DNA from: Hansschlegelia beijingensis
GTDB lineage: Bacteria; Pseudomonadota; Alphaproteobacteria; Rhizobiales; Methylopilaceae
Assembly (NCBI RefSeq): GCF_014196425.1
Contig: NZ_JACIDR010000001.1
Coordinates: 372,001-436,000 of the forward strand
Length of the DNA stretch: 64,000 bases
Direction: 5' to 3'
Positions 1 through 64,000 of the stretch are shown here, one piece after another. The notes below the pieces were generated by a model. It saw only the letters and a list, made by a program, of their open reading frames with translations, ran no database searches and was not told the DNA's origin. A program made the translations under genes and the position numbers. The first letter of the stretch is position 1. Every line of letters begins with the position of its first letter.

Positions 1-287
1 TGTTCCTGGGCGTGCCGTTCAACATCGCGTCCTACGCGTTGCTGACCCATCTGGCGGCGCGGGACGCCGGGCTTGAGCCGGGCGACTTCATCCACAGCTT
101 CGGCGACGTCCATCTCTACCTGAACCATGTCGAGCAGGCCCGCGAACAGCTGACGCGCGACCCGCGGCCCCTGCCGAGGCTGCGGCTGAACCCCGCCGTC
201 CGCTCGCTGTTCGACGTCGCCTATGAGGACATCTCGATCGAAGGCTACGATCCGCATCCGGCCATCAAGGCGCCGGTCGCCGTATAG
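1..287 (+). CDS. thyA: Thymidylate synthase, C-terminal part (cut by window edge)
   Basis: This is the 3' end of a thymidylate synthase, which makes dTMP from dUMP with methylene-tetrahydrofolate in the cytoplasm. About 94 codons are visible, read in the frame beginning at base 3. They contain the conserved C-terminal motifs [16 protein letters not shown], the dUMP-binding GDVHLYLNH, and the terminal basic/aromatic segment ending IKAPVAV (conserved C-terminal Ala-Val). The stop is TAG at 285–287. A dihydrofolate reductase lies 545 bp downstream, the classical thyA–dfrA pairing in which dfrA regenerates the tetrahydrofolate used here. The 5' end is outside the window. Confidence 0.95.
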
Positions 288-466
288 GCGCCGCGCGGCC
301 GGCCGACCCCGTTCCGGCGCGGGAACGGGTATTGGAAGGCCTTCAGGGACGTGGCGAGCCACGTCCAGACGGTGTATCGCGTGAGCGGGGCCGGGGCGGC
401 CCGACTCACAGGTTCTGGTGGACAACGCGCCATCGCCCGCGCGTTCGGGGACAGGGACGGACAGAG

Positions 467-835
467 ATGAACCTCAGGATCGCGGCGCTGGCGGCCGCTC
501 TGCTGGCCGGAAGCGTGGGAACGGCGTTCGCGCTCAGCACGCCGGCCGTGTTCGCGCAGACCGAGCAGGCTCTTCGGGCCAAGCTGAAGTCGGCCTACGC
601 CGGCCAGCCGGCCCGCTTCGGCTTCGAGAACTTCCGCCGCCGCACCAACGGCAAGGACGAGGCGGTCTGCGGCCAGGCCACGATCTATATCGGCCGCGAC
701 AAGCCGAGCCTCGTGCGCTTCGTGTATCGCTACAATTCCGGCGACGCGGCGATCGAGACGCTGAACGCAGGCGAGACCGCGACCGTCCAGAAGCTCTGGA
801 CGCCGCTGTGCCTGCGCGGACGGCCGATCGAGTGA
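467..835 (+). CDS. Small secreted hypothetical protein between thyA and dfrA
   Basis: I do not recognise the family. The 122-residue product begins with a clear Sec signal peptide (MNLRIAALAAALLAGSVGTAFA) with predicted cleavage near residue 22–31. The mature part has two cysteines (in DEAVCGQ and TPLCLRG) that could form a disulfide in the periplasm, and a mixed beta-like composition. ATG 467 was chosen over an in-frame upstream start at 332 because it gives the signal peptide directly and follows a purine-rich stretch (gggacggacagag). The stop codon overlaps the GTG of dfrA by 4 bp, so the two are probably co-translated. No function can be assigned. Confidence 0.75.
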   Translation: MNLRIAALAAALLAGSVGTAFALSTPAVFAQTEQALRAKLKSAYAGQPARFGFENFRRRTNGKDEAVCGQATIYIGRDKPSLVRFVYRYNSGDAAIETLNAGETATVQKLWTPLCLRGRPIE

Positions 836-1350
836 GGGTTCCGATCGCAATCGTCGCGGCGGTCGCGTCGAACCGGGTCATCGGCCGTGACAACGGGATG
901 CCCTGGCGGCTCCCGAGCGACCTGAAGCGGTTCAAGGCGATCACCTGGGGCAAGCCGCTGATCGTCGGCCGCCGCAGTCATGCGGCGATCGGGCGGCCCT
1001 TGCCCGGGCGCGAGACCATCGTGCTGACCCGCGACAGGGCCTTCCAGGAGGAGGGCGTGCATGTCGCCCACGACCTGAAGGACGCGCTGGGCCTCGCCGA
1101 GGCGATCGCGGAGGGGATGGGGGCGGACGAGATCATCAGCGTCGGCGGCGGCGAGATCTACGAGCTGACCCTGCCGCTGGCGACCGTGATGCACCTGACC
1201 GAGATCGACGCCGCCCCGGACGGCGACGTGCTGTTCCCGGAATACGACGCCTCCCAGTGGCGCGAGACCTTCCGCGAGGAGCATGCGGCCGGCGGCCGGG
1301 ACGAGTATGGCTTCACCTTCCGGGACTTGGTCCGCACACGTGGCGCTTGA
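832..1350 (+). CDS. dfrA: Dihydrofolate reductase
   Basis: NADPH-dependent reduction of dihydrofolate to tetrahydrofolate; cytoplasmic; 172 residues, a normal length for bacterial DHFR. Visible motifs are the N-terminal IAIVAAVASNRVIGRDNGMPW (substrate/Met20 loop region), DLKRFK, the nucleotide-binding GRRSHAAIGRPLPGR-TIVLTRD, and the late ISVGGGEIYELTLP segment. The start is the GTG at 832, which overlaps the preceding stop as GTGA; no ATG lies close upstream in frame. The product recycles folate oxidised by thyA, whose 3' end lies just upstream. A 9-bp GC hairpin at 1395–1424 follows but lacks a T-tract. Confidence 0.95.
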   Translation: MRVPIAIVAAVASNRVIGRDNGMPWRLPSDLKRFKAITWGKPLIVGRRSHAAIGRPLPGRETIVLTRDRAFQEEGVHVAHDLKDALGLAEAIAEGMGADEIISVGGGEIYELTLPLATVMHLTEIDAAPDGDVLFPEYDASQWRETFREEHAAGGRDEYGFTFRDLVRTRGA

Positions 1351-1487
1351 GAGGACGTGATCGGATCCATGCCGAATTCCGATTGACGGGCCGGCGCCGG
1401 CGCCCCACTGGCTGAGCGCCGGCGTTGAACGCGCGCGCAGCGGGTATATCCTGCGCCCGCCGGCCACTGACGTAGCAAGGAGTCTTG

Positions 1488-2732
1488 ATGCCCTGGAGCA
1501 ACCAGAGTGGCGGCGGCGGGCCGTGGCGCAACCAGGGCGGACCCTGGGGGCAGGGCCCGCAGCAGCCGGGACCGACCCCTCCGGACCTCGAGGACATGCT
1601 GCGCCGCGCCCAGGAGCGGTTCCGCACGATGCTGCCGGGCGGCGGCGGCGGCGGCCGTGGCCTTCTCGCCCTCGTCTTCCTCGGCCTGATCGGCTGGGGC
1701 CTCTCCGGCTTCTACAAGGTGGAGGCGGATGAAGAGGGCGTCGTGCTGCGCTTCGGCAAGTATGTCGGCACCACCCAGCCGGGCCTGAATTATCATCTTC
1801 CCTATCCGATCGAGACCGTGCTGACCCCCAAGGTCACCACGCAGAACTCGATCGAGGTCGGCATGCGCAGCGGCCCCGGCGGAACGCGCGGCGCAAGCCG
1901 CGACATCCCGCAGGAGAGCCTGATGCTGACCGGCGACGAGAACATCGTCGACGTCAACTTCTCGGTCGTCTGGGTGATCAAGCCCGCCAACGGCGCGACC
2001 GGCCAGCCGAGCGGCGCCGCCGACTATCTGTTCAACCTCGAGAATCCCGAAGCCACCATCAAGGCCGTCGCCGAGAGCTCCATGCGCGAGGTGGTGGGCC
2101 GCTCGCGCCTCCAGCAGATCCTCACCGAGGGCACGCCGGAGACCGAGAGCGTGGCCCAGCCGCTGGCACCCGACGCGCCGCCGGTCGAACCCGTCGGCCC
2201 GCAGGTCGAGGCGCAGCCTGCGGCGGTCACCGCCGCGGCCGTTCGCGAGCTGATGCAGAAGACGCTCGACAGCTACCGCGCCGGCGTCGACATCACCCAG
2301 GTCCAGCTCCAGAAGATCGCGCCGCCGAGCGAGGTGCTGAGCGCCTTCCGCGAGGTGCAGGTGGCGCAGGCCGACCGCATCCGTCTGACCAACGAGGCGC
2401 AGGCCTACGCCAACCGCGTCGTGCCGGAAGCGCGCGGCAAGGCGGCCCAGGCGACCCAGGCGGCGGAGGGCTACAAGGCCTCCGTGGTCGCGGCCGCGCA
2501 GGGCCAGGCGTCTCGCTTCCGCGAGGTCGCCGCCGCCTACGACCAGTCGCCGGCCGTCACCCGCGAACGGCTGTTCCTCGAGACCATGGAGCGCATCTAC
2601 GGCGCCGTCGACAAGGTGATCATCGATCCGAAGGCGAGCGGGCAGGGCATCGTGCCGTTCCTGCCGCTTGATCAACTGCAGAAGTCGGGGCGCAACGCTC
2701 CCGCGGCCGAAGCGACGGGAGCCGCGCAATGA
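1488..2732 (+). CDS. hflK: FtsH protease modulator HflK (SPFH/band 7 membrane protein)
   Basis: HflK and HflC form a large membrane-anchored complex that surrounds and restrains the FtsH protease; the bulk is periplasmic. The 414-residue protein has a Gly/Gln/Trp-rich N-terminus (residues 1–55), one transmembrane helix (GLLALVFLGLIGWGLSGFY, about 62–80) and then a band 7/SPFH domain (KVEADEEGVVLRFGKYV onward). A coiled-coil Ala/Gln-rich region follows (about 290–350). ATG 1488 has a good AAGGAG at 1477–1482. The gene overlaps hflC by 4 bp (ATGA), typical of coupled translation. An insert of about 25 residues (ETESVAQPLAPDAPPVEPVG) interrupts the band 7 domain, a variable region in this family. 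Confidence 0.95.
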   Translation: MPWSNQSGGGGPWRNQGGPWGQGPQQPGPTPPDLEDMLRRAQERFRTMLPGGGGGGRGLLALVFLGLIGWGLSGFYKVEADEEGVVLRFGKYVGTTQPGLNYHLPYPIETVLTPKVTTQNSIEVGMRSGPGGTRGASRDIPQESLMLTGDENIVDVNFSVVWVIKPANGATGQPSGAADYLFNLENPEATIKAVAESSMREVVGRSRLQQILTEGTPETESVAQPLAPDAPPVEPVGPQVEAQPAAVTAAAVRELMQKTLDSYRAGVDITQVQLQKIAPPSEVLSAFREVQVAQADRIRLTNEAQAYANRVVPEARGKAAQATQAAEGYKASVVAAAQGQASRFREVAAAYDQSPAVTRERLFLETMERIYGAVDKVIIDPKASGQGIVPFLPLDQLQKSGRNAPAAEATGAAQ

Positions 2733-3640
2733 ACCGCAGCGTGTTTGGCGGCTTCTTCGCCGCGATCGTCCTGTTCGCGCTGGTCGCGCTCTACAGCGCG
2801 CTCTACACCGTCTACCAGACCCAGCAGGTCATCGTGCTGCGCTTCGGCCAGCCGGTCGCCACCGTCACCGAGCCGGGCCTGCACGTGAAGATGCCCTTCA
2901 TCGAGACCGTGACGCGGATCGACAAGCGCATCCTCGACCTCGACATGCCCGAGCGGGAGGCCACCACCAACGACCAGAAGCGGCTCGTGGTGGACGCCTT
3001 CTCGCGCTACCGCATCACCAACCCGCTGCGCTTCAGGCAGGCGGTCGGGTCGATCGAGCAGGCGAATGCGCGGCTGACCAACGTGCTCACCGACGCGCTC
3101 CTGGAGGTGATCCGTTCCTCGACCTTCCAGCAGATCGTGCGCGACCGGCGCGATCAGATCATGGAGCGCATCCGGGACCAGGCGAACCGCGAGGCCGACC
3201 GCTTCGGCATCCAGGTCGTCGACGTCCTGATCCGCCGCGCGGACCTGCCGGAGCAGAACTCGAAGGCGGTGTTCGAGCGCATGGAGTCCGAGCGCGCGCA
3301 GGAGGCGGCTGAGATCCGCGCCCGCGGCGCCGAGCAGGCGCAGGGCATCCGGGCGCGCGCCGACCGCGACTCGCAGGTGATCATCGCCAACGCCAACCGC
3401 GACGCGGACATCGTGCGCGGCCAGGGCGAGGCCGAGAAGACGCGGATCCTCGCCGAGGCCTACAGCTCCAATCAGAGCTTCTTCGAGTTCTACCGCTCGA
3501 TGCAGGCTTACGAGACCGCGCTGAAGAACGGCACCCGGCTCGTGCTGGCGCCCGACAACGCGTTCCTCCGGTTCTTCCAGCAGCCCGCTGGCGCCCAGGG
3601 CGCGCCGGCCGCGCCGACAGGCGCGCCGCCGGCGCAATGA
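2729..3640 (+). CDS. hflC: FtsH protease modulator HflC (SPFH/band 7 membrane protein)
   Basis: Partner of HflK in the FtsH-regulating membrane complex. The 303-residue product starts with a single membrane segment (VFGGFFAAIVLFALVALYSA, residues 4–23), followed by a band 7 domain (YQTQQVIVLRFGQPV, LDLDMPEREATTNDQKRLVVDAF, the conserved DVLIRRADLPEQN) and the typical HflC coiled-coil (RARADRDSQVIIANANRDA-DIVRGQGEAEKTRI). The last about 20 residues are Ala/Gly/Pro-rich. It overlaps hflK upstream and the DUF2065 gene downstream by 4 bp each (ATGA), so the three are almost certainly one transcription and translation unit. Confidence 0.96.
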   Translation: MNRSVFGGFFAAIVLFALVALYSALYTVYQTQQVIVLRFGQPVATVTEPGLHVKMPFIETVTRIDKRILDLDMPEREATTNDQKRLVVDAFSRYRITNPLRFRQAVGSIEQANARLTNVLTDALLEVIRSSTFQQIVRDRRDQIMERIRDQANREADRFGIQVVDVLIRRADLPEQNSKAVFERMESERAQEAAEIRARGAEQAQGIRARADRDSQVIIANANRDADIVRGQGEAEKTRILAEAYSSNQSFFEFYRSMQAYETALKNGTRLVLAPDNAFLRFFQQPAGAQGAPAAPTGAPPAQ

Positions 3641-3822
3641 CGGACTTCTTCGCGGCTCTCGGGCTGGTCCTGGCGATCGAGGGACTTGTGTTCGCCGGGT
3701 TCCCCGGGGCCGCGAAGCGCGCCAGCCAGAACATCGTGGCCACTCCGGATCAAACGTTGCGGCTGATCGGAGTGGCTTCGGCCGCGCTCGGCGTCCTGAT
3801 CGTCTGGATGGTCCGCGGCTGA
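3637..3822 (+). CDS. DUF2065 family small inner-membrane protein
   Basis: A 61-residue protein with two transmembrane helices (MTDFFAALGLVLAIEGLVFAGF and TLRLIGVASAALGVLIVWMVR) and a short loop, ending in the usual positively charged tip. It matches the DUF2065 family, whose genes are commonly found directly after hflC in proteobacteria. Its ATG overlaps the hflC stop by 4 bp. The function is unknown; linkage suggests a role with HflKC/FtsH or membrane protein quality control. The periplasmic protease gene degP often follows in relatives but is absent here. Confidence 0.88.
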   Translation: MTDFFAALGLVLAIEGLVFAGFPGAAKRASQNIVATPDQTLRLIGVASAALGVLIVWMVRG

Positions 3823-3907
3823 GGGCAGCCTCCCGGTCAGGCATGCTCTGGCCGCGTGGCGGGACGTCGTGCTAAACCGCGCCGTCCCCGCCATGGAGCT
3901 CGCCCGG

Positions 3908-5362
3908 ATGGACGGTCCGACCGACCCTGCGCTGCATCTCATGCAGGCCTATATCGACGGCGCGCTTGTGGGCGAGCCGACCGAGCCGGTGACCGACCCG
4001 GCCACCGGCCGTCTCGTCGGCCGCGTGCCTGATCTCGGCGCGGAGCACGCCGCGCAGGCGATCGACGCCGCGCAGCGCGCGTTCCGTCCGTGGGCGGCGA
4101 AGACCGCCAAGGAGCGGTCCGCGATCCTCCGGCGCTGGTTCGATCTCGTCATCGCCAACAAGGAGGAGCTCGCGCTCCTGATGACGCGCGAGCAGGGCAA
4201 GCCGCTCGCCGAGGCCCGCGGCGAGATCGACTACGCCGCCTCGTTCATCGAGTTTTACGCCGAAGAGGCGAAACGCGTCTCGGGCGACACCCTGCCGACC
4301 CACCGCGCCGACGCGCGCATCCTGGTGCTGCGGCAGCCGGCCGGCGTGGTGGCGGCGATCACGCCGTGGAACTTCCCGGCGGCGATGATCACGCGCAAAT
4401 GCGCGCCGGCGCTCGCGGTCGGCTGCACCTTCGTGGTGAAGCCCGCGATGGAGACGCCGCTCACCGCGCTCGCGCTGGCGCGCCTCGCCGAGGAGGCGGG
4501 GTTCCCGAAGGGCGTCTTCAACGTCGTCACCGGACAGGACGCGGCGGCGATCGGCAAGGTGTTCACCAGCCACCCGGCGGTCAGGGTCGTGTCCTTCACG
4601 GGCTCCACGGAGGTCGGCAAGATCCTGATGAGCCAGGCCGCGGCCGGCGTGAAGCGGGTCGCCCTGGAGCTCGGCGGCAACGCGCCGTTCATCGTCTTCG
4701 ACGACGCCGACCTCGACGCTGCGGTCGAGGGCGCGATGGTGTCAAAGTACCGCAACATGGGCCAGACCTGCGTCTGCGCCAATCGCATCTATGTCCAGTC
4801 CGGCGTCTATGACGCTTTTCTCGAGAAGCTGACCCGCGCGGTCTCCCGGCTCAAGGTCGGCTCCGGGACCGAGGAGGGCGTGACCCAGGGGCCGCTGATC
4901 ACGCTCGAGGCCGTCGAGAAGGTCGAGCGTCACCTCGGCGACGCAGTGTCCAAGGGCGCGCGCGTCCTCGCCGGCGGCAAGCGCCATGCGCTCGGCGGCT
5001 CCTTCTTCGAGCCGACGGTCGTGGCGGACGTCACGCAAGACATGGCGGTCGCGCGGGAAGAGACCTTCGGCCCCGTCGCGCCGGTGTTCCGCTTTGAAAC
5101 CGAGCAGCAGGCGATCGAATACGCCAACGCGACGGAGTTTGGTCTCGCGGCTTACTTCTATGCGCGGGACGTGGGACGGATATTCCGGGTCGCGGAGGCC
5201 CTTGAATACGGCATGGTCGGCATCAACTCTGGTCTGATATCGACCGAGCTGGCGCCCTTTGGGGGCGTCAAGGAAAGCGGTCACGGCCGCGAGGGATCGC
5301 AGCGCGGCGTCGACGAGTTCGTCGACATCAAATATCTGCTCGTCGCCGGCATCTCCGGCTGA
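3908..5362 (+). CDS. gabD: NAD(P)-dependent succinate-semialdehyde dehydrogenase (aldehyde dehydrogenase family)
   Basis: Oxidises succinate semialdehyde (from GABA or related amino acids) to succinate. The 484-residue protein has the aldehyde dehydrogenase order: N-terminal QAYIDGALV, the Rossmann segment [28 protein letters not shown], the general-base motif [20 protein letters not shown], the catalytic cysteine in [13 protein letters not shown], and a C-terminal [13 protein letters not shown] and [14 protein letters not shown]. The last two are typical of the succinate-semialdehyde/glutarate-semialdehyde subgroup. ATG 3908 was chosen because GGAG sits about 10 bp upstream; in-frame starts at 3869 and 3893 are possible. 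Exact substrate specificity cannot be proved from sequence. Confidence 0.9.
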
Positions 5363-5376
5363 AAGGACGGGACGTC

Positions 5377-6105
5377 TTGAGCATTCAGGATTTCAAGCGC
5401 GCAGCCGCGGAGGCGGCGCTCGCGCATGTCGAGCCCGGCATGAAGCTCGGCCTCGGCACAGGCTCGACCGCGGCGATTTTCGTGGAGTTGCTAGGCCAGA
5501 AGGTCGAACAGGGGCTGGACGTCGTCGGCGTGCCGACCTCCGAGGCGACGCGCGAACTCGCCGAGCGCTTCGGCGTCCCGCTGACGACGATGAAGGACGA
5601 GCCGGAGCTCGACCTCACCATCGACGGCGCCGACGAGGTCGACCCGCAGCTCCGGCTGATCAAGGGCGGCGGAGGCGCGCTGCTGCGCGAGAAGATCGTC
5701 GCCTGCGCCAGCAAGCGGATGATCGTCATCGCGGACGAGAGCAAGCGCGTCGAGCGGCTCGGCAAGTTCCCGCTCCCGATCGAGGTCGTTCCGTTCGGCA
5801 AGGAGTCCACGTTGCGCGCGATCGCCAAGCTCGCGCTCCGACTCGGGCTGGAGGGCGAGGTGGTGCTGCGCCGCTCCGAGGACGGCTGCCCGGTTGTGAC
5901 CGACAGCGGGCACGTCATTCTCGACGGCCATTTCCACCGGATCGACGATCCCGAGGGGCTCGCGGCCGCGCTTGTCAGCCTTCCGGGCGTCGTCGAGCAC
6001 GGCCTGTTCCTCGGGCTCGCCAGCCTTGCGATCATCGCCGGCGAGAACGGCGTTTCGACCATCGAGCCAACCCAGTTCCAGCAATCCCCCAGGAGGATCG
6101 CATGA
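5377..6105 (+). CDS. rpiA: Ribose-5-phosphate isomerase A
   Basis: Interconverts ribose-5-phosphate and ribulose-5-phosphate in the pentose phosphate pathway. The product has 242 residues with the RpiA signature blocks: [18 protein letters not shown] (phosphate loop), [27 protein letters not shown] (catalytic Asp, Glu and Lys region) and [10 protein letters not shown]. The start is the TTG at 5377, preceded by AAAGGACGGGA; no ATG gives the N-terminus. It lies 14 bp after gabD, and its stop overlaps the next ATG by 4 bp, so gabD–rpiA–DUF2059–gor look like one operon with gor's overlapping MFS neighbour. Confidence 0.95.
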
Positions 6106-6593
6106 TCCTGTCGCTCGCTCCGCGTCGCGCCGCGTCGGCGGTTCTGTTCGCAGCCGTCATGGCGTGCGCGCCGGCTTCGGCGGCGGACCTCAAGCTGGCG
6201 AGGCAGGTCGTCGAGGTCTCCGGAGCGGCTTCGAGCTTCAAGGACATCGTGCCGATCTTCCTCGATGAGGCGAAGCGCACCTTCGTCCGCACCAACCCGG
6301 AGCTCTCGGGCGATCTGGATCAGGCGATCAAGACCCTGACCCCGGAGTTCGAGCAGCGGCGGGAGCAACTCCTCGATGAGATCGCGAGGGCCTACGCGGC
6401 CCGCTTCTCCGAGCAGGAGCTCATGGAGATCAAGACGTTCTACGAGACCCCGACCGGCGCGAAGCTGGTCAAGGCCCTGCCGGGCATCCTCCAGGAAAGC
6501 TACGACAAGACCAACGCCTGGAGCCGCCAGATGAGCCAGGACGTGGTCACGCGCCTGCGCGAGGAGCTGAAGAAAAAAGGTCACGACTTGTGA
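6102..6593 (+). CDS. DUF2059 domain secreted protein
   Basis: A 163-residue exported protein with a Sec signal peptide (about residues 1–28, ending ACAPASAA). The remainder is an alpha-helical DUF2059-type domain: [21 protein letters not shown], a central [20 protein letters not shown], and the characteristic [18 protein letters not shown](A)KLVKALP. DUF2059 proteins are periplasmic and of unknown function. ATG 6102 has an excellent AGGAGG at 6091–6096 and overlaps the rpiA stop by 4 bp. It sits between rpiA and glutathione reductase, an arrangement I believe recurs in Rhizobiales. No catalytic motif is visible. Confidence 0.88.
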
Positions 6594-6617
6594 CCTGGCG
6601 CGAGGAGCGCGACTGCA

Positions 6618-7982
6618 TTGAGTGAGTACGACGTCGACCTCTTCGTGATCGGCGCGGGGTCCGGCGGGGTTCGGGCCGCGCGCATCGCGGCGGGCCATGG
6701 CGCGCGCGTCGCGATCGCGGAGGAATTCCGCATCGGAGGCACCTGCGTCATTCGCGGCTGCGTGCCGAAGAAGCTGCTGGTCTACGCCAGCCGGTTCCCG
6801 GACGCCTTCGAGGACGCGGAGGGTTTCGGCTGGACCCTGCCGCAGGCGCCGCAGTTCTCATGGCCGGCGCTGATCTCCGCCAAGGACCGGGAGATCGCGC
6901 GGCTGTCCGGTCTCTACGAAGCCAATCTCGAGCGCTCCAACGTCGTCGTGCACCAGCAGCGCGCCGTCATCGACGGCCCTCACGCGGTGCGGCTCGCGGA
7001 CGGCTCCCGCATCACCGCGGGGGCGATCGTGATCGCCGTCGGCGGCTATCCGGTGACGATGGAGTTCCCCGGCTTCGAGCTCGCGATCTCCTCCAACGAA
7101 GCGCTCGATCTCCCTGAGCTGCCTGAGCGAATTATTGTCCAGGGCGGCGGCTATATCGCGGTCGAGTTCGCCTCAGTGTTCGCGGCCCTCGGGGTCGAGA
7201 CCACGCTGATCCACCGCGGCGGCAAGGTGCTGCGCGGCTTTGACGAGGATCTGCGGGACGACGTCCAGGAGGCGATGGCCCGGCGCGGCGTGAAGTTCCT
7301 GATGAACGACCATGTGGTCGCGATCGAACGGACCGAGGCCGGCAAGCTGGTCCGCACCGATTGCGGCGCGACGCTCGAGGCGGGCGAGGTCATGATGGCG
7401 ATCGGCCGCCGGCCGCTGACGGCCGGGCTCGGCCTCGAGTCCGTGGGGGTCGAGCCGGACCACAAGGGCGCGATCGCCGTCGACGAATACTCGCGCACCT
7501 CGGCGCCCTCGATCTACGCGATCGGCGACGTCACCAACCGGATGAACCTCACCCCCATCGCGATCCGCGAGGGCCATGCGCTCGCGGACACGCTGTTCGG
7601 CGGCCGCCCGACGTCGATCGACTACGCCAACGTGCCGACGGCGGTCTTCACGACGCCGGAGATCGGCACCGTCGGCCTGAGCGAGGAGCAGGCCCGCGAA
7701 AGCGGTCGCGCGATCGACATCTACAAGACCCGCTTCCGGCCCATGAAGGCGACGCTGTCGGGCGCCGAGGGGCGGATGCTGATGAAGCTCGTCGTCGACG
7801 CGCAGAGCGACCGGGTGCTGGGCGTCCATGTCCTCGGCGAGGACGCCGCCGAGATCGTTCAGGTCGCGGCGATCGCGGTGAAGATGGGCGCGACGAAGGC
7901 CGACTTCGACGCGACGGTCGCCCTCCATCCCACGGCCAGTGAGGAGCTCGTCACCTTGCGCACGAAATGGACGGGGGCTTGA
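6618..7982 (+). CDS. gor: Glutathione-disulfide reductase
   Basis: NADPH-dependent FAD flavoenzyme reducing GSSG to GSH in the cytoplasm; 454 residues. Visible motifs are the FAD dinucleotide fold (DLFVIGAGSGGVRAAR), the redox-active disulfide GGTCVIRGCVPKK (Cys43/Cys48), and a second Rossmann motif for NADPH (VQGGGYIAVEFA, residues about 173–184). Also present are the second FAD contact YAIGDVTNRMNLTP and the C-terminal catalytic His-Glu pair in LHPTASEELV. CVIRGC rather than the CVNVGC of many relatives is usual for alphaproteobacterial Gor. The start is TTG 6618 with GAGGAG at 6602–6607. The end overlaps the MFS gene by 16 bp. Confidence 0.95.
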   Translation: MSEYDVDLFVIGAGSGGVRAARIAAGHGARVAIAEEFRIGGTCVIRGCVPKKLLVYASRFPDAFEDAEGFGWTLPQAPQFSWPALISAKDREIARLSGLYEANLERSNVVVHQQRAVIDGPHAVRLADGSRITAGAIVIAVGGYPVTMEFPGFELAISSNEALDLPELPERIIVQGGGYIAVEFASVFAALGVETTLIHRGGKVLRGFDEDLRDDVQEAMARRGVKFLMNDHVVAIERTEAGKLVRTDCGATLEAGEVMMAIGRRPLTAGLGLESVGVEPDHKGAIAVDEYSRTSAPSIYAIGDVTNRMNLTPIAIREGHALADTLFGGRPTSIDYANVPTAVFTTPEIGTVGLSEEQARESGRAIDIYKTRFRPMKATLSGAEGRMLMKLVVDAQSDRVLGVHVLGEDAAEIVQVAAIAVKMGATKADFDATVALHPTASEELVTLRTKWTGA

Positions 7983-9451
7983 GGCCAGCCGCCACGGCGT
8001 CCCGGCCGGCGCGGGAGGCTGCGAGCGAAACGCCGCTGACCGAGGCGCGCAAGCGGCAGATTGTGGTCGGCGTGCTGGTCGCGATGCTGCTCGCCGCGCT
8101 CGACCAGACCATCGTGGCCCCGGCCATGACCACGATCGGGCAGAGCCTCGGGTACATCGAATATCTGCCCTGGGTGATCTCGGCCTATTTCGTGACCGCG
8201 ACCGCCGTCACGCCGCTCTACGGCAAGCTCGCCGACATCCACGGCCGGCGGACCATGATGGTCCTGGCGGTCGTGATCTTCGTCGTGGCGTCGGTGCTGT
8301 GCGCGCTGGCCTCGACCCTGTGGGCGCTGATCCTCGCCCGCGCGCTTCAGGGGCTTGGCGGCGGCGGGCTGATCGCGCTCGCCCAGACCATCATGGGCGA
8401 CCTCGTCCCGCCGAAGCAGCGCGCGAAATACGCGGCGCAGATCTCCGCCGTGTGGGCGACCGCGAGCGTGCTCGGTCCGCTCGTCGGCGGCGTGTTCGCG
8501 CAGCACCTGCACTGGTCGCTGGTGTTCTGGATCAACCTGCCGCTCGGCGTCGCGGCGCTCTGGGTGATGAACGCGCCGCTGAAGGATCTGCCGTTCCACC
8601 GCCACCCGCACCGGCTCGACGCGCCGGGCGCGGCGCTCGTCGTGCTCGGCACGTCGATCGCCATGCTGGCGCTGTCGATCGGCCGCCAGGGCGGCGACTG
8701 GTTCTCGCCGACCGTGCTCGCCCTCACGGGGGCCTCGCTGCTGTCATGGCTGCTGTTCGGCGTGCGGCTGAAGACTTTCGCGGAGCCGCTGATCCCGATC
8801 GAGGTGCTGCGCGACAGGGTGGTGCTGTGCGGCACGCTCACGGTCGCGATGGGCATGGCGAGCTTCGTCGGCCTGGCGGCGATCGCGCCGATCTATTTCG
8901 AGGTGCAGAATCAGGTCAGCCCGGACGTCGCCGCTCTCGGCCTGATCGGCATGGCGGCCGGATCGGTCTCCGGCGCGGCGCTGACCGGCCGCTCGATTCC
9001 GAAGCTCGTGCACTATAGGCGCCCCGCGCTGTTCGGCCTGGCGCTGTCGGCGGCCGCCCTGGCGGCTCTCGCGGCGACGATCGAGATGCGCTCCTTCGCG
9101 CTCGCCGACGGGCTGCTGTTTCTGTTCGGGCTGGGCCTCGGGCCGATCTTCCCGACCGTGACGGTGAGCGTGCAGAACGCCGTGGCCCGGCGCGATCTCG
9201 GGGCGGCCACCGGGCTGCTGGCCTTCCTCCGCTCGCTCGGCTCCGCCTTCGGGGTCGCGATCCTCGGCGCGATCGTGCTCGGCGCGGGCGGCGAGGGGGT
9301 GACGGCGGCGGGGCTCGACATCGACCCGTCCGACTTCCGGCTCGCCTTCATCGCGGCCCTGATCGCGACCCTGATCGGCCTCGGCTGCCTCGCCGCCATG
9401 CCCGAGCGCCCGCTGCGCGACACGATCGAGCCGCACGTCTCCGGCGACTGA
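7967..9451 (+). CDS. MFS multidrug efflux transporter, EmrB/QacA (DHA2, 14-TM) type
   Basis: Proton-driven inner-membrane exporter of 494 residues. The N-terminus carries the DHA2 signature LDQTIVAPAMTTIGQSLG followed by WVISAYFVTATAVTPLYGKLADIHGRR, the conserved MFS loop 2–3 motif A. Motif C-like ATASVLGPLVGGVFAQ lies in TM5. About 14 hydrophobic segments can be counted. The start ATG at 7967 lies inside the last codons of gor (16-bp overlap), implying co-transcription. The partner adaptor (EmrA-type) gene is not adjacent, so it may act alone. The substrate cannot be predicted; linkage to gor hints at stress or electrophile export but that is inference. Confidence 0.9.
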   Translation: MDGGLRPAATASRPAREAASETPLTEARKRQIVVGVLVAMLLAALDQTIVAPAMTTIGQSLGYIEYLPWVISAYFVTATAVTPLYGKLADIHGRRTMMVLAVVIFVVASVLCALASTLWALILARALQGLGGGGLIALAQTIMGDLVPPKQRAKYAAQISAVWATASVLGPLVGGVFAQHLHWSLVFWINLPLGVAALWVMNAPLKDLPFHRHPHRLDAPGAALVVLGTSIAMLALSIGRQGGDWFSPTVLALTGASLLSWLLFGVRLKTFAEPLIPIEVLRDRVVLCGTLTVAMGMASFVGLAAIAPIYFEVQNQVSPDVAALGLIGMAAGSVSGAALTGRSIPKLVHYRRPALFGLALSAAALAALAATIEMRSFALADGLLFLFGLGLGPIFPTVTVSVQNAVARRDLGAATGLLAFLRSLGSAFGVAILGAIVLGAGGEGVTAAGLDIDPSDFRLAFIAALIATLIGLGCLAAMPERPLRDTIEPHVSGD

Positions 9452-9568
9452 CGGGTGGCGATGTCGGGCCGGCGGTGCTAGAAGCCCGCCAACGAGCGGC
9501 CGCCTGCGGCCGGGCGACGCATGGTCGTTTCCGCGAAGAGCCGCTCGGTCGACCAAATGGAGCAGGAC

Positions 9569-10954
9569 ATGTCGGAGCGTTGGAGCCCGTCGAGCTGGCG
9601 CGACAAGCCGATCGAGCAGTCGCCGGTCTATCCGGACCACGCGGCCCTCGGCGCCGCCGAGGCGCAGCTCGCGAGCTTTCCCCCGCTCGTCTTCGCGGGC
9701 GAGGCGCGCAAGCTGAAGCGTCAGCTCGCCAAGGTCGCGGCGGGCGAGGCCTTCCTGCTGCAGGGCGGCGACTGCGCCGAGGCCTTCGCGGAGCATTCCG
9801 CCGACAACATCCGCGACTTCTTCCGCGTGCTGCTGCAGATGGCGGTGGTGCTGACCTATGCGGCCGCCTCGCCGGTGGTGAAGGTCGGCCGCGTGGCGGG
9901 CCAGTTCGCCAAGCCCCGTTCGTCCCCGACCGAGGTCATCGACGGCGTCGAGCTGCCGATCTATCGCGGCGACATCGTCAACGGCACCGAGCCGACGCCT
10001 GAGGCGCGCATTCCCGACCCGCGCCGCCAGCTCGAGGCCTACCGGCAATCGGCCGCGACGCTCAACCTGCTGCGCGCCTTCGCGAATGGCGGCTACGCCA
10101 ATCTCGATTTCGTGCACCAGTGGATGCTCGGCTTCGTGAAGGAGAGCCCGCAGTCCGGCCGCTACCGCGAGGTCGCCGACCGGATCGCCGAGGCGCTCGA
10201 CTTCATGCGCGCCTGCGGCATCGACCCGGAGTCGCATCCCGAGCTCAAGACCACGGATTTCTTCACCAGCCACGAGGCGCTGCTGCTCGGCTATGAGCAG
10301 GCGCTGACCCGCGTGGATTCCACGACCGGCGACTGGTACGCGACCTCCGGCCACATGATCTGGATCGGCGACCGCACCCGGCAGCTCGACCACGCCCATG
10401 TCGAATACGCCCGCGGCGTGAAGAACCCGGTCGGCCTGAAGTGCGGACCGTCGCTCAAGCCGGACGACCTGATGCGTCTCATTGAGACGCTCGACCCGGA
10501 CAACGAGCCGGGGCGGCTGACGCTGATCGCGCGGTTCGGCGCCGACAAGGTGTTCGACCACCTGCCGGCCCTGGTGCGCGCCGTGAAGGCCGAGGGCCGC
10601 AGCGTCGTGTGGTCGTGCGATCCGATGCACGGCAACACGATCAAGTCGGCCTCCGGCTACAAGACCCGGCCGTTCGAGCGCATCCTGCAGGAGGCGAGGG
10701 CGTTCTTCGAGGTGCACCGCGCCGAGGGGACCTACGCCGGCGGCATCCATGTCGAGATGACGGGCAAGAACGTCACCGAATGCACGGGCGGCGCCCGGGC
10801 GATCTCGGACTCGGATCTGCACGACCGCTACCACACGCACTGCGACCCGCGGCTCAACGCCGAGCAGGCGATCGAACTCGCATTCCTGGTGGCCGAGGAG
10901 CTCAAGAAGGAGCGTCTGGCGCGCGGGCCGCGGCAGGTCATCGCGGCGGAGTGA
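9569..10954 (+). CDS. aroG: Class II 3-deoxy-7-phosphoheptulonate (DAHP) synthase
   Basis: First step of the shikimate pathway: phosphoenolpyruvate plus erythrose-4-phosphate to DAHP. The 461-residue length and sequence match the class II (plant/actinobacterial AroA-II) family rather than the 350-residue class I enzymes. Visible blocks are [31 protein letters not shown] (metal-binding Cys), [57 protein letters not shown] (metal His) and [16 protein letters not shown] (metal Glu). ATG 9569 was chosen because GGAG lies 6 bp upstream and it gives the family N-terminus; in-frame starts at 9521 and 9557 are less likely. It appears monocistronic. Confidence 0.95.
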
Positions 10955-11068
10955 ACGGAACGCGCGGCGGGGGCGAACAGCGAGCAGGGTTCAAGCGTTC
11001 ACTTCGTGGCAGAGGGTAAGGCGACGGTCATCCGACCGGCGTCCCCGACACGCCAGGGAGGAAAGAAG

Positions 11069-11758
11069 ATGCGAAAGCGTCTGATGCTGCCCGCCGTTCT
11101 CACCGTCGCCGCCTGCCTGTCCGGCGCAGGTTTCGCCGCCGCGCAGGCCGGGCCCCCGCCGCCCCCGCCGCCGCCTCAGGGCGGTCCCGGCGGCCCCGGC
11201 CCTGGGCCAGGCGGTCCCGGCCCCGGCATGCGCGGCATGCCGATGCACGGCATGCACGGGATGCGCGGCATGTCCCACCACGGCATGCGCGGCGCGCGCC
11301 GCGCGATGTGGCTCGCCGAGCGTCTTTCGGCCATGGAGACCCTGCTCGGCATCCGGCCCGACCAGCTCGACGCCTGGCGCGCCTTCACGGCGGCCGCGAT
11401 CAACTTCGTCTCGCCGTTGCGGCCAAAGCCGCCCGCGGAGGGCGACAAGCCGGATGATGGCGGCGGGGCCTTCGCCCTCGCCGAACGCATGGCCGACAGG
11501 GCGATAGCGCGGGCCGACAGGGCCAAGGCCCTGAAGGACGCGATCGCGGCGCTTCGCCAGAAGCTGACGCCGGAGCAGCTCGAACGCGTCAAGTCGGTGG
11601 AGGCCGAGATGCGCGGCCGCTTCCATGGTCGTGGCCACGGGCCGATGCACGGCCCCGGTGGGCCGGGGGCCGGCGGGCCCGGGCCGGATGGACCTGACGG
11701 GCCCGATGGGCCCGATGGACCGGGGCCGGATGGGCCGCCGGAGCCCGACCAGCAGTAG
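11069..11758 (+). CDS. Secreted Spy/LTXXQ-like protein with His/Met-rich and collagen-like segments
   Basis: A 229-residue exported protein. It has a signal peptide (residues 1–26, MRKRLMLP…AAAQA), then a polyproline/Gly-Pro linker (28–53) and a Met/His/Gly-rich stretch with repeated GMRGM/HGM units (54–75). Next comes a helical core with two LTXXQ-like motifs (IRPDQLDAW about 96–103; LTPEQLERV 166–174), and a C-terminal Gly-X-Y tail with DGP repeats (about 187–229). The LTXXQ helices place it near the CpxP/Spy periplasmic chaperones, some of which bind metals. His/Met richness suggests copper or nickel binding, which is inference. ATG 11069 has GGAGGA at 11057–11062. Hairpins follow the stop. 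Confidence 0.8.
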   Translation: MRKRLMLPAVLTVAACLSGAGFAAAQAGPPPPPPPPQGGPGGPGPGPGGPGPGMRGMPMHGMHGMRGMSHHGMRGARRAMWLAERLSAMETLLGIRPDQLDAWRAFTAAAINFVSPLRPKPPAEGDKPDDGGGAFALAERMADRAIARADRAKALKDAIAALRQKLTPEQLERVKSVEAEMRGRFHGRGHGPMHGPGGPGAGGPGPDGPDGPDGPDGPGPDGPPEPDQQ

Positions 11759-11760
11759 CG

Positions 11761-11821
11761 GTCCCGCCAAGCGGGACATGAGCCTCGAAGGCCTCGCAGT
11801 CCGCTGCGGGGCCTTCTTCTT
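11761..11821 (+). terminator. Tandem hairpins, probable terminator
   Basis: A perfect 7-bp hairpin (GTCCCGC–CAA–GCGGGAC, 11761–11777) sits directly after the stop of the Spy-like gene. It is followed by a 12-bp stem with one G·T pair (AAGGCCTCGCAG / CTGCGGGGCCTT, 11788–11815) and a short pyrimidine run CTTCTT. The second looks like a Rho-independent terminator. Confidence 0.7.
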
Positions 11822-11938
11822 GGGGGCTGGCGATTGCCCGCGGGCGGGCGGGCGGCTAGACGACCTGATGCCACGCTTCCCTGCGCCGACCCTGACCAGG
11901 AACTCGCCCGAGACACCCGCTTGCGCGTGGCTGACCCC

Positions 11939-13315
11939 ATGAACGTCTACCGCTTCGCCCCGTCGCCCACGGGCTATCTCCACCTCGGCAACGCCCGCAC
12001 GCTGCTGCTCAACGCGCTGCCGGCGCGCGCTGGGGGCAAGTTCATCCTGCGGCTCGACGACACCGACGCGGCGCGCGTGCGCGAGGAGTTCGTCGCGGGC
12101 ATCCGGGAGGATCTGGCCTGGCTCGGGATCGCGCCCGACGAGGAGCGCCGCCAGTCGGAGCGGGAGGAGATCTACCGCGCCGCCTTCGAGCGGCTGCGCG
12201 CCGCCGGCCGCATCTACCCGGCTTACGAGACGCCGGAGGAGCTCGAACGGGCGCGCAGGCTTGCGCGGCTCTCGGGTCGGCCCCCGGTCTATGACCGGCG
12301 CGCGCTCAGGCTGACGGAGGCGGAACGGGCGGCGCTCGAGGCGGAAGGCCGGCGGCCGCACTGGCGCTTCCGGCTCTCCGAAGGCCGGATCGGCTGGCCG
12401 GACGGTTTCCGGGGACCGCAGGAGATCGATCTCGCGAGCCTCTCGGATCCGGTGATCGTGCGCGACGACGGCGCGTTCCTCTATGTCTTCAGCAGCGTCG
12501 TGGACGACGCCGACCTCGGCGTCACCTCGGTGGTGCGCGGCGAGGACCACGTCACCAACACCGCCGTCCAGCTCGACATGTTCGCGGCGCTCGGCGCGAC
12601 CCCGCCGGCTTTCGCGCACCACAACCTGCTGACGAGGGCGGACGGCGAGGGGCTTTCGAAGCGGCAGGGCAGCCTGTCGCTGCGATCGCTTCGCGAACAG
12701 GGCGTCGAGCCGCTGGCGGTCGCAGCCTATGCGGCGCTGATCGGCAGCTCCGAGGCGGTGCGGCCGGTCGCGGATCTCGGCGAGCTCGCGGCTCTGGTCG
12801 CGTCCGCCCGCCCGTCGCGCGCGCCGGCGCGGATCGATCCGGACGAACTCGCCGCGCTCTCGGCCAAGACCGTCCATGCGCTCGATTTCCAGGCGGTCGC
12901 GCCCCGGCTCGAACAGCTCGGCGTGGGCGGCGGCGCCGTGTTCTGGGAGACCGTGCGCGGCAACCTCGCGACCTTGGCGGAGGCCGCGGACTGGTGGCGT
13001 ATCGCGCGCGAGGCGGCCGCGCCCTCGTCGCCAGCCCTCGAAGACGTTCCGCTGCTCGCCGAGGCCGTGCGGTCGCTGCCGGCCGAGCCCTGGGACGAAA
13101 CGACGTGGAAGAGCTGGACCGCCGGCCTTTCGGCCGCGACCGGACGAAAGGGGCGCGCGCTGTTCGCGCCGCTCCGGCTCGCGCTCACGGGTCTGCCCCA
13201 CGGGCCCGAACTCGCCCGCCTGCTGCCGTTCATCGGGCGTGAGCGCGCGCTCGCGCGGCTCACGGAAGCTCAGCTTCGCGCAGCCTCGTCCTCGCCGGCC
13301 GAAGGCGACGGCTGA
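11939..13315 (+). CDS. gltX: Glutamate–tRNA ligase
   Basis: Charges tRNA with glutamate; cytoplasmic class I synthetase of 458 residues. The N-terminus has [16 protein letters not shown] with the HIGH-type motif as HLGN (His15). It is followed by [11 protein letters not shown], a Glu-binding [44 protein letters not shown], and a KMSKS-type LSKRQGS. A C-terminal anticodon-binding half is present, so it is a full GltX and not the roughly 300-residue GluQ enzyme. Alphaproteobacteria often carry two gltX genes and this resembles the shorter one. ATG 11939 is used; an in-frame GTG at 11927 is possible. The 3' end overlaps the opposing flavoprotein gene by 46 bp. Confidence 0.93.
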
Positions 13316-14547
13316 TCGCGCAGCCAGCGGACGACGCCGTCGGCCGCCGCCGCTCCGGTGGCGAAGCATGCCTGCAGCAGATAGCCGCCGGTCGGCGCTT
13401 CCCAGTCGAGCATCTCCCCGGCCACGAACACGCCGGGCTTGCGCACGAGCATGAAGCGGTCGTCGATCTGGTCCAGGCGCACGCCGCCTGCGGTCGAGAT
13501 CGCCTTCTCCAGACCGTAAGGCGCGACAAGGGTTAGGGGCAGATTCTTGATGCGCCGTGCGAGCTCTGCCGCCTCCTCGGGCAGGGGCCCGGCCTCGCGC
13601 AGGAGCGCCACGGCGACCGGCGGCAGCGCCGCGGCCTTGCGCAGATGGGTCGACCATGAACGGGACCCGCGCGAAGCGGCGAGCCGCCGCGCGAGTTCGT
13701 CCTGCGAGAGATCGGGCCGGAGGTCGAGCAGCGGCCGGGCCGATCCGTCGCGCTCGATGGCGTCGCGCAGCTGCGCGGAGAGGGCATAGATCAGCCCGCC
13801 CTCGATCCCCTCGCGGGTCACGATGGCCTCGCCGCGGGCTCGGCGGCCCTCGAACGAAAGAGCTGCGCGCTTGATCGGCTCGCCGGCGAAGCGCTCGCTG
13901 AGATGCTGCGACCAGCGCACGACGAAGCCGCAATTCGCCGGCCGCAGCGTCGCCGCCTCGACGCCTTCAGCCGCCAGGATCTCCAGCCAGCCGCCGTCGG
14001 AGCCGAGCCGTGGCCAGCTGGCGCCGCCGAGCGCCAGCACCACCGCGTCGGCCTTGACCGCGACCGCTCCTTCCGGAGCCTCGAACAGCAGGCCGCCATC
14101 GGGGGCGAACCCCGTCCAGCGATGCCGGAGACGAAACTCCACGCCGAGCTCCGCCAGCCGCCGGAGCCAGGCGCGCAGCAGCGGCGACGCCTTCAGGGGC
14201 CGGGGGAAGACGCGGCCGCTCGTGCCCACGAAGGTCTCGACCCCGAGCCCCTCGCACCAGGCGATCAGCTCAGCGGGCGAGAAGGCCTGCAAGGCGCGCT
14301 CGAGCGCCTGGCGGGCGCTCCCGTATCGCTCCAGCAGGCGCTCGAACGGCTCCGAATGGGTGAGATTGAGGCCGCCCCGGCCGGCGAGCAGGAACTTGCG
14401 CGCAGGCGCGGCCATGCGGTCGTAGACCGTGACCGCGCAGCCGGACGCGGCCAGCCGTTCGGCGGCGATCAGCCCGGCGGGGCCCGCTCCGACGATCGCG
14501 ACCCGGCGTCGCGGCGAGCCCGGCCGGGCCGTTTCCGCGTCCGTCAC
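13270..14547 (-). CDS. FAD-dependent flavoprotein of the HI0933/TIGR03862 family
   Basis: A 425-residue predicted NAD(P)/FAD-dependent oxidoreductase. It opens with a dinucleotide fold ([21 protein letters not shown]) and the family block [18 protein letters not shown]. Later come [39 protein letters not shown] and the C-terminal [17 protein letters not shown]…[27 protein letters not shown]. These match the widespread BaiN-like flavoproteins, whose cellular role in proteobacteria is unclear. The start is GTG at 14547. Its last 46 bp overlap the end of gltX on the other strand. It diverges from the DSF locus with 231 bp between. Confidence 0.9.
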
Positions 14548-14778
14548 AGGGGCCGATCCGGCCGGACCGCGCGAACGAGAAACGCCCGACGATCAGGGCG
14601 CTTACCCCCTGATTTCTCAGTGCTCATTGTCTTTTCTTTAAGGCGTTTTTGCTAGACCGGGCAGGATCGCGTCAGTCCGACGAGAGGCTTCCGGCGGCTA
14701 CCTGCGCCGGCCAGTCATCGTCATTCGCACGGTTTACGCGAGCGAGGCCGGCGCGGCCAAGAGGTTTCGACGACCGAC

Positions 14779-16926
14779 ATGCCGCTGATCTGCATCCTGG
14801 ACGACCGCGTCACCAACCGGAACATCTTCGCCAAACTCGCGGCGTCGATCGAGCCGGACGTGACCGTGCGCGCGTTCGGCAGCCCGCTCGAGGCGCTCGC
14901 CTGGATGGCGGAGAACACGCCCGACCTCGTCATCACCGACTTCAAGATGCCGGAGCTCGACGGCGCGGAGTTCACGCGCCGCTTCCGGTCGCTGCGGGGC
15001 TGCGAGGACGTCCCCGTCGTGGTGCTGACGGTCTACGAGGAGCGCAGCTTCCGCCTCAGCGCGCTGGAGGCCGGCGCGACCGACTTCCTGCAGAGCCCGG
15101 TCGATCATCACGAGTTCCTGACCCGGGCGCGCAACCTGCTGAAGATGCGCCGCCAGCAGCTGGTCATCGCCAGCCGGGCCGTGACGCTCGAGAAGGAGCT
15201 GCGCAGCAGCGAGCGCTCGCGCCAGCAGGCGCTGCGCGATTCCTCGGAGCGTCTCGCGCAGGTGATCGACACCGTGCCGGCGATGATCAGCGCCGCCGAC
15301 CGCGCCGGCCGCTGCATCTTCGTCAACGCCTACCAGGCCGCCCTGAAGGGGCTCGAGGCGCCGGCGCTGCTCGGCCGCTCGGCGATCGACATGTTCGGGC
15401 CCGAGCACGGCGCCCGCAGCGCGGCGCTCGACCGGCTGATCTGCGAGAGCGGCGCCACGATCCCGTCCTTCGAGGAGGAGATCGTCACCCGGGGCGGCGA
15501 GCGGCGCTGCTTCCTGACCACCAAGGCGCCGCTGCGCGACGCCGCCGGCGACATCGTCGCGGTGCTCACCACCTCGCTCGACATCACGGACCGCAAGCGG
15601 GCGGAGGGCCATCTCCGGCATCTCGCGCACCACGACGCGCTGACCGACCTGCCGAACCGCGCGCTGCTGCACGAGCGGGTGCGCCACGAGATCGCGCATG
15701 CGCGCCGCACCGACCGCAAGTTCGCGCTGCACCTGTTCGACCTCGACCGCTTCAAGGGCATCAACGACGTGCTCGGCCACCATGTCGGCGATCGGCTGCT
15801 GCGCGCGGTCGCCGACCGGCTGCGGGCGACGGTGCGGGACAGCGATACGGTGGCTCGCCTCGGCGGCGACGAGTTCGCGATCCTCCAGGCCAATGTGCTC
15901 ACCGTCGACGATACCACGGAGCTCGCCCGCAGGGTGCGCGAGGCGCTCGCCATCCCGTTCCGTTTCGACGGCGAGGAGGTCTCGACCTCGGCCAGCATCG
16001 GCATCGCGCTGTTCCCGGACAACGGCTTCGACGTCGACGACCTGCTCAAGAACGCCGACCTCGCGATGTACCGCGCCAAGGCGGACGGCCGCGACGGCTT
16101 CCGCGCCTTCGCGGCCGACATGGACACCAGCGCCCGCGCCATCACGGTGCTGGAGAGCGATCTGCGCCGCGCCCTGGTCCGCAATGAGTTCGAACTGCAC
16201 TACCAGCCGCAGGTCGACCTCGCGACCGGCCGCATCGTCGGCGCGGAGGCGCTGATCCGGTGGCGGCGGGAGAACGGCGATCTGGTGAGCCCGGGCGAGT
16301 TCCTGCCGCGCGCCGAGGAGAACGGCCTGATCGTCCCGATCAACGAGTGGGTGCTGCGGGAGGCCTGCTCGCAGGCCGCCTCCTGGCCGAAGCTCGGGCT
16401 TCCGCCGATCCGCATCGCGGTCAACCTCTCGGGCGTCCAGTTCCGCAAGGTCGACGTCCGGCAGGTGGTGCTCGACGCGCTGGAGGCCTCCGAGCTCGAC
16501 CCGACGCGGCTCGAACTCGAGCTGACCGAGACCATCCTGCTGCAGGACACCGGCACGGTCGTCGGGCAGCTCAAGGCGCTGCAGGAGCGCGGCGTCACCT
16601 TCTCGATCGACGACTTCGGCACCGGCTACTCGTCGCTGGCCTATGTGAAGAACTTCCCCGTCGACCGGCTGAAGATCGACCGCAGCTTCGTCGACAACCT
16701 CAAGAACGACGCCAACGACGCCGCGATCGTGCGCGCCATCATCAATCTCGGGCACAGCCTCGATCTCGAGGTCATCGCGGAGGGCGTGGAGACCGCCGCG
16801 CAGGTGGCGCATCTGCGCGCCGAGGGCTGCGACGAGGTCCAGGGTTTCTATTTCGGGCGGCCCATGCGCGCTCCCGACCTCGTGGAGCTGGTCCGGCGCG
16901 AGACGCTGCTGGTCCGGACTGCATGA
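14779..16926 (+). CDS. REC–PAS–GGDEF–EAL response regulator (c-di-GMP synthase/phosphodiesterase) coupled to RpfC
   Basis: A 715-residue signalling protein. Domain 1 (1–125) is a receiver with acidic pocket Asp8/Asp9, phospho-acceptor Asp54 (ITDFKMPELDG) and Thr84. The usual Lys is Ser106 (LQSPVD). Domain 2 (about 155–275) is PAS. Domain 3 (285–440) is GGDEF with an intact GGDEF (362–366) and an intact inhibitory I-site R353-x-x-D356. Domain 4 (460–705) is EAL with Glu490, Asn549, Glu584, Asp611/612, Lys632, Glu668 and Gln688 all present, so both cyclase and phosphodiesterase activities are possible. Its stop overlaps the RpfC start by 4 bp. It occupies the position of the HD-GYP protein RpfG in Xanthomonas. 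A weak promoter (TTGTCT, 17 bp, TGCTAG, 14627–14655) lies upstream. Confidence 0.93.
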   Translation: MPLICILDDRVTNRNIFAKLAASIEPDVTVRAFGSPLEALAWMAENTPDLVITDFKMPELDGAEFTRRFRSLRGCEDVPVVVLTVYEERSFRLSALEAGATDFLQSPVDHHEFLTRARNLLKMRRQQLVIASRAVTLEKELRSSERSRQQALRDSSERLAQVIDTVPAMISAADRAGRCIFVNAYQAALKGLEAPALLGRSAIDMFGPEHGARSAALDRLICESGATIPSFEEEIVTRGGERRCFLTTKAPLRDAAGDIVAVLTTSLDITDRKRAEGHLRHLAHHDALTDLPNRALLHERVRHEIAHARRTDRKFALHLFDLDRFKGINDVLGHHVGDRLLRAVADRLRATVRDSDTVARLGGDEFAILQANVLTVDDTTELARRVREALAIPFRFDGEEVSTSASIGIALFPDNGFDVDDLLKNADLAMYRAKADGRDGFRAFAADMDTSARAITVLESDLRRALVRNEFELHYQPQVDLATGRIVGAEALIRWRRENGDLVSPGEFLPRAEENGLIVPINEWVLREACSQAASWPKLGLPPIRIAVNLSGVQFRKVDVRQVVLDALEASELDPTRLELELTETILLQDTGTVVGQLKALQERGVTFSIDDFGTGYSSLAYVKNFPVDRLKIDRSFVDNLKNDANDAAIVRAIINLGHSLDLEVIAEGVETAAQVAHLRAEGCDEVQGFYFGRPMRAPDLVELVRRETLLVRTA

Positions 16927-19520
16927 TGAGGCGCCGGTCGAAGGCCGCGGCGGCGCAGCAGACGCCGCGTCGCCCGTCGCTTCTCAGAAGGATGATGACG
17001 CGTCTCCGGAACAGGCCGGACGGCGAGCACGAGATGGCGCTCAACCGCCTGGTGCTGGCGTTGCTGGTGCTCGGCTATCTGAGCGTCCAAGCCTATGAGG
17101 AGAGCAACCCGTTCACCGGGCCGTTCGAGATCACGGCCGCCTACACGCTCGGCGCGATCGGCTTCCTCGCGCACATGCTCTGGCGGCCGGGCTCCTCGCT
17201 GCCGCGTCGCACGATCGCGATGGTGTTCGACTTCGCCGGCATCTCCTATTGCCTGCACGCTGGCGGGGCCATGACGGCGATCATCTACCCGACCTATCTG
17301 TGGGTGATCTTCGGCAACGGCTTCCGCTTCGGGATTCCCTCCCTGCTCGGGGCCGCCTCGGTCGGCATCGCGAGCTTCGCGGTGGTGATCGCGACCACGC
17401 CCTACTGGCACGACAATCTCGGCCTCTCGCTCGGCCTGCTGTTCGGGCTGCTGGTGCTGCCCGCCTATGCGGCGACGCTCATCAAGAAGCTGCAGCGCGC
17501 GAAGCTCGCCGCCGAGGAGGCGAGCCGGGCGAAGAGCCAGTTCCTGGCGAGCGTGAGCCATGAGCTGCGCACGCCGCTCAACGCCGTCATCGGCCTGACC
17601 GACCTGCTGGACGCCACCGAGCTCGATCCGGAGCAGCGCGACATGGTGCGCACCACGGGCGAGTCCGGCCGGGTGCTGCTCGGGCTGATCGACGAGCTGC
17701 TGACCTTCAGCCGCATCGAGGCGGGCCGGATGCCGACGAACATCGTCGACTTCGACCTGCACGAACTGCTCGCGGGCGTCCGCGGCCTGCTGACGACGCA
17801 GGCCCGCACCAAGGATCTCCGCTTCGGGATCCACGTGACGCCGCGCACGCCGTTCCGGCTGCGGGGCGAGTCCCGGCAGATCCGTGACGTGCTGCTCAAC
17901 CTCGCGGGCAACGCGGTCAAGTTCACGGAGCAGGGCGGCGTCGCGGTCAGCGTCGATCTGGTCGGCGGCTCGGACGAGCGGCCGCGGCTGCGCTTCGAAG
18001 TCTCCGACACCGGCATCGGCATCGCGCCCGAGGCACGCAGCCGGATCTTCGACAGCTTCACGCAGGCCGACGAGACGATCATCAACAGCTACGGCGGGAC
18101 CGGCCTCGGCCTCGCCATCTGCAAGCAACTCGTCGAGCATCAGGGCGGGACCATCGAGCTCGAGAGCGAGCCCGGAATTGGCAGCACCTTCGCGTTCGAG
18201 CTCGATCTCGCCGCCGCCCAGGATCCGGCCACGATCCCGGAGCGCGTGGAGGCGCAGGTCGTCGCCCTCGCGCCGCGACCGGACGCAGCGGCCGCGCTCG
18301 CGCAGGCTCTGCGGGACATCGGCGTCGAGGCGGCCCCGGCCGTCGACGTCCGTTCGGCGGTGCGGCTGCTGCGCGCGGAGCCGGGCGGGCGGCGCGTCGT
18401 GATGGTCGAGGCGCAGCCCGGCGAGGCCGACGCCGAGGCGCTGGCGCGCGCGGTCCGCGCGGCCGACACGGAGGAGCTCGTCGAGATCGCGCTCATCGAC
18501 CGGTCGCTGGGGGCGGGCCTGCCGGAGATCGACCTTCGCCTGCTGTGCGCCTCGGCCGCGGCGCGGCCGAGCTCGGCCGAGCTCGCCGCCATGGTCAGGG
18601 CCGCAAGCGCGGGCTCGGGCGGACGGCTGGGCGCGCGTCGCGTCGCCGGCGAGGTGAAGCTCGCGGAACGCCGGCTCGCCATCCTGGTCGCCGAGGACAA
18701 CCGCACCAACCAGAAGGTCATCACCAAGATCCTCGAGCGCGCCGGCCACGAGGTCCGCATCGCGGACAATGGCGAACTTGCGCTCGACGCGCTGACCGAG
18801 CGGCAGTTCGACCTGGTGCTGATGGACGTCAACATGCCGGTCCTGGACGGCATCGAGTGCGCCAAGCTCTATCGCTTCGCCTCGATCGGGAAGGCGCGGA
18901 CGCCGATCGTCGCGCTGACGGCCGACGCCACTCCGGCCGCGCGCGAGCGCTGTCTCGAGGCCGGCATGGACGCCTGCCTGACGAAGCCGATCGAGCCGGA
19001 CCGGCTGCTTGCGATCATCGACGAGGTCACGGCCGGCGCGCCCGGGCACGCGACGGCCGAGGCCGAGGCGGCCGCGGCGGAGCCGCTGCACCCGGTCGAC
19101 GACGAGCTCGTCGCCAACATCGCCGCGCATCCGAACTTCCGCCCCGCGCGCCGCGCGGTGGTCGACAAGCGCACGCTGTCCGACCTCGAGGACCTCGGCG
19201 GCAAGGAGTTCGTCGGCGATCTCGTGGGCGAATTCATCGGCGAGGCCGCCGGCGTGCTCAAGGCGCTGAACGACGCGGTCCGGCATGGCGAGCCCGGCGC
19301 GTTCCGCGAGCAGGCCCACGCGCTGCGCAGCGGCGCGGCGAATATCGGCGCGCGCGGCATCTACGAGATCTGCCTGTCGTGCCGGAACTTCGACGCGCGC
19401 GAGCTCGCCGCGCACGGCGCCGAGCGCGTCAGCAGGCTCGAAGCGGAGTTCGACAGGGTCCGCAAGACGCTGCTGCGGCAGTTCCCGGATCGCGAGGAGC
19501 GCCAGGGGGAAGGCGGCTAG
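16923..19520 (+). CDS. rpfC: RpfC-type hybrid sensor histidine kinase (DSF receptor)
   Basis: An 865-residue membrane hybrid kinase. A basic cytoplasmic N-terminus (1–38) precedes five to six membrane helices (about 39–187), including the RpfC-characteristic YLWVIFGNGFRFG (125–137). HisKA follows with His213 (SHELRTPLN), then HATPase with Asn330, DTGIG (362–366) and GTGLGL. Residues about 440–560 look like a degenerate receiver. A true receiver has Asp635 (LMDVNMPVLDG) and Lys688. A C-terminal HPt domain has His799 (QAHALRSGAANIG). Known RpfC proteins sense DSF fatty acids and pass phosphate to RpfG; Xanthomonas RpfC is 726 residues. It is translationally coupled to the upstream GGDEF/EAL protein and ends 9 bp from the convergent rpfF. 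Confidence 0.92.
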   Translation: MMRRRSKAAAAQQTPRRPSLLRRMMTRLRNRPDGEHEMALNRLVLALLVLGYLSVQAYEESNPFTGPFEITAAYTLGAIGFLAHMLWRPGSSLPRRTIAMVFDFAGISYCLHAGGAMTAIIYPTYLWVIFGNGFRFGIPSLLGAASVGIASFAVVIATTPYWHDNLGLSLGLLFGLLVLPAYAATLIKKLQRAKLAAEEASRAKSQFLASVSHELRTPLNAVIGLTDLLDATELDPEQRDMVRTTGESGRVLLGLIDELLTFSRIEAGRMPTNIVDFDLHELLAGVRGLLTTQARTKDLRFGIHVTPRTPFRLRGESRQIRDVLLNLAGNAVKFTEQGGVAVSVDLVGGSDERPRLRFEVSDTGIGIAPEARSRIFDSFTQADETIINSYGGTGLGLAICKQLVEHQGGTIELESEPGIGSTFAFELDLAAAQDPATIPERVEAQVVALAPRPDAAAALAQALRDIGVEAAPAVDVRSAVRLLRAEPGGRRVVMVEAQPGEADAEALARAVRAADTEELVEIALIDRSLGAGLPEIDLRLLCASAAARPSSAELAAMVRAASAGSGGRLGARRVAGEVKLAERRLAILVAEDNRTNQKVITKILERAGHEVRIADNGELALDALTERQFDLVLMDVNMPVLDGIECAKLYRFASIGKARTPIVALTADATPAARERCLEAGMDACLTKPIEPDRLLAIIDEVTAGAPGHATAEAEAAAAEPLHPVDDELVANIAAHPNFRPARRAVVDKRTLSDLEDLGGKEFVGDLVGEFIGEAAGVLKALNDAVRHGEPGAFREQAHALRSGAANIGARGIYEICLSCRNFDARELAAHGAERVSRLEAEFDRVRKTLLRQFPDREERQGEGG

Positions 19521-19529
19521 CCCCCCGGG

Positions 19530-20507
19530 CTACTCCGCGGCCACCGAGCCGCCGGTCTGGAGCCGGCGGTCTTGCGCGGCCGTCAGCCGGCCCATCTTGC
19601 GAAGGTCCGACTCCTCGATCTGCAAGGCGGCGTCCACCCAGATGTCGGTGATGTCGCGCAGCTCGTCATAGAGCAGGGGCGCGACCCGCCGTCCGGCCCG
19701 GAACAGGGCGGAGAGGCCGTTGTGCCGCCGCAGGTTGCGGCTCAGCAGGCGGTGCGTCTCGGCGACGCCGTCGCCCGGCTCCGCGAGCGCCTGCACGAGC
19801 CCGCGCTCGTGAAGCTCCTCCGCCGAGTAGAGCTTGCCGCTGGCGATGATCTTCTCGGCCTCCGCCATCCCCACCCGGCGGGCGAGCAGGCTGTAGGCGC
19901 CCATGCCCGGAAACAGGTTGAACAGGATCTCGGGCAGCCCGAACTTGGCGCCGCGCTCCGCGACGATCATGTCGCAGGACAGGGCCGCCTCGAATCCTCC
20001 GCCGAGCGCGTCCCCCTGGACCAGAGCGACGGTGATGACCGACTGGTCGAAGCCGATCGCGTTCTCGTGCAGCACGTCGATGCAGGCCCGCGCGTAGTCC
20101 CGCAGCCCCTCGCGATCCTGTGCGCGGATCCAGCCCCGGAACAGGTCGAGGTCTCCGCCGAGGTTGAACATGCCGGGCAGGCGGGACGCCAGCACCCAGT
20201 ATTTCAGCGGCGGCTCCTCGGGCGCGGCCTCGGCGAACGACTCGCGGATCGCCATCTGATGCGCAGAGATGTCGCGCAGCAGGCCTGGGGTGAAGCTCGG
20301 CGCGCCGATGGGGTTCATCCAGCACCAGCAGGCGCTCTGCGCGGCGTCGAGCTCGACCTCGATTTCATCGTAGCCGATTGCGTCCAGCGCGGGACGGGCG
20401 GGCTGGCGGATCGCCGACGTGGCGCCCAGCGCCGAGCGCAGCTTCGCGCGCGCTCGGTCAAGGCTCACGAAAGGGCGACCTTCAGGGAGGCTCATCGACA
20501 CCGACAT
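19530..20507 (-). CDS. rpfF: RpfF-type DSF synthase (enoyl-CoA hydratase/crotonase family)
   Basis: RpfF makes diffusible signal factor, a cis-2-unsaturated fatty acid, from acyl-ACP by combined thioesterase and dehydratase action. The 325-residue protein carries the RpfF hallmark blocks: KYWVLASRLPGMFNLGGDLDLF (oxyanion loop), QGDALGGGFEAALSCDMI, and FGLPEILFNLFPGMGAYSLLARR. Glu173 and Glu193 are 20 residues apart, matching Glu141 and Glu161 of Xanthomonas RpfF. The extra 36 or so N-terminal residues and C-terminal tail are not recognised. ATG 20507 follows GGTGAG; a longer form could begin at 20603 and a shorter at 20495. Ordinary crotonases lack the FNLGGD and NLFPGMGAY combination, so the assignment is firm. 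Confidence 0.92.
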   Translation of the reverse strand: MSVSMSLPEGRPFVSLDRARAKLRSALGATSAIRQPARPALDAIGYDEIEVELDAAQSACWCWMNPIGAPSFTPGLLRDISAHQMAIRESFAEAAPEEPPLKYWVLASRLPGMFNLGGDLDLFRGWIRAQDREGLRDYARACIDVLHENAIGFDQSVITVALVQGDALGGGFEAALSCDMIVAERGAKFGLPEILFNLFPGMGAYSLLARRVGMAEAEKIIASGKLYSAEELHERGLVQALAEPGDGVAETHRLLSRNLRRHNGLSALFRAGRRVAPLLYDELRDITDIWVDAALQIEESDLRKMGRLTAAQDRRLQTGGSVAAE

Positions 20508-20556
20508 TGCGAACTCACCCAACCCAACTGACAACCGCAGAGCGTCCGTCCTTGCG

Positions 20557-20634
20557 ATATTAACGTTCTGTTTACCTCTCTGAAAGGGGCGGCCAATTCT
20601 CACTCCCTTGTTTACGTCTCGTTAACTATATATT
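20557..20634. promoter_or_regulatory. Divergent promoter candidates with two 12-bp repeats upstream of rpfF
   Basis: Two copies of TGTTTAC(C/G)TCTC (11 of 12 identical) start at 20569 and 20609, exactly 40 bp apart in the same orientation. On the minus strand copy 1 lies between a weak TTCAGA and a good TAATAT (20562–20557) reading toward rpfF, about 50 bp from its ATG. On the plus strand copy 2 overlaps TTGTTT (20608), followed by TATATT (20629). This could be an operator pair controlling rpfF and a rightward transcript. No regulator is identified. Confidence 0.4.
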
Positions 20635-20639
20635 CGCGC

Positions 20640-21059
20640 TCCGGGCCAGACGATCTGAATGAAGTAGTGTTGTCTCACGTCGGGAATACTGATGATGCGG
20701 CGGCGCGGCAGAAGTCGAGAGCATGCGGTGCGGCCCAGGATTTTGCGTTAGTTCCCGCCGCGACCGCCTCGCCGGAGGTCGAGGGCAGGTCGAGAGATCG
20801 AATAGAGGGCGCCGCGGAGGCGTCCGGCGCCGGGAGTTTATTGTAAGCTGGCCAACCTCTTGGCGATTCCTCAACGGCACATAGGGCGGGACCGGCGAAC
20901 TGGGCCCCCCGCCACTGTCACGGATGCGTGGCGTGCGGCATTCTGACGCACGTCCGGCGGCGGCGCCCCTCCACGGGTGCACCGCGTGGCGGCCGGCCGG
21001 AAGACACCGGCCGTGGGAGCGGGTAGGTTCCGCGGCGACGTTGGGCTCGGACGGGACTT
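20640..21059. other. Non-coding gap between rpfF promoter region and the dioxygenase gene
   Basis: About 420 bp without a convincing gene; reading frames here have poor codon bias. It contains a perfect 7-bp hairpin GGCGCCG/CGGCGCC (20808–20814 with 20825–20831) followed by GGGAGTTTATTG, which could end a short rightward RNA starting near 20640. Otherwise I see nothing definite. Confidence 0.35.
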
Positions 21060-21062
21060 GTG

Positions 21063-22100
21063 ATGACAGGACTGCGCTGGCTGCTCGCTCCGCTGTGGGC
21101 GGCGCAAATCTTCACCGGGGCCAAGTCGTTCTGCGACAATGGCATCCTGGGCAGCGAGAAGCTGAATCGCCGGGGCCTGCATGTCTGGCGCGTGCGGCTG
21201 GCGTATCGGATGGCCGAGAAGCGCCGCGCGCGTCTCGCCTCAAGGGTCGCGGAGAGCGACCGCCGGGCGTTCGCGCGCGACGGCTTCATCATGAAGAACG
21301 ATTTTCTCCCGCCGGAGGCGTTTCGCGCGCTCGTCGCCGAGTTGGAGGACGCCCGCGTCCCGGCGCGTGAGATGAAGCAGGGCGACGCCGTCACGCGGCG
21401 GATCGCGCTCGATCCCGAGACGCTCAAGGACCTTCCGGCCTGCGCGGCGCTCGTGCGGCGGCCGGAGTTCCAGAACCTGCTGCGCTACGTCGCGAGCTTC
21501 GACGTCGAGCCGATCATCTACGTCCAGACCGTGTTCGCGCAGGTGGACCGCTCCGCGACCGATCCGCAGACGGCCGTCCACGCCGACTGCTTCCATCCTA
21601 CGATGAAGGCGTGGCTGTTCCTGCACGACGTGGAGGAGGATCTGGGGCCGTTCGTCTACGTGCCGGGCTCGCATCGGCCGACGCCGAGAAAGCTCGCCTG
21701 GGAGAAGCGGATGAGCGTCCGCGCCTCCTCGCTCGACCGGCTCTCCGCCCGCGGCTCCTTCCGGGTCGGCCCGGGCGACCTCAAGCGGATGCGGTTGCCG
21801 GAGCCGCGCAAGTTCGCCGTGCCGGCGAACACGCTGATCGTGGGCGACACCTCGGGCTTCCACGCCCGAGGCAAGAGCGAGCGGCCGTCGACGCGCGTCG
21901 AGATCTGGGCCTATTCGCGGCGCAATCCGTTTCTGCCCTGGACCGGGCTCGACATCTGGTCGCTCGGTCCCCTGCGCGGCCGTCAGGCGCCGCTGTTCTG
22001 GGGTCTGCTCGACCGGCTCGAGCGCTTCGGCCTCGGCCGCAGCCCGTGGCGAAAGGCCGGGATCGTCACCCCGTCCTCGCCGCCGGCTCCGCGCCGGTGA
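21063..22100 (+). CDS. Phytanoyl-CoA dioxygenase (PhyH)-like 2-oxoglutarate/Fe(II) oxygenase
   Basis: A 345-residue protein with a PhyH-type fold. The iron ligands are probably His and Asp in AVHADCFHPTMKAWLFL (HxD) and His in DTSGFHARG, with a 2-oxoglutarate-binding Arg in STRVEIWAY. Also seen are the family phrases DGFIMKNDFLPPEAF near residue 75 and GPFVYVPGSHRPT in the core. PhyH-family enzymes hydroxylate acyl-CoAs or a range of small molecules; the substrate here is unknown. A GTG lies directly before ATG 21063 (GTGATG). It is divergent from rpfF across a 555-bp gap, so a link to fatty-acid signalling is possible but unproven. Confidence 0.8.
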   Translation: MTGLRWLLAPLWAAQIFTGAKSFCDNGILGSEKLNRRGLHVWRVRLAYRMAEKRRARLASRVAESDRRAFARDGFIMKNDFLPPEAFRALVAELEDARVPAREMKQGDAVTRRIALDPETLKDLPACAALVRRPEFQNLLRYVASFDVEPIIYVQTVFAQVDRSATDPQTAVHADCFHPTMKAWLFLHDVEEDLGPFVYVPGSHRPTPRKLAWEKRMSVRASSLDRLSARGSFRVGPGDLKRMRLPEPRKFAVPANTLIVGDTSGFHARGKSERPSTRVEIWAYSRRNPFLPWTGLDIWSLGPLRGRQAPLFWGLLDRLERFGLGRSPWRKAGIVTPSSPPAPRR

Positions 22101-22107
22101 TCGCCGC

Positions 22108-22527
22108 TCACCATTTGCCGCTGTTGGGCATCGAGGCCCAAGGCTCGGCCGGCGGCTTGGCCGGCCCCACCTGCAGCAGTTCGATCGAGATGTTGTCGGG
22201 GGAGCGCACGAAGGCCATGCGGCCGTCGCGCGGGGGCCGGTTGATCGTGACGCCGGCCGCCATCAGGCGCTCGCAGGCGGCGTAGATGTCATCGACCTCA
22301 TAGGCCAGGTGGCCGAAGTTCCGGCCCTCGCCATAGACCTCCGGGTCCCAGTTGTAGGTCAGCTCGATCTGGGCCTCGGGCTGCCCGGGCGCGGCCAGGA
22401 AGATCAGCGTGAAACGTCCTTGCGGGCTTTCGGTGCGGCGGACCTCCTCCAGCCCGAGCTTCGCGCAATAGAAATCGAGCGAGGCGTCCACGTCGCTCAC
22501 GCGCACCATCGTGTGCAGATATTTCAT
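22108..22527 (-). CDS. gloA: Lactoylglutathione lyase (glyoxalase I)
   Basis: Converts the methylglyoxal–glutathione hemithioacetal to S-lactoylglutathione in the cytoplasm. The 139-residue VOC-fold protein shows two beta-alpha-beta modules. Metal ligands are the expected His5 (KYLHTMVRV), Glu in AQIELTYNW, His in [12 protein letters not shown] and Glu in ISIELLQ, which is a Ni-type glyoxalase I pattern. The start ATG at 22527 gives the canonical N-terminus. It converges with the dioxygenase gene (7 bp between). Glutathione reductase at 6.6 kb supplies reduced glutathione, though it is not in the same operon. Confidence 0.94.
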
Positions 22528-22774
22528 GAAGGCGTTCTCCGGCTTCCGGCGCGGCTAGCTATAGGCCCGAACGCCAAGCGCAAGAGAGGCGCGACGGACC
22601 GCCTCCGCCGAAATTTCGACCTCCGGTTTAACCGGCTCTTCGCCCTGTGCATGGACGCGACGCCTTGATTGGGCCATTTTTCGCTTCCCCCCGACCCGTC
22701 GGGTGGTATCGTTAGGTTTGATGGAGTCGAGGCGGCGGCTCTCGTCACGCGGTGTTTCCGGGCGGGCGGTTGTA

Positions 22775-23368
22775 ATGGGTGCTGACAGGGCGAGGAGTGG
22801 TTCCCCCGGAGCGATGGAGCGTTCAGACGCTTCGTCCGAGGCGGTTCCCATCGATCTGTACGAGGTCTCCGGCACCATCAAGTGGTTCGATGTGGCCAAG
22901 GGATACGGCTTCATCGTGCCCGATAATGGCGGCCCGGACGTCCTGCTGCACGTCACCTGCATGCGCCGCGACGGCTTCCAGACCGCCAATGAGGGCGCCC
23001 GCATCGTCTGCGAGGCGCAGCTTAGGCCCAAGGGCGCCCAGGCGTTCCGGGTGCTGTCGATCGACGACAGCACGGCGCTTCACCCGGGGGAGCTTCCGCC
23101 GCCGCGCACCCATGTCTCGGTGACGCCGACCAGCTCGCTGGAGCTGGTCGAGGTGAAATGGTTCAACCGGCTGCGCGGCTTCGGCTTCCTGACGCGCGGC
23201 GACGGTTCGCCTGACATCTTCGTCCACATGGAGACGCTCCGCCGGTTCGGCATCATGGAGCTGCGGCCCGGACAGAAGGTGTTCGTCCGCTATGGCCCCG
23301 GCCCGAAGGGGCTGATGGCCGCTGAGGTCCGGCCGGACGGGCCGGGCGGCGGCCCGTCCTCGCACTGA
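22775..23368 (+). CDS. Double cold-shock-domain protein
   Basis: About 197 residues with two CspA-like nucleic-acid-binding domains. Domain 1 has [31 protein letters not shown] (RNP1 KGYGFIV; RNP2 VLLHV). Domain 2 has [31 protein letters not shown] (RNP1 RGFGFL; RNP2 IFVHM). Double-CSD proteins are typical of Rhizobiales and act as RNA chaperones or transcription antiterminators. The start is uncertain: ATG at 22721, 22775 or 22814 are all in frame, and GGAG is poorly spaced for each; third-position GC becomes coding-like only near 22814. It is followed closely by a DUF192 gene. Confidence 0.88.
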
Positions 23369-23393
23369 CCGCGGCGCCTCCACGGGAATCCGC

Positions 23394-23858
23394 ATGACGA
23401 CGCAAATGCTGGCGCGCTTCGCGCTCGCCTTCGCTCTGCTTGTCTGCGGCCTCAGCCCGGGCCGGGCCGCTGCCCTCGAGAAGCTGACCTTCGAGACCGC
23501 GACCGGCCCCCATACGTTCATGGTCGAGGTCGCCGTCACGCCGGAGGAGCGCGAGGTCGGCCTGATGTACCGGCGGTCGATGCCGGCGGATCACGGCATG
23601 CTGTTCGACTTCGGCAAGTCGGACGAGATCGCCATGTGGATGCAGAACACCTACCTGTCGCTCGACATGGTGTTCGTCACCGCCGACGGTCGCGTGAGGC
23701 GCGTCGAACGGGCCACGCAGCCGCTGTCGACCCGCGTGATCCCCTCCGAAGGCCCGGTGAGATACGTCGTGGAGCTCGTGGCCGGCGCCGCCGAGCGCAT
23801 CGGGCTGAAGCCCGGGGATCGGGTCGTCCACCCCCGCATCGCGCAAACCGACCTCTGA
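23394..23858 (+). CDS. DUF192 family secreted protein
   Basis: A 154-residue protein with a signal peptide (residues 1–26, …GLSPGRAAA). A DUF192 domain follows: FMVEVAVTPEEREVGLMYR(R)SMPADHGMLFDFG, WMQNTYLSLDMVFVTADGRV, and YVVELVAGAAERIGLKPGDRV near the end. DUF192 proteins are extracytoplasmic and uncharacterised. Its position 25 bp after the double cold-shock gene is a conserved alphaproteobacterial arrangement as far as I recall, implying co-transcription. It converges with the small minus-strand gene ending at 23868. Confidence 0.9.
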   Translation: MTTQMLARFALAFALLVCGLSPGRAAALEKLTFETATGPHTFMVEVAVTPEEREVGLMYRRSMPADHGMLFDFGKSDEIAMWMQNTYLSLDMVFVTADGRVRRVERATQPLSTRVIPSEGPVRYVVELVAGAAERIGLKPGDRVVHPRIAQTDL

Positions 23859-23867
23859 GGCGGTCGC

Positions 23868-24140
23868 TCAGATCTTCCTGACCTCGCCCGGAGCGACGCC
23901 GAGGCGGCGGAGCTCATCGGCCGACAGCGGCAGCAGGGGCGCGCTTGGAACCGAGGAGCCATAGGGGATCGCGCGCCTGGCGGCGGCCTTGTCCACGATC
24001 GCGGCGGCCCATGAGCCGGCCTTCGCCCGCTCCTCGCCGCGAAGGTTCGCGAGCGGAAGAGTGAGCCGCCAGCCGGCGGGCGTCACGTCATGCGGCGCAG
24101 CGTCGGACGCCATGCGGCCCGCCTCAGCCCGCGCCGTCAT
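23868..24140 (-). CDS. Small conserved-looking hypothetical protein downstream of BrnA-like gene
   Basis: About 90 residues (ATG 24140; an in-frame ATG at 24113 would avoid overlap with the upstream gene). I do not recognise the family. There is no signal peptide or membrane helix. The sequence contains GWRLTLPLANLRGEERAKAG, a helix-like AAAIVDKAAARRAIPYGSS, and a C-terminal LSADELRRLGVAPGEVRKI that resembles a short DNA-binding or antitoxin-like helix. It overlaps the end of the BrnA-like gene, so the two are probably expressed together. Whether it is the functional partner replacing BrnT is unknown; it does not resemble BrnT. Confidence 0.55.
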   Translation of the reverse strand: MTARAEAGRMASDAAPHDVTPAGWRLTLPLANLRGEERAKAGSWAAAIVDKAAARRAIPYGSSVPSAPLLPLSADELRRLGVAPGEVRKI

Positions 24141-24417
24141 CGTTCTCACTCGTCAGCTGGTCCACCGGAATGGCGCCCGCGCCGGAGGCCGCGGCGAGCC
24201 GTCCGCGCACCGCCTCGCGCAGCGTGTCGTTGATGCGGTCCTGCCAGCCCGCGCCGTCGGACTGGAACAGCTCGAGCACGTCCGAGTCGATGCGCAGCGT
24301 CACCATCTCGCGCGCTCCCGGAACCCCCTGCTTGCGCTCCGGAGCGGGCGCGGGCGGCGCCTTTGGCCGGAACGCGGCTTCGGCGGCTGCGCGCGGGTCG
24401 ATCGGTCGACGGGCCAT
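24124..24417 (-). CDS. BrnA-type antitoxin-like protein (no BrnT seen)
   Basis: A 97-residue protein whose second half reads MVTLRIDSDVLELFQSDGAGWQDRINDTLREA, the ribbon-helix-helix dimerisation and DNA-binding motif of BrnA antitoxins (usual form: LRIDxDVLxWFxxxGxGYQTRIN). The N-terminal 40 residues are Ala/Pro-rich. In classical modules brnT lies directly upstream of brnA. Here the upstream neighbour is a TPR lipoprotein (13 bp) and the downstream one an unrelated small protein, so it appears orphaned. Such orphan BrnA proteins are common in Rhizobiales and may be stand-alone repressors. Confidence 0.75.
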   Translation of the reverse strand: MARRPIDPRAAAEAAFRPKAPPAPAPERKQGVPGAREMVTLRIDSDVLELFQSDGAGWQDRINDTLREAVRGRLAAASGAGAIPVDQLTSENDDGAG

Positions 24418-24430
24418 CGATGCTCCTGCC

Positions 24431-25297
24431 TTACTGCTCGCTGTAGGTTTCGCCGCGCCGGCCTCCGACGCGCTCGAAGCCGGCCACGGCGCGGGGATCC
24501 TTGCCGTCGATGTTGAGCGCCTGCGCGAAGGACGCGCGGGCGTTGCCGATCTCGTTGCGCTTCTCGAACGCCAGGCCGCGGCCGATCCAGGCGTCGATAT
24601 ATTTGGGGTTGAGCGTGCGGGCGGTGTTGAAGTCGTCGAGCGCGGCCTTGTCGTCGCCCTGAGCCAGATAGCTCATGCCGCGCCCGACATAAGGCTCTGC
24701 GGCGGTGACGGAGATCGCCGTCGCCTTGGTGAAGTCGTCGATCGCCTCGTCCTGTCGGCCCTGCGACTGATGGATCAGTCCGCGATTGTGCCAGGCCTGC
24801 GCGTTGTTCGGATCGAGCTGGATCGCCTGGTCGTAGTCCGCGACCGCGGCGTCGAGGCGGCCCGTCTGCCGGTAGAGATTGCCGCGGCCCACATAGGCGG
24901 GGCTGTAGTTCGAATCGGCCTGGATCGCGCGATTGTAGTCGGCGAGCGCGGCGCTCATGTTGTTCTGCGAGCGGTAGGCGAGCGCGCGGTTGGCGTAGGC
25001 CTTCGCGAAGGAGCCGTTCAGCTGGATCGCGCGGTTGAAGTCGCCGATCGCGTTGTCGTACTGGCCGAGCCGCGCATAGGCCGAGCCGCGCATGTTCCAG
25101 GCTTCGGGGTCGCTCGGGTTGTTGTTGACCACCTGGGTCAGCGAGCCGAGGTCCGTCTGGCGGGCTGCGTAGACGTCCGGGTCGATCGAGCGCGAGCCTG
25201 AGCCCGAGCCGACGGTGTCGCATGCCGCGAGGCCGAGCGCCGCGAGGGCCAGCCCCGCCAATCCGCCCAACGTTCGTGAAGCGCTGCCCCGTCCCAT
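24431..25297 (-). CDS. TPR-repeat lipoprotein
   Basis: A 288-residue protein with a lipoprotein signal (…LALAALGLAAC|D, lipobox LAAC near residue 26). About six consecutive tetratricopeptide repeats follow (for example NPSDPEAWNMRGSAYARLGQ, LDPNNAQAWHNRGLIHQSQG). It would be anchored in the outer or inner membrane facing the periplasm and act as a protein-binding scaffold. It resembles the NlpI-like TPR lipoproteins of alphaproteobacteria. ATG 25297 was chosen because it places the lipobox correctly; an upstream in-frame start at 25342 would give an over-long leader. It lies 13 bp upstream of the BrnA-like gene. Confidence 0.88.
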   Translation of the reverse strand: MGRGSASRTLGGLAGLALAALGLAACDTVGSGSGSRSIDPDVYAARQTDLGSLTQVVNNNPSDPEAWNMRGSAYARLGQYDNAIGDFNRAIQLNGSFAKAYANRALAYRSQNNMSAALADYNRAIQADSNYSPAYVGRGNLYRQTGRLDAAVADYDQAIQLDPNNAQAWHNRGLIHQSQGRQDEAIDDFTKATAISVTAAEPYVGRGMSYLAQGDDKAALDDFNTARTLNPKYIDAWIGRGLAFEKRNEIGNARASFAQALNIDGKDPRAVAGFERVGGRRGETYSEQ

Positions 25298-25411
25298 AGC
25301 CTGTCCCGCCTTCTGTGCGCCGCCTGAAGGCCCGTCAGACAAGGCGATTGCGGCGGCAATGCGATTCTAGGGCGCGTCCGGCCCGGCGTCGCGTCGCAAC
25401 AGCCACGGACA

Positions 25412-25446
25412 CGAAAAAACGCCCGCCGGCGTGGCCTGACGGGCGC
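25412..25446 (-). terminator. Rho-independent terminator after rpsU
   Basis: Read on the minus strand, a CGCCCG…CGGGCG stem with a GC-rich loop (25445 to 25420) is followed by GTTTTTT (25420–25414). It sits about 65 bp after the rpsU stop codon. Confidence 0.8.
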
Positions 25447-25509
25447 ACTGCGCGAACCCGGCGGGCGGCTCTGGGCCGGCGCGCCGCGTCCGCCGAAGCG
25501 ATCAGCGAA

Positions 25510-25731
25510 TCACTTCTTCTTCATGGGAAGCAGGCCCTCGCGCTGGGCGCGCTTGCGGGCCAGCTTGCGGGCGCGGCGGACGGCTTCGGCGGCCTCGCGG
25601 GCGCGCTTCTCCGACGGCTTCTCGTAATGGCCGCGCAGCTTCATCTCGCGAAAAATGCCTTCGCGCTGCATCTTCTTCTTGAGGGCCTTGAGGGCCTGGT
25701 CGACATTATTGTCGCGAACGAGAACCTGCAC
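25510..25731 (-). CDS. rpsU: 30S ribosomal protein S21
   Basis: Small basic ribosomal protein of 73 residues, involved in initiation on the 30S subunit. The sequence is canonical: [42 protein letters not shown] and a Lys/Arg-rich C-terminus ending MKKK. It is flanked by its own terminator downstream and by the purEK terminator upstream, so it is probably monocistronic with a promoter within 25732–25796. Alphaproteobacteria often hold two S21 paralogues; only one is in this window. Confidence 0.97.
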
Positions 25732-25796
25732 GTCGTGCCTCGTCTGGGCGTTTCGGGATCGGCGAAACAGTGGTCCGCCTGCGCGGACGCGGAAAA

Positions 25797-25828
25797 CAAA
25801 AAACAGCGCGCCCGCATTGGCGCGGGCC
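25797..25828 (-). terminator. Rho-independent terminator after purEK
   Basis: On the minus strand GCCCGC–GCCAAT–GCGGGC (25827–25810) is followed by GCGCTGTTTTTTG. It lies about 100 bp after the purK stop, separating purEK from rpsU. Confidence 0.7.
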
Positions 25829-25927
25829 GCCGTCTGCGAAGGAAACTAGCAAAGACCTTGGGGCTTGTCACGCGGGCGTGTGGGGCGGCCATGCGATTTC
25901 CGCAAGGCCCTCCGGGGACGCCTGGCT

Positions 25928-27010
25928 TCAGCTTTTCACCCGCGTGACATGGCCCATCTTGCGGCCCGGCACAGGCTCGGACTTGCCGTAGAGGTGAAGC
26001 GCGGCGCCGGGCTCCGCCAGCAGGGCGCGCCAGTCGTTCGCCTCGGCGCCGAGCAGGTTCGTCATCGTCACCCGGCCGCGCGTGTCGGTCGCCCCGAGCG
26101 GCCACCCGGCGATCGCCCGGACGTGCTGCTCGAACTGGCTCGTCAGCGCGCCCTCGATCGTCCAGTGGCCGGAGTTGTGCACCCGCGGCGCGATCTCGTT
26201 GACCACGACCCGCTCGCCGGCCGGCCCGTCCACGAGGAACAGCTCGACCCCCAGCACGCCGACATAGTCGAGGGCCTCCGCGATCTTGCGCGCGATGGCG
26301 ACCGCCGAGGCGGTGGTCTCCGGCTTGACGTCGGCCGGCGCTTCCGATGTGCGCAGGACGTGGTTCTCATGGCGGTTCTCGACCACGTCGAACGCCGCGA
26401 AGGTCCCGTCGCGGCCGCGCGCCGCGATCACCGAGACCTCGGCGCGGAAATGCACGAAGGCCTCCAGGATGGCGGGCTGGCCGTTCATCATGGCGAGCGC
26501 CGCGTCGAGGCCGAGCCCCTCCCGCACCAGCACCTGGCCCTTGCCGTCATAGCCGAAGCGGCGCGTCTTCAGCACGGCCGGGCGCCCGATGGCCCCGACG
26601 GCCGCCGCCATGCTGGCGCGGTCGTCGACCGCCGCGAAGGCCGGCGTCGGGATGCCGAGATCGCGGACGAAGGTCTTCTCGAGCAGGCGGTCCTGCGTGG
26701 TCGCGAGCGCGCGGGCGTCCGGATACAGCGGCCGGTGCTGCGCGACGAGCTGCGCGGTCGCGGCCGGCACGTTCTCGAACTCATAGGTCACGACGTCGAC
26801 GCTGTCGGCGAACAGCGCGAGCGCCGCCTCGTCCTCATAGGCCGCCACGGTCCGCTCGGTCGCGACGTCGAAGGCCGGGCTCTTGGGGTCCGGCGCATAG
26901 ATGTGGGTCTTCAGTCCGAGCGGGGCGGCCGCGAGGGCGATCATGCGGCCGAGCTGGCCGCCGCCCAGGATGCCGATCGTGTCGCCGGGGGCGAGAATGC
27001 GCGTGGTCAT
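25928..27010 (-). CDS. purK: N5-carboxyaminoimidazole ribonucleotide synthase (PurK)
   Basis: ATP-grasp enzyme that carboxylates AIR to N5-CAIR in purine synthesis; 360 residues. Visible are the N-terminal fold TIGILGGGQLGRMIALAAAPLG, VVTYEFENVPA, the ATP-grasp core RPAVLKTRRFGYDGKGQ, GVLGVELFLVDG and VVNEIAPRVHNSGHWTIEGA…SQFEQHVRAI. ATG 27010 is used; the longer frame to 27067 overlaps purE and has no family support. It begins 2 bp after the purE stop, so PurE and PurK are coupled and act successively. Confidence 0.96.
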   Translation of the reverse strand: MTTRILAPGDTIGILGGGQLGRMIALAAAPLGLKTHIYAPDPKSPAFDVATERTVAAYEDEAALALFADSVDVVTYEFENVPAATAQLVAQHRPLYPDARALATTQDRLLEKTFVRDLGIPTPAFAAVDDRASMAAAVGAIGRPAVLKTRRFGYDGKGQVLVREGLGLDAALAMMNGQPAILEAFVHFRAEVSVIAARGRDGTFAAFDVVENRHENHVLRTSEAPADVKPETTASAVAIARKIAEALDYVGVLGVELFLVDGPAGERVVVNEIAPRVHNSGHWTIEGALTSQFEQHVRAIAGWPLGATDTRGRVTMTNLLGAEANDWRALLAEPGAALHLYGKSEPVPGRKMGHVTRVKS

Positions 27011-27012
27011 GT

Positions 27013-27522
27013 TCAGGCGCTCCCGGAAGGGGTCTCGGCGACGCCGTCGGTCTGCGCGCGCCGCCATCCGGCCAGGCGTCCGGCGAGCTCGCGGTCGGAG
27101 AGCGCGAGCACCGAGGCGGCGAGCAGGGCGGCGTTCACCGCGCCGGCGCGGCCGATCGCCAGAGTGCCGACCGGCACGCCGGCCGGCATCTGGACGATCG
27201 ACAGCAGGCTGTCGAGCCCCGAGAGGGTGCTGGACTGGACCGGCACGCCGAACACCGGAAGCGCCGTCATGGAGGCGACCATCCCGGGCAGATGCGCCGC
27301 GCCTCCGGCGCCGGCGATCACGACCCTGAAGCCCTCGGCCTCGGCGCCCTTGGCGAACGCCACCAGCCGGTCCGGGGTCCGGTGCGCGGACACGATCCTG
27401 GCCGAATAGGGCACCCCGAGCGCGTCCAGCGTCTCGGCGGCGTGCGCGAGCGTGGCCCAGTCTGACTGGCTGCCCATCACGATCGCGACGGGGGGCGGCT
27501 CGGCGCGGTTGTCCGCGACCAT
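27013..27522 (-). CDS. purE: N5-carboxyaminoimidazole ribonucleotide mutase (PurE, class I)
   Basis: Converts N5-CAIR to CAIR, following PurK. It has 169 residues with the class I PurE blocks [23 protein letters not shown] (catalytic His), [37 protein letters not shown] and [16 protein letters not shown] 27522 is preceded by GGAG about 9 bp away; an in-frame TTG at 27564 would add 14 residues and is less likely. purC, purS, purQ and purL lie 29–35 kb away in this window. Confidence 0.96.
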
Positions 27523-27605
27523 CTGGGCATGCTCCGAAGAAAAGAGGGGATCAGCGGTCGACAATAGGCGCCCGCGGTTTGGCAGGCAAGCAAGCCCGCC
27601 GGACG

Positions 27606-27830
27606 TCAGGCGATGATGTCGGGCGTGAGCTGGTCTTCCAGGAAGCCGATGCGGTCCTTGAGGCTCAGCTTGCGCTTCTTCAGCCGCTGGACCTGCAGCC
27701 GGTCGCCGGAGCCCAGCGCCTCGAGCGCGTCGATCGCGTGGTCGAGATCGCGGTGCTCCTCACGAAGGCGGGCGAGCTCCTCCCGGGCCGCCTGTTCCTG
27801 GGCCCGCGTCTCCTCGTCCCGCCCCGTCAT
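27606..27830 (-). CDS. DUF465 (YdcH-like) small coiled-coil protein
   Basis: A 74-residue, highly charged helical protein. The core [36 protein letters not shown] is the DUF465 pattern (basic LKKRKLxLKDxI in the second helix). The function of the family is unknown; members are small, dimeric and often stress-induced in Rhizobiales. It is divergent from a second DUF465 gene at 28010 with about 180 bp between, and lies beyond the purE start on the same strand. Confidence 0.85.
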
Positions 27831-28009
27831 TCGTCAGCCTGTCTCTCACGCACGCGCTCTCCGCCCCCGAGTATCGCCGCCGTCCGCACGAGCGGCAAGC
27901 TCCGCCCGGCACGGCCCTGTGAAGGTCCGGAGAGCGATCTCTGTTCGACAGGCGGGGTCGACCGTGACATCATCGCCACGTCGATCCTAAAAAAAGGGAG
28001 ACGTGCTTT

Positions 28010-28192
28010 ATGTCCATCGAGTCCCACATCGCTGAGCTCGAGAAGAAACATCAAGCGATCGAACGGGAAATTGAGATCGAACTCACGCGCCCGAGCACCG
28101 ACGATGTCAGGGTAGCGTCTCTAAAGCGGAAGAAACTCCGCATCAAAGACGAAATGATGCGTTTGCAGTCACCGCAGCCCACGATTCACTGA
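28010..28192 (+). CDS. DUF465 (YdcH-like) small coiled-coil protein, second copy
   Basis: A 60-residue paralogue of the protein at 27.7 kb, with IAELEKKHQAIEREIEIEL and the diagnostic VASLKRKKLRIKDEMMRL. ATG 28010 has a strong AAAGGGAG at 27993–28000. It is less GC-biased at third positions than neighbours. A terminator hairpin follows its stop. Function unknown. Divergent placement with the first copy suggests a shared promoter region (27831–28009). Confidence 0.88.
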   Translation: MSIESHIAELEKKHQAIEREIEIELTRPSTDDVRVASLKRKKLRIKDEMMRLQSPQPTIH

Positions 28193-28222
28193 ACCAGCGG
28201 TTTTCAAACCTATCTTGCGTTT

Positions 28223-28254
28223 GCGCCGTCGACCTCATGGTCGGCGGCGCTTTC
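28223..28254 (+). terminator. Probable Rho-independent terminator after DUF465 gene
   Basis: A 12-bp stem with one G·T pair, GCGCCGTCGACC / GGTCGGCGGCGC (28223–28250), is followed by TTTC. It lies 31 bp after the stop. Confidence 0.65.
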
Positions 28255-28295
28255 ATGAGCGGAGCCGTGCTCGCGACGCGGCGGCCGCAGGCGCC

Positions 28296-28892
28296 TCAGC
28301 GCACCACGACCTTGGTGCCGATCGGCACGCGCTCATAGAGATCCTGCACGTCGAAATTGATCATGCGGATGCAGCCCGAGGACATCGCGCGGCCGATGGT
28401 CAGCGGTTCGTTCGTCCCGTGGATGCGGAACAGCGTGTCCTTGCCGTCGCGGTAGAGATACATCGCGCGGGCGCCGAGCGGGTTCTCGGGGCCGCCCGAC
28501 ATCCGCAGCGGCAGCTCCGGGCGGCGCTGGAGCATCTCGGCGGGCGGAATCCAGTCCGGCCACTCCTGCTTGGCGCCGACCTTGGCCTCGCCGGTCCAGC
28601 CGAAGCCCTCCTTGCCGACGCCCACCCCGTAGCGCATCGCCTTGCCGTCGGGCTCGACGAAATAGAGGAACTTGTCCTTCGTATCGATCACGATCGTGCC
28701 CGGCTTCTCGCCCGTCGGATCGACGACCTGCTGCCGGCGGTACTGGACCGGAAGGGCTGAGGGGTAGCTGGTCGACATTGCCGCGGCGATCGGGTCGGAG
28801 CCGAGATTGCTGGCGCAGCCCGCCAGCATCGAAGACGCCGCGAGCAACGCGGCCGCGGCGCAGCCTCGTACGACGTGAGACACTGAACTCAT
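28296..28892 (-). CDS. L,D-transpeptidase (YkuD) lipoprotein
   Basis: A 198-residue exported protein with a lipoprotein signal (…LLAASSMLAGC|AS). A YkuD domain follows: GTIVIDTKDKFLYFVEPDG, YGVGVGKEGFGWTGEAKV, and the catalytic HGTNEPLTIGRAMSSGCIRM (His and Cys of the HXX14–17[S/T]HGChN motif). Such enzymes form 3-3 crosslinks in peptidoglycan or attach outer-membrane proteins to it, especially in Rhizobiales. ATG 28892 was selected over the longer frame to 29051 because it places the signal peptide at the N-terminus. Confidence 0.93.
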   Translation of the reverse strand: MSSVSHVVRGCAAAALLAASSMLAGCASNLGSDPIAAAMSTSYPSALPVQYRRQQVVDPTGEKPGTIVIDTKDKFLYFVEPDGKAMRYGVGVGKEGFGWTGEAKVGAKQEWPDWIPPAEMLQRRPELPLRMSGGPENPLGARAMYLYRDGKDTLFRIHGTNEPLTIGRAMSSGCIRMINFDVQDLYERVPIGTKVVVR

Positions 28893-29125
28893 CTTGATCC
28901 CTGGCGTCCTGCACGTCGCGCTGGGGTCTCTTCCGGAGGACCCGAGCCGCCTGCTCCCTTGTTCGGACGATAAACGCAGCAATGGCCGTTCCGGGAGCAT
29001 CCGGTTTCTTCGTTGTTGTTTTCGAAGCTGCTCGTGGCGCGCGGGCCACACTCCGGGGCCAGGAAATCGCCAAGACGGCCCAAGAAGAGACGGGCCCGGA
29101 CCCCGGAACCGACGCGGCGCGGTCT

Positions 29126-30436
29126 TCAGCCGCGCGGCCGGCCGATCCCGTGGTAGACGAAGCCGTGCCGCTGCATCTCCTCGCGCGCATAAACGTTGCG
29201 CAGGTCGACCACGATCGGCTCACGCAGCAATTGCCTGACCCGGGCGAGGTCGAGCGCGCGGAACTGATCCCATTCGGTGAGCAGCACCAGGGCGTGGGCG
29301 CCGTCGAGCGCCTCATAGGCGTGGCCGGCGTAGATGACGTTGGGGAGATGGCTCCGCGCCTGCTCGGTCGCCTCGGGGTCGTAGGCCGACACGACGGCTC
29401 CCGCCGCCTCCAGCGCCGGCACCAGCGCGAGCGCCGGGGCCTCTCGCATATCGTCCGTGTTGGGCTTGAAGGCCAGACCGAGCAGACCGATCCGCTTGCC
29501 CGCGACCGACCCGCCGCAGGCCGCGATCACGCGGCCGGCGAGCGCGTCGCGGCGCGCCTCGTTGACCGCGATCACGGTCTCCACGATCCGGACCGGCGAG
29601 CCGTATTCCTGCGCCGTAAGGGCAAGCGCCCGCGTGTCCTTCGGGAAGCAGGAGCCTCCGAAGCCAGGCCCCGCGTGCAGGAACTTCGGCCCGATGCGGT
29701 TGTCGAGACCGATGCCGCGCGCGACCTCCTGCACGTTCGCGCCGACCTTCTCGCACAGGTCGGCGATCTCGTTGATGAAGGTGATCTTGGTCGCGAGGAA
29801 CGCGTTCGAGGCGTATTTGATGAGCTCCGCCGAACGTCGGTCGGTGAACACCAGCGGCGCGACATTCAGATAGAGCGGGCGGTAGAGAGCCTCCATGGCC
29901 GCCCGCGCGCGGGGATCCTCGACGCCGACCACGATCCGGTCGGGCCGCTTGAAGTCGTCGATCGCGGAGCCTTCCCGCAGGAATTCCGGGTTGGAGGCGA
30001 CGGCGAGGTCAGCGTCCGGATTGGTCTCGCGCATGACGCGCTCGACGTCGTCGCCGGCGCCGACCGGCACGGTCGACTTGTTCACCACCACCGTGAAGCC
30101 TTCGAGCGCCCCGGCGATCTGCCGGGCCGCCTCCATCACGAAGGTCAGGTCGGCGTGACCGTTCCCGCGACGCGAAGGCGTGCCGACGGCGATCATCACG
30201 ACGTCCGCCTCGCGCACCGCAGGCGCAAGCTCGGTCGAAAACGTCAGCCGGCCGGCGGAGAGATTTCGCTCGACGAGTTCGTCGAGGCCGGGCTCGTAGA
30301 TCGGCACGATCGCCTTGTTGAGCGCTTCGATCTTTCGTTCGTCAGAGTCGATGCAGGCCACCTGGTGGCCGAAATCCGCGAAACATGCGCCGGAGACCAG
30401 CCCGACGTAGCCCGAACCGATGACAGTGACGCGCAA
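29126..30436 (-). CDS. ugd: UDP-glucose 6-dehydrogenase
   Basis: Oxidises UDP-glucose to UDP-glucuronate (two NAD+), a precursor for exopolysaccharide and lipid A sugars. It has 436 residues with the N-terminal Rossmann motif VTVIGSGYVGLVSGACFA, VGTPSRRG, NKSTVPVGAGDD, SNPEFLREGSAIDDF, KYASNAFLATKITFINEIA, the catalytic-cysteine block GPGFGGSCFPKDTRAL, and C-terminal GLAFKPNTDDMREAPAL. The start is TTG at 30436 with AGAGGG about 8 bp upstream. It lies 101 bp downstream of glgA on the same strand and may be transcribed with the glycogen genes or from its own promoter. Confidence 0.95.
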   Translation of the reverse strand: MRVTVIGSGYVGLVSGACFADFGHQVACIDSDERKIEALNKAIVPIYEPGLDELVERNLSAGRLTFSTELAPAVREADVVMIAVGTPSRRGNGHADLTFVMEAARQIAGALEGFTVVVNKSTVPVGAGDDVERVMRETNPDADLAVASNPEFLREGSAIDDFKRPDRIVVGVEDPRARAAMEALYRPLYLNVAPLVFTDRRSAELIKYASNAFLATKITFINEIADLCEKVGANVQEVARGIGLDNRIGPKFLHAGPGFGGSCFPKDTRALALTAQEYGSPVRIVETVIAVNEARRDALAGRVIAACGGSVAGKRIGLLGLAFKPNTDDMREAPALALVPALEAAGAVVSAYDPEATEQARSHLPNVIYAGHAYEALDGAHALVLLTEWDQFRALDLARVRQLLREPIVVDLRNVYAREEMQRHGFVYHGIGRPRG

Positions 30437-30537
30437 CGACTAGGCCCTCTGATGCTACGCCCGCGGTTCGGCCCGTGGGATGGTGGGCGGATATGGCTTT
30501 CCAAGCGAACCAAGTAGAGCGCCCGCGTCGGAAGTCC

Positions 30538-31974
30538 TCAGGGCGCAAGGTCGCGGAATAGTTGTGCGTACACCTTGGCGGACGCGGCCCACGAGACGTC
30601 GGTCGCCATGCCGTTGCGCTGGAGGCGGGCCCAAGTTCCCTGATCGGCGTAGAGCGCGGCCGTCCGCCGGATGGCGGCCTCGAGAGCCCCGCGGCCGGCG
30701 GGAGAAAACTGCACGCCGGTCGCCACGCCGGCGGCGATCGCCACCGGGTTGGCGTCGATGACCGTGTCGGCGAGCCCGCCCACCCGGGCGACGACCGGAA
30801 CCGCGCCATAGCGCAGGGCGCAGAGCTGGGTGAGGCCGCAGGGCTCGAAGCGCGACGGGACCACCAGGGCGTCGGCGCCGCCCTGGATGAGATGAGCCAG
30901 CGTCTCGTCATAGCCGAAGGCGCAGCCGATCCGGCCCGGATGCGTCTCCGCAAGGGCGCGGAAGCGATCCTCCAGGGCCACGTCGCCCGCCCCGAGCACC
31001 GCCAGGTTGGCGCCGGCCTCGAGCAGGGCCGGCATCGCGTCCGCAAGCAGGTCGAGGCCCTTCTGCGCGGACAGCCGGCTCACGACGCCGAAGGTCGGCC
31101 CGGCGCTCGCGGCCAGCCGGAACCGCTCCGACAGCGCGCGCTTGTTGAGACGCCGGCCCGAAAGGTCCTTCGCCGAGTAGCGCATCTCGAGCGCGGGGTC
31201 GGTCGCGGGGTCCCAGACTTCGACGTCGATGCCGTTCAGTATGCCGAAGACGTCGCGCTTGCGGCTGCGCAGCAGCCCCTCGAGGCCCATCCCGCCGGCG
31301 GGCTCCAGGATCTCGGAGGCGTAGCTCGGCGACACGGTGGTGATCCGGTCGGCGTAGTAGATCCCGGCCTTCAGGAAGCCGATCCCGCCATAATACTCGA
31401 CGCCTTCGATCGACATGGCCTGCGGGGGAAGCCCGAGGCGCGGAAGCAGATCCGCCGGAAACGAGCCCTGGAAGGCGATGTTGTGAATGGTGGCGACGAT
31501 CCGCGGCCGCCGTTCGGCATGGGCCATGTAGGCCGCCGCGAAACCGGACTGCCAGTCGTGCAGGTGCGCCACGTCGGGGGCGGGAAGAGCGGTCGCGCCG
31601 CGGCCGATCTCGGCGGCGACCCGCCCGAGGGCCGCGAAGCGGAACGCGTTGTCCGGCCAGTCGCGGCCGCCGGCGTCCGCGTAAAGCCCGCCGGGCCGCG
31701 CGTAGAGATGAGGCGCGTCGATCGCGATCACCTCGAGCCCCGCGGCTCGGCCGGCCACCGCAGCGGCGGGCCCGCCGAACAGGTCGTCGAAACGCGCGAC
31801 GATCTCGCCGTCGCGCAGCGCGTGCAGCACCGCCCCGAAGCCCGGGAGTAGGGTCTGGACGCGCACTCCGGTCGGCTCGAGCGCGGCGGGAAGCGCGCCG
31901 ACCACGTCCGCCAGCCCGCCGGTCTTGACCAGCGGGTAAGCTTCGGAGGCGACGGCCAGAACGTTCAATGACAT
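30538..31974 (-). CDS. glgA: Glycogen synthase (ADP-glucose dependent)
   Basis: GT5 family glycosyltransferase that extends alpha-1,4-glucan from ADP-glucose; 478 residues. The N-terminal ADP-glucose motif is VKTGGLADVVGALP (Lys-Thr-Gly-Gly). Others are HLHDWQSGFAA, TIHNIAFQGSFP, and in the C-terminal domain VVSRLSAQKGLDLL, RFEPCGLTQLCALRYGAVP and VGGLADTVID. It is the last of glgP–glgC–glgA on the minus strand, 73 bp after glgC, which supplies the substrate. Confidence 0.96.
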   Translation of the reverse strand: MSLNVLAVASEAYPLVKTGGLADVVGALPAALEPTGVRVQTLLPGFGAVLHALRDGEIVARFDDLFGGPAAAVAGRAAGLEVIAIDAPHLYARPGGLYADAGGRDWPDNAFRFAALGRVAAEIGRGATALPAPDVAHLHDWQSGFAAAYMAHAERRPRIVATIHNIAFQGSFPADLLPRLGLPPQAMSIEGVEYYGGIGFLKAGIYYADRITTVSPSYASEILEPAGGMGLEGLLRSRKRDVFGILNGIDVEVWDPATDPALEMRYSAKDLSGRRLNKRALSERFRLAASAGPTFGVVSRLSAQKGLDLLADAMPALLEAGANLAVLGAGDVALEDRFRALAETHPGRIGCAFGYDETLAHLIQGGADALVVPSRFEPCGLTQLCALRYGAVPVVARVGGLADTVIDANPVAIAAGVATGVQFSPAGRGALEAAIRRTAALYADQGTWARLQRNGMATDVSWAASAKVYAQLFRDLAP

Positions 31975-32047
31975 CGGCTCTCTCTTGTGGGAGCGAGGCG
32001 AGGTTCATAGCCCTTGATGGCGGCGGAGACGACCCCGCGCCCGGGGA

Positions 32048-33310
32048 TCAAAGACGGTCGATCATCGACTGGGTGATCAGGCAGACGCCCTTCTTGGTCC
32101 GCCGGAAGCGTTGCGCGTCGAGTTCGGGGTCCTCGCCGACGACGAGCTTTGGCGGAATCTTCACGCCGCGGTCCACCACGACGTTCTTCAGCCGGCAGGA
32201 GCGCCCGATGTCGACATAGGGGAGCACGACGGCGCGCTCGACCTCGGTGTAGGAGTTCACCCGCACGCCGGTGAACAGCAGCGACTCCGTCACGCAGGCG
32301 CCCGAGACCACGCAGCCGCCCGACACCAGCGAGGAGACCGCCTGGCCGCGGCGCCCGTCCTCGTTGTGGATGAACTTGGCGGGCGGGACCATCTCGGCGA
32401 AGGTCGAGATCGGCCAGTTCTGATCGTAGAGATCGAGGGCCGGGACGAAGTCGGTGAGGTCGAGATTGGCCTCGAAATAGGCGTCCACCGTGCCGACGTC
32501 GCGCCAGTAGGGCTCCTTTTCCGAGGATGACCGCACGCAGGAGCGCGAGAAGTGGTGCGCCACCGCTTTCCCGCCCTTCACGATCTGCGGGATGATGTCG
32601 TGCCCGAAATCGTGGCTGGAGTTCGGGTCCTCGGCGTCCTTGCGCAGCAGCTCGAACAGGAACGGCGTGTCGAAGACATAGATGCCCATGCTGGCGAGCG
32701 CCTGGTCGGGCTTGCCGGGCATCCCGGGCGGATCGGCGGGCTTCTCCAGGAAGGCGATGACGCGGTCGCGTTCGTCGACATGCATGACGCCGAAGGCGCT
32801 CGCCTCGCTGCGCTCGACCTCGAGGCAGCCGATCGTGACGTCCGCGCCGCTCTCGACGTGCTGCGCGAGCATCTGCTCGTAGTCCATCTTGTAGATGTGG
32901 TCGCCAGCCAGCACGACGATGTGGCGCGGCGCGTAGTCCTCGATGATGTCGATGTTCTGATAGACCGCGTCCGCGGTCCCGAGATACCAGGCGCCTTCCG
33001 AAACCCGCTGGCTGGCCGGGAGCAGGTCGAAGCTCTCGTTGCGCTCGGCGCGGAAGAAGTTCCAGCCCCTCTGCAGGTGGCGGAGCAGGCTGTGCGCCTT
33101 GTATTGCGTGGCGACGCCGATCCGCCGGATCCCCGAGTTCAGCGCGTTCGAGAGCGCGAAGTCGATGATGCGCGACTTGCCCCCGAAATAGACCGCCGGC
33201 TTGGCGCGCCGGTCGGTCAGCTCCCTGAGGCGGGATCCGCGCCCCCCCGCCAGGACGAACGCCATCGCCCCGCGGGCGTAGGGCGGGCCAAGCGGCGTCT
33301 TGGGGGGCAT
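32048..33310 (-). CDS. glgC: Glucose-1-phosphate adenylyltransferase (ADP-glucose pyrophosphorylase)
   Basis: Commits glucose-1-phosphate to glycogen by forming ADP-glucose. It has 420 residues with a nucleotidyltransferase motif [62 protein letters not shown] and [30 protein letters not shown] follows, and the C-terminal left-handed beta-helix ends [16 protein letters not shown]. The family is allosterically regulated by glycolytic intermediates; the Arg/Lys-rich N-terminus is consistent. It is located 35 bp after glgP and 73 bp before glgA. Confidence 0.96.
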
Positions 33311-33345
33311 GCGGGCGTCTCCTGGCGTCGCCTGGCTCCGCGGCC

Positions 33346-35856
33346 TCAGGCGAGATCGCTCGAGGGCTGCACGTTCCAGATCTCCTTGGCGTACTCAAGT
33401 ATGGTCCGGTCGGACGAGAACCAGCCCACCTGCGCGGTGTTCTTGACGCTGGCGCTCATCCAGGCGGACTTGTCGCGCCACAGTCTGTACACGCTCCGCT
33501 GGGCGTCGAAATAGGCGTCGAAGTCCGCCGTCACCAGGAAAACGTCGTTGTCGAGCAGCCCGTCGATCAGGCCGCGATAGCGGCTCGGATCGTCCGGCGA
33601 GAACACGCCGTTGCGGATCGAGTCCAGCACCTCGCGCAGGGTCGGGGAGGCCTCCACGGCGGCGTGGGCGTTGAAGCCGCGCTGCTTGCGCGCCTGCACC
33701 TCCTGGGCCGTGAGCCCGAAGATGAAGATATTGTCGTCGCCGACGCGCTCGCGGATCTCCACATTGGCGCCGTCCAGCGTGCCGATGGTGAGCGCGCCGT
33801 TCAGGGCGAGCTTCATGTTGCCCGTGCCGGACGCTTCGGTGCCCGCGGTGGAGATCTGCTCGGAAAGGTCGGCCGCCGGGATTATCGCCTCGGCGAGGCT
33901 CACATTGTAGTTCGGCAGGAAGGCCACCTTGAGCAGCCCGCGCACGGTCGGGTCGGAATTGACGATCCGGGCGACATCGTTGGCGAGCTTGATGATCAGC
34001 TTGGCCTGATGGTAGCTCGCCGCCGCCTTGCCCGCGAAGATCTTCACGCGCGGCATCCAGGCGCGCATCGGCTGCGCGCGGATCGCGTTGTAGACCGCCA
34101 CCGTCTCGAGAATGTTCAGAAGCTGCCGCTTGTATTCGTGAATGCGCTTGATCTGGACGTCGAACAGCGCGTCCGGGTCGACCCAGACGTCGTTGCGCTC
34201 GGCGATGATCTTGGCGAGCGCCACCTTGTTCTCGCGTCGCGCGTTCAGCAGCGCGTCGTGCAGTCCGGCGTCGTCCGCCATCGGCAGCAACAGCTCGAGC
34301 CGCTCCGGATCGTCGAGCAGCTCCGGGCCGACGGCCTCGATCAGGATTTTGGTCAGCCTCGGATTGGCCTGCGCCAGCCAGCGCCGGAAGGTGATGCCGT
34401 TGGTCTTGTTGACGATCCGGTCCGGGTGCAGCGCGTGCAGGTCCCGGAACACGGTCTGCTTCATGAGGTCGGTGTGAAGCGCCGAGACGCCGTTCACCTT
34501 GTGTGAGCCGATGAAGGCCAGCACGCCCATCCGCACTCGTCGGCCGCCGTTCTCGTCGATCAGCGAGACCGAGGACAGCAGCCCGTCGTCGCCCGGCCGC
34601 TTGCCGCGCGCGGTCTCGAGCTCGAGCGCGTTGATCATGTAGATGATCTGCATGTGGCGCGGCAGCAGCCGCTCCATCAGCGGCAGCGGCCAGCTCTCCA
34701 GCGCCTCGGGCAGAAGCGTGTGGTTGGTGTAGGAGAACGTGCCGACCGTGATCAGCCAGGCCTCCGCCCACGGCACGTCGTGGAGGTCGATCAGGATGCG
34801 CATCAGCTCAGGGATGGCGATCGCCGGATGCGTGTCGTTCAGCTGAATGGCGACGTGGTCGGGCAGCGACCCGAGGTCGCCATGCTCCTCCAGATGCCGG
34901 CGGACGAGATCCTGCAGCGAGGCGGAAGCGAAGAAGTATTCCTGGCGCAGCCGCAGCTCCTGGCCGGCCGGCGTCTCGTCGCTCGGGTAGAGGACCTTGG
35001 AGATCGACTCGACCCGGACGCGGTCGGCGAGCGCGCCGACATAGTCGCCGCGGTTGAACGCCGCGAGGCTCAGCGGGTCGGGCGCGCGGGCGGACCACAG
35101 ACGCAGCGTGTTGACGTGCTTGCCGCGCCAGCCGACGACCGGGATGTCGAACGCCACCGCGTCGACCTTCTCGGCCGGCCGCCAGACGTGCTTGGCCCGG
35201 CCGCCCGAATTGATCTGTTCGACATAGCCGCCGAAGCCGATGGCGTAGTCGATCTCCGGATGGGCGAACTCCCAGGGGTTGCCGAACGAGAGCCAGTCTT
35301 CGGGATATTCCTGCTGCCAGCCGTCGCGCATGCCCTGGCGGAACAGGCCGTGGTCGTAGCGGATGCCGTAGCCGAAGGCCGGGACGCCGACGGAGGCCAT
35401 CGAATCCATGAAGCAGGCGGCGAGCCGGCCGAGGCCGCCATTGCCGAGCGCGGCGTCCGGCTCGGCTTCGCGCACGCGGTCGAGCTCGACGCCAAGGCCC
35501 GCGAGCGCTTCGCGCGCGGCATCGGTGAGGCCGAGATTATGCAGCGCGTCGAACAGCAGGCGGCCGATGAGGAACTCAAGCGAGAGATAGTAGACGCGCT
35601 TGCGCGGCCGCGCGTGATCGGGCGCATGCTCGAGCAGCCAGCGATCGACGATCCGGTCGCGCACGGCGAGGGCGGTCGCGACGAACCAGTCCCGTGTGCT
35701 GGCGGTCTCCGGGGAGCGGCCGACCGAATAGGTCAGCTCCGCCAGGATCTCCTGCCGCAGCTTCGTGGCGTCCGTCGTTCCGCTCGCCTCTGAGCCCGCC
35801 TTGCGCACAGGGCGGCGCGCCACGTCCGCCGCGAGGGCGGTGGGTGTGTCGTTCAT
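33346..35856 (-). CDS. glgP: Glycogen/starch phosphorylase
   Basis: Releases glucose-1-phosphate from alpha-1,4-glucan ends; PLP enzyme of 836 residues, the normal GT35 length. It contains [66 protein letters not shown] and the PLP region [20 protein letters not shown] (Lys), followed by [16 protein letters not shown] 35856 with GGAG 8 bp upstream is preferred over the in-frame start at 35913. A 172-bp gap upstream could hold the promoter of glgP–glgC–glgA. Confidence 0.96.
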
Positions 35857-36028
35857 CGCGCTGTCTCCGTCTTCGCCGGCGTCCGCACCGACGCCGCGGC
35901 TCCAGTCAAACACGTGGAGTTCGCGATGGCGACCTCCAGAGCCGGCCTCTGTGGAAGATGACGCGGGGCGACGCCGGCGCCCTCAGGAGCCGACGGGGCA
36001 GGCCACGAAGGAGAAGGCGCGCAACCGG

Positions 36029-36367
36029 TCAGGCGCGCGCGAACAGCAATACGTTGCCTTCAGGGTCGTCCGTCGCTTCGCGGACGGCGTCCTCCTGGTC
36101 GGCGGCGGCTTCGAGCCGGCCTCGCAGGTTGCGCACCGCGCCCAGCATCTCGAGGCCGAGGCCGAGCGGGGCGCACATCAGGGTCGTCGCATATACGTCC
36201 AGAGCCTGACCCAGCAGTTCCGCGTCGTGACGGGAGAGCGGCAGTTTCAGCGTGTCCATGGCCAAACCATCAGGGAGCCGTGGCGCGAGTGGGAGCTCTA
36301 ATCCTGCGACTCGCGCGGTGTTGGCCGGCTCACTGAATTTCTGCTCTCGCACGGCATGAATTGACAT
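36029..36367 (-). CDS. Small hypothetical protein downstream of treY
   Basis: I do not recognise this product: up to 112 residues from ATG 36367, or 76 from an internal ATG at 36259 that begins MDTLKLPLSRHDAELLGQAL. The C-terminal part is helical with LMCAPLGLGLEMLGAVRNLRGRLEAAADQEDAVREATDDPEG and no signal or membrane segment. It starts 12 bp after the treY stop, and a perfect inverted repeat spans the upstream start codon. No Shine-Dalgarno sequence is convincing for either start. It may be co-transcribed with the trehalose genes. The sequence offers no function. Confidence 0.5.
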   Translation of the reverse strand: MSIHAVREQKFSEPANTARVAGLELPLAPRLPDGLAMDTLKLPLSRHDAELLGQALDVYATTLMCAPLGLGLEMLGAVRNLRGRLEAAADQEDAVREATDDPEGNVLLFARA

Positions 36368-36379
36368 ACGCAGTATGTC
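36363..36379. repeat. Perfect 17-bp inverted repeat between treY and the small hypothetical gene
   Basis: GACATAC–GCA–GTATGTC: two perfect 7-bp arms with a 3-bp centre. It abuts the treY stop and includes the upstream start codon candidate (36367) of the small gene. It is AT-richer than its surroundings. It could be an operator or an mRNA hairpin hiding the start. Confidence 0.6.
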
Positions 36380-39022
36380 TCATGCCCCGTCGCCGACGCT
36401 CAGCAACGCGACCGGCAGGCTGAGCGCGTCAGCCAAGGAGATCTTGGCCTGAAGCGCGACCTTGCGGCCCGAGAACAGCTCCGTCGCCGATCGGCCGACA
36501 AGCTCCGATGGAAGCGTGACGTGGCATTCGCGCAACAGTTCGGGTTTAGCCACAAGGCTCGGGAACGAAGTCTGCTTATCGTAAAGGTTGCGGAGGCCGA
36601 CCACGCACACGGCTTCCCCGTTGAGCGTCCGCGCGAAAGCCACCACGTCGTCGGCGTTCCCTCCCTCGGCCTTGAGCGGGGTGTAGGCCCCGTCGGCGAA
36701 CAGCGCGGCGCGCTTGCGGCGCTCGGCCAACACGGTGCTGATCAGGGCCTGCTTCACCGCGCCGTCCCGCCAATGCTCCGCCGCCTCGAGCACGGTCTCG
36801 CCGCGGGCGAGGGAGGCCTCGCGCGCCGGGTAGTCGACCGGGCGGCGGTTGTCGGGATCGACCAGAGTAAGGTCCCAGTACTCCGTCCCCTGATAGGTGT
36901 CGGGCACGCCGGGGACGGTGAGCTTCAGCAGGATCTGGAGCAGGCCGTTCGCCGCGCCGGCGAGACCGATGCGGTCGGCGAAGGCGGCGATCTCCGCCCG
37001 CAGCGGCAGGCCGGGCTCGGTCAGGAGGCGCGTCAGGAGCTCGCGCGCGGCCGTTTCGTAGGGCTCGTTTTGCTTGCTCCAGTCGGTGGCGAGCTTCGCC
37101 TCGCGCATGGCCTTCTCCTGCCAAGCCACGAGCCGTTCGGCGAAAGCCTTGCAGCCTTCGAGATCGTCGGGCGCGAGATCATGCGGCCATGCCCCGACGA
37201 GCGTCTGGTAGAGGATGGCCTCATCGCCGGGCGCGGGCGCGGCCTCGCTCCGCAGCGGCTCGGCGGCCGCGCGCCAGCGGGTGACGGCCTCCGCCCAGTC
37301 CTCCGGGATCTCGCTCAGCACCGCCACCCGCGCGCGGACGTCTTCGCCGCGCTTGTGGTCGTGCGTCGCGGTGGTCAGCATGGCGCGCGGGAAGCTCTTG
37401 GCCCGGGCGATCATCTTGTCGTGGAAGGTCTCGACGCTGATCGAGAAGGTCGCGACGTCGAAGCCGACGTCGGTGCGCGAGATCAGGCGGCCGTAGCGGT
37501 AGAAGGCGGTGTCCTCGACCGCCTTGGCGGCCACCGGCGCCGACAGCTGCTGGAAGCGCTGGATCGCGCGGTCGCGCAGATAGAGCTGGTCGGCGGGGCC
37601 GACCTCGCCGCCGAGCCATTTGTCGAGCAGGTCCAGCACCGGCGCGTCGGCCGGCAGGATCGTCTGCCGGGCCTTCTCCAGCGCGCGGCCGAACAGCTCC
37701 TTGTCGGCCTCGGTGCGGCCGGTCGCGGCGGAGGCGTAGGTCCGGTAGGCGGGAAAATGCACCAGCAGCTCGGTCAGCGCGCGCCGGATGGCGGCGCGGG
37801 GCGTGTCGCGGGTGTGGTAGTCGAGCCGCGCCACGGCGTGCAGCGCGTTGGTCGCCTGGTCGAGCTGCGCGGAGAAGGATCGGTCGAGGATCTCGCGGCG
37901 GGCGATCTCCTCCTCGGCGTGGAAGTCCGGCGAACGGCCGCTGATCTCGGCCCAGAAGGCGCCGAGCTTCTCCTCGCCGCGCGGGTCGTGCAGCAGGGCG
38001 CTCACGTCGTCCATGAAGTCGTAGCCGCTGGCGCCGTCGACCTTCCAGTCGGCCGGCAGGCGCTCGCCGGGGCCGAGGATCTTCTCGACGACCAGATAGG
38101 CGGGCTGCCTGGCGAGCTCACCGGGCCGTTCGCGCTGCGCCTCCTCGAGATGCTCCCGAAGGTTGCGCGCATAGAGCTTCGGGTCCGCCAGACCGTCGAT
38201 GTGGTCGACGCGGAAGCCGTCGATCAGCCCTTCCGCATAGAGCCGCAGCAGAAGCTCGTGGGTGGCCTCGAACACGGCGGGATCGGAGATCCTGAGGCCC
38301 GCGAGTTCGTTCACGTCGAAGAAGCGCCGCCAGTTGATCTCGTCGCCCGCCACCGTCCAGGAGGCGAGGCGGAAGTTCTGCTTCTCGAGCAGCGCGTGGA
38401 GCAGGGCCTCGCCCTCGGGCGTGGTCCCGTCATAGGCCTCGAGGCCGTTCGCCTCGATCTCGAGCCGGTCCTGCGGCCGAAGCGGGAACAGGTGGTCGGC
38501 GTAGCGCAGCGTCAGCCCGCCGCGCCGGCCCTCGCGGGTGATCTTGAGCTCGCCGGACCGCAGCGCCTCGCCATAGGACATGCCGAGCGTCGGCAGCAGG
38601 ATCTTGCCGTCGAGCGCGGGGTCGGCCGGCTCCCAGTCGATGTCGAAGAAATGGCCGAAGCGGCTCCCGCGGCCATAGGCCAGCACGTCGAGCCACCAGG
38701 CGTTGTCGTCGCGCCCCACCGCCATGTGGTTCGGGACGATGTCGACGATCATCCCGAGCCCTTCCGCGCGCAGCGCGGCGACCAGGGCGCGGAAGCCCTC
38801 CTCGCCGCCGAGCTCGGGATTGACGGTGGTCGGGTCGACCACGTCGTAGCCGTGCATCGAACCGGCGCGCGCGGTCAGGATCGGCGACGAGTAGAGGTGG
38901 CTGATCCCGAGCTTGCGCAGATAGGGGACGAGCGGAATGGCCGCCTGGAACGGAAAGTCCTTGTGGAACTGCATCCGCATGGTGGCGCGAGGGGGGTAGG
39001 CGGGCGCCTGCGCTTGCGTCAC
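36380..39022 (-). CDS. treY: Malto-oligosyltrehalose synthase
   Basis: Intramolecular transglucosylase (GH13) that converts the reducing-end maltose unit of alpha-glucan to a trehalosyl end, the first step of the TreY/TreZ route. It has 880 residues, slightly longer than many. Motifs are LRKLGISHLYSSPILTARAGSMHGYDV, IVDIVPNHMAVGRDD, GFRVDHIDGLADPK (nucleophile Asp), YLVVEKILGPGERLP (acid/base Glu), TATHDHKRGEDVRAR (Asp) and VPGVPDTYQGTEYWDLTLVDPDNR. The start is GTG 39022, overlapping the malQ stop as GTGA. TreZ is encoded two genes upstream in the same operon. Confidence 0.96.
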   Translation of the reverse strand: MTQAQAPAYPPRATMRMQFHKDFPFQAAIPLVPYLRKLGISHLYSSPILTARAGSMHGYDVVDPTTVNPELGGEEGFRALVAALRAEGLGMIVDIVPNHMAVGRDDNAWWLDVLAYGRGSRFGHFFDIDWEPADPALDGKILLPTLGMSYGEALRSGELKITREGRRGGLTLRYADHLFPLRPQDRLEIEANGLEAYDGTTPEGEALLHALLEKQNFRLASWTVAGDEINWRRFFDVNELAGLRISDPAVFEATHELLLRLYAEGLIDGFRVDHIDGLADPKLYARNLREHLEEAQRERPGELARQPAYLVVEKILGPGERLPADWKVDGASGYDFMDDVSALLHDPRGEEKLGAFWAEISGRSPDFHAEEEIARREILDRSFSAQLDQATNALHAVARLDYHTRDTPRAAIRRALTELLVHFPAYRTYASAATGRTEADKELFGRALEKARQTILPADAPVLDLLDKWLGGEVGPADQLYLRDRAIQRFQQLSAPVAAKAVEDTAFYRYGRLISRTDVGFDVATFSISVETFHDKMIARAKSFPRAMLTTATHDHKRGEDVRARVAVLSEIPEDWAEAVTRWRAAAEPLRSEAAPAPGDEAILYQTLVGAWPHDLAPDDLEGCKAFAERLVAWQEKAMREAKLATDWSKQNEPYETAARELLTRLLTEPGLPLRAEIAAFADRIGLAGAANGLLQILLKLTVPGVPDTYQGTEYWDLTLVDPDNRRPVDYPAREASLARGETVLEAAEHWRDGAVKQALISTVLAERRKRAALFADGAYTPLKAEGGNADDVVAFARTLNGEAVCVVGLRNLYDKQTSFPSLVAKPELLRECHVTLPSELVGRSATELFSGRKVALQAKISLADALSLPVALLSVGDGA

Positions 39023-41106
39023 GAGGAACGTCTCCTGTCGAGGGCCGAGAGGCGGCCGGCGGCGTCGGGTTCGGCCAGCAGTTGCGGCGCAGGCGCGGGC
39101 AGGCGCCGCCGCCAGTTGGGATGTTCGTCGAGCGTGCCCGGCAGGTTCGGCTGCTCGGTCTGGCCGAGCGCGTCCTCGAGCGGGAGCAGCACCAGCCGCG
39201 ACGGCGTGGCGCTCAGGAACCGGATCGCGGCGTCCACCACCGGGCCGGTGTCGTCAGGCGCGGGCGGCTCGCCTTCGGCCGCGCCCGCCTCGCGGAAGGT
39301 CGCCCATAGCAGCGGCCGATCCGTGGCGCGCTGGGCGGCGGCGCCCGCCTCGTCGTCGCCGAACTGGTCGCCGGGGATCGAGGCCTTGAGCTTGATGTCG
39401 GCGCCGGACCACCAGCCGGCCGTGGTCGGCAGGTCATGGGTGGTGCTCATCGCGAGCGCCTCGGGCGGATAGGCGCTGGGGGCGAAGAAGCGCCGCTCGT
39501 CCCGTTCGAACTGCAGCACGCGCATGCCCGCCACCCCGGCCTCCGCCAGACGCTCGCGAAAACCCTCCGGCACGGTGCCGAGATCCTCGCCGACCACCAC
39601 GGCGCCGTGGCGGTGGGACTCGAGCGCGATCAGCCTGAGCATGTCGTCGAGCGGCAGGCTGAGATAGGCGCCCTCCGTGGCGCGCGCGCCGTCGGGCGCC
39701 ATCCACAGCCGGGTGAGCCCCATGACGTGGTCGATCCGCACGCCGCCGGCGTGCCGCATGCAGGCGCGCAGCGTCGCCAGGAAGGGCGCGAAGCCTGTCG
39801 CCCTGAGCGCGAGCGGCGAGAAGGTCGCGAGCCCCCAGGACTGGCCGTTCGGATTGAACAGATCCGGCGGAGAGCCGACCGAAAGGCCGACCAGCACGTC
39901 CCTGTGCCGGCTCCAGGCGTGGCTGCCGCCGGCGTCCATGCCGACCGCGAGGTCAGAGATCAGGCCGATCGACATGCCGGAATCGCGCGCGGCCTTCTGG
40001 GCGGCGGCGAGCGAGCGGTCCGCGATCCACTGCATGAAGCTGTGGAAGTCGACCTCGCCGGCCGCCCGCGCCGCGAACGCCGCGACTTCCGGGCTGTCGG
40101 GATCGCGCAGCGGCTCGGGCCATGAGCGCCAGTCCCACTGCGAGGGATCGGCGCCGAAACGCTCGGCGTGCAGCGCCTCGAAGCGCGCGTGCTGCTCCAG
40201 CAACTCCCCGCCTTCCTTGCGGAAGGCCGCGAAATCGAGCGCGAGGCGGCCGCCCGGCTGCTGCGCCTGATCGAAGGCGCGGAAGCTCTCGAACAGGGTG
40301 CGCAGCGTGGCGAGCTTGGCGGCGGCGGCCGTCGGCCAGTCGATCAGACCCGCGCCTTCGCCGGCGCGCCGCGTGTCGCCGACGCCCGAAGCCTCGATGG
40401 CCTCCGCGACCCGGTCCTCGCCGAACAGGAACTCCGGGTCGGCGTTGAGCGGATTGAGGAACAGGCGGCTCGACGGCGAATAGGGCCCGAAATGGTGCGG
40501 ATCGGCGCTGAAGCCGGCATGCAGCGGGCTCAGCGCGAGCGCGTCCGCTCCCGCGCGGCCGAGCGTGTCGGCGAGCGCCGCGACGCCGCCCATGTCGCCG
40601 ATGCCGCCGTCGCCGCGGCGCGGCAGGCCGTAGACCTGCGCCGCCACGCCCCACATCCGGCGGCCGCCGCCGGCGTCGAGGATGCTCCTGCCACAGGTGG
40701 GCGCGGCCGCGATCGTCACGACCTGGTCGCCGACTTCGAGGCGGTGATAGCCGGGCTCCAGGACCGGGCGCATCAGGGCGAGCCCGCCCGGGGCCTCGCC
40801 GAGCGTCAGGTCGAAGGTCGCGCCGTCCTCGCGCACGAAGCGGGCGGGCGCGTTCGGCCGGGCCTTCAGGGCGAAGGACTGGCCGACGGGGGCGGTGACG
40901 AGCGGCTCGGGGGTCCGGTCGATCTGGTCGAGCCGGTTCAGCGAGTCCTGCGCGTCGGCGTCCGTCCCGCAGGGAAGGTCCATCGCGTCCAGCAGACGGC
41001 GCAGCGCGTCCGGCGCGACGGTCTGTTGCTCCCCTGCCTGATCCGTCCAGTCGACCGCGAAGCCGACGCGGGTGGCGACCTTGCTAACGAGATCGTCCTT
41101 GCTCAA
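39019..41106 (-). CDS. malQ: 4-alpha-glucanotransferase (amylomaltase)
   Basis: GH77 disproportionating enzyme that rearranges malto-oligosaccharides; 695 residues including an N-terminal beta-rich extension (about 1–150) found in proteobacterial MalQ. Motifs are YGLPRRGDGGIGDMGGVAALA, GLISDLAVGMDAGGSHAW, the catalytic RIDHVMGLTRLW (Asp), VVGEDLGTVPEGFRERL (Glu) and STTHDLPTTAGWW (Asp). It overlaps treY (downstream) and treZ (upstream) by 4 bp each. It sits between the two trehalose-forming enzymes and probably lengthens short maltodextrins so TreY can act on them. Confidence 0.95.
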   Translation of the reverse strand: MSKDDLVSKVATRVGFAVDWTDQAGEQQTVAPDALRRLLDAMDLPCGTDADAQDSLNRLDQIDRTPEPLVTAPVGQSFALKARPNAPARFVREDGATFDLTLGEAPGGLALMRPVLEPGYHRLEVGDQVVTIAAAPTCGRSILDAGGGRRMWGVAAQVYGLPRRGDGGIGDMGGVAALADTLGRAGADALALSPLHAGFSADPHHFGPYSPSSRLFLNPLNADPEFLFGEDRVAEAIEASGVGDTRRAGEGAGLIDWPTAAAAKLATLRTLFESFRAFDQAQQPGGRLALDFAAFRKEGGELLEQHARFEALHAERFGADPSQWDWRSWPEPLRDPDSPEVAAFAARAAGEVDFHSFMQWIADRSLAAAQKAARDSGMSIGLISDLAVGMDAGGSHAWSRHRDVLVGLSVGSPPDLFNPNGQSWGLATFSPLALRATGFAPFLATLRACMRHAGGVRIDHVMGLTRLWMAPDGARATEGAYLSLPLDDMLRLIALESHRHGAVVVGEDLGTVPEGFRERLAEAGVAGMRVLQFERDERRFFAPSAYPPEALAMSTTHDLPTTAGWWSGADIKLKASIPGDQFGDDEAGAAAQRATDRPLLWATFREAGAAEGEPPAPDDTGPVVDAAIRFLSATPSRLVLLPLEDALGQTEQPNLPGTLDEHPNWRRRLPAPAPQLLAEPDAAGRLSALDRRRSS

Positions 41107-42857
41107 GCGGCGCGCTCCAACAACGCTACGGTCGTGTAGCCGGGCAGCGTTCCGGCCGCGGCGGCCTCGGCGGCGCCGGAGGACGATTCAAACAGCACGG
41201 GTCCGGCGAGACCGGACGCCGCGATCGAAGCATCGGCGAGGTTCACCGCGATGGTGAGCACGGCCCCGTCCTCCGCCTTCCAGCGCGAGACGACGGCCTT
41301 GGGTCCGATCACCTCGGCGCCCGCCGGGGCGAAGCCGGGAAGGCGGGGCGTTATCTCGGCGGCGCGCAGCGACAGCAGGCGCCGGAACAACGCCGTTCGG
41401 GCCTCCGCCCGCTGCGGGTGCGGCTCGGGGATCGAGGCCTCGAAGGTCTCGACCGCGTTCGGGTCCGGCACCTCGGCGCCCGCGAAGGCGGCGAACTTGG
41501 CGAACTCCTTCCGCCGGCCCTCCCGGACCGCGTCGGCCAGGTCGCCATGATGGTCGGTGAAAAACAGGAAGGGGGTCTCGCTGGCGACCTCCTCTCCCAT
41601 GAAGATCATCGGCACCTGCGGGCACAGCAGCAGCACGGCGGTGGCGGCCTCGACGCCCTCCGGCGGGGCGAGCTTCGTCAGGCGATCGCCGAAGGCGCGG
41701 TTGCCGATCTGGTCGTGGTTCTGCAGGAAGCTGACGAAGGCGGTCGGCGGCAGATGGGCGCTCGGCGTGCCGCGCGGCTTGCCGCCCTGATGCGGCGAGG
41801 GATCGCCCTGGTAGACGAAGCCCTCCTGCAGCGTGCGGGCGAGCTTGCCGGCCGTGTCGTGGGCGAAGTCTTCGTAATAGCCCTCGTGCTCTCCCGTCAG
41901 CAGCACATGGAAGACGTGGTGGAAGTCGTCGTTCCACTGCGCGTCCACCTCGCCGGCGAGGTGGCTCTGCTCGTTGAACTCGTTCTCGAGGATGAGGTGG
42001 ACGTAGCGGCCGTCCTGCTCGGCTTCGCGCACGGCGCGCGCAGTCTCGTCGATCCAGTCCTGCTCGGAGATCGCGTGGACGGCGTCCATGCGCAGGCCGT
42101 CGAAGCGATACTCCTGGAGCCAGAACAGCATGTTCTCGGTGAAGTAGCTGCGCACCTCCGGGAGCCGGAAGTCGATCGCGCCGCCCCAGGGGGTCTGGAG
42201 GTCGTCCCGGAACATCGGCGGCGCATAGGCGCCGATGTAGTTCCCGTCCGGGCCGAAGTGGTTGTAGACCACGTCGAGGATCATCATCAGGCCGAGCTCG
42301 TGGGCGCGGTCGACCAGCGCCTTGAGCTCCTCCGGCGTGCCGTAGGCAGCGTCCGGCGCATAGGGCAGCACGCCGTCATAGCCCCAGTTCCGGGTCCCGG
42401 GAAAATCCGCGATCGGCATCAGCTCGATCGCCGTCACGCCGAGCTCGGCGAGCAGGGGCAGGGCTTCCGCCACGCCGACGAAGCCCCCGAAGCAGCCGAC
42501 ATGCAGCTCGTACACGACGGCTTCCTGCCAGGGCCGGCCGCGCCAGTCGCCCGATCGCCAGGAATAGGCCTTCGGGTCGACCACCACGCTCCAGCCATGC
42601 ACGTCGCCGTCCTGGAAGCGCGAAGCCGGGTCCGGGACCGTCAGCCCGTCCGGCAGATGGAAGCGGTAGCGGGCGCCGGCCGGAACCTCGACCGTCTTGC
42701 TGAACCAGCCCCCGTCCTCGGGATCCATCAGGATCGGATCGCGGTCGCGGATCTCGAGCCGGACCTCCGGATGCGCGGGCGCCCAGAAGCGGAACGTCGC
42801 GCGGCCATCGGAAAAGGCCGCGCCGAAAGGCAGGCGGCGTTCGAACACGGAGGGCAA
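41103..42857 (-). CDS. treZ: Malto-oligosyltrehalose trehalohydrolase
   Basis: GH13 enzyme that releases trehalose from the malto-oligosyltrehalose made by TreY; 584 residues. An N-terminal carbohydrate-binding-like domain (RLPFGAAFSDGRATFRFWAP) precedes the barrel. The barrel shows ELHVGCFGGFVGVAEALPLLAELGVTAIELMP, LGLMMILDVVYNHFGPDGNYI, the nucleophile GLRMDAVHAI, acid/base LILENEFNE and VSFLQNHDQIGNRAFG. The start is TTG 42857, 4 bp after the glgX stop; it overlaps malQ by 4 bp. No ATG gives the expected N-terminus. Confidence 0.95.
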   Translation of the reverse strand: MPSVFERRLPFGAAFSDGRATFRFWAPAHPEVRLEIRDRDPILMDPEDGGWFSKTVEVPAGARYRFHLPDGLTVPDPASRFQDGDVHGWSVVVDPKAYSWRSGDWRGRPWQEAVVYELHVGCFGGFVGVAEALPLLAELGVTAIELMPIADFPGTRNWGYDGVLPYAPDAAYGTPEELKALVDRAHELGLMMILDVVYNHFGPDGNYIGAYAPPMFRDDLQTPWGGAIDFRLPEVRSYFTENMLFWLQEYRFDGLRMDAVHAISEQDWIDETARAVREAEQDGRYVHLILENEFNEQSHLAGEVDAQWNDDFHHVFHVLLTGEHEGYYEDFAHDTAGKLARTLQEGFVYQGDPSPHQGGKPRGTPSAHLPPTAFVSFLQNHDQIGNRAFGDRLTKLAPPEGVEAATAVLLLCPQVPMIFMGEEVASETPFLFFTDHHGDLADAVREGRRKEFAKFAAFAGAEVPDPNAVETFEASIPEPHPQRAEARTALFRRLLSLRAAEITPRLPGFAPAGAEVIGPKAVVSRWKAEDGAVLTIAVNLADASIAASGLAGPVLFESSSGAAEAAAAGTLPGYTTVALLERAA

Positions 42858-42861
42858 AAAG

Positions 42862-44988
42862 CTAAGCTCCCGATGGGCCGGACGGGGATCCCGGCTCTGG
42901 CGAGGGGACGAGGGAAAGGCCGAGCACCGCGCTTTTCGCCGCGACCTGCACCACCTCGCGATCGACGACGCGCTCAGGCGCGTCGGGCCGGGCGCTGTCG
43001 ATCAGGAGAAAGGTGGGCAGGCCCGGAGAGGGCAGCCGGAACGCGCGGTCCTTGTCGGTCGGATTGAGCATGAGAGTGAGAATGGGCGTCGAGCCGTCCT
43101 CGCGGCGCTCGGCGCGGCGGAGCGTCAACGTTCGCTCCGCAGGGTCGTTCCAGGCCTCCGCGCTGATTGGCTCGCCGTGCTCGTCGAACCACGCGATGTC
43201 GAGCACGCCCGGCGCCGGCTCCTCCCGCCCGTGCAGGAAATTCTTCGAGCGGAGAACCGGCTGCGCTTTGCGGAGCGCGATCAGACGGGCGACGAAGGCC
43301 GTCAGGGCCGCGCCCTCGTCCTCCTCGGCGAGCGTCCAGTCGATCCACGAAATCTCGTTGTCCTGCGCGTAGGCGTTGTTGTTGCCCCGCTGGCTGCGGC
43401 CGAACTCGTCGCCCGCCAGCAGCATGGGCGTGCCGTTGGCGAAGATCGTGGTGGTGAGCATGGCGCGCGCCACACGGCCTCTGATCGTCCGGATGATGGG
43501 GTCGAAGGTCGGGCCCTCGACGCCCCAGTTCGCCGAATAGTTCTCGTGGTGGCCGTCGCGGTTCTCCTCGCCGTTGGCGTGGTTGTGTCGCGCGACGTAG
43601 GAGGTCGCGTCGGCCAGCGTGTAGCCGTCATGCGAGGCGACGTAGTTGATCGAGGCCCACGGCTTCCTCGAACGGCGGTCGAACAGGTCGCTGGAGCCGG
43701 CGAGCCGCGCGGCGAGCTCGGGGCGCTGGCCGCCGTCGCCGCGCCAGAAGCGGCGCACGCTGTCCCGGAACCTGTCGTTCCATTCCGCGAAGCCCGGCGG
43801 GTGGTGGCCGAGCTGGTAGCCGCCCGGACCGATGTCCCACGGTTCCGAGATCAGCTTGACCCGGGCGAGGGTCGGATCCTGCCGCAACGCGTCGAAGAAG
43901 CCCGAGCCGGGATCGAAGCCATGGGCCTCGCGGCCGAGCGTCACCCCGAGGTCGAAGCGGAACCCGTCGACGTGGTAGGCCTCAACCCAGTACCGCAAGC
44001 TGTCCATGACCACCTGAAGCACCCGGGGGTGCGAAAGGTTCACGGTGTTGCCGGTGCCGGTGTCGTTTACGCAGTAGCGCGGCTCGCCCTCGATCAGCCG
44101 GTAGTAGCTGGCGTTGTCGAGTCCGCGGAACGACAGGGTGGGACCGAGCTCGCTGCCCTCGGCGGTGTGGTTGTAGACGACGTCGAGGATGACCTCGAGG
44201 CCGGCCGCGTGCAGCCGGCGAATCGCAACCTTGAGCTCGTTCAGCGAGCCGTCGGAAAGATACCGGGCCTCGGGCGCGAAGAAGCCGAGCGTGTTGTAGC
44301 CCCAGTAGTTCCTCAGGCCTTTCTCGACGAGCACGCGGTCCTGCAGGAAGGCGTGGATCGGCAGAAGCTCGATCGCGGTGACGCCCAGCCGCTTGTAGTG
44401 CTCGATCATCGGCGGGCTCGCCAGCGCCGCGAAGGTGCCGCGCTCGTGGGCGCGGATGTCCTGGCGCAGCATCGTCAGGCCGCGGACATGCGCCTCGTAG
44501 ATGACGGTGTCGCTCCACGGCGTGTTGGGCGGCCGGTCGTCTCCCCAGTTGAAGACGTCGTCGGTCACCACCGCCTTCGGCATCGCGGGCGCGCTGTCCC
44601 GCCGGTCCATGGTCAGGTCGGCGCGCGGGCTGTGCAGGCGGTAGCCGTAGAGCGCGTCGGACCAGCGCACCTCGCCCGCGATCTGCTTGGCGTAGGGGTC
44701 GAGCAGCAGCTTGTGCGGGTTGAAGCGGTGCCCGTCCTGCGGCTCGTAGGGGCCGTGCGCGCGGAAACCGTAGAGCAGTCCTGCGCGGGCGTCGGGCAGA
44801 TAGCCGTGGAAGACCTCGTCGGTCTTCTCCGGCAGGGGCATCCGGGCGATCTCCCGGCGCCCCGAGGGGTCGAAAAGGCAGAGGTCGATCTGCTCGGCGT
44901 GCGCGGAGAACACCGCGAAGTTCACGCCGAGCCCGTCCCAGGTCGCCCCGAGCGGGTAAGGCGAGCCGGGCTCCAGGACCCCGCTCAC
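42862..44988 (-). CDS. glgX: Glycogen debranching enzyme (isoamylase type), copy 1
   Basis: GH13 enzyme that hydrolyses alpha-1,6 branches of phosphorylase-limited glycogen; 708 residues. Motifs are LGATWDGLGVNFAVFSAHA (N-terminal CBM48), ELLPIHAFLQDRVLVEKGLRNYWGYNTLGFFAPE, LEVILDVVYNHTAEGSELGPTLSFRG, nucleophile GFRFDLGVTLGRE, acid/base KLISEPWDIGPGGYQLG and YVASHDGYTLAD. The start is GTG 44988 after an AGGGGGCGG purine stretch; ATG is absent. It lies 63 bp after glgB and 4 bp before treZ. A second glgX is at 53.2 kb. Confidence 0.95.
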   Translation of the reverse strand: MSGVLEPGSPYPLGATWDGLGVNFAVFSAHAEQIDLCLFDPSGRREIARMPLPEKTDEVFHGYLPDARAGLLYGFRAHGPYEPQDGHRFNPHKLLLDPYAKQIAGEVRWSDALYGYRLHSPRADLTMDRRDSAPAMPKAVVTDDVFNWGDDRPPNTPWSDTVIYEAHVRGLTMLRQDIRAHERGTFAALASPPMIEHYKRLGVTAIELLPIHAFLQDRVLVEKGLRNYWGYNTLGFFAPEARYLSDGSLNELKVAIRRLHAAGLEVILDVVYNHTAEGSELGPTLSFRGLDNASYYRLIEGEPRYCVNDTGTGNTVNLSHPRVLQVVMDSLRYWVEAYHVDGFRFDLGVTLGREAHGFDPGSGFFDALRQDPTLARVKLISEPWDIGPGGYQLGHHPPGFAEWNDRFRDSVRRFWRGDGGQRPELAARLAGSSDLFDRRSRKPWASINYVASHDGYTLADATSYVARHNHANGEENRDGHHENYSANWGVEGPTFDPIIRTIRGRVARAMLTTTIFANGTPMLLAGDEFGRSQRGNNNAYAQDNEISWIDWTLAEEDEGAALTAFVARLIALRKAQPVLRSKNFLHGREEPAPGVLDIAWFDEHGEPISAEAWNDPAERTLTLRRAERREDGSTPILTLMLNPTDKDRAFRLPSPGLPTFLLIDSARPDAPERVVDREVVQVAAKSAVLGLSLVPSPEPGSPSGPSGA

Positions 44989-45051
44989 GAGCCGCCCCCT
45001 CGGACGGCTTTCGTCCCTCTAAGAGCGGAGAACGGAGCGCTCGGCCGGCGG

Positions 45052-47238
45052 TCAGGCGGGCCTGAGCGCCACGACGCCAAGCGGCGGAAGCGTGAGGTCG
45101 AGCGCCTGCTGCTCGCCGTGGCTGGCGGCCTCGACGGTCGGGACCGCGCCCCCATTGCCGACGTTGGATCCGCCATAGATCTCCGCATCCGTGTTGATGA
45201 TCTCCCGCCAGACCCCGGCCGTCGGGACGCCGATGCGATATCCGTGCCGAGGCACGGGCGTCATGTTCGCGACGACCAGCACGGGCGGGGCGCCCGCCTC
45301 ACCGTAGCGCAAGAACGCGAACACCGAGTTGGCGCGATCGTCGCCGATCATCCAGCGGAAGCCGGCCGGCTCGGCGTCCTTGGCATGCAGGGCGCCCTCC
45401 GCCGCGTAGACGCGGTTCAGGTCGCGGATCAGGCGCTGCACGCCCGCGTGATTGGGGTTGTCGAGCGCGGGCCAGTCGAGCTGGTCGTCATGGTTCCACT
45501 CGCGCCCCTGCGCGATCTCGCCGCCCATGAACAGCAGCTTCTTTCCCGGATGGGTCCACATCAGGCCGTACAGGGCGCGCAGATTGGCGAATTTCTGCCA
45601 CGCGTCGCCCGGCATCTTGCCCAGCAGCGAGCCCTTGCCGTGCACCACCTCGTCATGGCTCAGCGGCAGCACGAACTTCTCCGAAAAGGCGTAGACCAGC
45701 CCGAAGGTGATCCCGTCATGATCGTACTGACGGTAGATCGGGTTCTGCTGCATGTAATGCAGCGTGTCGTGCATCCAGCCCATGTTCCACTTGTAGTGGA
45801 AGCCAAGTCCGTTCTCCTCGGTCGGGCGGGTGACGCCGGGCCACGCCGTCGATTCCTCCGCGATCGTCATCGCGCTCGGGACCCGCTCCCGCACCACCGC
45901 GTTCATGTGCTGGAGGAAGGCGACCGCCTCCAGGTTCTCGCGCCCGCCATACTGGTTCGGGATCCACTCGCCGGCCTTGCGGCTGTAGTCGCGGTAGAGC
46001 ATCGACGCGACGGCGTCGACGCGCAGCCCGTCGACGTGGAAGCGCTCCAGCCAGAACAGTCCGCTCGCGATCAGGAAGTTCTGCACCTCGCGGCGGCCGA
46101 AATTGTAGATCGCGGTGTTCCAGTCGATGTGGAAGCCTTCGCGCGGGTCGGCGTGCTCGTAGAGCGCTGTGCCGTCGAAGCGGTAGAGGCCGTGGCTGTC
46201 GGTCGGGAAATGCGCCGGAACCCAGTCGACCACCACGCCGATGCCGGCCGCATGCGCGGCGTCCACGAAGCGGGCGAAATCCTCGGGCGCGCCGTACCGG
46301 CCGGTCGGCGCGAACAGGCCGAGCGGCTGATAGCCCCACGAGCCGCCGAACGGATGCTCGGCCACGGGCAGCAGTTCGATATGGGTGAAGCCGAGATCGG
46401 CCACGTAGGGGATGAGCTTCTCGATCGCGAAGCTCCAGTCGACCTCGCGACCGTTAGGCTTCATCCACGAGCCGAGATGAACCTCATAGAAGCTGAGCGG
46501 CGCCTCCGGCGCCTGGCGCTCGCCCCGTCGCGCCATCCACTCGTGGTCCGTCCAGGCGTAGGGCTCAGCGGACGCCACGATCGAGGCGGTGCCGGGCGCC
46601 TTCTCGGCGGAGCGGGCGATCGGGTCGGCCTTGTCGGGCAGCCGCGAGCCGTCGGGGCCGATCAGCGCGAACTTGTAACGCTCGCCGGGCCTCAGCCGCG
46701 GAACGAAGATCTCCCAAACGCCGGAAGGCAGACGGCGGCGCATGCCGTGCCGGCGGCTGTCCCAGGAGTTGAAGTCGCCGATGACCGAGACGCGCCGGGC
46801 GTTGGGCGCCCAGACCGCGAAGCGCACGCCCTCGACGCCGTCGATGGTCATCGGGTTGGCGCCGAGCGCGGAGGCGAGCTCGAAGTGCCGGGATTCGCCA
46901 AGCAGATGGAGGTCGAGGTCGCCGAGCAGGAGCCCGAACGAATACGGGTCCTCGGTTTCCTGAACGCCGCCCGGCCATTCGATCCTCAGCAGATAGGGAT
47001 CGACGCCGGAGATCGGGCCCTCGAACACGCCAGTGCCCTCGATCTCGCGCAGGACGCCGAGCGGCCGACGATCATCGCGCGACACGACCTCGACGGAAGC
47101 CGCGCCCGGCAGGACGGCGCGCACATAGGGTCCGTCGCCGTCGTCACGCCGGCCGAGCGCTCCGAAGGGATCGCCGTGCGTTCCATCGGCGAGCGCCGCC
47201 AGGGCGCCGGAGTTGAGCGACGTCGTCGCCACGCTCAT
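45052..47238 (-). CDS. glgB: 1,4-alpha-glucan branching enzyme
   Basis: Introduces alpha-1,6 branches in glycogen made by GlgA or GlgE; 728 residues, GH13. Two N-terminal CBM48-like modules (about 20–110 and 125–220, the second containing [21 protein letters not shown]) precede the barrel. The barrel has [41 protein letters not shown], nucleophile [17 protein letters not shown], acid/base [30 protein letters not shown], and [13 protein letters not shown]. The ATG overlaps the stop of the treS–kinase fusion by 4 bp. Confidence 0.97.
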
Positions 47239-50200
47239 GCCGCGCCTCCTTCCTCGGGAGCGAGCCGTTGGGCGAGCGCGTGGAGGCCGCCCAGCGGCAC
47301 GTCGAGCCAGCTCGGCCGGTTCGCCGCCTCATAGGCGATCTCGTAAGCCGCCTTCTCGATCAGGAACATGTCCAGCAGCTCCACGGATAGCGGCAGCCCG
47401 GCGGCCAGGGTGGTCTGGCGATAGGCGTTGAGGAAGGCTTCGGCCGCGTCGGAGCGGAAGCGCTCCAGGAAGTCCTCGCGGCGCGCGCCGGAGACGTGCG
47501 GAGACGACTGCTCGTTGCGGCCGACCATCGCGGCCGCATAGTCGAAGGACCGCAGCACGCCGGCGACGTCGCGCAGCGGGCTCGCCTTGCCGCGTCGCTC
47601 CTCGAGGGGCCGGGCCGGCTCCCCCTCGAAGTCGATGAAGACCGCGTCCTCGCCCGCGACGAGGATCTGGCCGAGATGGAGGTCGCCGTGGATGCGCGTC
47701 ACCGGGGAGCCGATGCCGGTATCCGCCAGCCGCCCGATCGCCGCCTCGAGCGCGTCCTTGCGCCTGATGAGCGACGCCGAGCGCTCGGCGTCTTCCTCGC
47801 GCTCCCAGTCCGACCGCGCCTCGAGCGCGTGCATGGCCCCCTCGAGCAGGCTCAGGGCGCGCTTCTTCCAGCTCTCGACCTCGCGGGTCGTGGCGGACAG
47901 CGGCGCGAAGTCCGGCTCGGAGCTCGGGCGCGCCAGCACGCCGTGCAGCTCCGCGAGGCGCGCGCCCAGATTGCCGGCGAACCGCGTGAACTCGGTGAAG
48001 CGGTGGTGTTCGGACATGTCGCCGCCGCCGGCCGCGCCGAAATCGTCGAGGGCGCGGGTGAGATGGTCGAGCGTCCACTGCCAGGCGTCGCCCTGGTTGC
48101 GGACATAGCCCTGGATGATCGCGAGCGTCGCGCGCGAGCCGTCGGCCGCGACGCGCACCATCTCGCCCAGGAAGGGCGCGGCGTTGCCGTAGCCCTGCTC
48201 GGTCAGGTAGCGCCCCATCTCGGCTTCCGGGTGGACGCCGGGGGCGACCTTGCGGAGCAGCTTGATCATCATCGCGTCGCCGGCGATCAGCGACGAGTTG
48301 GACTGCTCGGCCGAGAGCCAGTGGATCTCGGCGTCCTCGGGCAGCTCCGGAATCTCCACGCCCGCGGCGCGTTCGAAGATGATCTCGCCTTCGCCGCTCT
48401 TGAGGCGCTTGCCTTCCCGCAGGGAGCTCCCGATCGCGAATGCGAAGGACGGCAGCGCGAAGGCGTCGGTCAGAAGCTGGACCTCGCGGCCGCGGCGGAC
48501 GCGGGCGAGCGCCAGCCGGCTCGCGAGCGCGGACAGGCGCTCGTCCTCCGAGACCACCGCGAGCGGGAGCAGCCAGCGCGTCGGCTCGGCGCCGCCGGTG
48601 ACTTCGACCTCGATCAGGCCGATCTCCTGTGCGCCCCCCGGCAGACGGGAAAGCGCCTTGATCCGCGCCACGATCTGCTTCTGGTCCTTGCCTGAGAACC
48701 AGCGGCGTTTCGCCAGATAGCTCGGCAGCACGGCGCTCTCGAGCGTCTTGCGAGCTTCCGTCTGCATCGCGTCGTCCACGCCTGCGCGCAGCACGAGTGT
48801 CTCGTAGTCAGCCATGGGTTCGGGCGCCGGGGTATGCCAGGCGGGCCGGGCTTCCTCGGTGGCGAGGACGAACCAGTAGAACCCGTATGGCGGGAGGGTG
48901 AGGAGGTAGGTCAGCTGGCCGATCGGCGGGAACACCGATCCCGCCGTCAGTTCGACCGGCACGCGGCCGGCGAACTCTGAAAGCTCGAGCTCCACCGCCT
49001 GCGGGGACCGTCCCATATTGGCCACGCACAGGATGGTCTCGCCTTCGTGCTCGCGCAGATAGGCCAGCACCCGGCGGTTCTGCGGGAACAGGAACCTGAT
49101 GCTGCCACGGCCGAAGGCCGGGTGCTGTCGCCGCGTCGCCAGCATGCGGCGCGTCCAGTTCAGCAGCGAATGCGGGTCGCGGGCCTGCGCTTCCACATTG
49201 ACGGCGTAGTAGCCGTAGAGCGGGTCCATCACCGGCGGCAGCACCAGCGACGCCGGGTCGGCGCGCGAGAAGCCGCCGTTCCGGTCGATCGACCACTGCA
49301 TCGGCGTGCGCACGCCGTCGCGGTCGCCGAGATGGATGTTGTCCCCCATGCCGATCTCGTCGCCGTAGTAGATCACCGGCGTGCCGGGCATCGACAGCAG
49401 CAGGCAGTTCATCAACTCGATGCGGCGCCGGTCGCGCTCCATGAGCGGGGCGAGACGGCGGCGGATGCCGAGGTTGATGCGGGCGCGCTTGTCGGAGGCG
49501 TAGGTGTTCCAGAGGTAGTCGCGCTCCTTGTCGGTGACCATCTCGAGCGTCAGCTCGTCGTGGTTCCGCAGGAAGATCGCCCACTGGCAGTTGTCCGGGA
49601 TCGCCGGCGTCTGCCGCATGATGTCGGTGATCGGGAAGCGGTCCTCGCGCGCGATCGCCATGTACATCCGCGGCATCAGCGGGAAGTGGAACGCCATGTG
49701 GCATTCGTCGCCGTCGCCGAAATAGTCCTTGGTGTCCTCCGGCCACATGTTGGCCTCGGCGATCAGGAACCGGTCCGGATAGGTGCGGTCGAGCTCGGCC
49801 CTGATCTTCTTCAGGATGTCGTGGGTCTCGGGCAGGTTCTCGTTGGAGGTGCCGTCGCGCTCGATCAGGTAGGGGACCGCGTCGAGGCGCAGCCCGTCGA
49901 TGCCGAGGTCGAGCCAGAACTTCATCACCCCGAACACGGCCTTCAGCACGGCAGGGTTCTCGAAGTTCAGGTCGGGCTGGTGGCTGTAGAACCGGTGCCA
50001 GAAATACTGGCCGGCGACCGGGTCCCAGGTCCAGTTCGACCGCTCGGTGTCGAGGAAGATGATGCGCGTTCCGGAGTAGAGCGTGTCGTCGTCCGACCAG
50101 ACGTAGAAGTTGCGGTGCGCGGAGCCCTTCTTGGCCTTGCGCGCCCGCTGGAACCAGGGGTGTTGGTCCGAGGTGTGGTTGATGACGAGCTCGGAGACGA

Positions 50201-50549
50201 CCTTCAGGCCCCGCCGATGCGCCTCGTGGATGAAGCGCTTCACGTCGGCGAGCGTGCCGTAGTCCGGCGAGACGCCCTTGTATTCGGAGATGTCGTAGCC
50301 GTCGTCGAGCCGCGGGCTCGGATAGAACGGCAGAAGCCAGATCACGCTGACGCCGAGGCCCGCGATGTAGTCGAGCTTCGAGATCAGGCCCGGGAAATCG
50401 CCGATGCCGTCCTCGTTCGAGTCGAAGAACGACTTGACGTGCAACTGGTAGATGATCGCGTCCTTGTACCACAAGGGATCGACGCCCTCGCGGGTGACGA
50501 CGGTTCCGCGCGGCTTGGTCAGCTCGGCGTGGGCCACGGGCGCATTCAT
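47235..50549 (-). CDS. treS: Trehalose synthase–maltokinase fusion (TreS–Mak)
   Basis: A 1104-residue bifunctional protein. The N-terminal GH13 part (about 1–560) is trehalose synthase, isomerising trehalose and maltose. Motifs are [45 protein letters not shown], nucleophile [19 protein letters not shown], acid/base [20 protein letters not shown] and [13 protein letters not shown]. The C-terminal part (about 600–1100) is an aminoglycoside-kinase-fold maltokinase with catalytic [13 protein letters not shown] and metal-binding VFIDFEGEP. It makes maltose-1-phosphate for GlgE. ATG 50549 overlaps the glgE stop (TGATG). TreS–Mak fusions are known in GlgE-pathway bacteria. Confidence 0.95.
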
Positions 50550-52546
50550 CAAGCGACTCCCTGGAGGCGGGTCAGCCTCCACACGTGAAACGGCATTTCC
50601 CGGGGGTTGAAATAGACCGATTGGGTCTTGCCGGTCAGCGTGAAACGATTGCCGCGCATGAGATCCTCCACGGCCAGTGCGCCATGGTCGGGAAGACCAA
50701 ACTCCCAAAGCGGCAATTCGTAGGTCGCGTGGCGTTCAAAATCCGGATCGAGCGAGATGAGGACGAGGATCATCTCGTCGAGCGGGGCGCCGTCCGGCGA
50801 GCCGCCCGGCTTGCCGAAGCACAGCACCATGTCGTCGAACGCGTTGTAGAAGCGGACGTTGAGGTGCGTCTGGAGCGCCGGGTTCTCGCGCCTGATGCGG
50901 TTCAGGCGGGTGATCTCGGTGATGATGTTGCCGGGCTGGTTCCAGTTCCGGACTCGGATCTCGTACTTCTCGCTGTCGAGATACTCCTCCTTGCCCGGCA
51001 GCGGCGCGGCCTCGCAAAGCTCGAAGCCGTTGTACATGCCCCAGAGGCCCGACAGCGTGGTGGCGAGCGCCGCCCGGATCAGGAAGCCGGCGCGCCCCGA
51101 CGTCTGCAGGAAGAACGGGTTGATGTCAGGCGTGTTGACAAAGAAGTGCGGCCTGAAGAAATGCTTCGGGTCCGCGGTGCTCAGCTCCGTCAGGTACTCC
51201 TGAATTTCCTGCTTGTGGTTGCGCCAGGTGAAGTAGGTGTAGGACTGCGAGTATCCGAGCTTGGCGAGCCGATACATCACCTTCGGGCGCGTGAAGGCCT
51301 CGGCCAGGAAGATCACGTCGGGATGTTCGGCGCGGATGTCGGCGATCATCCATTCCCAGAAGGCGAACGACTTGGTGTGCGGGTTGTCGACCCGGAAGGT
51401 CTTCACGCCCTGCTCGACCCAGTACAGCACGACGTCGCGCAGCGCCTGCCACAGGCCGGGCACCGCGTCGGGCGCGTAGAAGTCGACGTTGACGATGTCC
51501 TGGTACTTTTTCGGCGGGTTCTCGGCGTATTTGATGGTGCCGTCCGGCCGCCAGTCGAACCAGCCCGGATGCTCCTTGAGCCAGGGATGGTCGGGCGAGC
51601 ACTGGATCGCGAAGTCGAGCGCGATTTCGAGCCCGTGCTGCGCGGCGGCCGCGACCAGCTCGCGGAAATCCTCGATGGTGCCGAGCTCCGGATGCACGGC
51701 GTCATGGCCGCCCTCGGCCGATCCGATGGCGTAGGGGCTGCCGACATCCGCCGGCCCGGGGGTCAGGGTGTTGTTGCGGCCCTTGCGATTGGTCTCGCCG
51801 ATCGGGTGGATCGGCGGGAAATAGAGGACGTCGAAGCCCATGTCGCGGATCATCGGCAGCCGCCGGATGACGTCGCGGAACGAGCCGTGGCGGTTGGGAT
51901 CGCCGCTCTCGGAACGTGGGAACAGTTCGTACCAGCTCGCGAACTCCGCCTGGATCCGCTCCACCTCTAGCGGATAGGAGTCGCTGCGCGAGGCGAAGGC
52001 GCGCCGGTCCGCCCTGAGCGCGGCCTCATGGGTCGCCCGCGAGAGCAGCTGGCTCACCCGGTCCGCCACGTCGGAATCGCGCGCCCTCAGGATCAGGTCG
52101 ACCAGCGGCCGCGCCGCCTCGGGGCGGGCGGCGGAGGCCAGCTTCTCGAGCAGGATCAGGCCTTCCTCGGTCTCCAGCGAGACGTCCAGGCCGACCTCGC
52201 GCTTCTTGGTCAGGTCGCGCCGGAACGTCCCGAACTCGTCCCACCAGGCCTCGACGACGATCTCGTGCCGCCCGATCGCCTCGGGCGTCAGCACGGCCCG
52301 CCAGCGGTCGTTCGCGATCAGCCGCATCGGCGCCCGGCGGAACTCCTGGTCGTCCGGGCCTCGCCACAGCACGTCGGCGAGCAGCATGTCGTGGCCGTCG
52401 GCGAAAATGTCGGCCTCGACCGTGACGGGCCGGCCGACGATCGTCTTCACCGGGAAACGCCCGGCGTCGACCGTAGGGCTCAGCGCCTCGATCGCGATCC
52501 GGGGCCGCCTGGCCGCCTCGACGGCTCCGGCAGAGTCATCACGCAT
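50549..52546 (-). CDS. glgE: Alpha-1,4-glucan:maltose-1-phosphate maltosyltransferase
   Basis: GH13_3 enzyme that adds maltosyl units from maltose-1-phosphate to alpha-glucan; 665 residues, the typical GlgE length. An N-terminal beta domain (RIAIEALSPTVDAGRFPVK) precedes the barrel. The barrel has MGFDVLYFPPIHPIGETNRKG, EIALDFAIQCSPDHPWL, nucleophile FRVDNPHTKSFAFWEWMI, acid/base IFLAEAFTRPKVMYRLAKLG and FFVNTPDINPFFLQ (Asp). ATG 52546 has GGAG 9 bp upstream; the frame extending to 52669 would overlap the promoter region. It is the first gene of the operon glgE–treS/mak–glgB–glgX–treZ–malQ–treY. Confidence 0.96.
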   Translation of the reverse strand: MRDDSAGAVEAARRPRIAIEALSPTVDAGRFPVKTIVGRPVTVEADIFADGHDMLLADVLWRGPDDQEFRRAPMRLIANDRWRAVLTPEAIGRHEIVVEAWWDEFGTFRRDLTKKREVGLDVSLETEEGLILLEKLASAARPEAARPLVDLILRARDSDVADRVSQLLSRATHEAALRADRRAFASRSDSYPLEVERIQAEFASWYELFPRSESGDPNRHGSFRDVIRRLPMIRDMGFDVLYFPPIHPIGETNRKGRNNTLTPGPADVGSPYAIGSAEGGHDAVHPELGTIEDFRELVAAAAQHGLEIALDFAIQCSPDHPWLKEHPGWFDWRPDGTIKYAENPPKKYQDIVNVDFYAPDAVPGLWQALRDVVLYWVEQGVKTFRVDNPHTKSFAFWEWMIADIRAEHPDVIFLAEAFTRPKVMYRLAKLGYSQSYTYFTWRNHKQEIQEYLTELSTADPKHFFRPHFFVNTPDINPFFLQTSGRAGFLIRAALATTLSGLWGMYNGFELCEAAPLPGKEEYLDSEKYEIRVRNWNQPGNIITEITRLNRIRRENPALQTHLNVRFYNAFDDMVLCFGKPGGSPDGAPLDEMILVLISLDPDFERHATYELPLWEFGLPDHGALAVEDLMRGNRFTLTGKTQSVYFNPREMPFHVWRLTRLQGVA

Positions 52547-52588
52547 AAAAAGGGCTCCGGCTGGTTCAGCGACTGGCAGGGTGGTTCG

Positions 52589-52614
52589 AACCGGGAAATG
52601 CTGTGCGGGGTTCC
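52589..52614 (-). promoter_or_regulatory. EcfG-type stress promoter candidate for the glgE operon
   Basis: On the minus strand GGAAC (52614–52610), 17 bp, then GGTT (52592–52589). This fits the alphaproteobacterial general-stress sigma EcfG consensus GGAAC-N16–17-CGTT with one mismatch in the -10 element. The -10 element is about 42 bp from the glgE ATG. Confidence 0.5.
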
Positions 52615-52618
52615 GCCC

Positions 52619-52644
52619 GGAACTCGACACATCGGTCGGAGGTT
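52619..52644 (+). promoter_or_regulatory. EcfG-type stress promoter candidate for the DUF2934 gene
   Basis: GGAAC (52619–52623), 17 bp, GGTT (52641–52644), about 39 bp from the ATG at 52684. It is the divergent mirror of the glgE motif only 4 bp away, with identical spacing and the same one mismatch to consensus. Confidence 0.5.
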
Positions 52645-52683
52645 CTTTCCGACAACCCCTGAGCACCACGAAGGAAGCCAGGA

Positions 52684-53073
52684 ATGAAGGACCGCGAACG
52701 CAGAACTCGGGAAATCGCCTATCGGCTCTGGGAAGACGCGGGGCGCCCGGAGGGCCAGGAGCGCGAGCACTGGCTGGAGGCGGAGCGTCGGGTGGCGGCG
52801 GAAGCCGGCGAGCCCGCTCCGAAGGCGGTCCAGAAGGCCGACAAGAAGGCCGACAAAAAGCCGGTCAAGGCGCCGAAGGCGGCCGCGCTCGGCGCCGCCG
52901 ACGCCGCGAAGGCGGCGGTCGCCGCCGGCAAGGGCAAGGCGGACCCGAAAATGCAGCCCAAGCCGTCGGGGAAGAAGCCGTCGCCGGCGGACACGCCCGC
53001 GGTCTCGGCGCCTCCGGTCCGCGGCGCCGCCGGCAAGGCCGCCAAGGCGAAGCCGGCCAAGCCCTCCAAATGA
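52684..53073 (+). CDS. DUF2934 protein with histone-H1-like Lys/Ala/Pro tail
   Basis: A 129-residue protein. Residues 1–40 (RTREIAYRLWEDAGRPEGQEREHW LEAER) are the DUF2934 motif (AYxLWExxGRPxGxxxxHWxxAE). The rest is a low-complexity tail rich in Lys, Ala and Pro (repeats of ADKK, PKAA, AKPAK) resembling histone-H1-like proteins, so DNA or polyanion binding is plausible but unproven. It is divergent from glgE. DUF2934 genes are frequently found next to glycogen/trehalose genes in Rhizobiales. ATG 52684 has AAGGAAG/CCAGGA just upstream. Confidence 0.82.
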   Translation: MKDRERRTREIAYRLWEDAGRPEGQEREHWLEAERRVAAEAGEPAPKAVQKADKKADKKPVKAPKAAALGAADAAKAAVAAGKGKADPKMQPKPSGKKPSPADTPAVSAPPVRGAAGKAAKAKPAKPSK

Positions 53074-53098
53074 TTTCAGCCGGAACGTCCGGCGGGCG

Positions 53099-53124
53099 GG
53101 AACGCCTGTCGCGGGTTCGCCGTT
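53099..53124 (+). promoter_or_regulatory. EcfG-type stress promoter, perfect consensus, upstream of second glgX
   Basis: GGAAC (53099–53103), exactly 17 bp, CGTT (53121–53124). This is the full EcfG general-stress consensus and lies 56 bp before the ATG of glgX copy 2, immediately after the DUF2934 stop. Confidence 0.65.
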
Positions 53125-53180
53125 AGGAAGGCTGCGATTGGCAGGCGGCTTTCCGCCCGCCGCAGAGGGGCGACATCCAT

Positions 53181-55235
53181 ATGGCCGATATCAGGACGGA
53201 CCGCCGGGCTGAAGCCGGGCGGCCGACGCAGCTTGGCGCGACCTATGACGGGGAGGGCACCAATTTCGCGCTGTTCTCCGCCTATGCCGAGCGGGTGGAG
53301 CTCTGTCTGTTCAACGCCGACGGCGTCGAGACCGAGCGGGTCACGCTGCCCGAATACACCGACGAGATCTGGCACGGCTATCTGCCGGGCGTCGGCCCCG
53401 GGCAGATCTACGGCTACCGCGTCCACGGCCGCTACGCCCCGGAGGAGGGGCACCGCTTCAATCCGAACAAGCTGCTGATCGACCCTTACGCGAAGTCGCT
53501 GGTCGGTTCGATCGACTGGAACGACGCGCATTTCGGCTACGATCTCCTCGCCGAGGACAAGGATCTGACGTTCGACGAGCGCGACAGCGCGCCGTTCATG
53601 CCGAAATGCGAGGTGATCGACCCCAGCTTCGATTGGTCGGGCGACGTCAAGCCGGACGTCCCGTGGGACCGGACGGTGTTCTACGAGACCCATGTGCGCG
53701 GCTTCACCAAGCTGCATCCGGGGGTGCCGGAGGAGCTGCGCGGCACCTTCGACGGGCTCTCCCAGGACGTCGTCGTGGACTACATCAAGGCGCTCGGGGT
53801 GACCTCGGTCGAGCTGTTGCCGGTCCACGCCTTCCTCGACGACCAGCATCTGCTCGACAAGGGGCTGCGGAACTACTGGGGCTACAACACCATCGCCTTC
53901 TTCGCCCCGATGGGCCGCTACATGGGCAAGGGGCGGCTCGCGAGCTTCAAGAACATGGTGCGCCGGTTCCACGACGCCGGCCTCGAGGTGATCCTCGACG
54001 TGGTCTACAACCACACCGCCGAAGGCAATGAGCTCGGCCCGACGCTGTCGTTCAAGGGCATCGACAACCTGTCCTACTACCGCACGATGCCGGACGAGCA
54101 TCGCTATTACATCAACGACACCGGCACCGGGAACACCGTCAACACCAGCCATCCGCGCGTCCTGCAGATGGTGACCGACAGCCTGCGGTACTGGGTGGAG
54201 GAGTGCCACGTCGACGGCTTCCGTTTCGATCTCGGCACCATTCTCGGGCGGGAGCCGCACGGCTTCGACCAGCGCGGCGGCTTCTTCGACGCCGTGGGCC
54301 AGGACCCGGTGCTCAGGAACGTCAAGCTGGTGGGCGAGCCCTGGGACATCGGCCCGGGCGGCTATCAGGTCGGCGGCTTCCCGCCCGGCTGGGCGGAGTG
54401 GAACGACAAGTACCGCGACGAGGTCCGCGATTACTGGAAGTCGGGCGCCGGCCATCTGGGCAACTTCGCGGCGCGCGTCACCGGCTCGGGCGACGTCTAT
54501 GACTTCCGCGGCCGGCGGCCCTGGGCGGGGGTGAACTTCATCACCGCGCATGACGGTTTCACGCTGAACGACCTCGTCTCCTACAACGAGAAGCACAACG
54601 AGGCGAACGGCGAAGACAACAATGACGGGCACGGCGACAACCGCAGCTACAATTACGGCGTCGAGGGCGAGACCGACGATCCCGGCATCATCGCCGTCCG
54701 CGAGCGCCAGAAGCGCAACCTGATCGCGACGCTGCTGCTCAGCCACGGCACGCCGATGATCCTCGCCGGCGACGAGTTCGGCCGCACCCAGGGCGGCAAC
54801 AACAACGGCTACTGCCAGGACAACGAGATCTCCTGGGTGAACTGGGAGCTCGACGAGAAGGACGAGATTCTGCTCGCCTTCACCAAGCGCCTGCTCCAGC
54901 TGCGCGCCGACAACCCGATCCTGCGCCGCGCGAACTGGCGCGACGGCATGGGCGTCACCTGGATCAATCCCGGCGGCGGCGAGCAGACCGCGGAGCAATG
55001 GGCCGACGAGGCCGCGGACTGCATCGGCCTGCACCTCAGGACGCCGGAGGGCGCGGAGGCGGTGCTGGCGTTCAACGCGCATGACGGCCCGGTGCCGTTC
55101 GTCCTTCCGGAGCGCGAAGGGGGAGGGGCGTGGCGGGTCGTGGTCGACACCGGCCAGCCGCAGGACGACGCTCGCGAGGTTTCTGGTCCCGAGCCGATCG
55201 AAGTCGAAGGCCGCTCGCTCCTCCTGCTGCTCTGA
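53181..55235 (+). CDS. glgX: Glycogen debranching enzyme (isoamylase type), copy 2
   Basis: A 684-residue paralogue of the debranching enzyme at 42.9–45.0 kb but on the opposite strand and separately promoted. It has LGATYDGEGTNFALFSAYA (CBM48), ELLPVHAFLDDQHLLDKGLRNYWGYNTIAFFAP, VILDVVYNHTAEGNELGPTLSFKG, nucleophile GFRFDLGTILGREPHGF, acid/base LVGEPWDIGPGGYQVG and ITAHDGFTLNDLVSYN. All catalytic residues are present. The preceding gene is DUF2934 and a perfect EcfG-type motif lies upstream. It may serve stress-phase glycogen turnover, with copy 1 in the constitutive operon; this division is inference. Confidence 0.95.
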   Translation: MADIRTDRRAEAGRPTQLGATYDGEGTNFALFSAYAERVELCLFNADGVETERVTLPEYTDEIWHGYLPGVGPGQIYGYRVHGRYAPEEGHRFNPNKLLIDPYAKSLVGSIDWNDAHFGYDLLAEDKDLTFDERDSAPFMPKCEVIDPSFDWSGDVKPDVPWDRTVFYETHVRGFTKLHPGVPEELRGTFDGLSQDVVVDYIKALGVTSVELLPVHAFLDDQHLLDKGLRNYWGYNTIAFFAPMGRYMGKGRLASFKNMVRRFHDAGLEVILDVVYNHTAEGNELGPTLSFKGIDNLSYYRTMPDEHRYYINDTGTGNTVNTSHPRVLQMVTDSLRYWVEECHVDGFRFDLGTILGREPHGFDQRGGFFDAVGQDPVLRNVKLVGEPWDIGPGGYQVGGFPPGWAEWNDKYRDEVRDYWKSGAGHLGNFAARVTGSGDVYDFRGRRPWAGVNFITAHDGFTLNDLVSYNEKHNEANGEDNNDGHGDNRSYNYGVEGETDDPGIIAVRERQKRNLIATLLLSHGTPMILAGDEFGRTQGGNNNGYCQDNEISWVNWELDEKDEILLAFTKRLLQLRADNPILRRANWRDGMGVTWINPGGGEQTAEQWADEAADCIGLHLRTPEGAEAVLAFNAHDGPVPFVLPEREGGGAWRVVVDTGQPQDDAREVSGPEPIEVEGRSLLLLL

Positions 55236-56309
55236 GCATCCTCGCCCCAATCGCGACGCCTCTTTCTCCCTCCTCGCGGCGAAGCCGTGAGGAGGGTGGC
55301 CCCTTGCGGCAGCGAGGGGTCGGGTGGGGTCTTGGGCGTAGGGGCGCAGCCGCCCGTCGTCCTCGGGCCTGCGCCGGGCCCGCAGGCCCTCCTCGCCGTC
55401 ATGCCGGCGTGCGGGCATCCACGCCTTCCTTCGCCGTCACGCTTGAGCAAGTCGTGGATACCCGCGCGAAGGCGCAGGTATGACGCGGAGGTTCGGGCGG
55501 TTCGGCCTGAGAACACCCCACCCGGCCGGGCTTCGCCCGTCCACCCTCCCCTCTGCGAGGGAGGGAAAGACCGCTCTTCATCCACAGCGCGACGCCTCTT
55601 CTCCCTCCTCGCGGCGAAGCCGTGGGGAGGGTGGCCCCTCGCGGCAGCGAGGGGTCGGGTGGGGTCTTGGACGCGTGGGACGCCCGTCGTCCTCGGGCCT
55701 GCGACGGACCCGGGCCCTCCTCGCCGTCATGCCCGCTTGCGGGCATCCACGCCTTCCTTCGCCGTCACGCTTGAGCAAGTCGTGGATACCCGTGCGAAGG
55801 CGCGGGCATGACGGGGAGGTTCGGCGGCGTTCCGAAGACACCCCACCCGGCCGGGCTTCGCCCCGTCCACCCTCCGCCTCTCGCGAGGGAGGGAGAAGAG
55901 CGCCCTATGCCTGAGCGGGGCGCTTCTTCTCGCCGAGCGTGCGCGAAGGCATAGGATCGCCGATGCGACGGCCAGAACTCCGCGGCTCGAGGCCGCCGGA
56001 GCGATCACGGCTGGGCGCGCGATGAATCGCTTCCGCGCAGCGCCGGACGCACTGTTTGGCGGCCGCCGTCGCCACCATATGACCCCATGAACCGCCCCGC
56101 GCGGGGGCGCCCCGAGGGTCCCGCGCGGATTCACGCCCGACCCGGATCGTTGTGCTTGATGCCTTGATCGGCTAGGGTCCGGCCCGCGCGCGGCGTCGCC
56201 TCACAGCGGCGACTTCCGATTCGCGCGCGCGCCGGAACGACGACCGCATCCGGTCATGCCCGACCAACCGGCAGGTGTTATGGATTTCCTCAAGCCACGG
56301 TATACGCCG
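55236..56309. other. Intergenic region of about 1.07 kb with repeats, no gene
   Basis: Between glgX copy 2 and purC. Most of it is the duplicated palindromic element listed separately (55253–55897). The remaining 55898–56309 shows no convincing coding region, tRNA or terminator; it must hold the purC promoter, but no clear boxes are seen. Open frames here on both strands are Arg/Pro/Ser-rich and follow the repeat, not codon bias. Confidence 0.6.
55253..55897. repeat. Tandem duplicated composite palindromic element (about 310–330 bp per copy)
   Basis: Copy 1 is about 55253–55570, copy 2 about 55589–55897. A 55-bp stretch is identical at 55410–55464 and 55738–55792. Each copy has imperfect inverted ends (left CTCCCTCCTCGC…GGGTGGGGTCTT; right ACACCCCACCCGGCC…GAGGGAGGGA). 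Each also has a central palindrome: in copy 2 the outer arms CGTCATGCCCGC (55725–55736) and GCGGGCATGACG (55802–55813) are perfect. Inner arms GGGCATCCACG/CGTGGATACCC have one mismatch. This is the form of a REP/MITE-like non-autonomous repeat. No transposase is present. Confidence 0.85.
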
Positions 56310-57083
56310 ATGAACCGCCGCCGCCGCATCTATGAAGGCAAGGCGAAAGTCCTCTATGAGGGCCCCGAGCCCGGCACCCTGATCCAGCACTTCAAGGACG
56401 ACGCGACCGCGTTCAACGCCAAGAAGCACGAAGTGATCGACGGCAAGGGGGTGCTGAACAACCGCATCTCCGAGTTCATTTTCCAGAATCTGAACGACAT
56501 CGGGGTGCCGACGCATTTCATCCGGCGGCTGAACATGCGCGAGCAGCTCATCCGCGAGGTCGAGATCGTTCCGCTCGAGGTGGTGGTGCGCAACGTCGCC
56601 GCCGGCTCGCTGGCGACCAAGCTCGGGCTTGAGGAGGGCACGCAGCTCCCTCGCTCGATCATCGAGTTCTATTACAAGAACGACGCGCTCAACGACCCGA
56701 TGGTGTCGGAAGAGCACATCACCGCGTTCGGCTGGGCGACGCCCCAGGAGATCGACGACATCATGGCGCTCGCCATCCGGGTCAACGACTTCCTGTCGGG
56801 CCTGTTCCTCGGCGTCGGCATCCGTCTCGTCGACTTCAAGATGGAGACCGGGCGGCTCTGGGAGAACGACACCGTTCGGATCGTGGTGGCCGACGAGATC
56901 TCGCCGGATTCGTGCCGGCTCTGGGACATCAAGTCGAACGACAAGCTCGACAAGGACCGCTTCCGCCGCGACATGGGCGGCCTCGTCGAGGCCTACACCG
57001 AAGTCGCGCGCCGTCTTGGCATCCTGCCCGAATCCGAGACCCCGAACGGTCGCGGCCCGGTGCTGGTGACGTCCAAGGACTGA
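56310..57083 (+). CDS. purC: Phosphoribosylaminoimidazole-succinocarboxamide synthase (SAICAR synthase)
   Basis: Joins CAIR and aspartate in purine synthesis; 257 residues. The sequence is canonical for alphaproteobacteria: [85 protein letters not shown] and [17 protein letters not shown] 56310 gives the family N-terminus ([10 protein letters not shown]); an in-frame ATG at 56280 preceded by AGGTG would add 10 residues and cannot be excluded. A strong terminator follows. It lies upstream of purS but is separated from it by a minus-strand gene. Confidence 0.96.
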
Positions 57084-57107
57084 ACGGCCTCGCCCTCCGA
57101 TATCCGG

Positions 57108-57136
57108 AACGCCCCGCTCGACGGCGGGGCGTTTTG
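57108..57136 (+). terminator. Rho-independent terminator after purC
   Basis: AACGCCCCGC (57108–57117), loop TCGACG, GCGGGGCGTTTT (57124–57135): a GC-rich stem of 10 bp running into T's, 25 bp after the purC stop. Confidence 0.85.
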
Positions 57137-57151
57137 CGTTCCGCGGGAGCG

Positions 57152-57532
57152 TCAGAACCTGAGCGGAACGGCGAAGGTCACCACGTCGCCGGTCATTTCC
57201 CCTGGCGGCGGCGCGGGGAAGTATTGGGAGGCGCGCCGCACGATCCGCTTGGCCACGTCATCGACGGTGGTGGAGCCGAAGCCCTTGATGGCGCGGCAGC
57301 GGACGAGCTTGCCCTGCCGGTCGACCGTGAACTGGACCACGACCACTCCGCTGTAGGGAACGGAAATTCTGGCGTGCGGCGGCCGCGAATGCATGAGGAT
57401 CAGGCTGTAGATCGACGTCGCATAGCGCGACATGGCCTGGGACGGGGCGCTCTGCGCCGCCGCGCCCTCGCATGCCGCGACCATCATCAAAGCGGCCGCC
57501 AGGAAGGATCGGATCGTTCGCGAATCGCGCAT
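57152..57532 (-). CDS. Secreted TonB C-terminal-domain-like protein
   Basis: A 126-residue exported protein: a signal peptide (…AAALMMVAACEGAAAQ) then a TonB/TolA C-terminal-like fold. The fold shows ATSIYSLILMHSRPPHARISVPYSGVVVVQFTVDRQGKLVRCRAIKGFGSTTVDD VAKRIVRRASQYFPAPPPG and a final VTFAVPLRF. The phrase vVxFtVdRxGkLv is typical of TonB-family C-termini. It lacks the N-terminal anchor and long Pro-rich spacer of true TonB, so it is a stand-alone periplasmic domain. A cysteine in AACEG is a weak lipobox candidate. ATG 57532 fits the signal peptide. It converges with purC. Confidence 0.8.
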   Translation of the reverse strand: MRDSRTIRSFLAAALMMVAACEGAAAQSAPSQAMSRYATSIYSLILMHSRPPHARISVPYSGVVVVQFTVDRQGKLVRCRAIKGFGSTTVDDVAKRIVRRASQYFPAPPPGEMTGDVVTFAVPLRF

Positions 57533-57728
57533 GGGAGCCCCCCGGCTTTGCACGAGGACGATTGTCGAGCGGAACCTGGCCGCCCGCAAAGGAGGTCCCG
57601 CAGCCGATTGCGCGCCACGCCCGGAAACATCGGCGAGCGATCCTGTGGCGCTCCGTCGTTTGATATGGCCATCGCGGCGCTCGTTCGTTAAACGGCTCGT
57701 CTGACCGATCTCTGATCCGGAGCCCCAA

Positions 57729-57971
57729 ATGAAGGCGCGCGTCACCGTCACGCTCAAGAACGGCGTGCTCGATCCGCAGGGCAAAGCCATCCAGGGGGCC
57801 CTCGGCTCGCTCGGCGTCGCCGGCGTCGAGAGCGTGCGCCAGGGCAAGCTGTTCGACGTCGAGCTCGCGACCAGCGACCGGGCCGAGGCCGAGGCGACGC
57901 TCAAGGCGATGTGCGAGAAGCTGCTCGCGAACACCGTCATCGAGAGCTACCGCTACGAGATCGCCGGCTGA
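57729..57971 (+). CDS. purS: Phosphoribosylformylglycinamidine synthase, PurS subunit
   Basis: Small 80-residue subunit that assembles with PurQ and PurL into the FGAM synthetase complex. It shows KARVTVTLKNGVLDPQGKAIQGALGSLGV, VRQGKLFDVEL, and a C-terminal MCEKLLANTVIESYRYEI. ATG 57729 has GGAG about 8 bp upstream. It begins the cluster purS–(secreted protein)–purQ–(DUF72)–purL. Confidence 0.96.
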   Translation: MKARVTVTLKNGVLDPQGKAIQGALGSLGVAGVESVRQGKLFDVELATSDRAEAEATLKAMCEKLLANTVIESYRYEIAG

Positions 57972-58029
57972 GCTCGCGACCGCCCGCAAGGGCGCGCGGC
58001 GCCAGGAAAGCTCAGGGAGAACACGCCAT

Positions 58030-58659
58030 ATGACGTCTGTCCTGCGACTGAGCGCGGCCTTCGCCGCCCTGCTGGCCTGCTCTCCGGCCTTCGCCCAAGG
58101 GGCGCCTGCGCCGTCCCAGGGGGCCGCGCCGGGGCCGGGCGGCCAGCAGCAGCCGTCAGGGCCGGCCGCCGGCCAGGCGCCCGGGCCGTCGACGCCGATC
58201 ATCGGCCCGAAGGGCTCCTTCCGCCTGACGCCGGACGGCGAGAAATGGGCGCGGTTCCAGACGGTGCGGGCGATCGGCGTCTCCTGCACGGACAAGAACT
58301 GCGGCGGCGACCGCGTGTTCTGCATGATCCAGGTGCGCGCCGCGGCCGACGCCAAGCCGGGCGGCGACGTGCCGGCCGAATCGGCGAAGAAGCTCGGCGA
58401 CGGCCTGATCGGCCACACGCCGAAAGAGATGAAGGCCGAGTGGGCCGCCCCCTTCGCGCCGAAGACGATCGGCGGCCATAAGGGCCTCTGGGGCGAGATT
58501 CAGGCCTCCGGGGAGCCGGGCTCGGTGCATTCGGGGCTGTTCATGGTCGCGGCCGAGGGCCACGAGGTCGCCTTCAACTGCGTCGCTCCCGCCGACAAGT
58601 GGACGACGCATCTCCCCAAGATCGAGCAGGTGATCGCCTCGCTCGAGATCACCAAGTAA
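58030..58659 (+). CDS. Secreted hypothetical protein inserted between purS and purQ
   Basis: A 209-residue protein with a signal peptide (residues 1–22, …LLACSPAFA) and a Pro/Gly/Gln-rich linker (about 23–60). A folded domain with four cysteines follows, including [19 protein letters not shown] and FNCVAP, possibly forming disulfides in the periplasm. The domain shows [11 protein letters not shown] and [19 protein letters not shown] and faintly recalls IalB-like folds, but I cannot assign a family. It is 58 bp from purS and 19 bp from purQ, so probably co-transcribed with purine genes although it has no evident role in that pathway. Confidence 0.75.
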
Positions 58660-58678
58660 GCCGCCGCCGGAGACCGCC

Positions 58679-59368
58679 GTGAACGCCGCCGTACTCGTCT
58701 TCCCCGGCTCGAACCGCGAGCGGGACGTCGTCCGCGCCCTCAAGGCGGGCTCCGGCCAGGAGCCGAAGCTGGTGTGGCATGCGGAGACCGAGCTGCCGGC
58801 GGGCACCGACCTCGTCGTGCTGCCGGGCGGCTTCTCCTATGGCGACTATTTGCGCTGCGGCGCGATCGCGGCGCGCGCGCCGATCATGGACGCGGTGCGG
58901 GCGCACGCCGCGCGCGGCGGCCTGGTGCTCGGCATCTGCAACGGCTTCCAGATCCTCGTCGAGGCCGGCCTGCTGCCGGGGATCCTGACCCGCAACGCCA
59001 ATCTGCGCTTCATCTGCCATCTTCAGCATCTGAAGGTCGAACGCGCCGACACCGCCTTCACCCGCGCCTATCAGCCCGGGCAGACGATCGAGGTGTGCGT
59101 GGCGCATGGCGAGGGCAACTACTTCGCCGACGCCGAGACGCTGGCGCGGCTCGAAGGGGACGGCCGCGTCGCCTTCCGGTACTGCGACGCCGAGGGCAAT
59201 GTCGGCGGCGACGCCAACCGCAACGGCTCGCTCAACGACATCGCCGGGATCTACTCCGAGAAGCTGAACGTGCTCGGCATGATGCCGCACCCCGAGAACC
59301 TGATCGACGCCGCGGTCGGCGGCACGGACGGCGCCAAGCTGTTCGCCGGGCTGGCTCAGGCGGCGTGA
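58679..59368 (+). CDS. purQ: Phosphoribosylformylglycinamidine synthase, PurQ glutaminase subunit
   Basis: Class I glutamine amidotransferase supplying ammonia to PurL; 229 residues. It has [19 protein letters not shown], the [19 protein letters not shown] block, nucleophile [20 protein letters not shown] (Cys), and the C-terminal [14 protein letters not shown] (His and Glu triad). The start is GTG 58679 with GGAG about 7 bp upstream. The stop overlaps the next ATG by 1 bp (TGATG). Confidence 0.97.
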
Positions 59369-60180
59369 TGGCGGCCGGCGCGATCCGGGTCGGGATCGGC
59401 GGCTGGACCTACGAGCCCTGGCGCGGCGTGTTCTATCCCGCCGACCTGCCGCAGAAGCGCGAGCTCGCCTACACGGCCGAACGCCTGACGGCGATCGAGA
59501 TCAACGCCACCTTCTACGGCGCGCAGAAGCCAGAGAGCTTCCGCAAATGGGCGGCGGAGACGCCGGAGGGCTTCGTGTTCTCCGTGAAGGGTCCGCGCTT
59601 CGCGACCCAGCGCCGCGTGCTGACCGAAGGCGCGGAGTCGATCGAGCGCTTTCTCGGCGGCGGCGTGACGGAGCTGGGCCCCAAGCTCGGCCCCATCGTC
59701 TGGCAGTTTCCTGCGACCAAGCGCTTCGACCCGGCCGACATAGAAGGCTTCCTCAAGCTGCTGCCGCGCGAGCGCGGCGGCGTGCGCCTCCGCCACGCCA
59801 TCGAGGCGCGCCACGAGAGCTTCGCCGATCCGGCCTTCGTCGACCTGCTCAGGGCCGCCGATGCCGAGGTCACGCAGGTGGTCCTCGATGATCCGGACCA
59901 CCCGATGATCGCCGACGTCACCGCCGAGTTCGTCTATCTGCGCCTCGAACGCGCCCAGGAGGAGCTCGAGGGCGGCTATCCCGCGGAAGATCTCGACGCC
60001 TGGGCGCCTCGCCTCGAGACCTATGCGAGAGGCGGCCAGCCGGCGGATCTGCCTGCGCTGACCGGCGACAAGCCGAAGAAGCAGCCGCGCGACGTGTTCG
60101 CCTTCTTCATCTCCGGGGCAAAGGTCCGCAATCCGGCCGCCGCGATGGCGATGATCGGCCGGCTCGACTCCGCGCACTAG
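59368..60180 (+). CDS. DUF72 domain protein
   Basis: A 270-residue DUF72 (YecE-like) protein, a TIM-barrel family of uncertain function. Motifs are [83 protein letters not shown] and a C-terminal [25 protein letters not shown]. It starts inside the purQ stop codon (TGATG), which indicates translational coupling with purQ. It lies 61 bp upstream of purL. A functional link to purine synthesis is not established. Confidence 0.92.
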
Positions 60181-60241
60181 CGCGCCGGGCCCCATTGGCG
60201 TAGCAAGACCTCACCTTTCCCAGCCTCAGCCCGCGAGTCCG

Positions 60242-62473
60242 ATGCCGACGTCCGAGCCCGCAATCACGCCCGAACTCGTCGCCGCCCACGGGCTCAAGCC
60301 GGACGAATACGAGCGGATCCTGAAGCTCATCGGCCGGGAGCCGAGCTTCACCGAGCTCGGCATCTTCTCGGCGATGTGGAACGAGCACTGCTCCTACAAG
60401 AGCTCGAAGATCTGGCTCAAGACGCTGCCGACCTCCGGGCCGCGCGTCATCCAGGGCCCGGGCGAGAATGCGGGCGTGGTCGACATCGGCGACGGCGAAG
60501 CCGTGGTCTTCAAGATGGAGAGCCACAACCATCCCTCGTTCATCGAGCCCTATCAGGGCGCGGCGACCGGGGTCGGCGGCATCTTGCGCGACGTCTTCAC
60601 CATGGGCGCGCGGCCTGTGGCGGCATTGAACGCGCTTCGGTTCGGCTCCCCGGAACATCCCCGCACCCGCCACCTGGTGTCCGGCGTCGTCGCCGGCGTC
60701 GGCGGCTATGGCAACTCATTCGGCGTCCCGACGGTCGGCGGCCTCGTCGGCTTCCACAGCCGATATGACGGCAACATCCTGGTCAACGCCATGGCGGTCG
60801 GCCTCGCCAAGGCGGACGGCATCTTCTACGCCAAGGCCACCGGCGTCGGCCTGCCCGTCGTCTATCTCGGCTCGAAGACCGGCCGGGACGGCATCCACGG
60901 CGCCACCATGGCGTCGGCGGAATTCGACGAGTCGTCCGAAGAGAAGCGCCCGACCGTGCAGGTCGGCGATCCGTTCGCGGAGAAGCTGCTGCTCGAGGCC
61001 TGCCTGGAGCTGATGGCCTCCGGCGCAGTCGTCGCGATTCAGGACATGGGCGCCGCGGGCCTCACCTGCTCGGCCGTGGAGATGGGCGCCAAGGGCGACC
61101 TCGGCATCCGGCTCGACCTCGAGAACGTGCCCACCCGCGAGGAGGGCATGACGGCCTACGAGATGATGCTCTCGGAGAGCCAGGAGCGCATGCTCATGGT
61201 GCTGCATCCCGAAAAGGAGGATGTGGCCCGCGCGATCTTCACCAAGTGGGGCCTCGACTTCGCCGTCGTCGGCCACACCACGGACGATCTCCGCTTCAAG
61301 GTCTATCTGAACGGCGAGCTCAAGGCCGACCTCCCGATCAAGGAGCTCGGCGACGAGGCCCCGGAATACGACCGTCCGTGGACCGAAACGCCGAGGCAGC
61401 AGCAGGTCGCGGTCGCGAACGTGGACGCGCCCTGCGACACCCGCGAGGCTTTGCTGACGCTGATGGGCTCGGCGGAGCTCTCCTCCCGGCGCTGGGTGTG
61501 GGAGCAGTACGACCACATCATCCTCGGCGACACAGTCCAGAAGCCCGGCGGCGACGCCGCGGTGATCCGCGTCGAGGGCGGCCGCAAGGGGCTTGCGTTC
61601 ACCGCCGACGTGACGCCGCGCTACTGCGAGGCTGATCCGTTCGAGGGCGGCAAGCAGGCGGTCGCCGAGGCGTGGCGCAACCTCACCGCCGTGGGCGCGA
61701 CCCCGCTCGCCGTGACCGACAATCTGAACTTCGGCAATCCCGAGCGGCCCGAGATCATGGGCCAGCTGGTGGGCTGCATCAAAGGCATCGGGGAGGCCTG
61801 CCGGGCGCTCGACTTCCCGGTCGTGTCCGGCAACGTGTCCCTCTACAACGAGACCCAGGGTCGCGCGATCCTGCCGACCCCGACCATCGGCGCCGTCGGC
61901 CTGCTCGACGACGTGGCCAAGAGCGCGACGCTCGCCTTCAAGCGGGAGGGCGAGGCCGTCCTGCTGATCGGCGACTCCAAGGGCTGGCTCGGCCGCTCCT
62001 GCTGGCTCTGGCTGGTCGCCGGCCGGGAGGAGGGCGCGCCCCCACCGGTCGATCTCGCGGCGGAGAAGCGCAATGGCGACTTCGTCCGCAGCATGATCTC
62101 GGCCGGCGTCGCGACCGCTGTCCACGATGTCTCGGACGGCGGGCTTCTTGTCGCGGTCGCCGAGATGGCGCTCGCCGGCCGCATCGGCGCGAGGCTCGAC
62201 GGCGCTCATCCGGGCGCGCCCGCCCACGGCTACTTCTTCGGCGAGGATCAGGGTCGCTACCTCGTCACCGTCCCGGAGGATCGCGCCGGGATGGTGATCG
62301 ACGCGGCGAGCGCCGCCGGAGTGACGGCCACGCGGATCGGGACCACGGGCGGCGACCGATTGATTCCCGGCGACGAAGCCCCCATCCTCCTGAACGAACT
62401 GCGCGAGTCCCACGAAGGTTGGTTCCCGCGCTACATGGCCGGCCCGGCGATCGACGCCGCGCCCGCGGACTGA
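60242..62473 (+). CDS. purL: Phosphoribosylformylglycinamidine synthase, PurL subunit (small type)
   Basis: ATP-dependent synthetase subunit converting FGAR to FGAM with PurS and PurQ; 743 residues, the short PurL form expected when purS and purQ are separate. It contains [98 protein letters not shown] and [18 protein letters not shown]. The ATG lies at 60242. Next downstream is a BolA-family gene, a common alphaproteobacterial order. Confidence 0.97.
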
Positions 62474-62488
62474 GGAGGCTCCGACCAG

Positions 62489-62758
62489 ATGCCGATGGAC
62501 GCACGCGAGATCGAGCGCCTGATCCGCGACGCGCTGCCCGACGCGCAGGTGACGATCCGCGACCTCGCCGGCGACGGCGATCATTATGCGGCGACGGTGG
62601 TCTCGGAGGCTTTTCGCGGCAAAAGCCGCGTGCAGCAGCACCAGATCGTATATCAGGCGTTGAAAGGTCAGATGGGCGGGGCGCTTCACGCGCTTGCGCT
62701 GCAGACCAGCGCGGGCCCGGCGCCGGAGCCCGACACAGCGAAAGGCTACGTATTATGA
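62489..62758 (+). CDS. BolA family protein (IbaG/BolA-like)
   Basis: An 89-residue BolA-fold protein that partners with CGFS glutaredoxins in iron-sulfur cluster trafficking and iron sensing. It shows [60 protein letters not shown] (His in the HY motif and the RVQQHQ cluster). AGGAGG at 62474–62479 favours ATG 62489; ATG 62495 is a close alternative. The stop overlaps the glutaredoxin start by 4 bp (ATGA), as expected for interacting partners. Confidence 0.93.
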
Positions 62759-63090
62759 GCGCACAGCAGCAGATCGCCGACGCGATCGCTTCCAATGACG
62801 TGGTGCTCTTCATGAAGGGCACGCCGCAGTTCCCACAGTGCGGGTTCTCCGGTCAGGTCGTGCAGATCCTCGACTATCTCGGCGTGCCGTATGCGGGGGT
62901 CAACGTCCTCGCGAGCGACGAGATGCGTAACGGCATCAAGGAGTTCTCGAACTGGCCGACGATCCCGCAGCTCTACGTCAAGGGCGAGTTCATCGGCGGC
63001 TGCGACATCGTGCGCGAGATGTTCCAGGCCGGCGAGTTGCAGAGCCACCTCAAGCAGGCAGGCGTCGCGGTCAAGCAGCCCGCCGCCTGA
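62755..63090 (+). CDS. grxD: Monothiol glutaredoxin, CGFS type (Grx4/GrxD)
   Basis: A 111-residue monothiol glutaredoxin carrying [2Fe-2S] clusters in complex with BolA proteins. It has [24 protein letters not shown] with the CGFS active site, [37 protein letters not shown], with the glutathione-binding WPTIPQ and GGCD. It is translationally coupled to the BolA gene upstream and followed by a strong terminator. Confidence 0.97.
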
Positions 63091-63108
63091 AAGATCCTGA
63101 CCATCCAG

Positions 63109-63141
63109 AAAACGCCCGGCTCAACCGCCGGGCGTTTTCTT
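63109..63141 (+). terminator. Rho-independent terminator after the bolA–grxD operon
   Basis: AAAACGCCCGGC (63109–63120), loop TCAACC, GCCGGGCGTTTT (63127–63138) followed by CTT: a perfect 12-bp stem running into T's, 18 bp after the stop. Confidence 0.9.
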
Positions 63142-63300
63142 GTTCAGGCCGCCGCTCCGGAGCAGACGAGTCAGGGCCGTTCGGTCCGCCGTGGCCGCTC
63201 GAGAGCGACTGGTTAACCGCTCCGCCGGCCGTGACTGGACCGGCGTCCCGCCCGGCGCCATAGGTCACCTGCCTCCCGCCCCTGAACCGAAACGACCGTG

Positions 63301-64000
63301 ATGCCGCTCGTCACCCGCCGCGCTTTGCTCACCGCCGGCAGCGCGGGCTTCCTGGTCTCCGCCGCGGGCGGGGCCTATGCGGGGCTGATCGAGCCGTCTC
63401 TGATGCTCGACGTCACCGAGTACCGGCTGACGCCCCCAGGCTGGCCGGCGGATCTGCCGCTGACGATCGCGGTGATCGCGGACGTGCATGTCTGCGAACC
63501 CTACGTGCCGATCGGCCGGGTGCAGCGGATCGTCGAGACGGTCAACCGGCTGAAGCCCGATCTGATCGTCCATCTCGGCGACCATGAGGCGACGTCCCGG
63601 AAGATCGCTGCGCGGCGGGTGCCGCCGCGCGAATGGGCGGCGGCCTATGCGGACCTCTCGGCGCCTCTCGGCCTCTACACCGTCCTCGGCAATCACGACT
63701 GGTGGCACAACGCCGACGAGATCCGGCGCGCGCTCGACGGCGCCCGCATCCGGGTGATGTCGAACGAGGCCGAGCTGATCGAGCATGCGGGCAGGCGCTT
63801 CTGGCTGTGCGGTCTCGGCGACCAGCTCGCTCATTGGCTGAAGCGCGGCGGCTTCCGCGGCGAGGACGACCTGCCGGGCACTCTCGCCCAGCTGAAGACC
63901 GACGATCCCGCGCTGCTGCTCGCCCATGAGCCGGACATCTTCACCGAGGTGCCGGCGCGGGTGTCGCTGACGCTCTCGGGGCACACCCATGGCGGGCAGG
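63301..64000 (+). CDS. Metallophosphoesterase (partial, runs off the window)
   Basis: The visible 233 residues start at ATG 63301 and remain open to the window end. An N-terminal Tat/Sec-like leader begins LVTRRALLTAGSAGFLVSAAG. The catalytic blocks of calcineurin-like phosphoesterases follow in order: VIADVHV (D-x-H), LIVHLGDHEATS (GDxx), VLGNHDWW (GNHD), LLLAHEPDIF and LSGHTHGGQ (GHTHxGQ). The layout resembles YkoQ/YaeI-type membrane-proximal phosphodiesterases that may act on lipid intermediates. The C-terminus is not available. The opposite strand of this gene is also open but lacks any motif. Confidence 0.9.
   Translation, partial: MPLVTRRALLTAGSAGFLVSAAGGAYAGLIEPSLMLDVTEYRLTPPGWPADLPLTIAVIADVHVCEPYVPIGRVQRIVETVNRLKPDLIVHLGDHEATSRKIAARRVPPREWAAAYADLSAPLGLYTVLGNHDWWHNADEIRRALDGARIRVMSNEAELIEHAGRRFWLCGLGDQLAHWLKRGGFRGEDDLPGTLAQLKTDDPALLLAHEPDIFTEVPARVSLTLSGHTHGGQ

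Follow-up and report, generated by a model that had tools for sequence, protein, structure and literature searches.

Predicted EcfG-type promoters before glgX2 and a DUF2934 gene at a trehalose/glycogen locus of Hansschlegelia beijingensis

The divergent glgE-glgX2 locus and its three motifs

We analysed a window of 64,000 nucleotides of the Hansschlegelia beijingensis genome (C1:372001-436000; genome of 3.66 Mb in 12 contigs), in which genes were called with a custom script based on codon usage, for which nine genes of the window served as training set. A leftward series of glgE, a treS-maltokinase fusion, glgB, a first glgX copy (glgX1), treZ, malQ and treY, in which neighbours overlap or are separated by at most ~65 bp, diverges from a rightward pair formed by a DUF2934 gene and then a second glgX copy, glgX2 (Table 1). 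Judging from this spacing, the genes from glgE to treY would form a single transcript. The glgE product, which had no NCBIfam match at E 1e-20, has its nearest named relatives in Hansschlegelia quercus, Methylopila, Chelatococcus sambhunathii and Chenggangzhangella (73-77% identity). A consensus scan for sigma-70 promoters found none between 52400 and 53300 on either strand, and the search for known RNA elements gave just a sub-threshold RsmW match at 53128-53248 on the minus strand, which we discarded (22.8 bits against a gathering score of 52, E 0.17). Past glgX2, two alike G+C-rich intergenic stretches at 55250-55900, in which for example CTTGAGCAAGTCGTGGATACCCG occurs twice, have the look of a dispersed repeat.

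Table 1. Features of the locus in window coordinates; the last row gives loci elsewhere in the genus
Feature	Position	Strand	Remarks
treY	36380..39022	-	TIGR02401 above cut-off
malQ, 4-alpha-glucanotransferase	39019..41106	-	TIGR00217 above cut-off
treZ	41103..42857	-	TIGR02402 above cut-off
glgX copy 1 (glgX1)	42862..44988	-	TIGR02100, 1015.9 bits
glgB, branching enzyme	45052..47238	-	TIGR01515 above cut-off
treS-maltokinase fusion	47235..50549	-	TIGR02456 and TIGR02457 above cut-off
glgE, maltosyltransferase, first of leftward cluster	50549..52546	-	PF11896 E 1.1e-52, PF21702 E 3.7e-11
Candidate EcfG-type promoter of glgE, GGAAC-N17-GGTT	52589..52614	-	exact; 42 bp to ATG 52546; not conserved
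Predicted EcfG-type promoter of DUF2934 gene, GGAAC-N17-GGTT	52619..52644	+	exact; 39 bp to ATG 52684
Conserved block TCGGTC-N11-CCGRCAACCCC (two parts, TCGGTC and CCGACAACCCC), 28 bp	52632..52659		13/13 genus genomes
DUF2934 protein gene, 129 aa	52684..53073	+	PF11154 E 8.8e-12
Predicted EcfG-type promoter of glgX2, GGAAC-N17-CGTT	53099..53124	+	exact; 56 bp to ATG 53181
glgX copy 2 (glgX2), glycogen debranching protein	53181..55235	+	TIGR02100, 1051.2 bits (cut-off 640.9)
Motif-bearing DUF2934 paralogue loci	L267, L273, L279, L290, L292		motif lies before the DUF2934 domain (~1501)

A preliminary description of this DNA had placed three motifs of the EcfG type before glgE, the DUF2934 gene and glgX2. 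We found all three to be exact at the positions and on the strands given there, with the same distances to the start codons (Table 1), and each combines the -35 and -10 boxes of an EcfG-type promoter with a spacer of 16-17 bp and a short same-strand distance to a gene. The window holds five matches to the pattern ending in SGTT, where shuffled sequences led us to expect 1.20 and 0 of 100 shuffles reached five, and three matches to the stricter CGTT form, where 0.51 were expected. Upon requiring GGAAC-N16/17-SGTT at most 150 bp upstream of a gene on the same strand, we were left with 3 of the 55 window genes, the same three as above; the two further SGTT matches (43127-43151 and 56784-56808) have no called gene starting up to 150 bp downstream on their strand. 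With a reversed control pattern, the rate is ~0.0008 per 150-bp upstream region, which gives ~0.04 expected occurrences for 55 genes. Taken together, the three motifs are not a product of chance.

General-stress genes and motif occurrence across the genome

The genome encodes PhyR, two NepR proteins and two EcfG-like sigma factors, the EcfG label of the latter resting on adjacency to nepR and on general sigma-factor models rather than on an EcfG-specific model. In the partner switch established in other species, phosphorylated PhyR relieves EcfG of NepR under stress. A first cluster comprises an ECF sigma gene, nepR, a ferritin-like gene, phyR (NF006623, 359 bits against a cut-off of 240) and a HisKA_2 kinase gene that exceeds the cut-off of PF07568 and matches PhyK weakly (NF051872, 133 bits against a cut-off of 750). 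At a second place, another ECF sigma gene, preceded by its own GGAAC-N16-CGTT, stands convergent to the second nepR. Both nepR copies exceed the cut-off of Pfam PF18557 and fall below that of the NCBIfam NepR model. The strict pattern GGAAC-N15-18-NGTT was not found in the 5 kb around phyR-nepR1-ecfG1, where one might be expected. The ferritin-like gene (PF00210; L173:2885-3394, minus strand) sits between phyR and nepR in the core cluster. The motif before the second ecfG (L174:1480-1506) is near-symmetric and reads GGAAC-N16-NGTT on both strands; comparable both-strand matches occur in the genome at C1:42743, C1:1231233 and C7:132242.

The genome-wide scan proposed in the preliminary description revealed enrichment over chance, with 105 matches to GGAAC-N16/17-SGTT and 38 to the reversed control pattern. 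Upon placing 101 of the 105 relative to genes (omitting those less than 300 bp from the end of a stretch, in repeated sequences or at further places that no stretch reached), we counted 43 in intergenic DNA with a start 0-150 bp downstream, 41 within genes and 17 at other places; among the 30 of 38 control matches with loci, 4 were intergenic with a start at that distance. The distances of the promoter-placed matches are concentrated, 38 of 43 falling between 22 and 94 bp.

Conservation of the sites and of a block over the DUF2934 promoter

We compared 13 genomes of the genus that share the locus arrangement, the source genome counted in, and found GGAAC-N16/17-CGTT upstream of glgX2 in every one of them. 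The alignment shows both boxes conserved and the spacer diverged, and in the 11 genomes with a resolved start the site is 56-69 bp away from it (G008 and G010, where it is ambiguous, being excluded from this range). The preliminary description had stressed that all three motifs share a 17-bp spacer, which is true of this genome; since the glgX2 spacer is 16 bp in the 12 other genomes and 17 bp in the source genome only, the common spacer is accidental. Of 21 glgX loci outside the genus, 4 carry GGAAC-N16-CGTT at a distance of 32-65 bp from the called start, 5 have a match farther upstream, at 146-329 bp, and 12 have none within 400 bp; among the four nearest glgX2 loci (70-73% identity), G013 and G036 have the site (57 and 65 bp) and G014 and G017 are without it. 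We regard the glgX2 site as a well-supported predicted promoter of the EcfG type. Reading all three motifs as chance matches in G+C-rich DNA would suit a short and degenerate pattern, 41 of whose 101 examined genome matches lie inside genes, yet it sits so poorly with a glgX2 site kept in 13/13 genomes across diverged spacers, and with the genome-wide enrichment over the reversed control, that we consider it extremely improbable.

Upstream of the DUF2934 gene, GGAAC-N16/17-NGTT is present in 10 of the 13 genomes (8 with GGTT, 2 with TGTT), the boxes being degraded in G003, G004 and G007; this site, too, is well supported as a putative EcfG-type promoter. We retrieved 30 of the genus's 42 DUF2934 matches, 12 from the glgE locus and 18 from other places, and 5 of these 18 paralogues, from three genomes, have GGAAC-N16/17-NGTT shortly upstream (Table 1). 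This suggests that DUF2934 proteins may be recurrent targets of the general stress response, a pairing on which we found nothing in the open-licence literature.

The DUF2934 promoter is overlapped, at its -10 box and expected start, by a 28-bp block of which every one of the 13 genomes has a single exact copy, always at the glgE-DUF2934 locus, and which is intact also in the three genomes whose EcfG boxes have decayed. The 137-bp glgE-DUF2934 interval has 21 invariant columns, 16 of them within the block; in this interval, the block is constrained more strongly than the EcfG boxes of the promoter that it overlaps. It lies 23-27 nt before the DUF2934 ATG and, on its opposite side, 61-88 nt from the nearest candidate glgE ATG (80-88 nt in 11/13), and it is partly dyad-symmetric, reading GTCGG-N9-CCGAC in the source genome. 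Allowing one mismatch genus-wide yielded a single extra match (G000:C1:1267096, one mismatch, in the source genome) and none in the 12 others. In the further glgE loci that we retrieved, no complete copy of the pattern was seen close to glgE; L107 and L112 contain a nine-base core of it, and a loose match lies far from glgE in a Pseudomonas locus (L063).

Several readings of the block were rejected. Against the operator of a regulon, the genus search gave one exact copy per genome plus that single extra match, and at up to three mismatches the matches in its own genome (41+47) do not exceed those of the reversed control (58+70). As coding sequence, it lies within an open glgE frame here, but the frame in G001 (671 aa, matching residues 2-663) does not extend that far. 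As a leftward sigma-70 promoter (TTGTCG-N17-) or an RpoH-like one, judged by eye against consensus sequences, it is poor on the -10 side, with the same deviations recurring across genomes. We tentatively propose, at rather less than even confidence, that the block is a locus-specific operator, through which a putative regulator would gate the general-stress transcription and perhaps also control the divergent glgE cluster.

The glgE-facing site behaves differently from the other two, being present in 1 of the 13 genomes, that of the source. There, the best leftward match upstream of glgE stands out against 200 shuffles preserving base composition only (p 0.01); in the other 12 genomes the best leftward match is not clearly above such shuffles (p 0.06-0.88). 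The site is either a lineage-specific gain or a chance occurrence. Because it is found in one genome of 13, control of the main trehalose/glycogen cluster through a glgE-facing promoter is not established. It may be that only glgX2 and the DUF2934 gene are real EcfG targets, the glgE-facing motif being a chance match and the glgE cluster being served by another promoter, perhaps via the block. The occurrence in 1/13 genomes and the concentration of invariant columns in the block speak for this, whereas a control-type match is expected just ~0.0008 times in the 150-bp upstream region of any one gene, and GGAAC-N16-NGTT faces glgE or its open reading frame in 3 of 9 loci outside the genus (G032, G034 and G040, at 144, 180 and 54 bp), the remaining six having no facing motif in the 1500 bp fetched. 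On balance, we give this account a substantial chance that falls somewhat short of even.

Alternatively, the quasi-palindromic DUF2934 site could act as one bidirectional EcfG promoter, reading [A/T]GAAC-N16/17-NGTT toward glgE, with the motif at 52589 incidental. Such a mirrored site is present in 8 of the 13 genomes, the source genome among them, and -35 boxes with one change (GCAAC, CGAAC) precede EcfG-dependent genes of Sphingomonas melonis according to PMC6599016. The mirrored site is, however, absent from 5/13 genomes, the first G of its -35 box is replaced in 8/8, its GAAC follows in part from the rightward GTT and the C after it, and the p values against shuffles in the 7 relatives that have it are 0.06-0.145; we find a bidirectional promoter unlikely.

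Proposed control and relation to known systems

We consider it very probable that the intergenic DNA holds ordinary EcfG-dependent promoters, from which the DUF2934 gene and glgX2, and perhaps the glgE cluster, would be transcribed on stress. Phosphorylated PhyR would remove NepR from EcfG, EcfG-RNA polymerase would recognise GGAAC (-35) together with CGTT or GGTT (-10) before the two rightward genes, and glycogen debranching would rise along with the stress response via glgX2. In this lineage, the glgE-facing copy may also recruit EcfG and so add glgE-treS-glgB-glgX1-treZ-malQ-treY, a much less certain step to which we give little better than an even chance. Sigma-factor binding, the start sites, induction by stress and the effect on trehalose and glycogen are all predictions from DNA sequence. 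The preliminary description had assigned the whole trehalose/glycogen locus to EcfG; this is well supported for glgX2 (13/13) and the DUF2934 gene (10/13) in a genome that has the general-stress core, and not for the glgE side (1/13).

The predicted promoters share boxes, spacing, start-codon distance and the PhyR-NepR-EcfG core with the EcfG-dependent general-stress promoters of Alphaproteobacteria (GGAAC-N16/17-CGTT), and they differ in having GGTT for CGTT in two of the three sites and in being known from sequence. Among the general-stress promoters of Sphingopyxis granuli, GGTT is one of the frequent -10 variants besides CGTT; changing two other variants to CGTT increased in vitro transcription, and certain promoters with non-consensus boxes were stronger than others with CGTT (PMC7083833). 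By analogy, the two sites with GGTT could be weaker than the one before glgX2, although this does not have to be the case. Paralogous EcfG and NepR, as found here, are described for the two-EcfG system of S. granuli (PMC7083833) and the multi-EcfG system of Methylobacterium extorquens (PMC4814048).

That the general stress response can control trehalose genes, as the preliminary description had noted, is established elsewhere by two reports. S. melonis Fr1 resembles the present case in having glgX and trehalose genes under this response, with an EcfG-dependent cluster of treY, malQ, treZ and glgX (#1273-6); the motif listed there for glgX scores below the cut-off that the authors set, and the gene itself was tested as a putative indirect target, whereas here the glgX2 site is perfect and conserved and glgE, treS and glgB lie nearby (PMC6599016). 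In Bradyrhizobium diazoefficiens, trehalose metabolism is likewise under EcfG, which controls otsA/otsB and treS; the OtsAB pathway was shown to matter there, whereas the genes here are those of GlgE, TreS, TreYZ and GlgX (PMC8092242). On glgE and treS together with a sigma factor in alphaproteobacteria, we found nothing in the open-licence literature. As general-stress control of trehalose/glycogen genes is established elsewhere, our finding would extend a known regulon to a new group.

On good comparative evidence, the likely general-stress targets in Methylopila-type bacteria now include glgX2 and the DUF2934 gene, and the block would offer a specific bait for a second regulator. Should the glgE-facing site be functional, this lineage would have its GlgE/TreS/TreYZ cluster under stress control and its relatives would control theirs differently, which would be a simple case of regulon gain.
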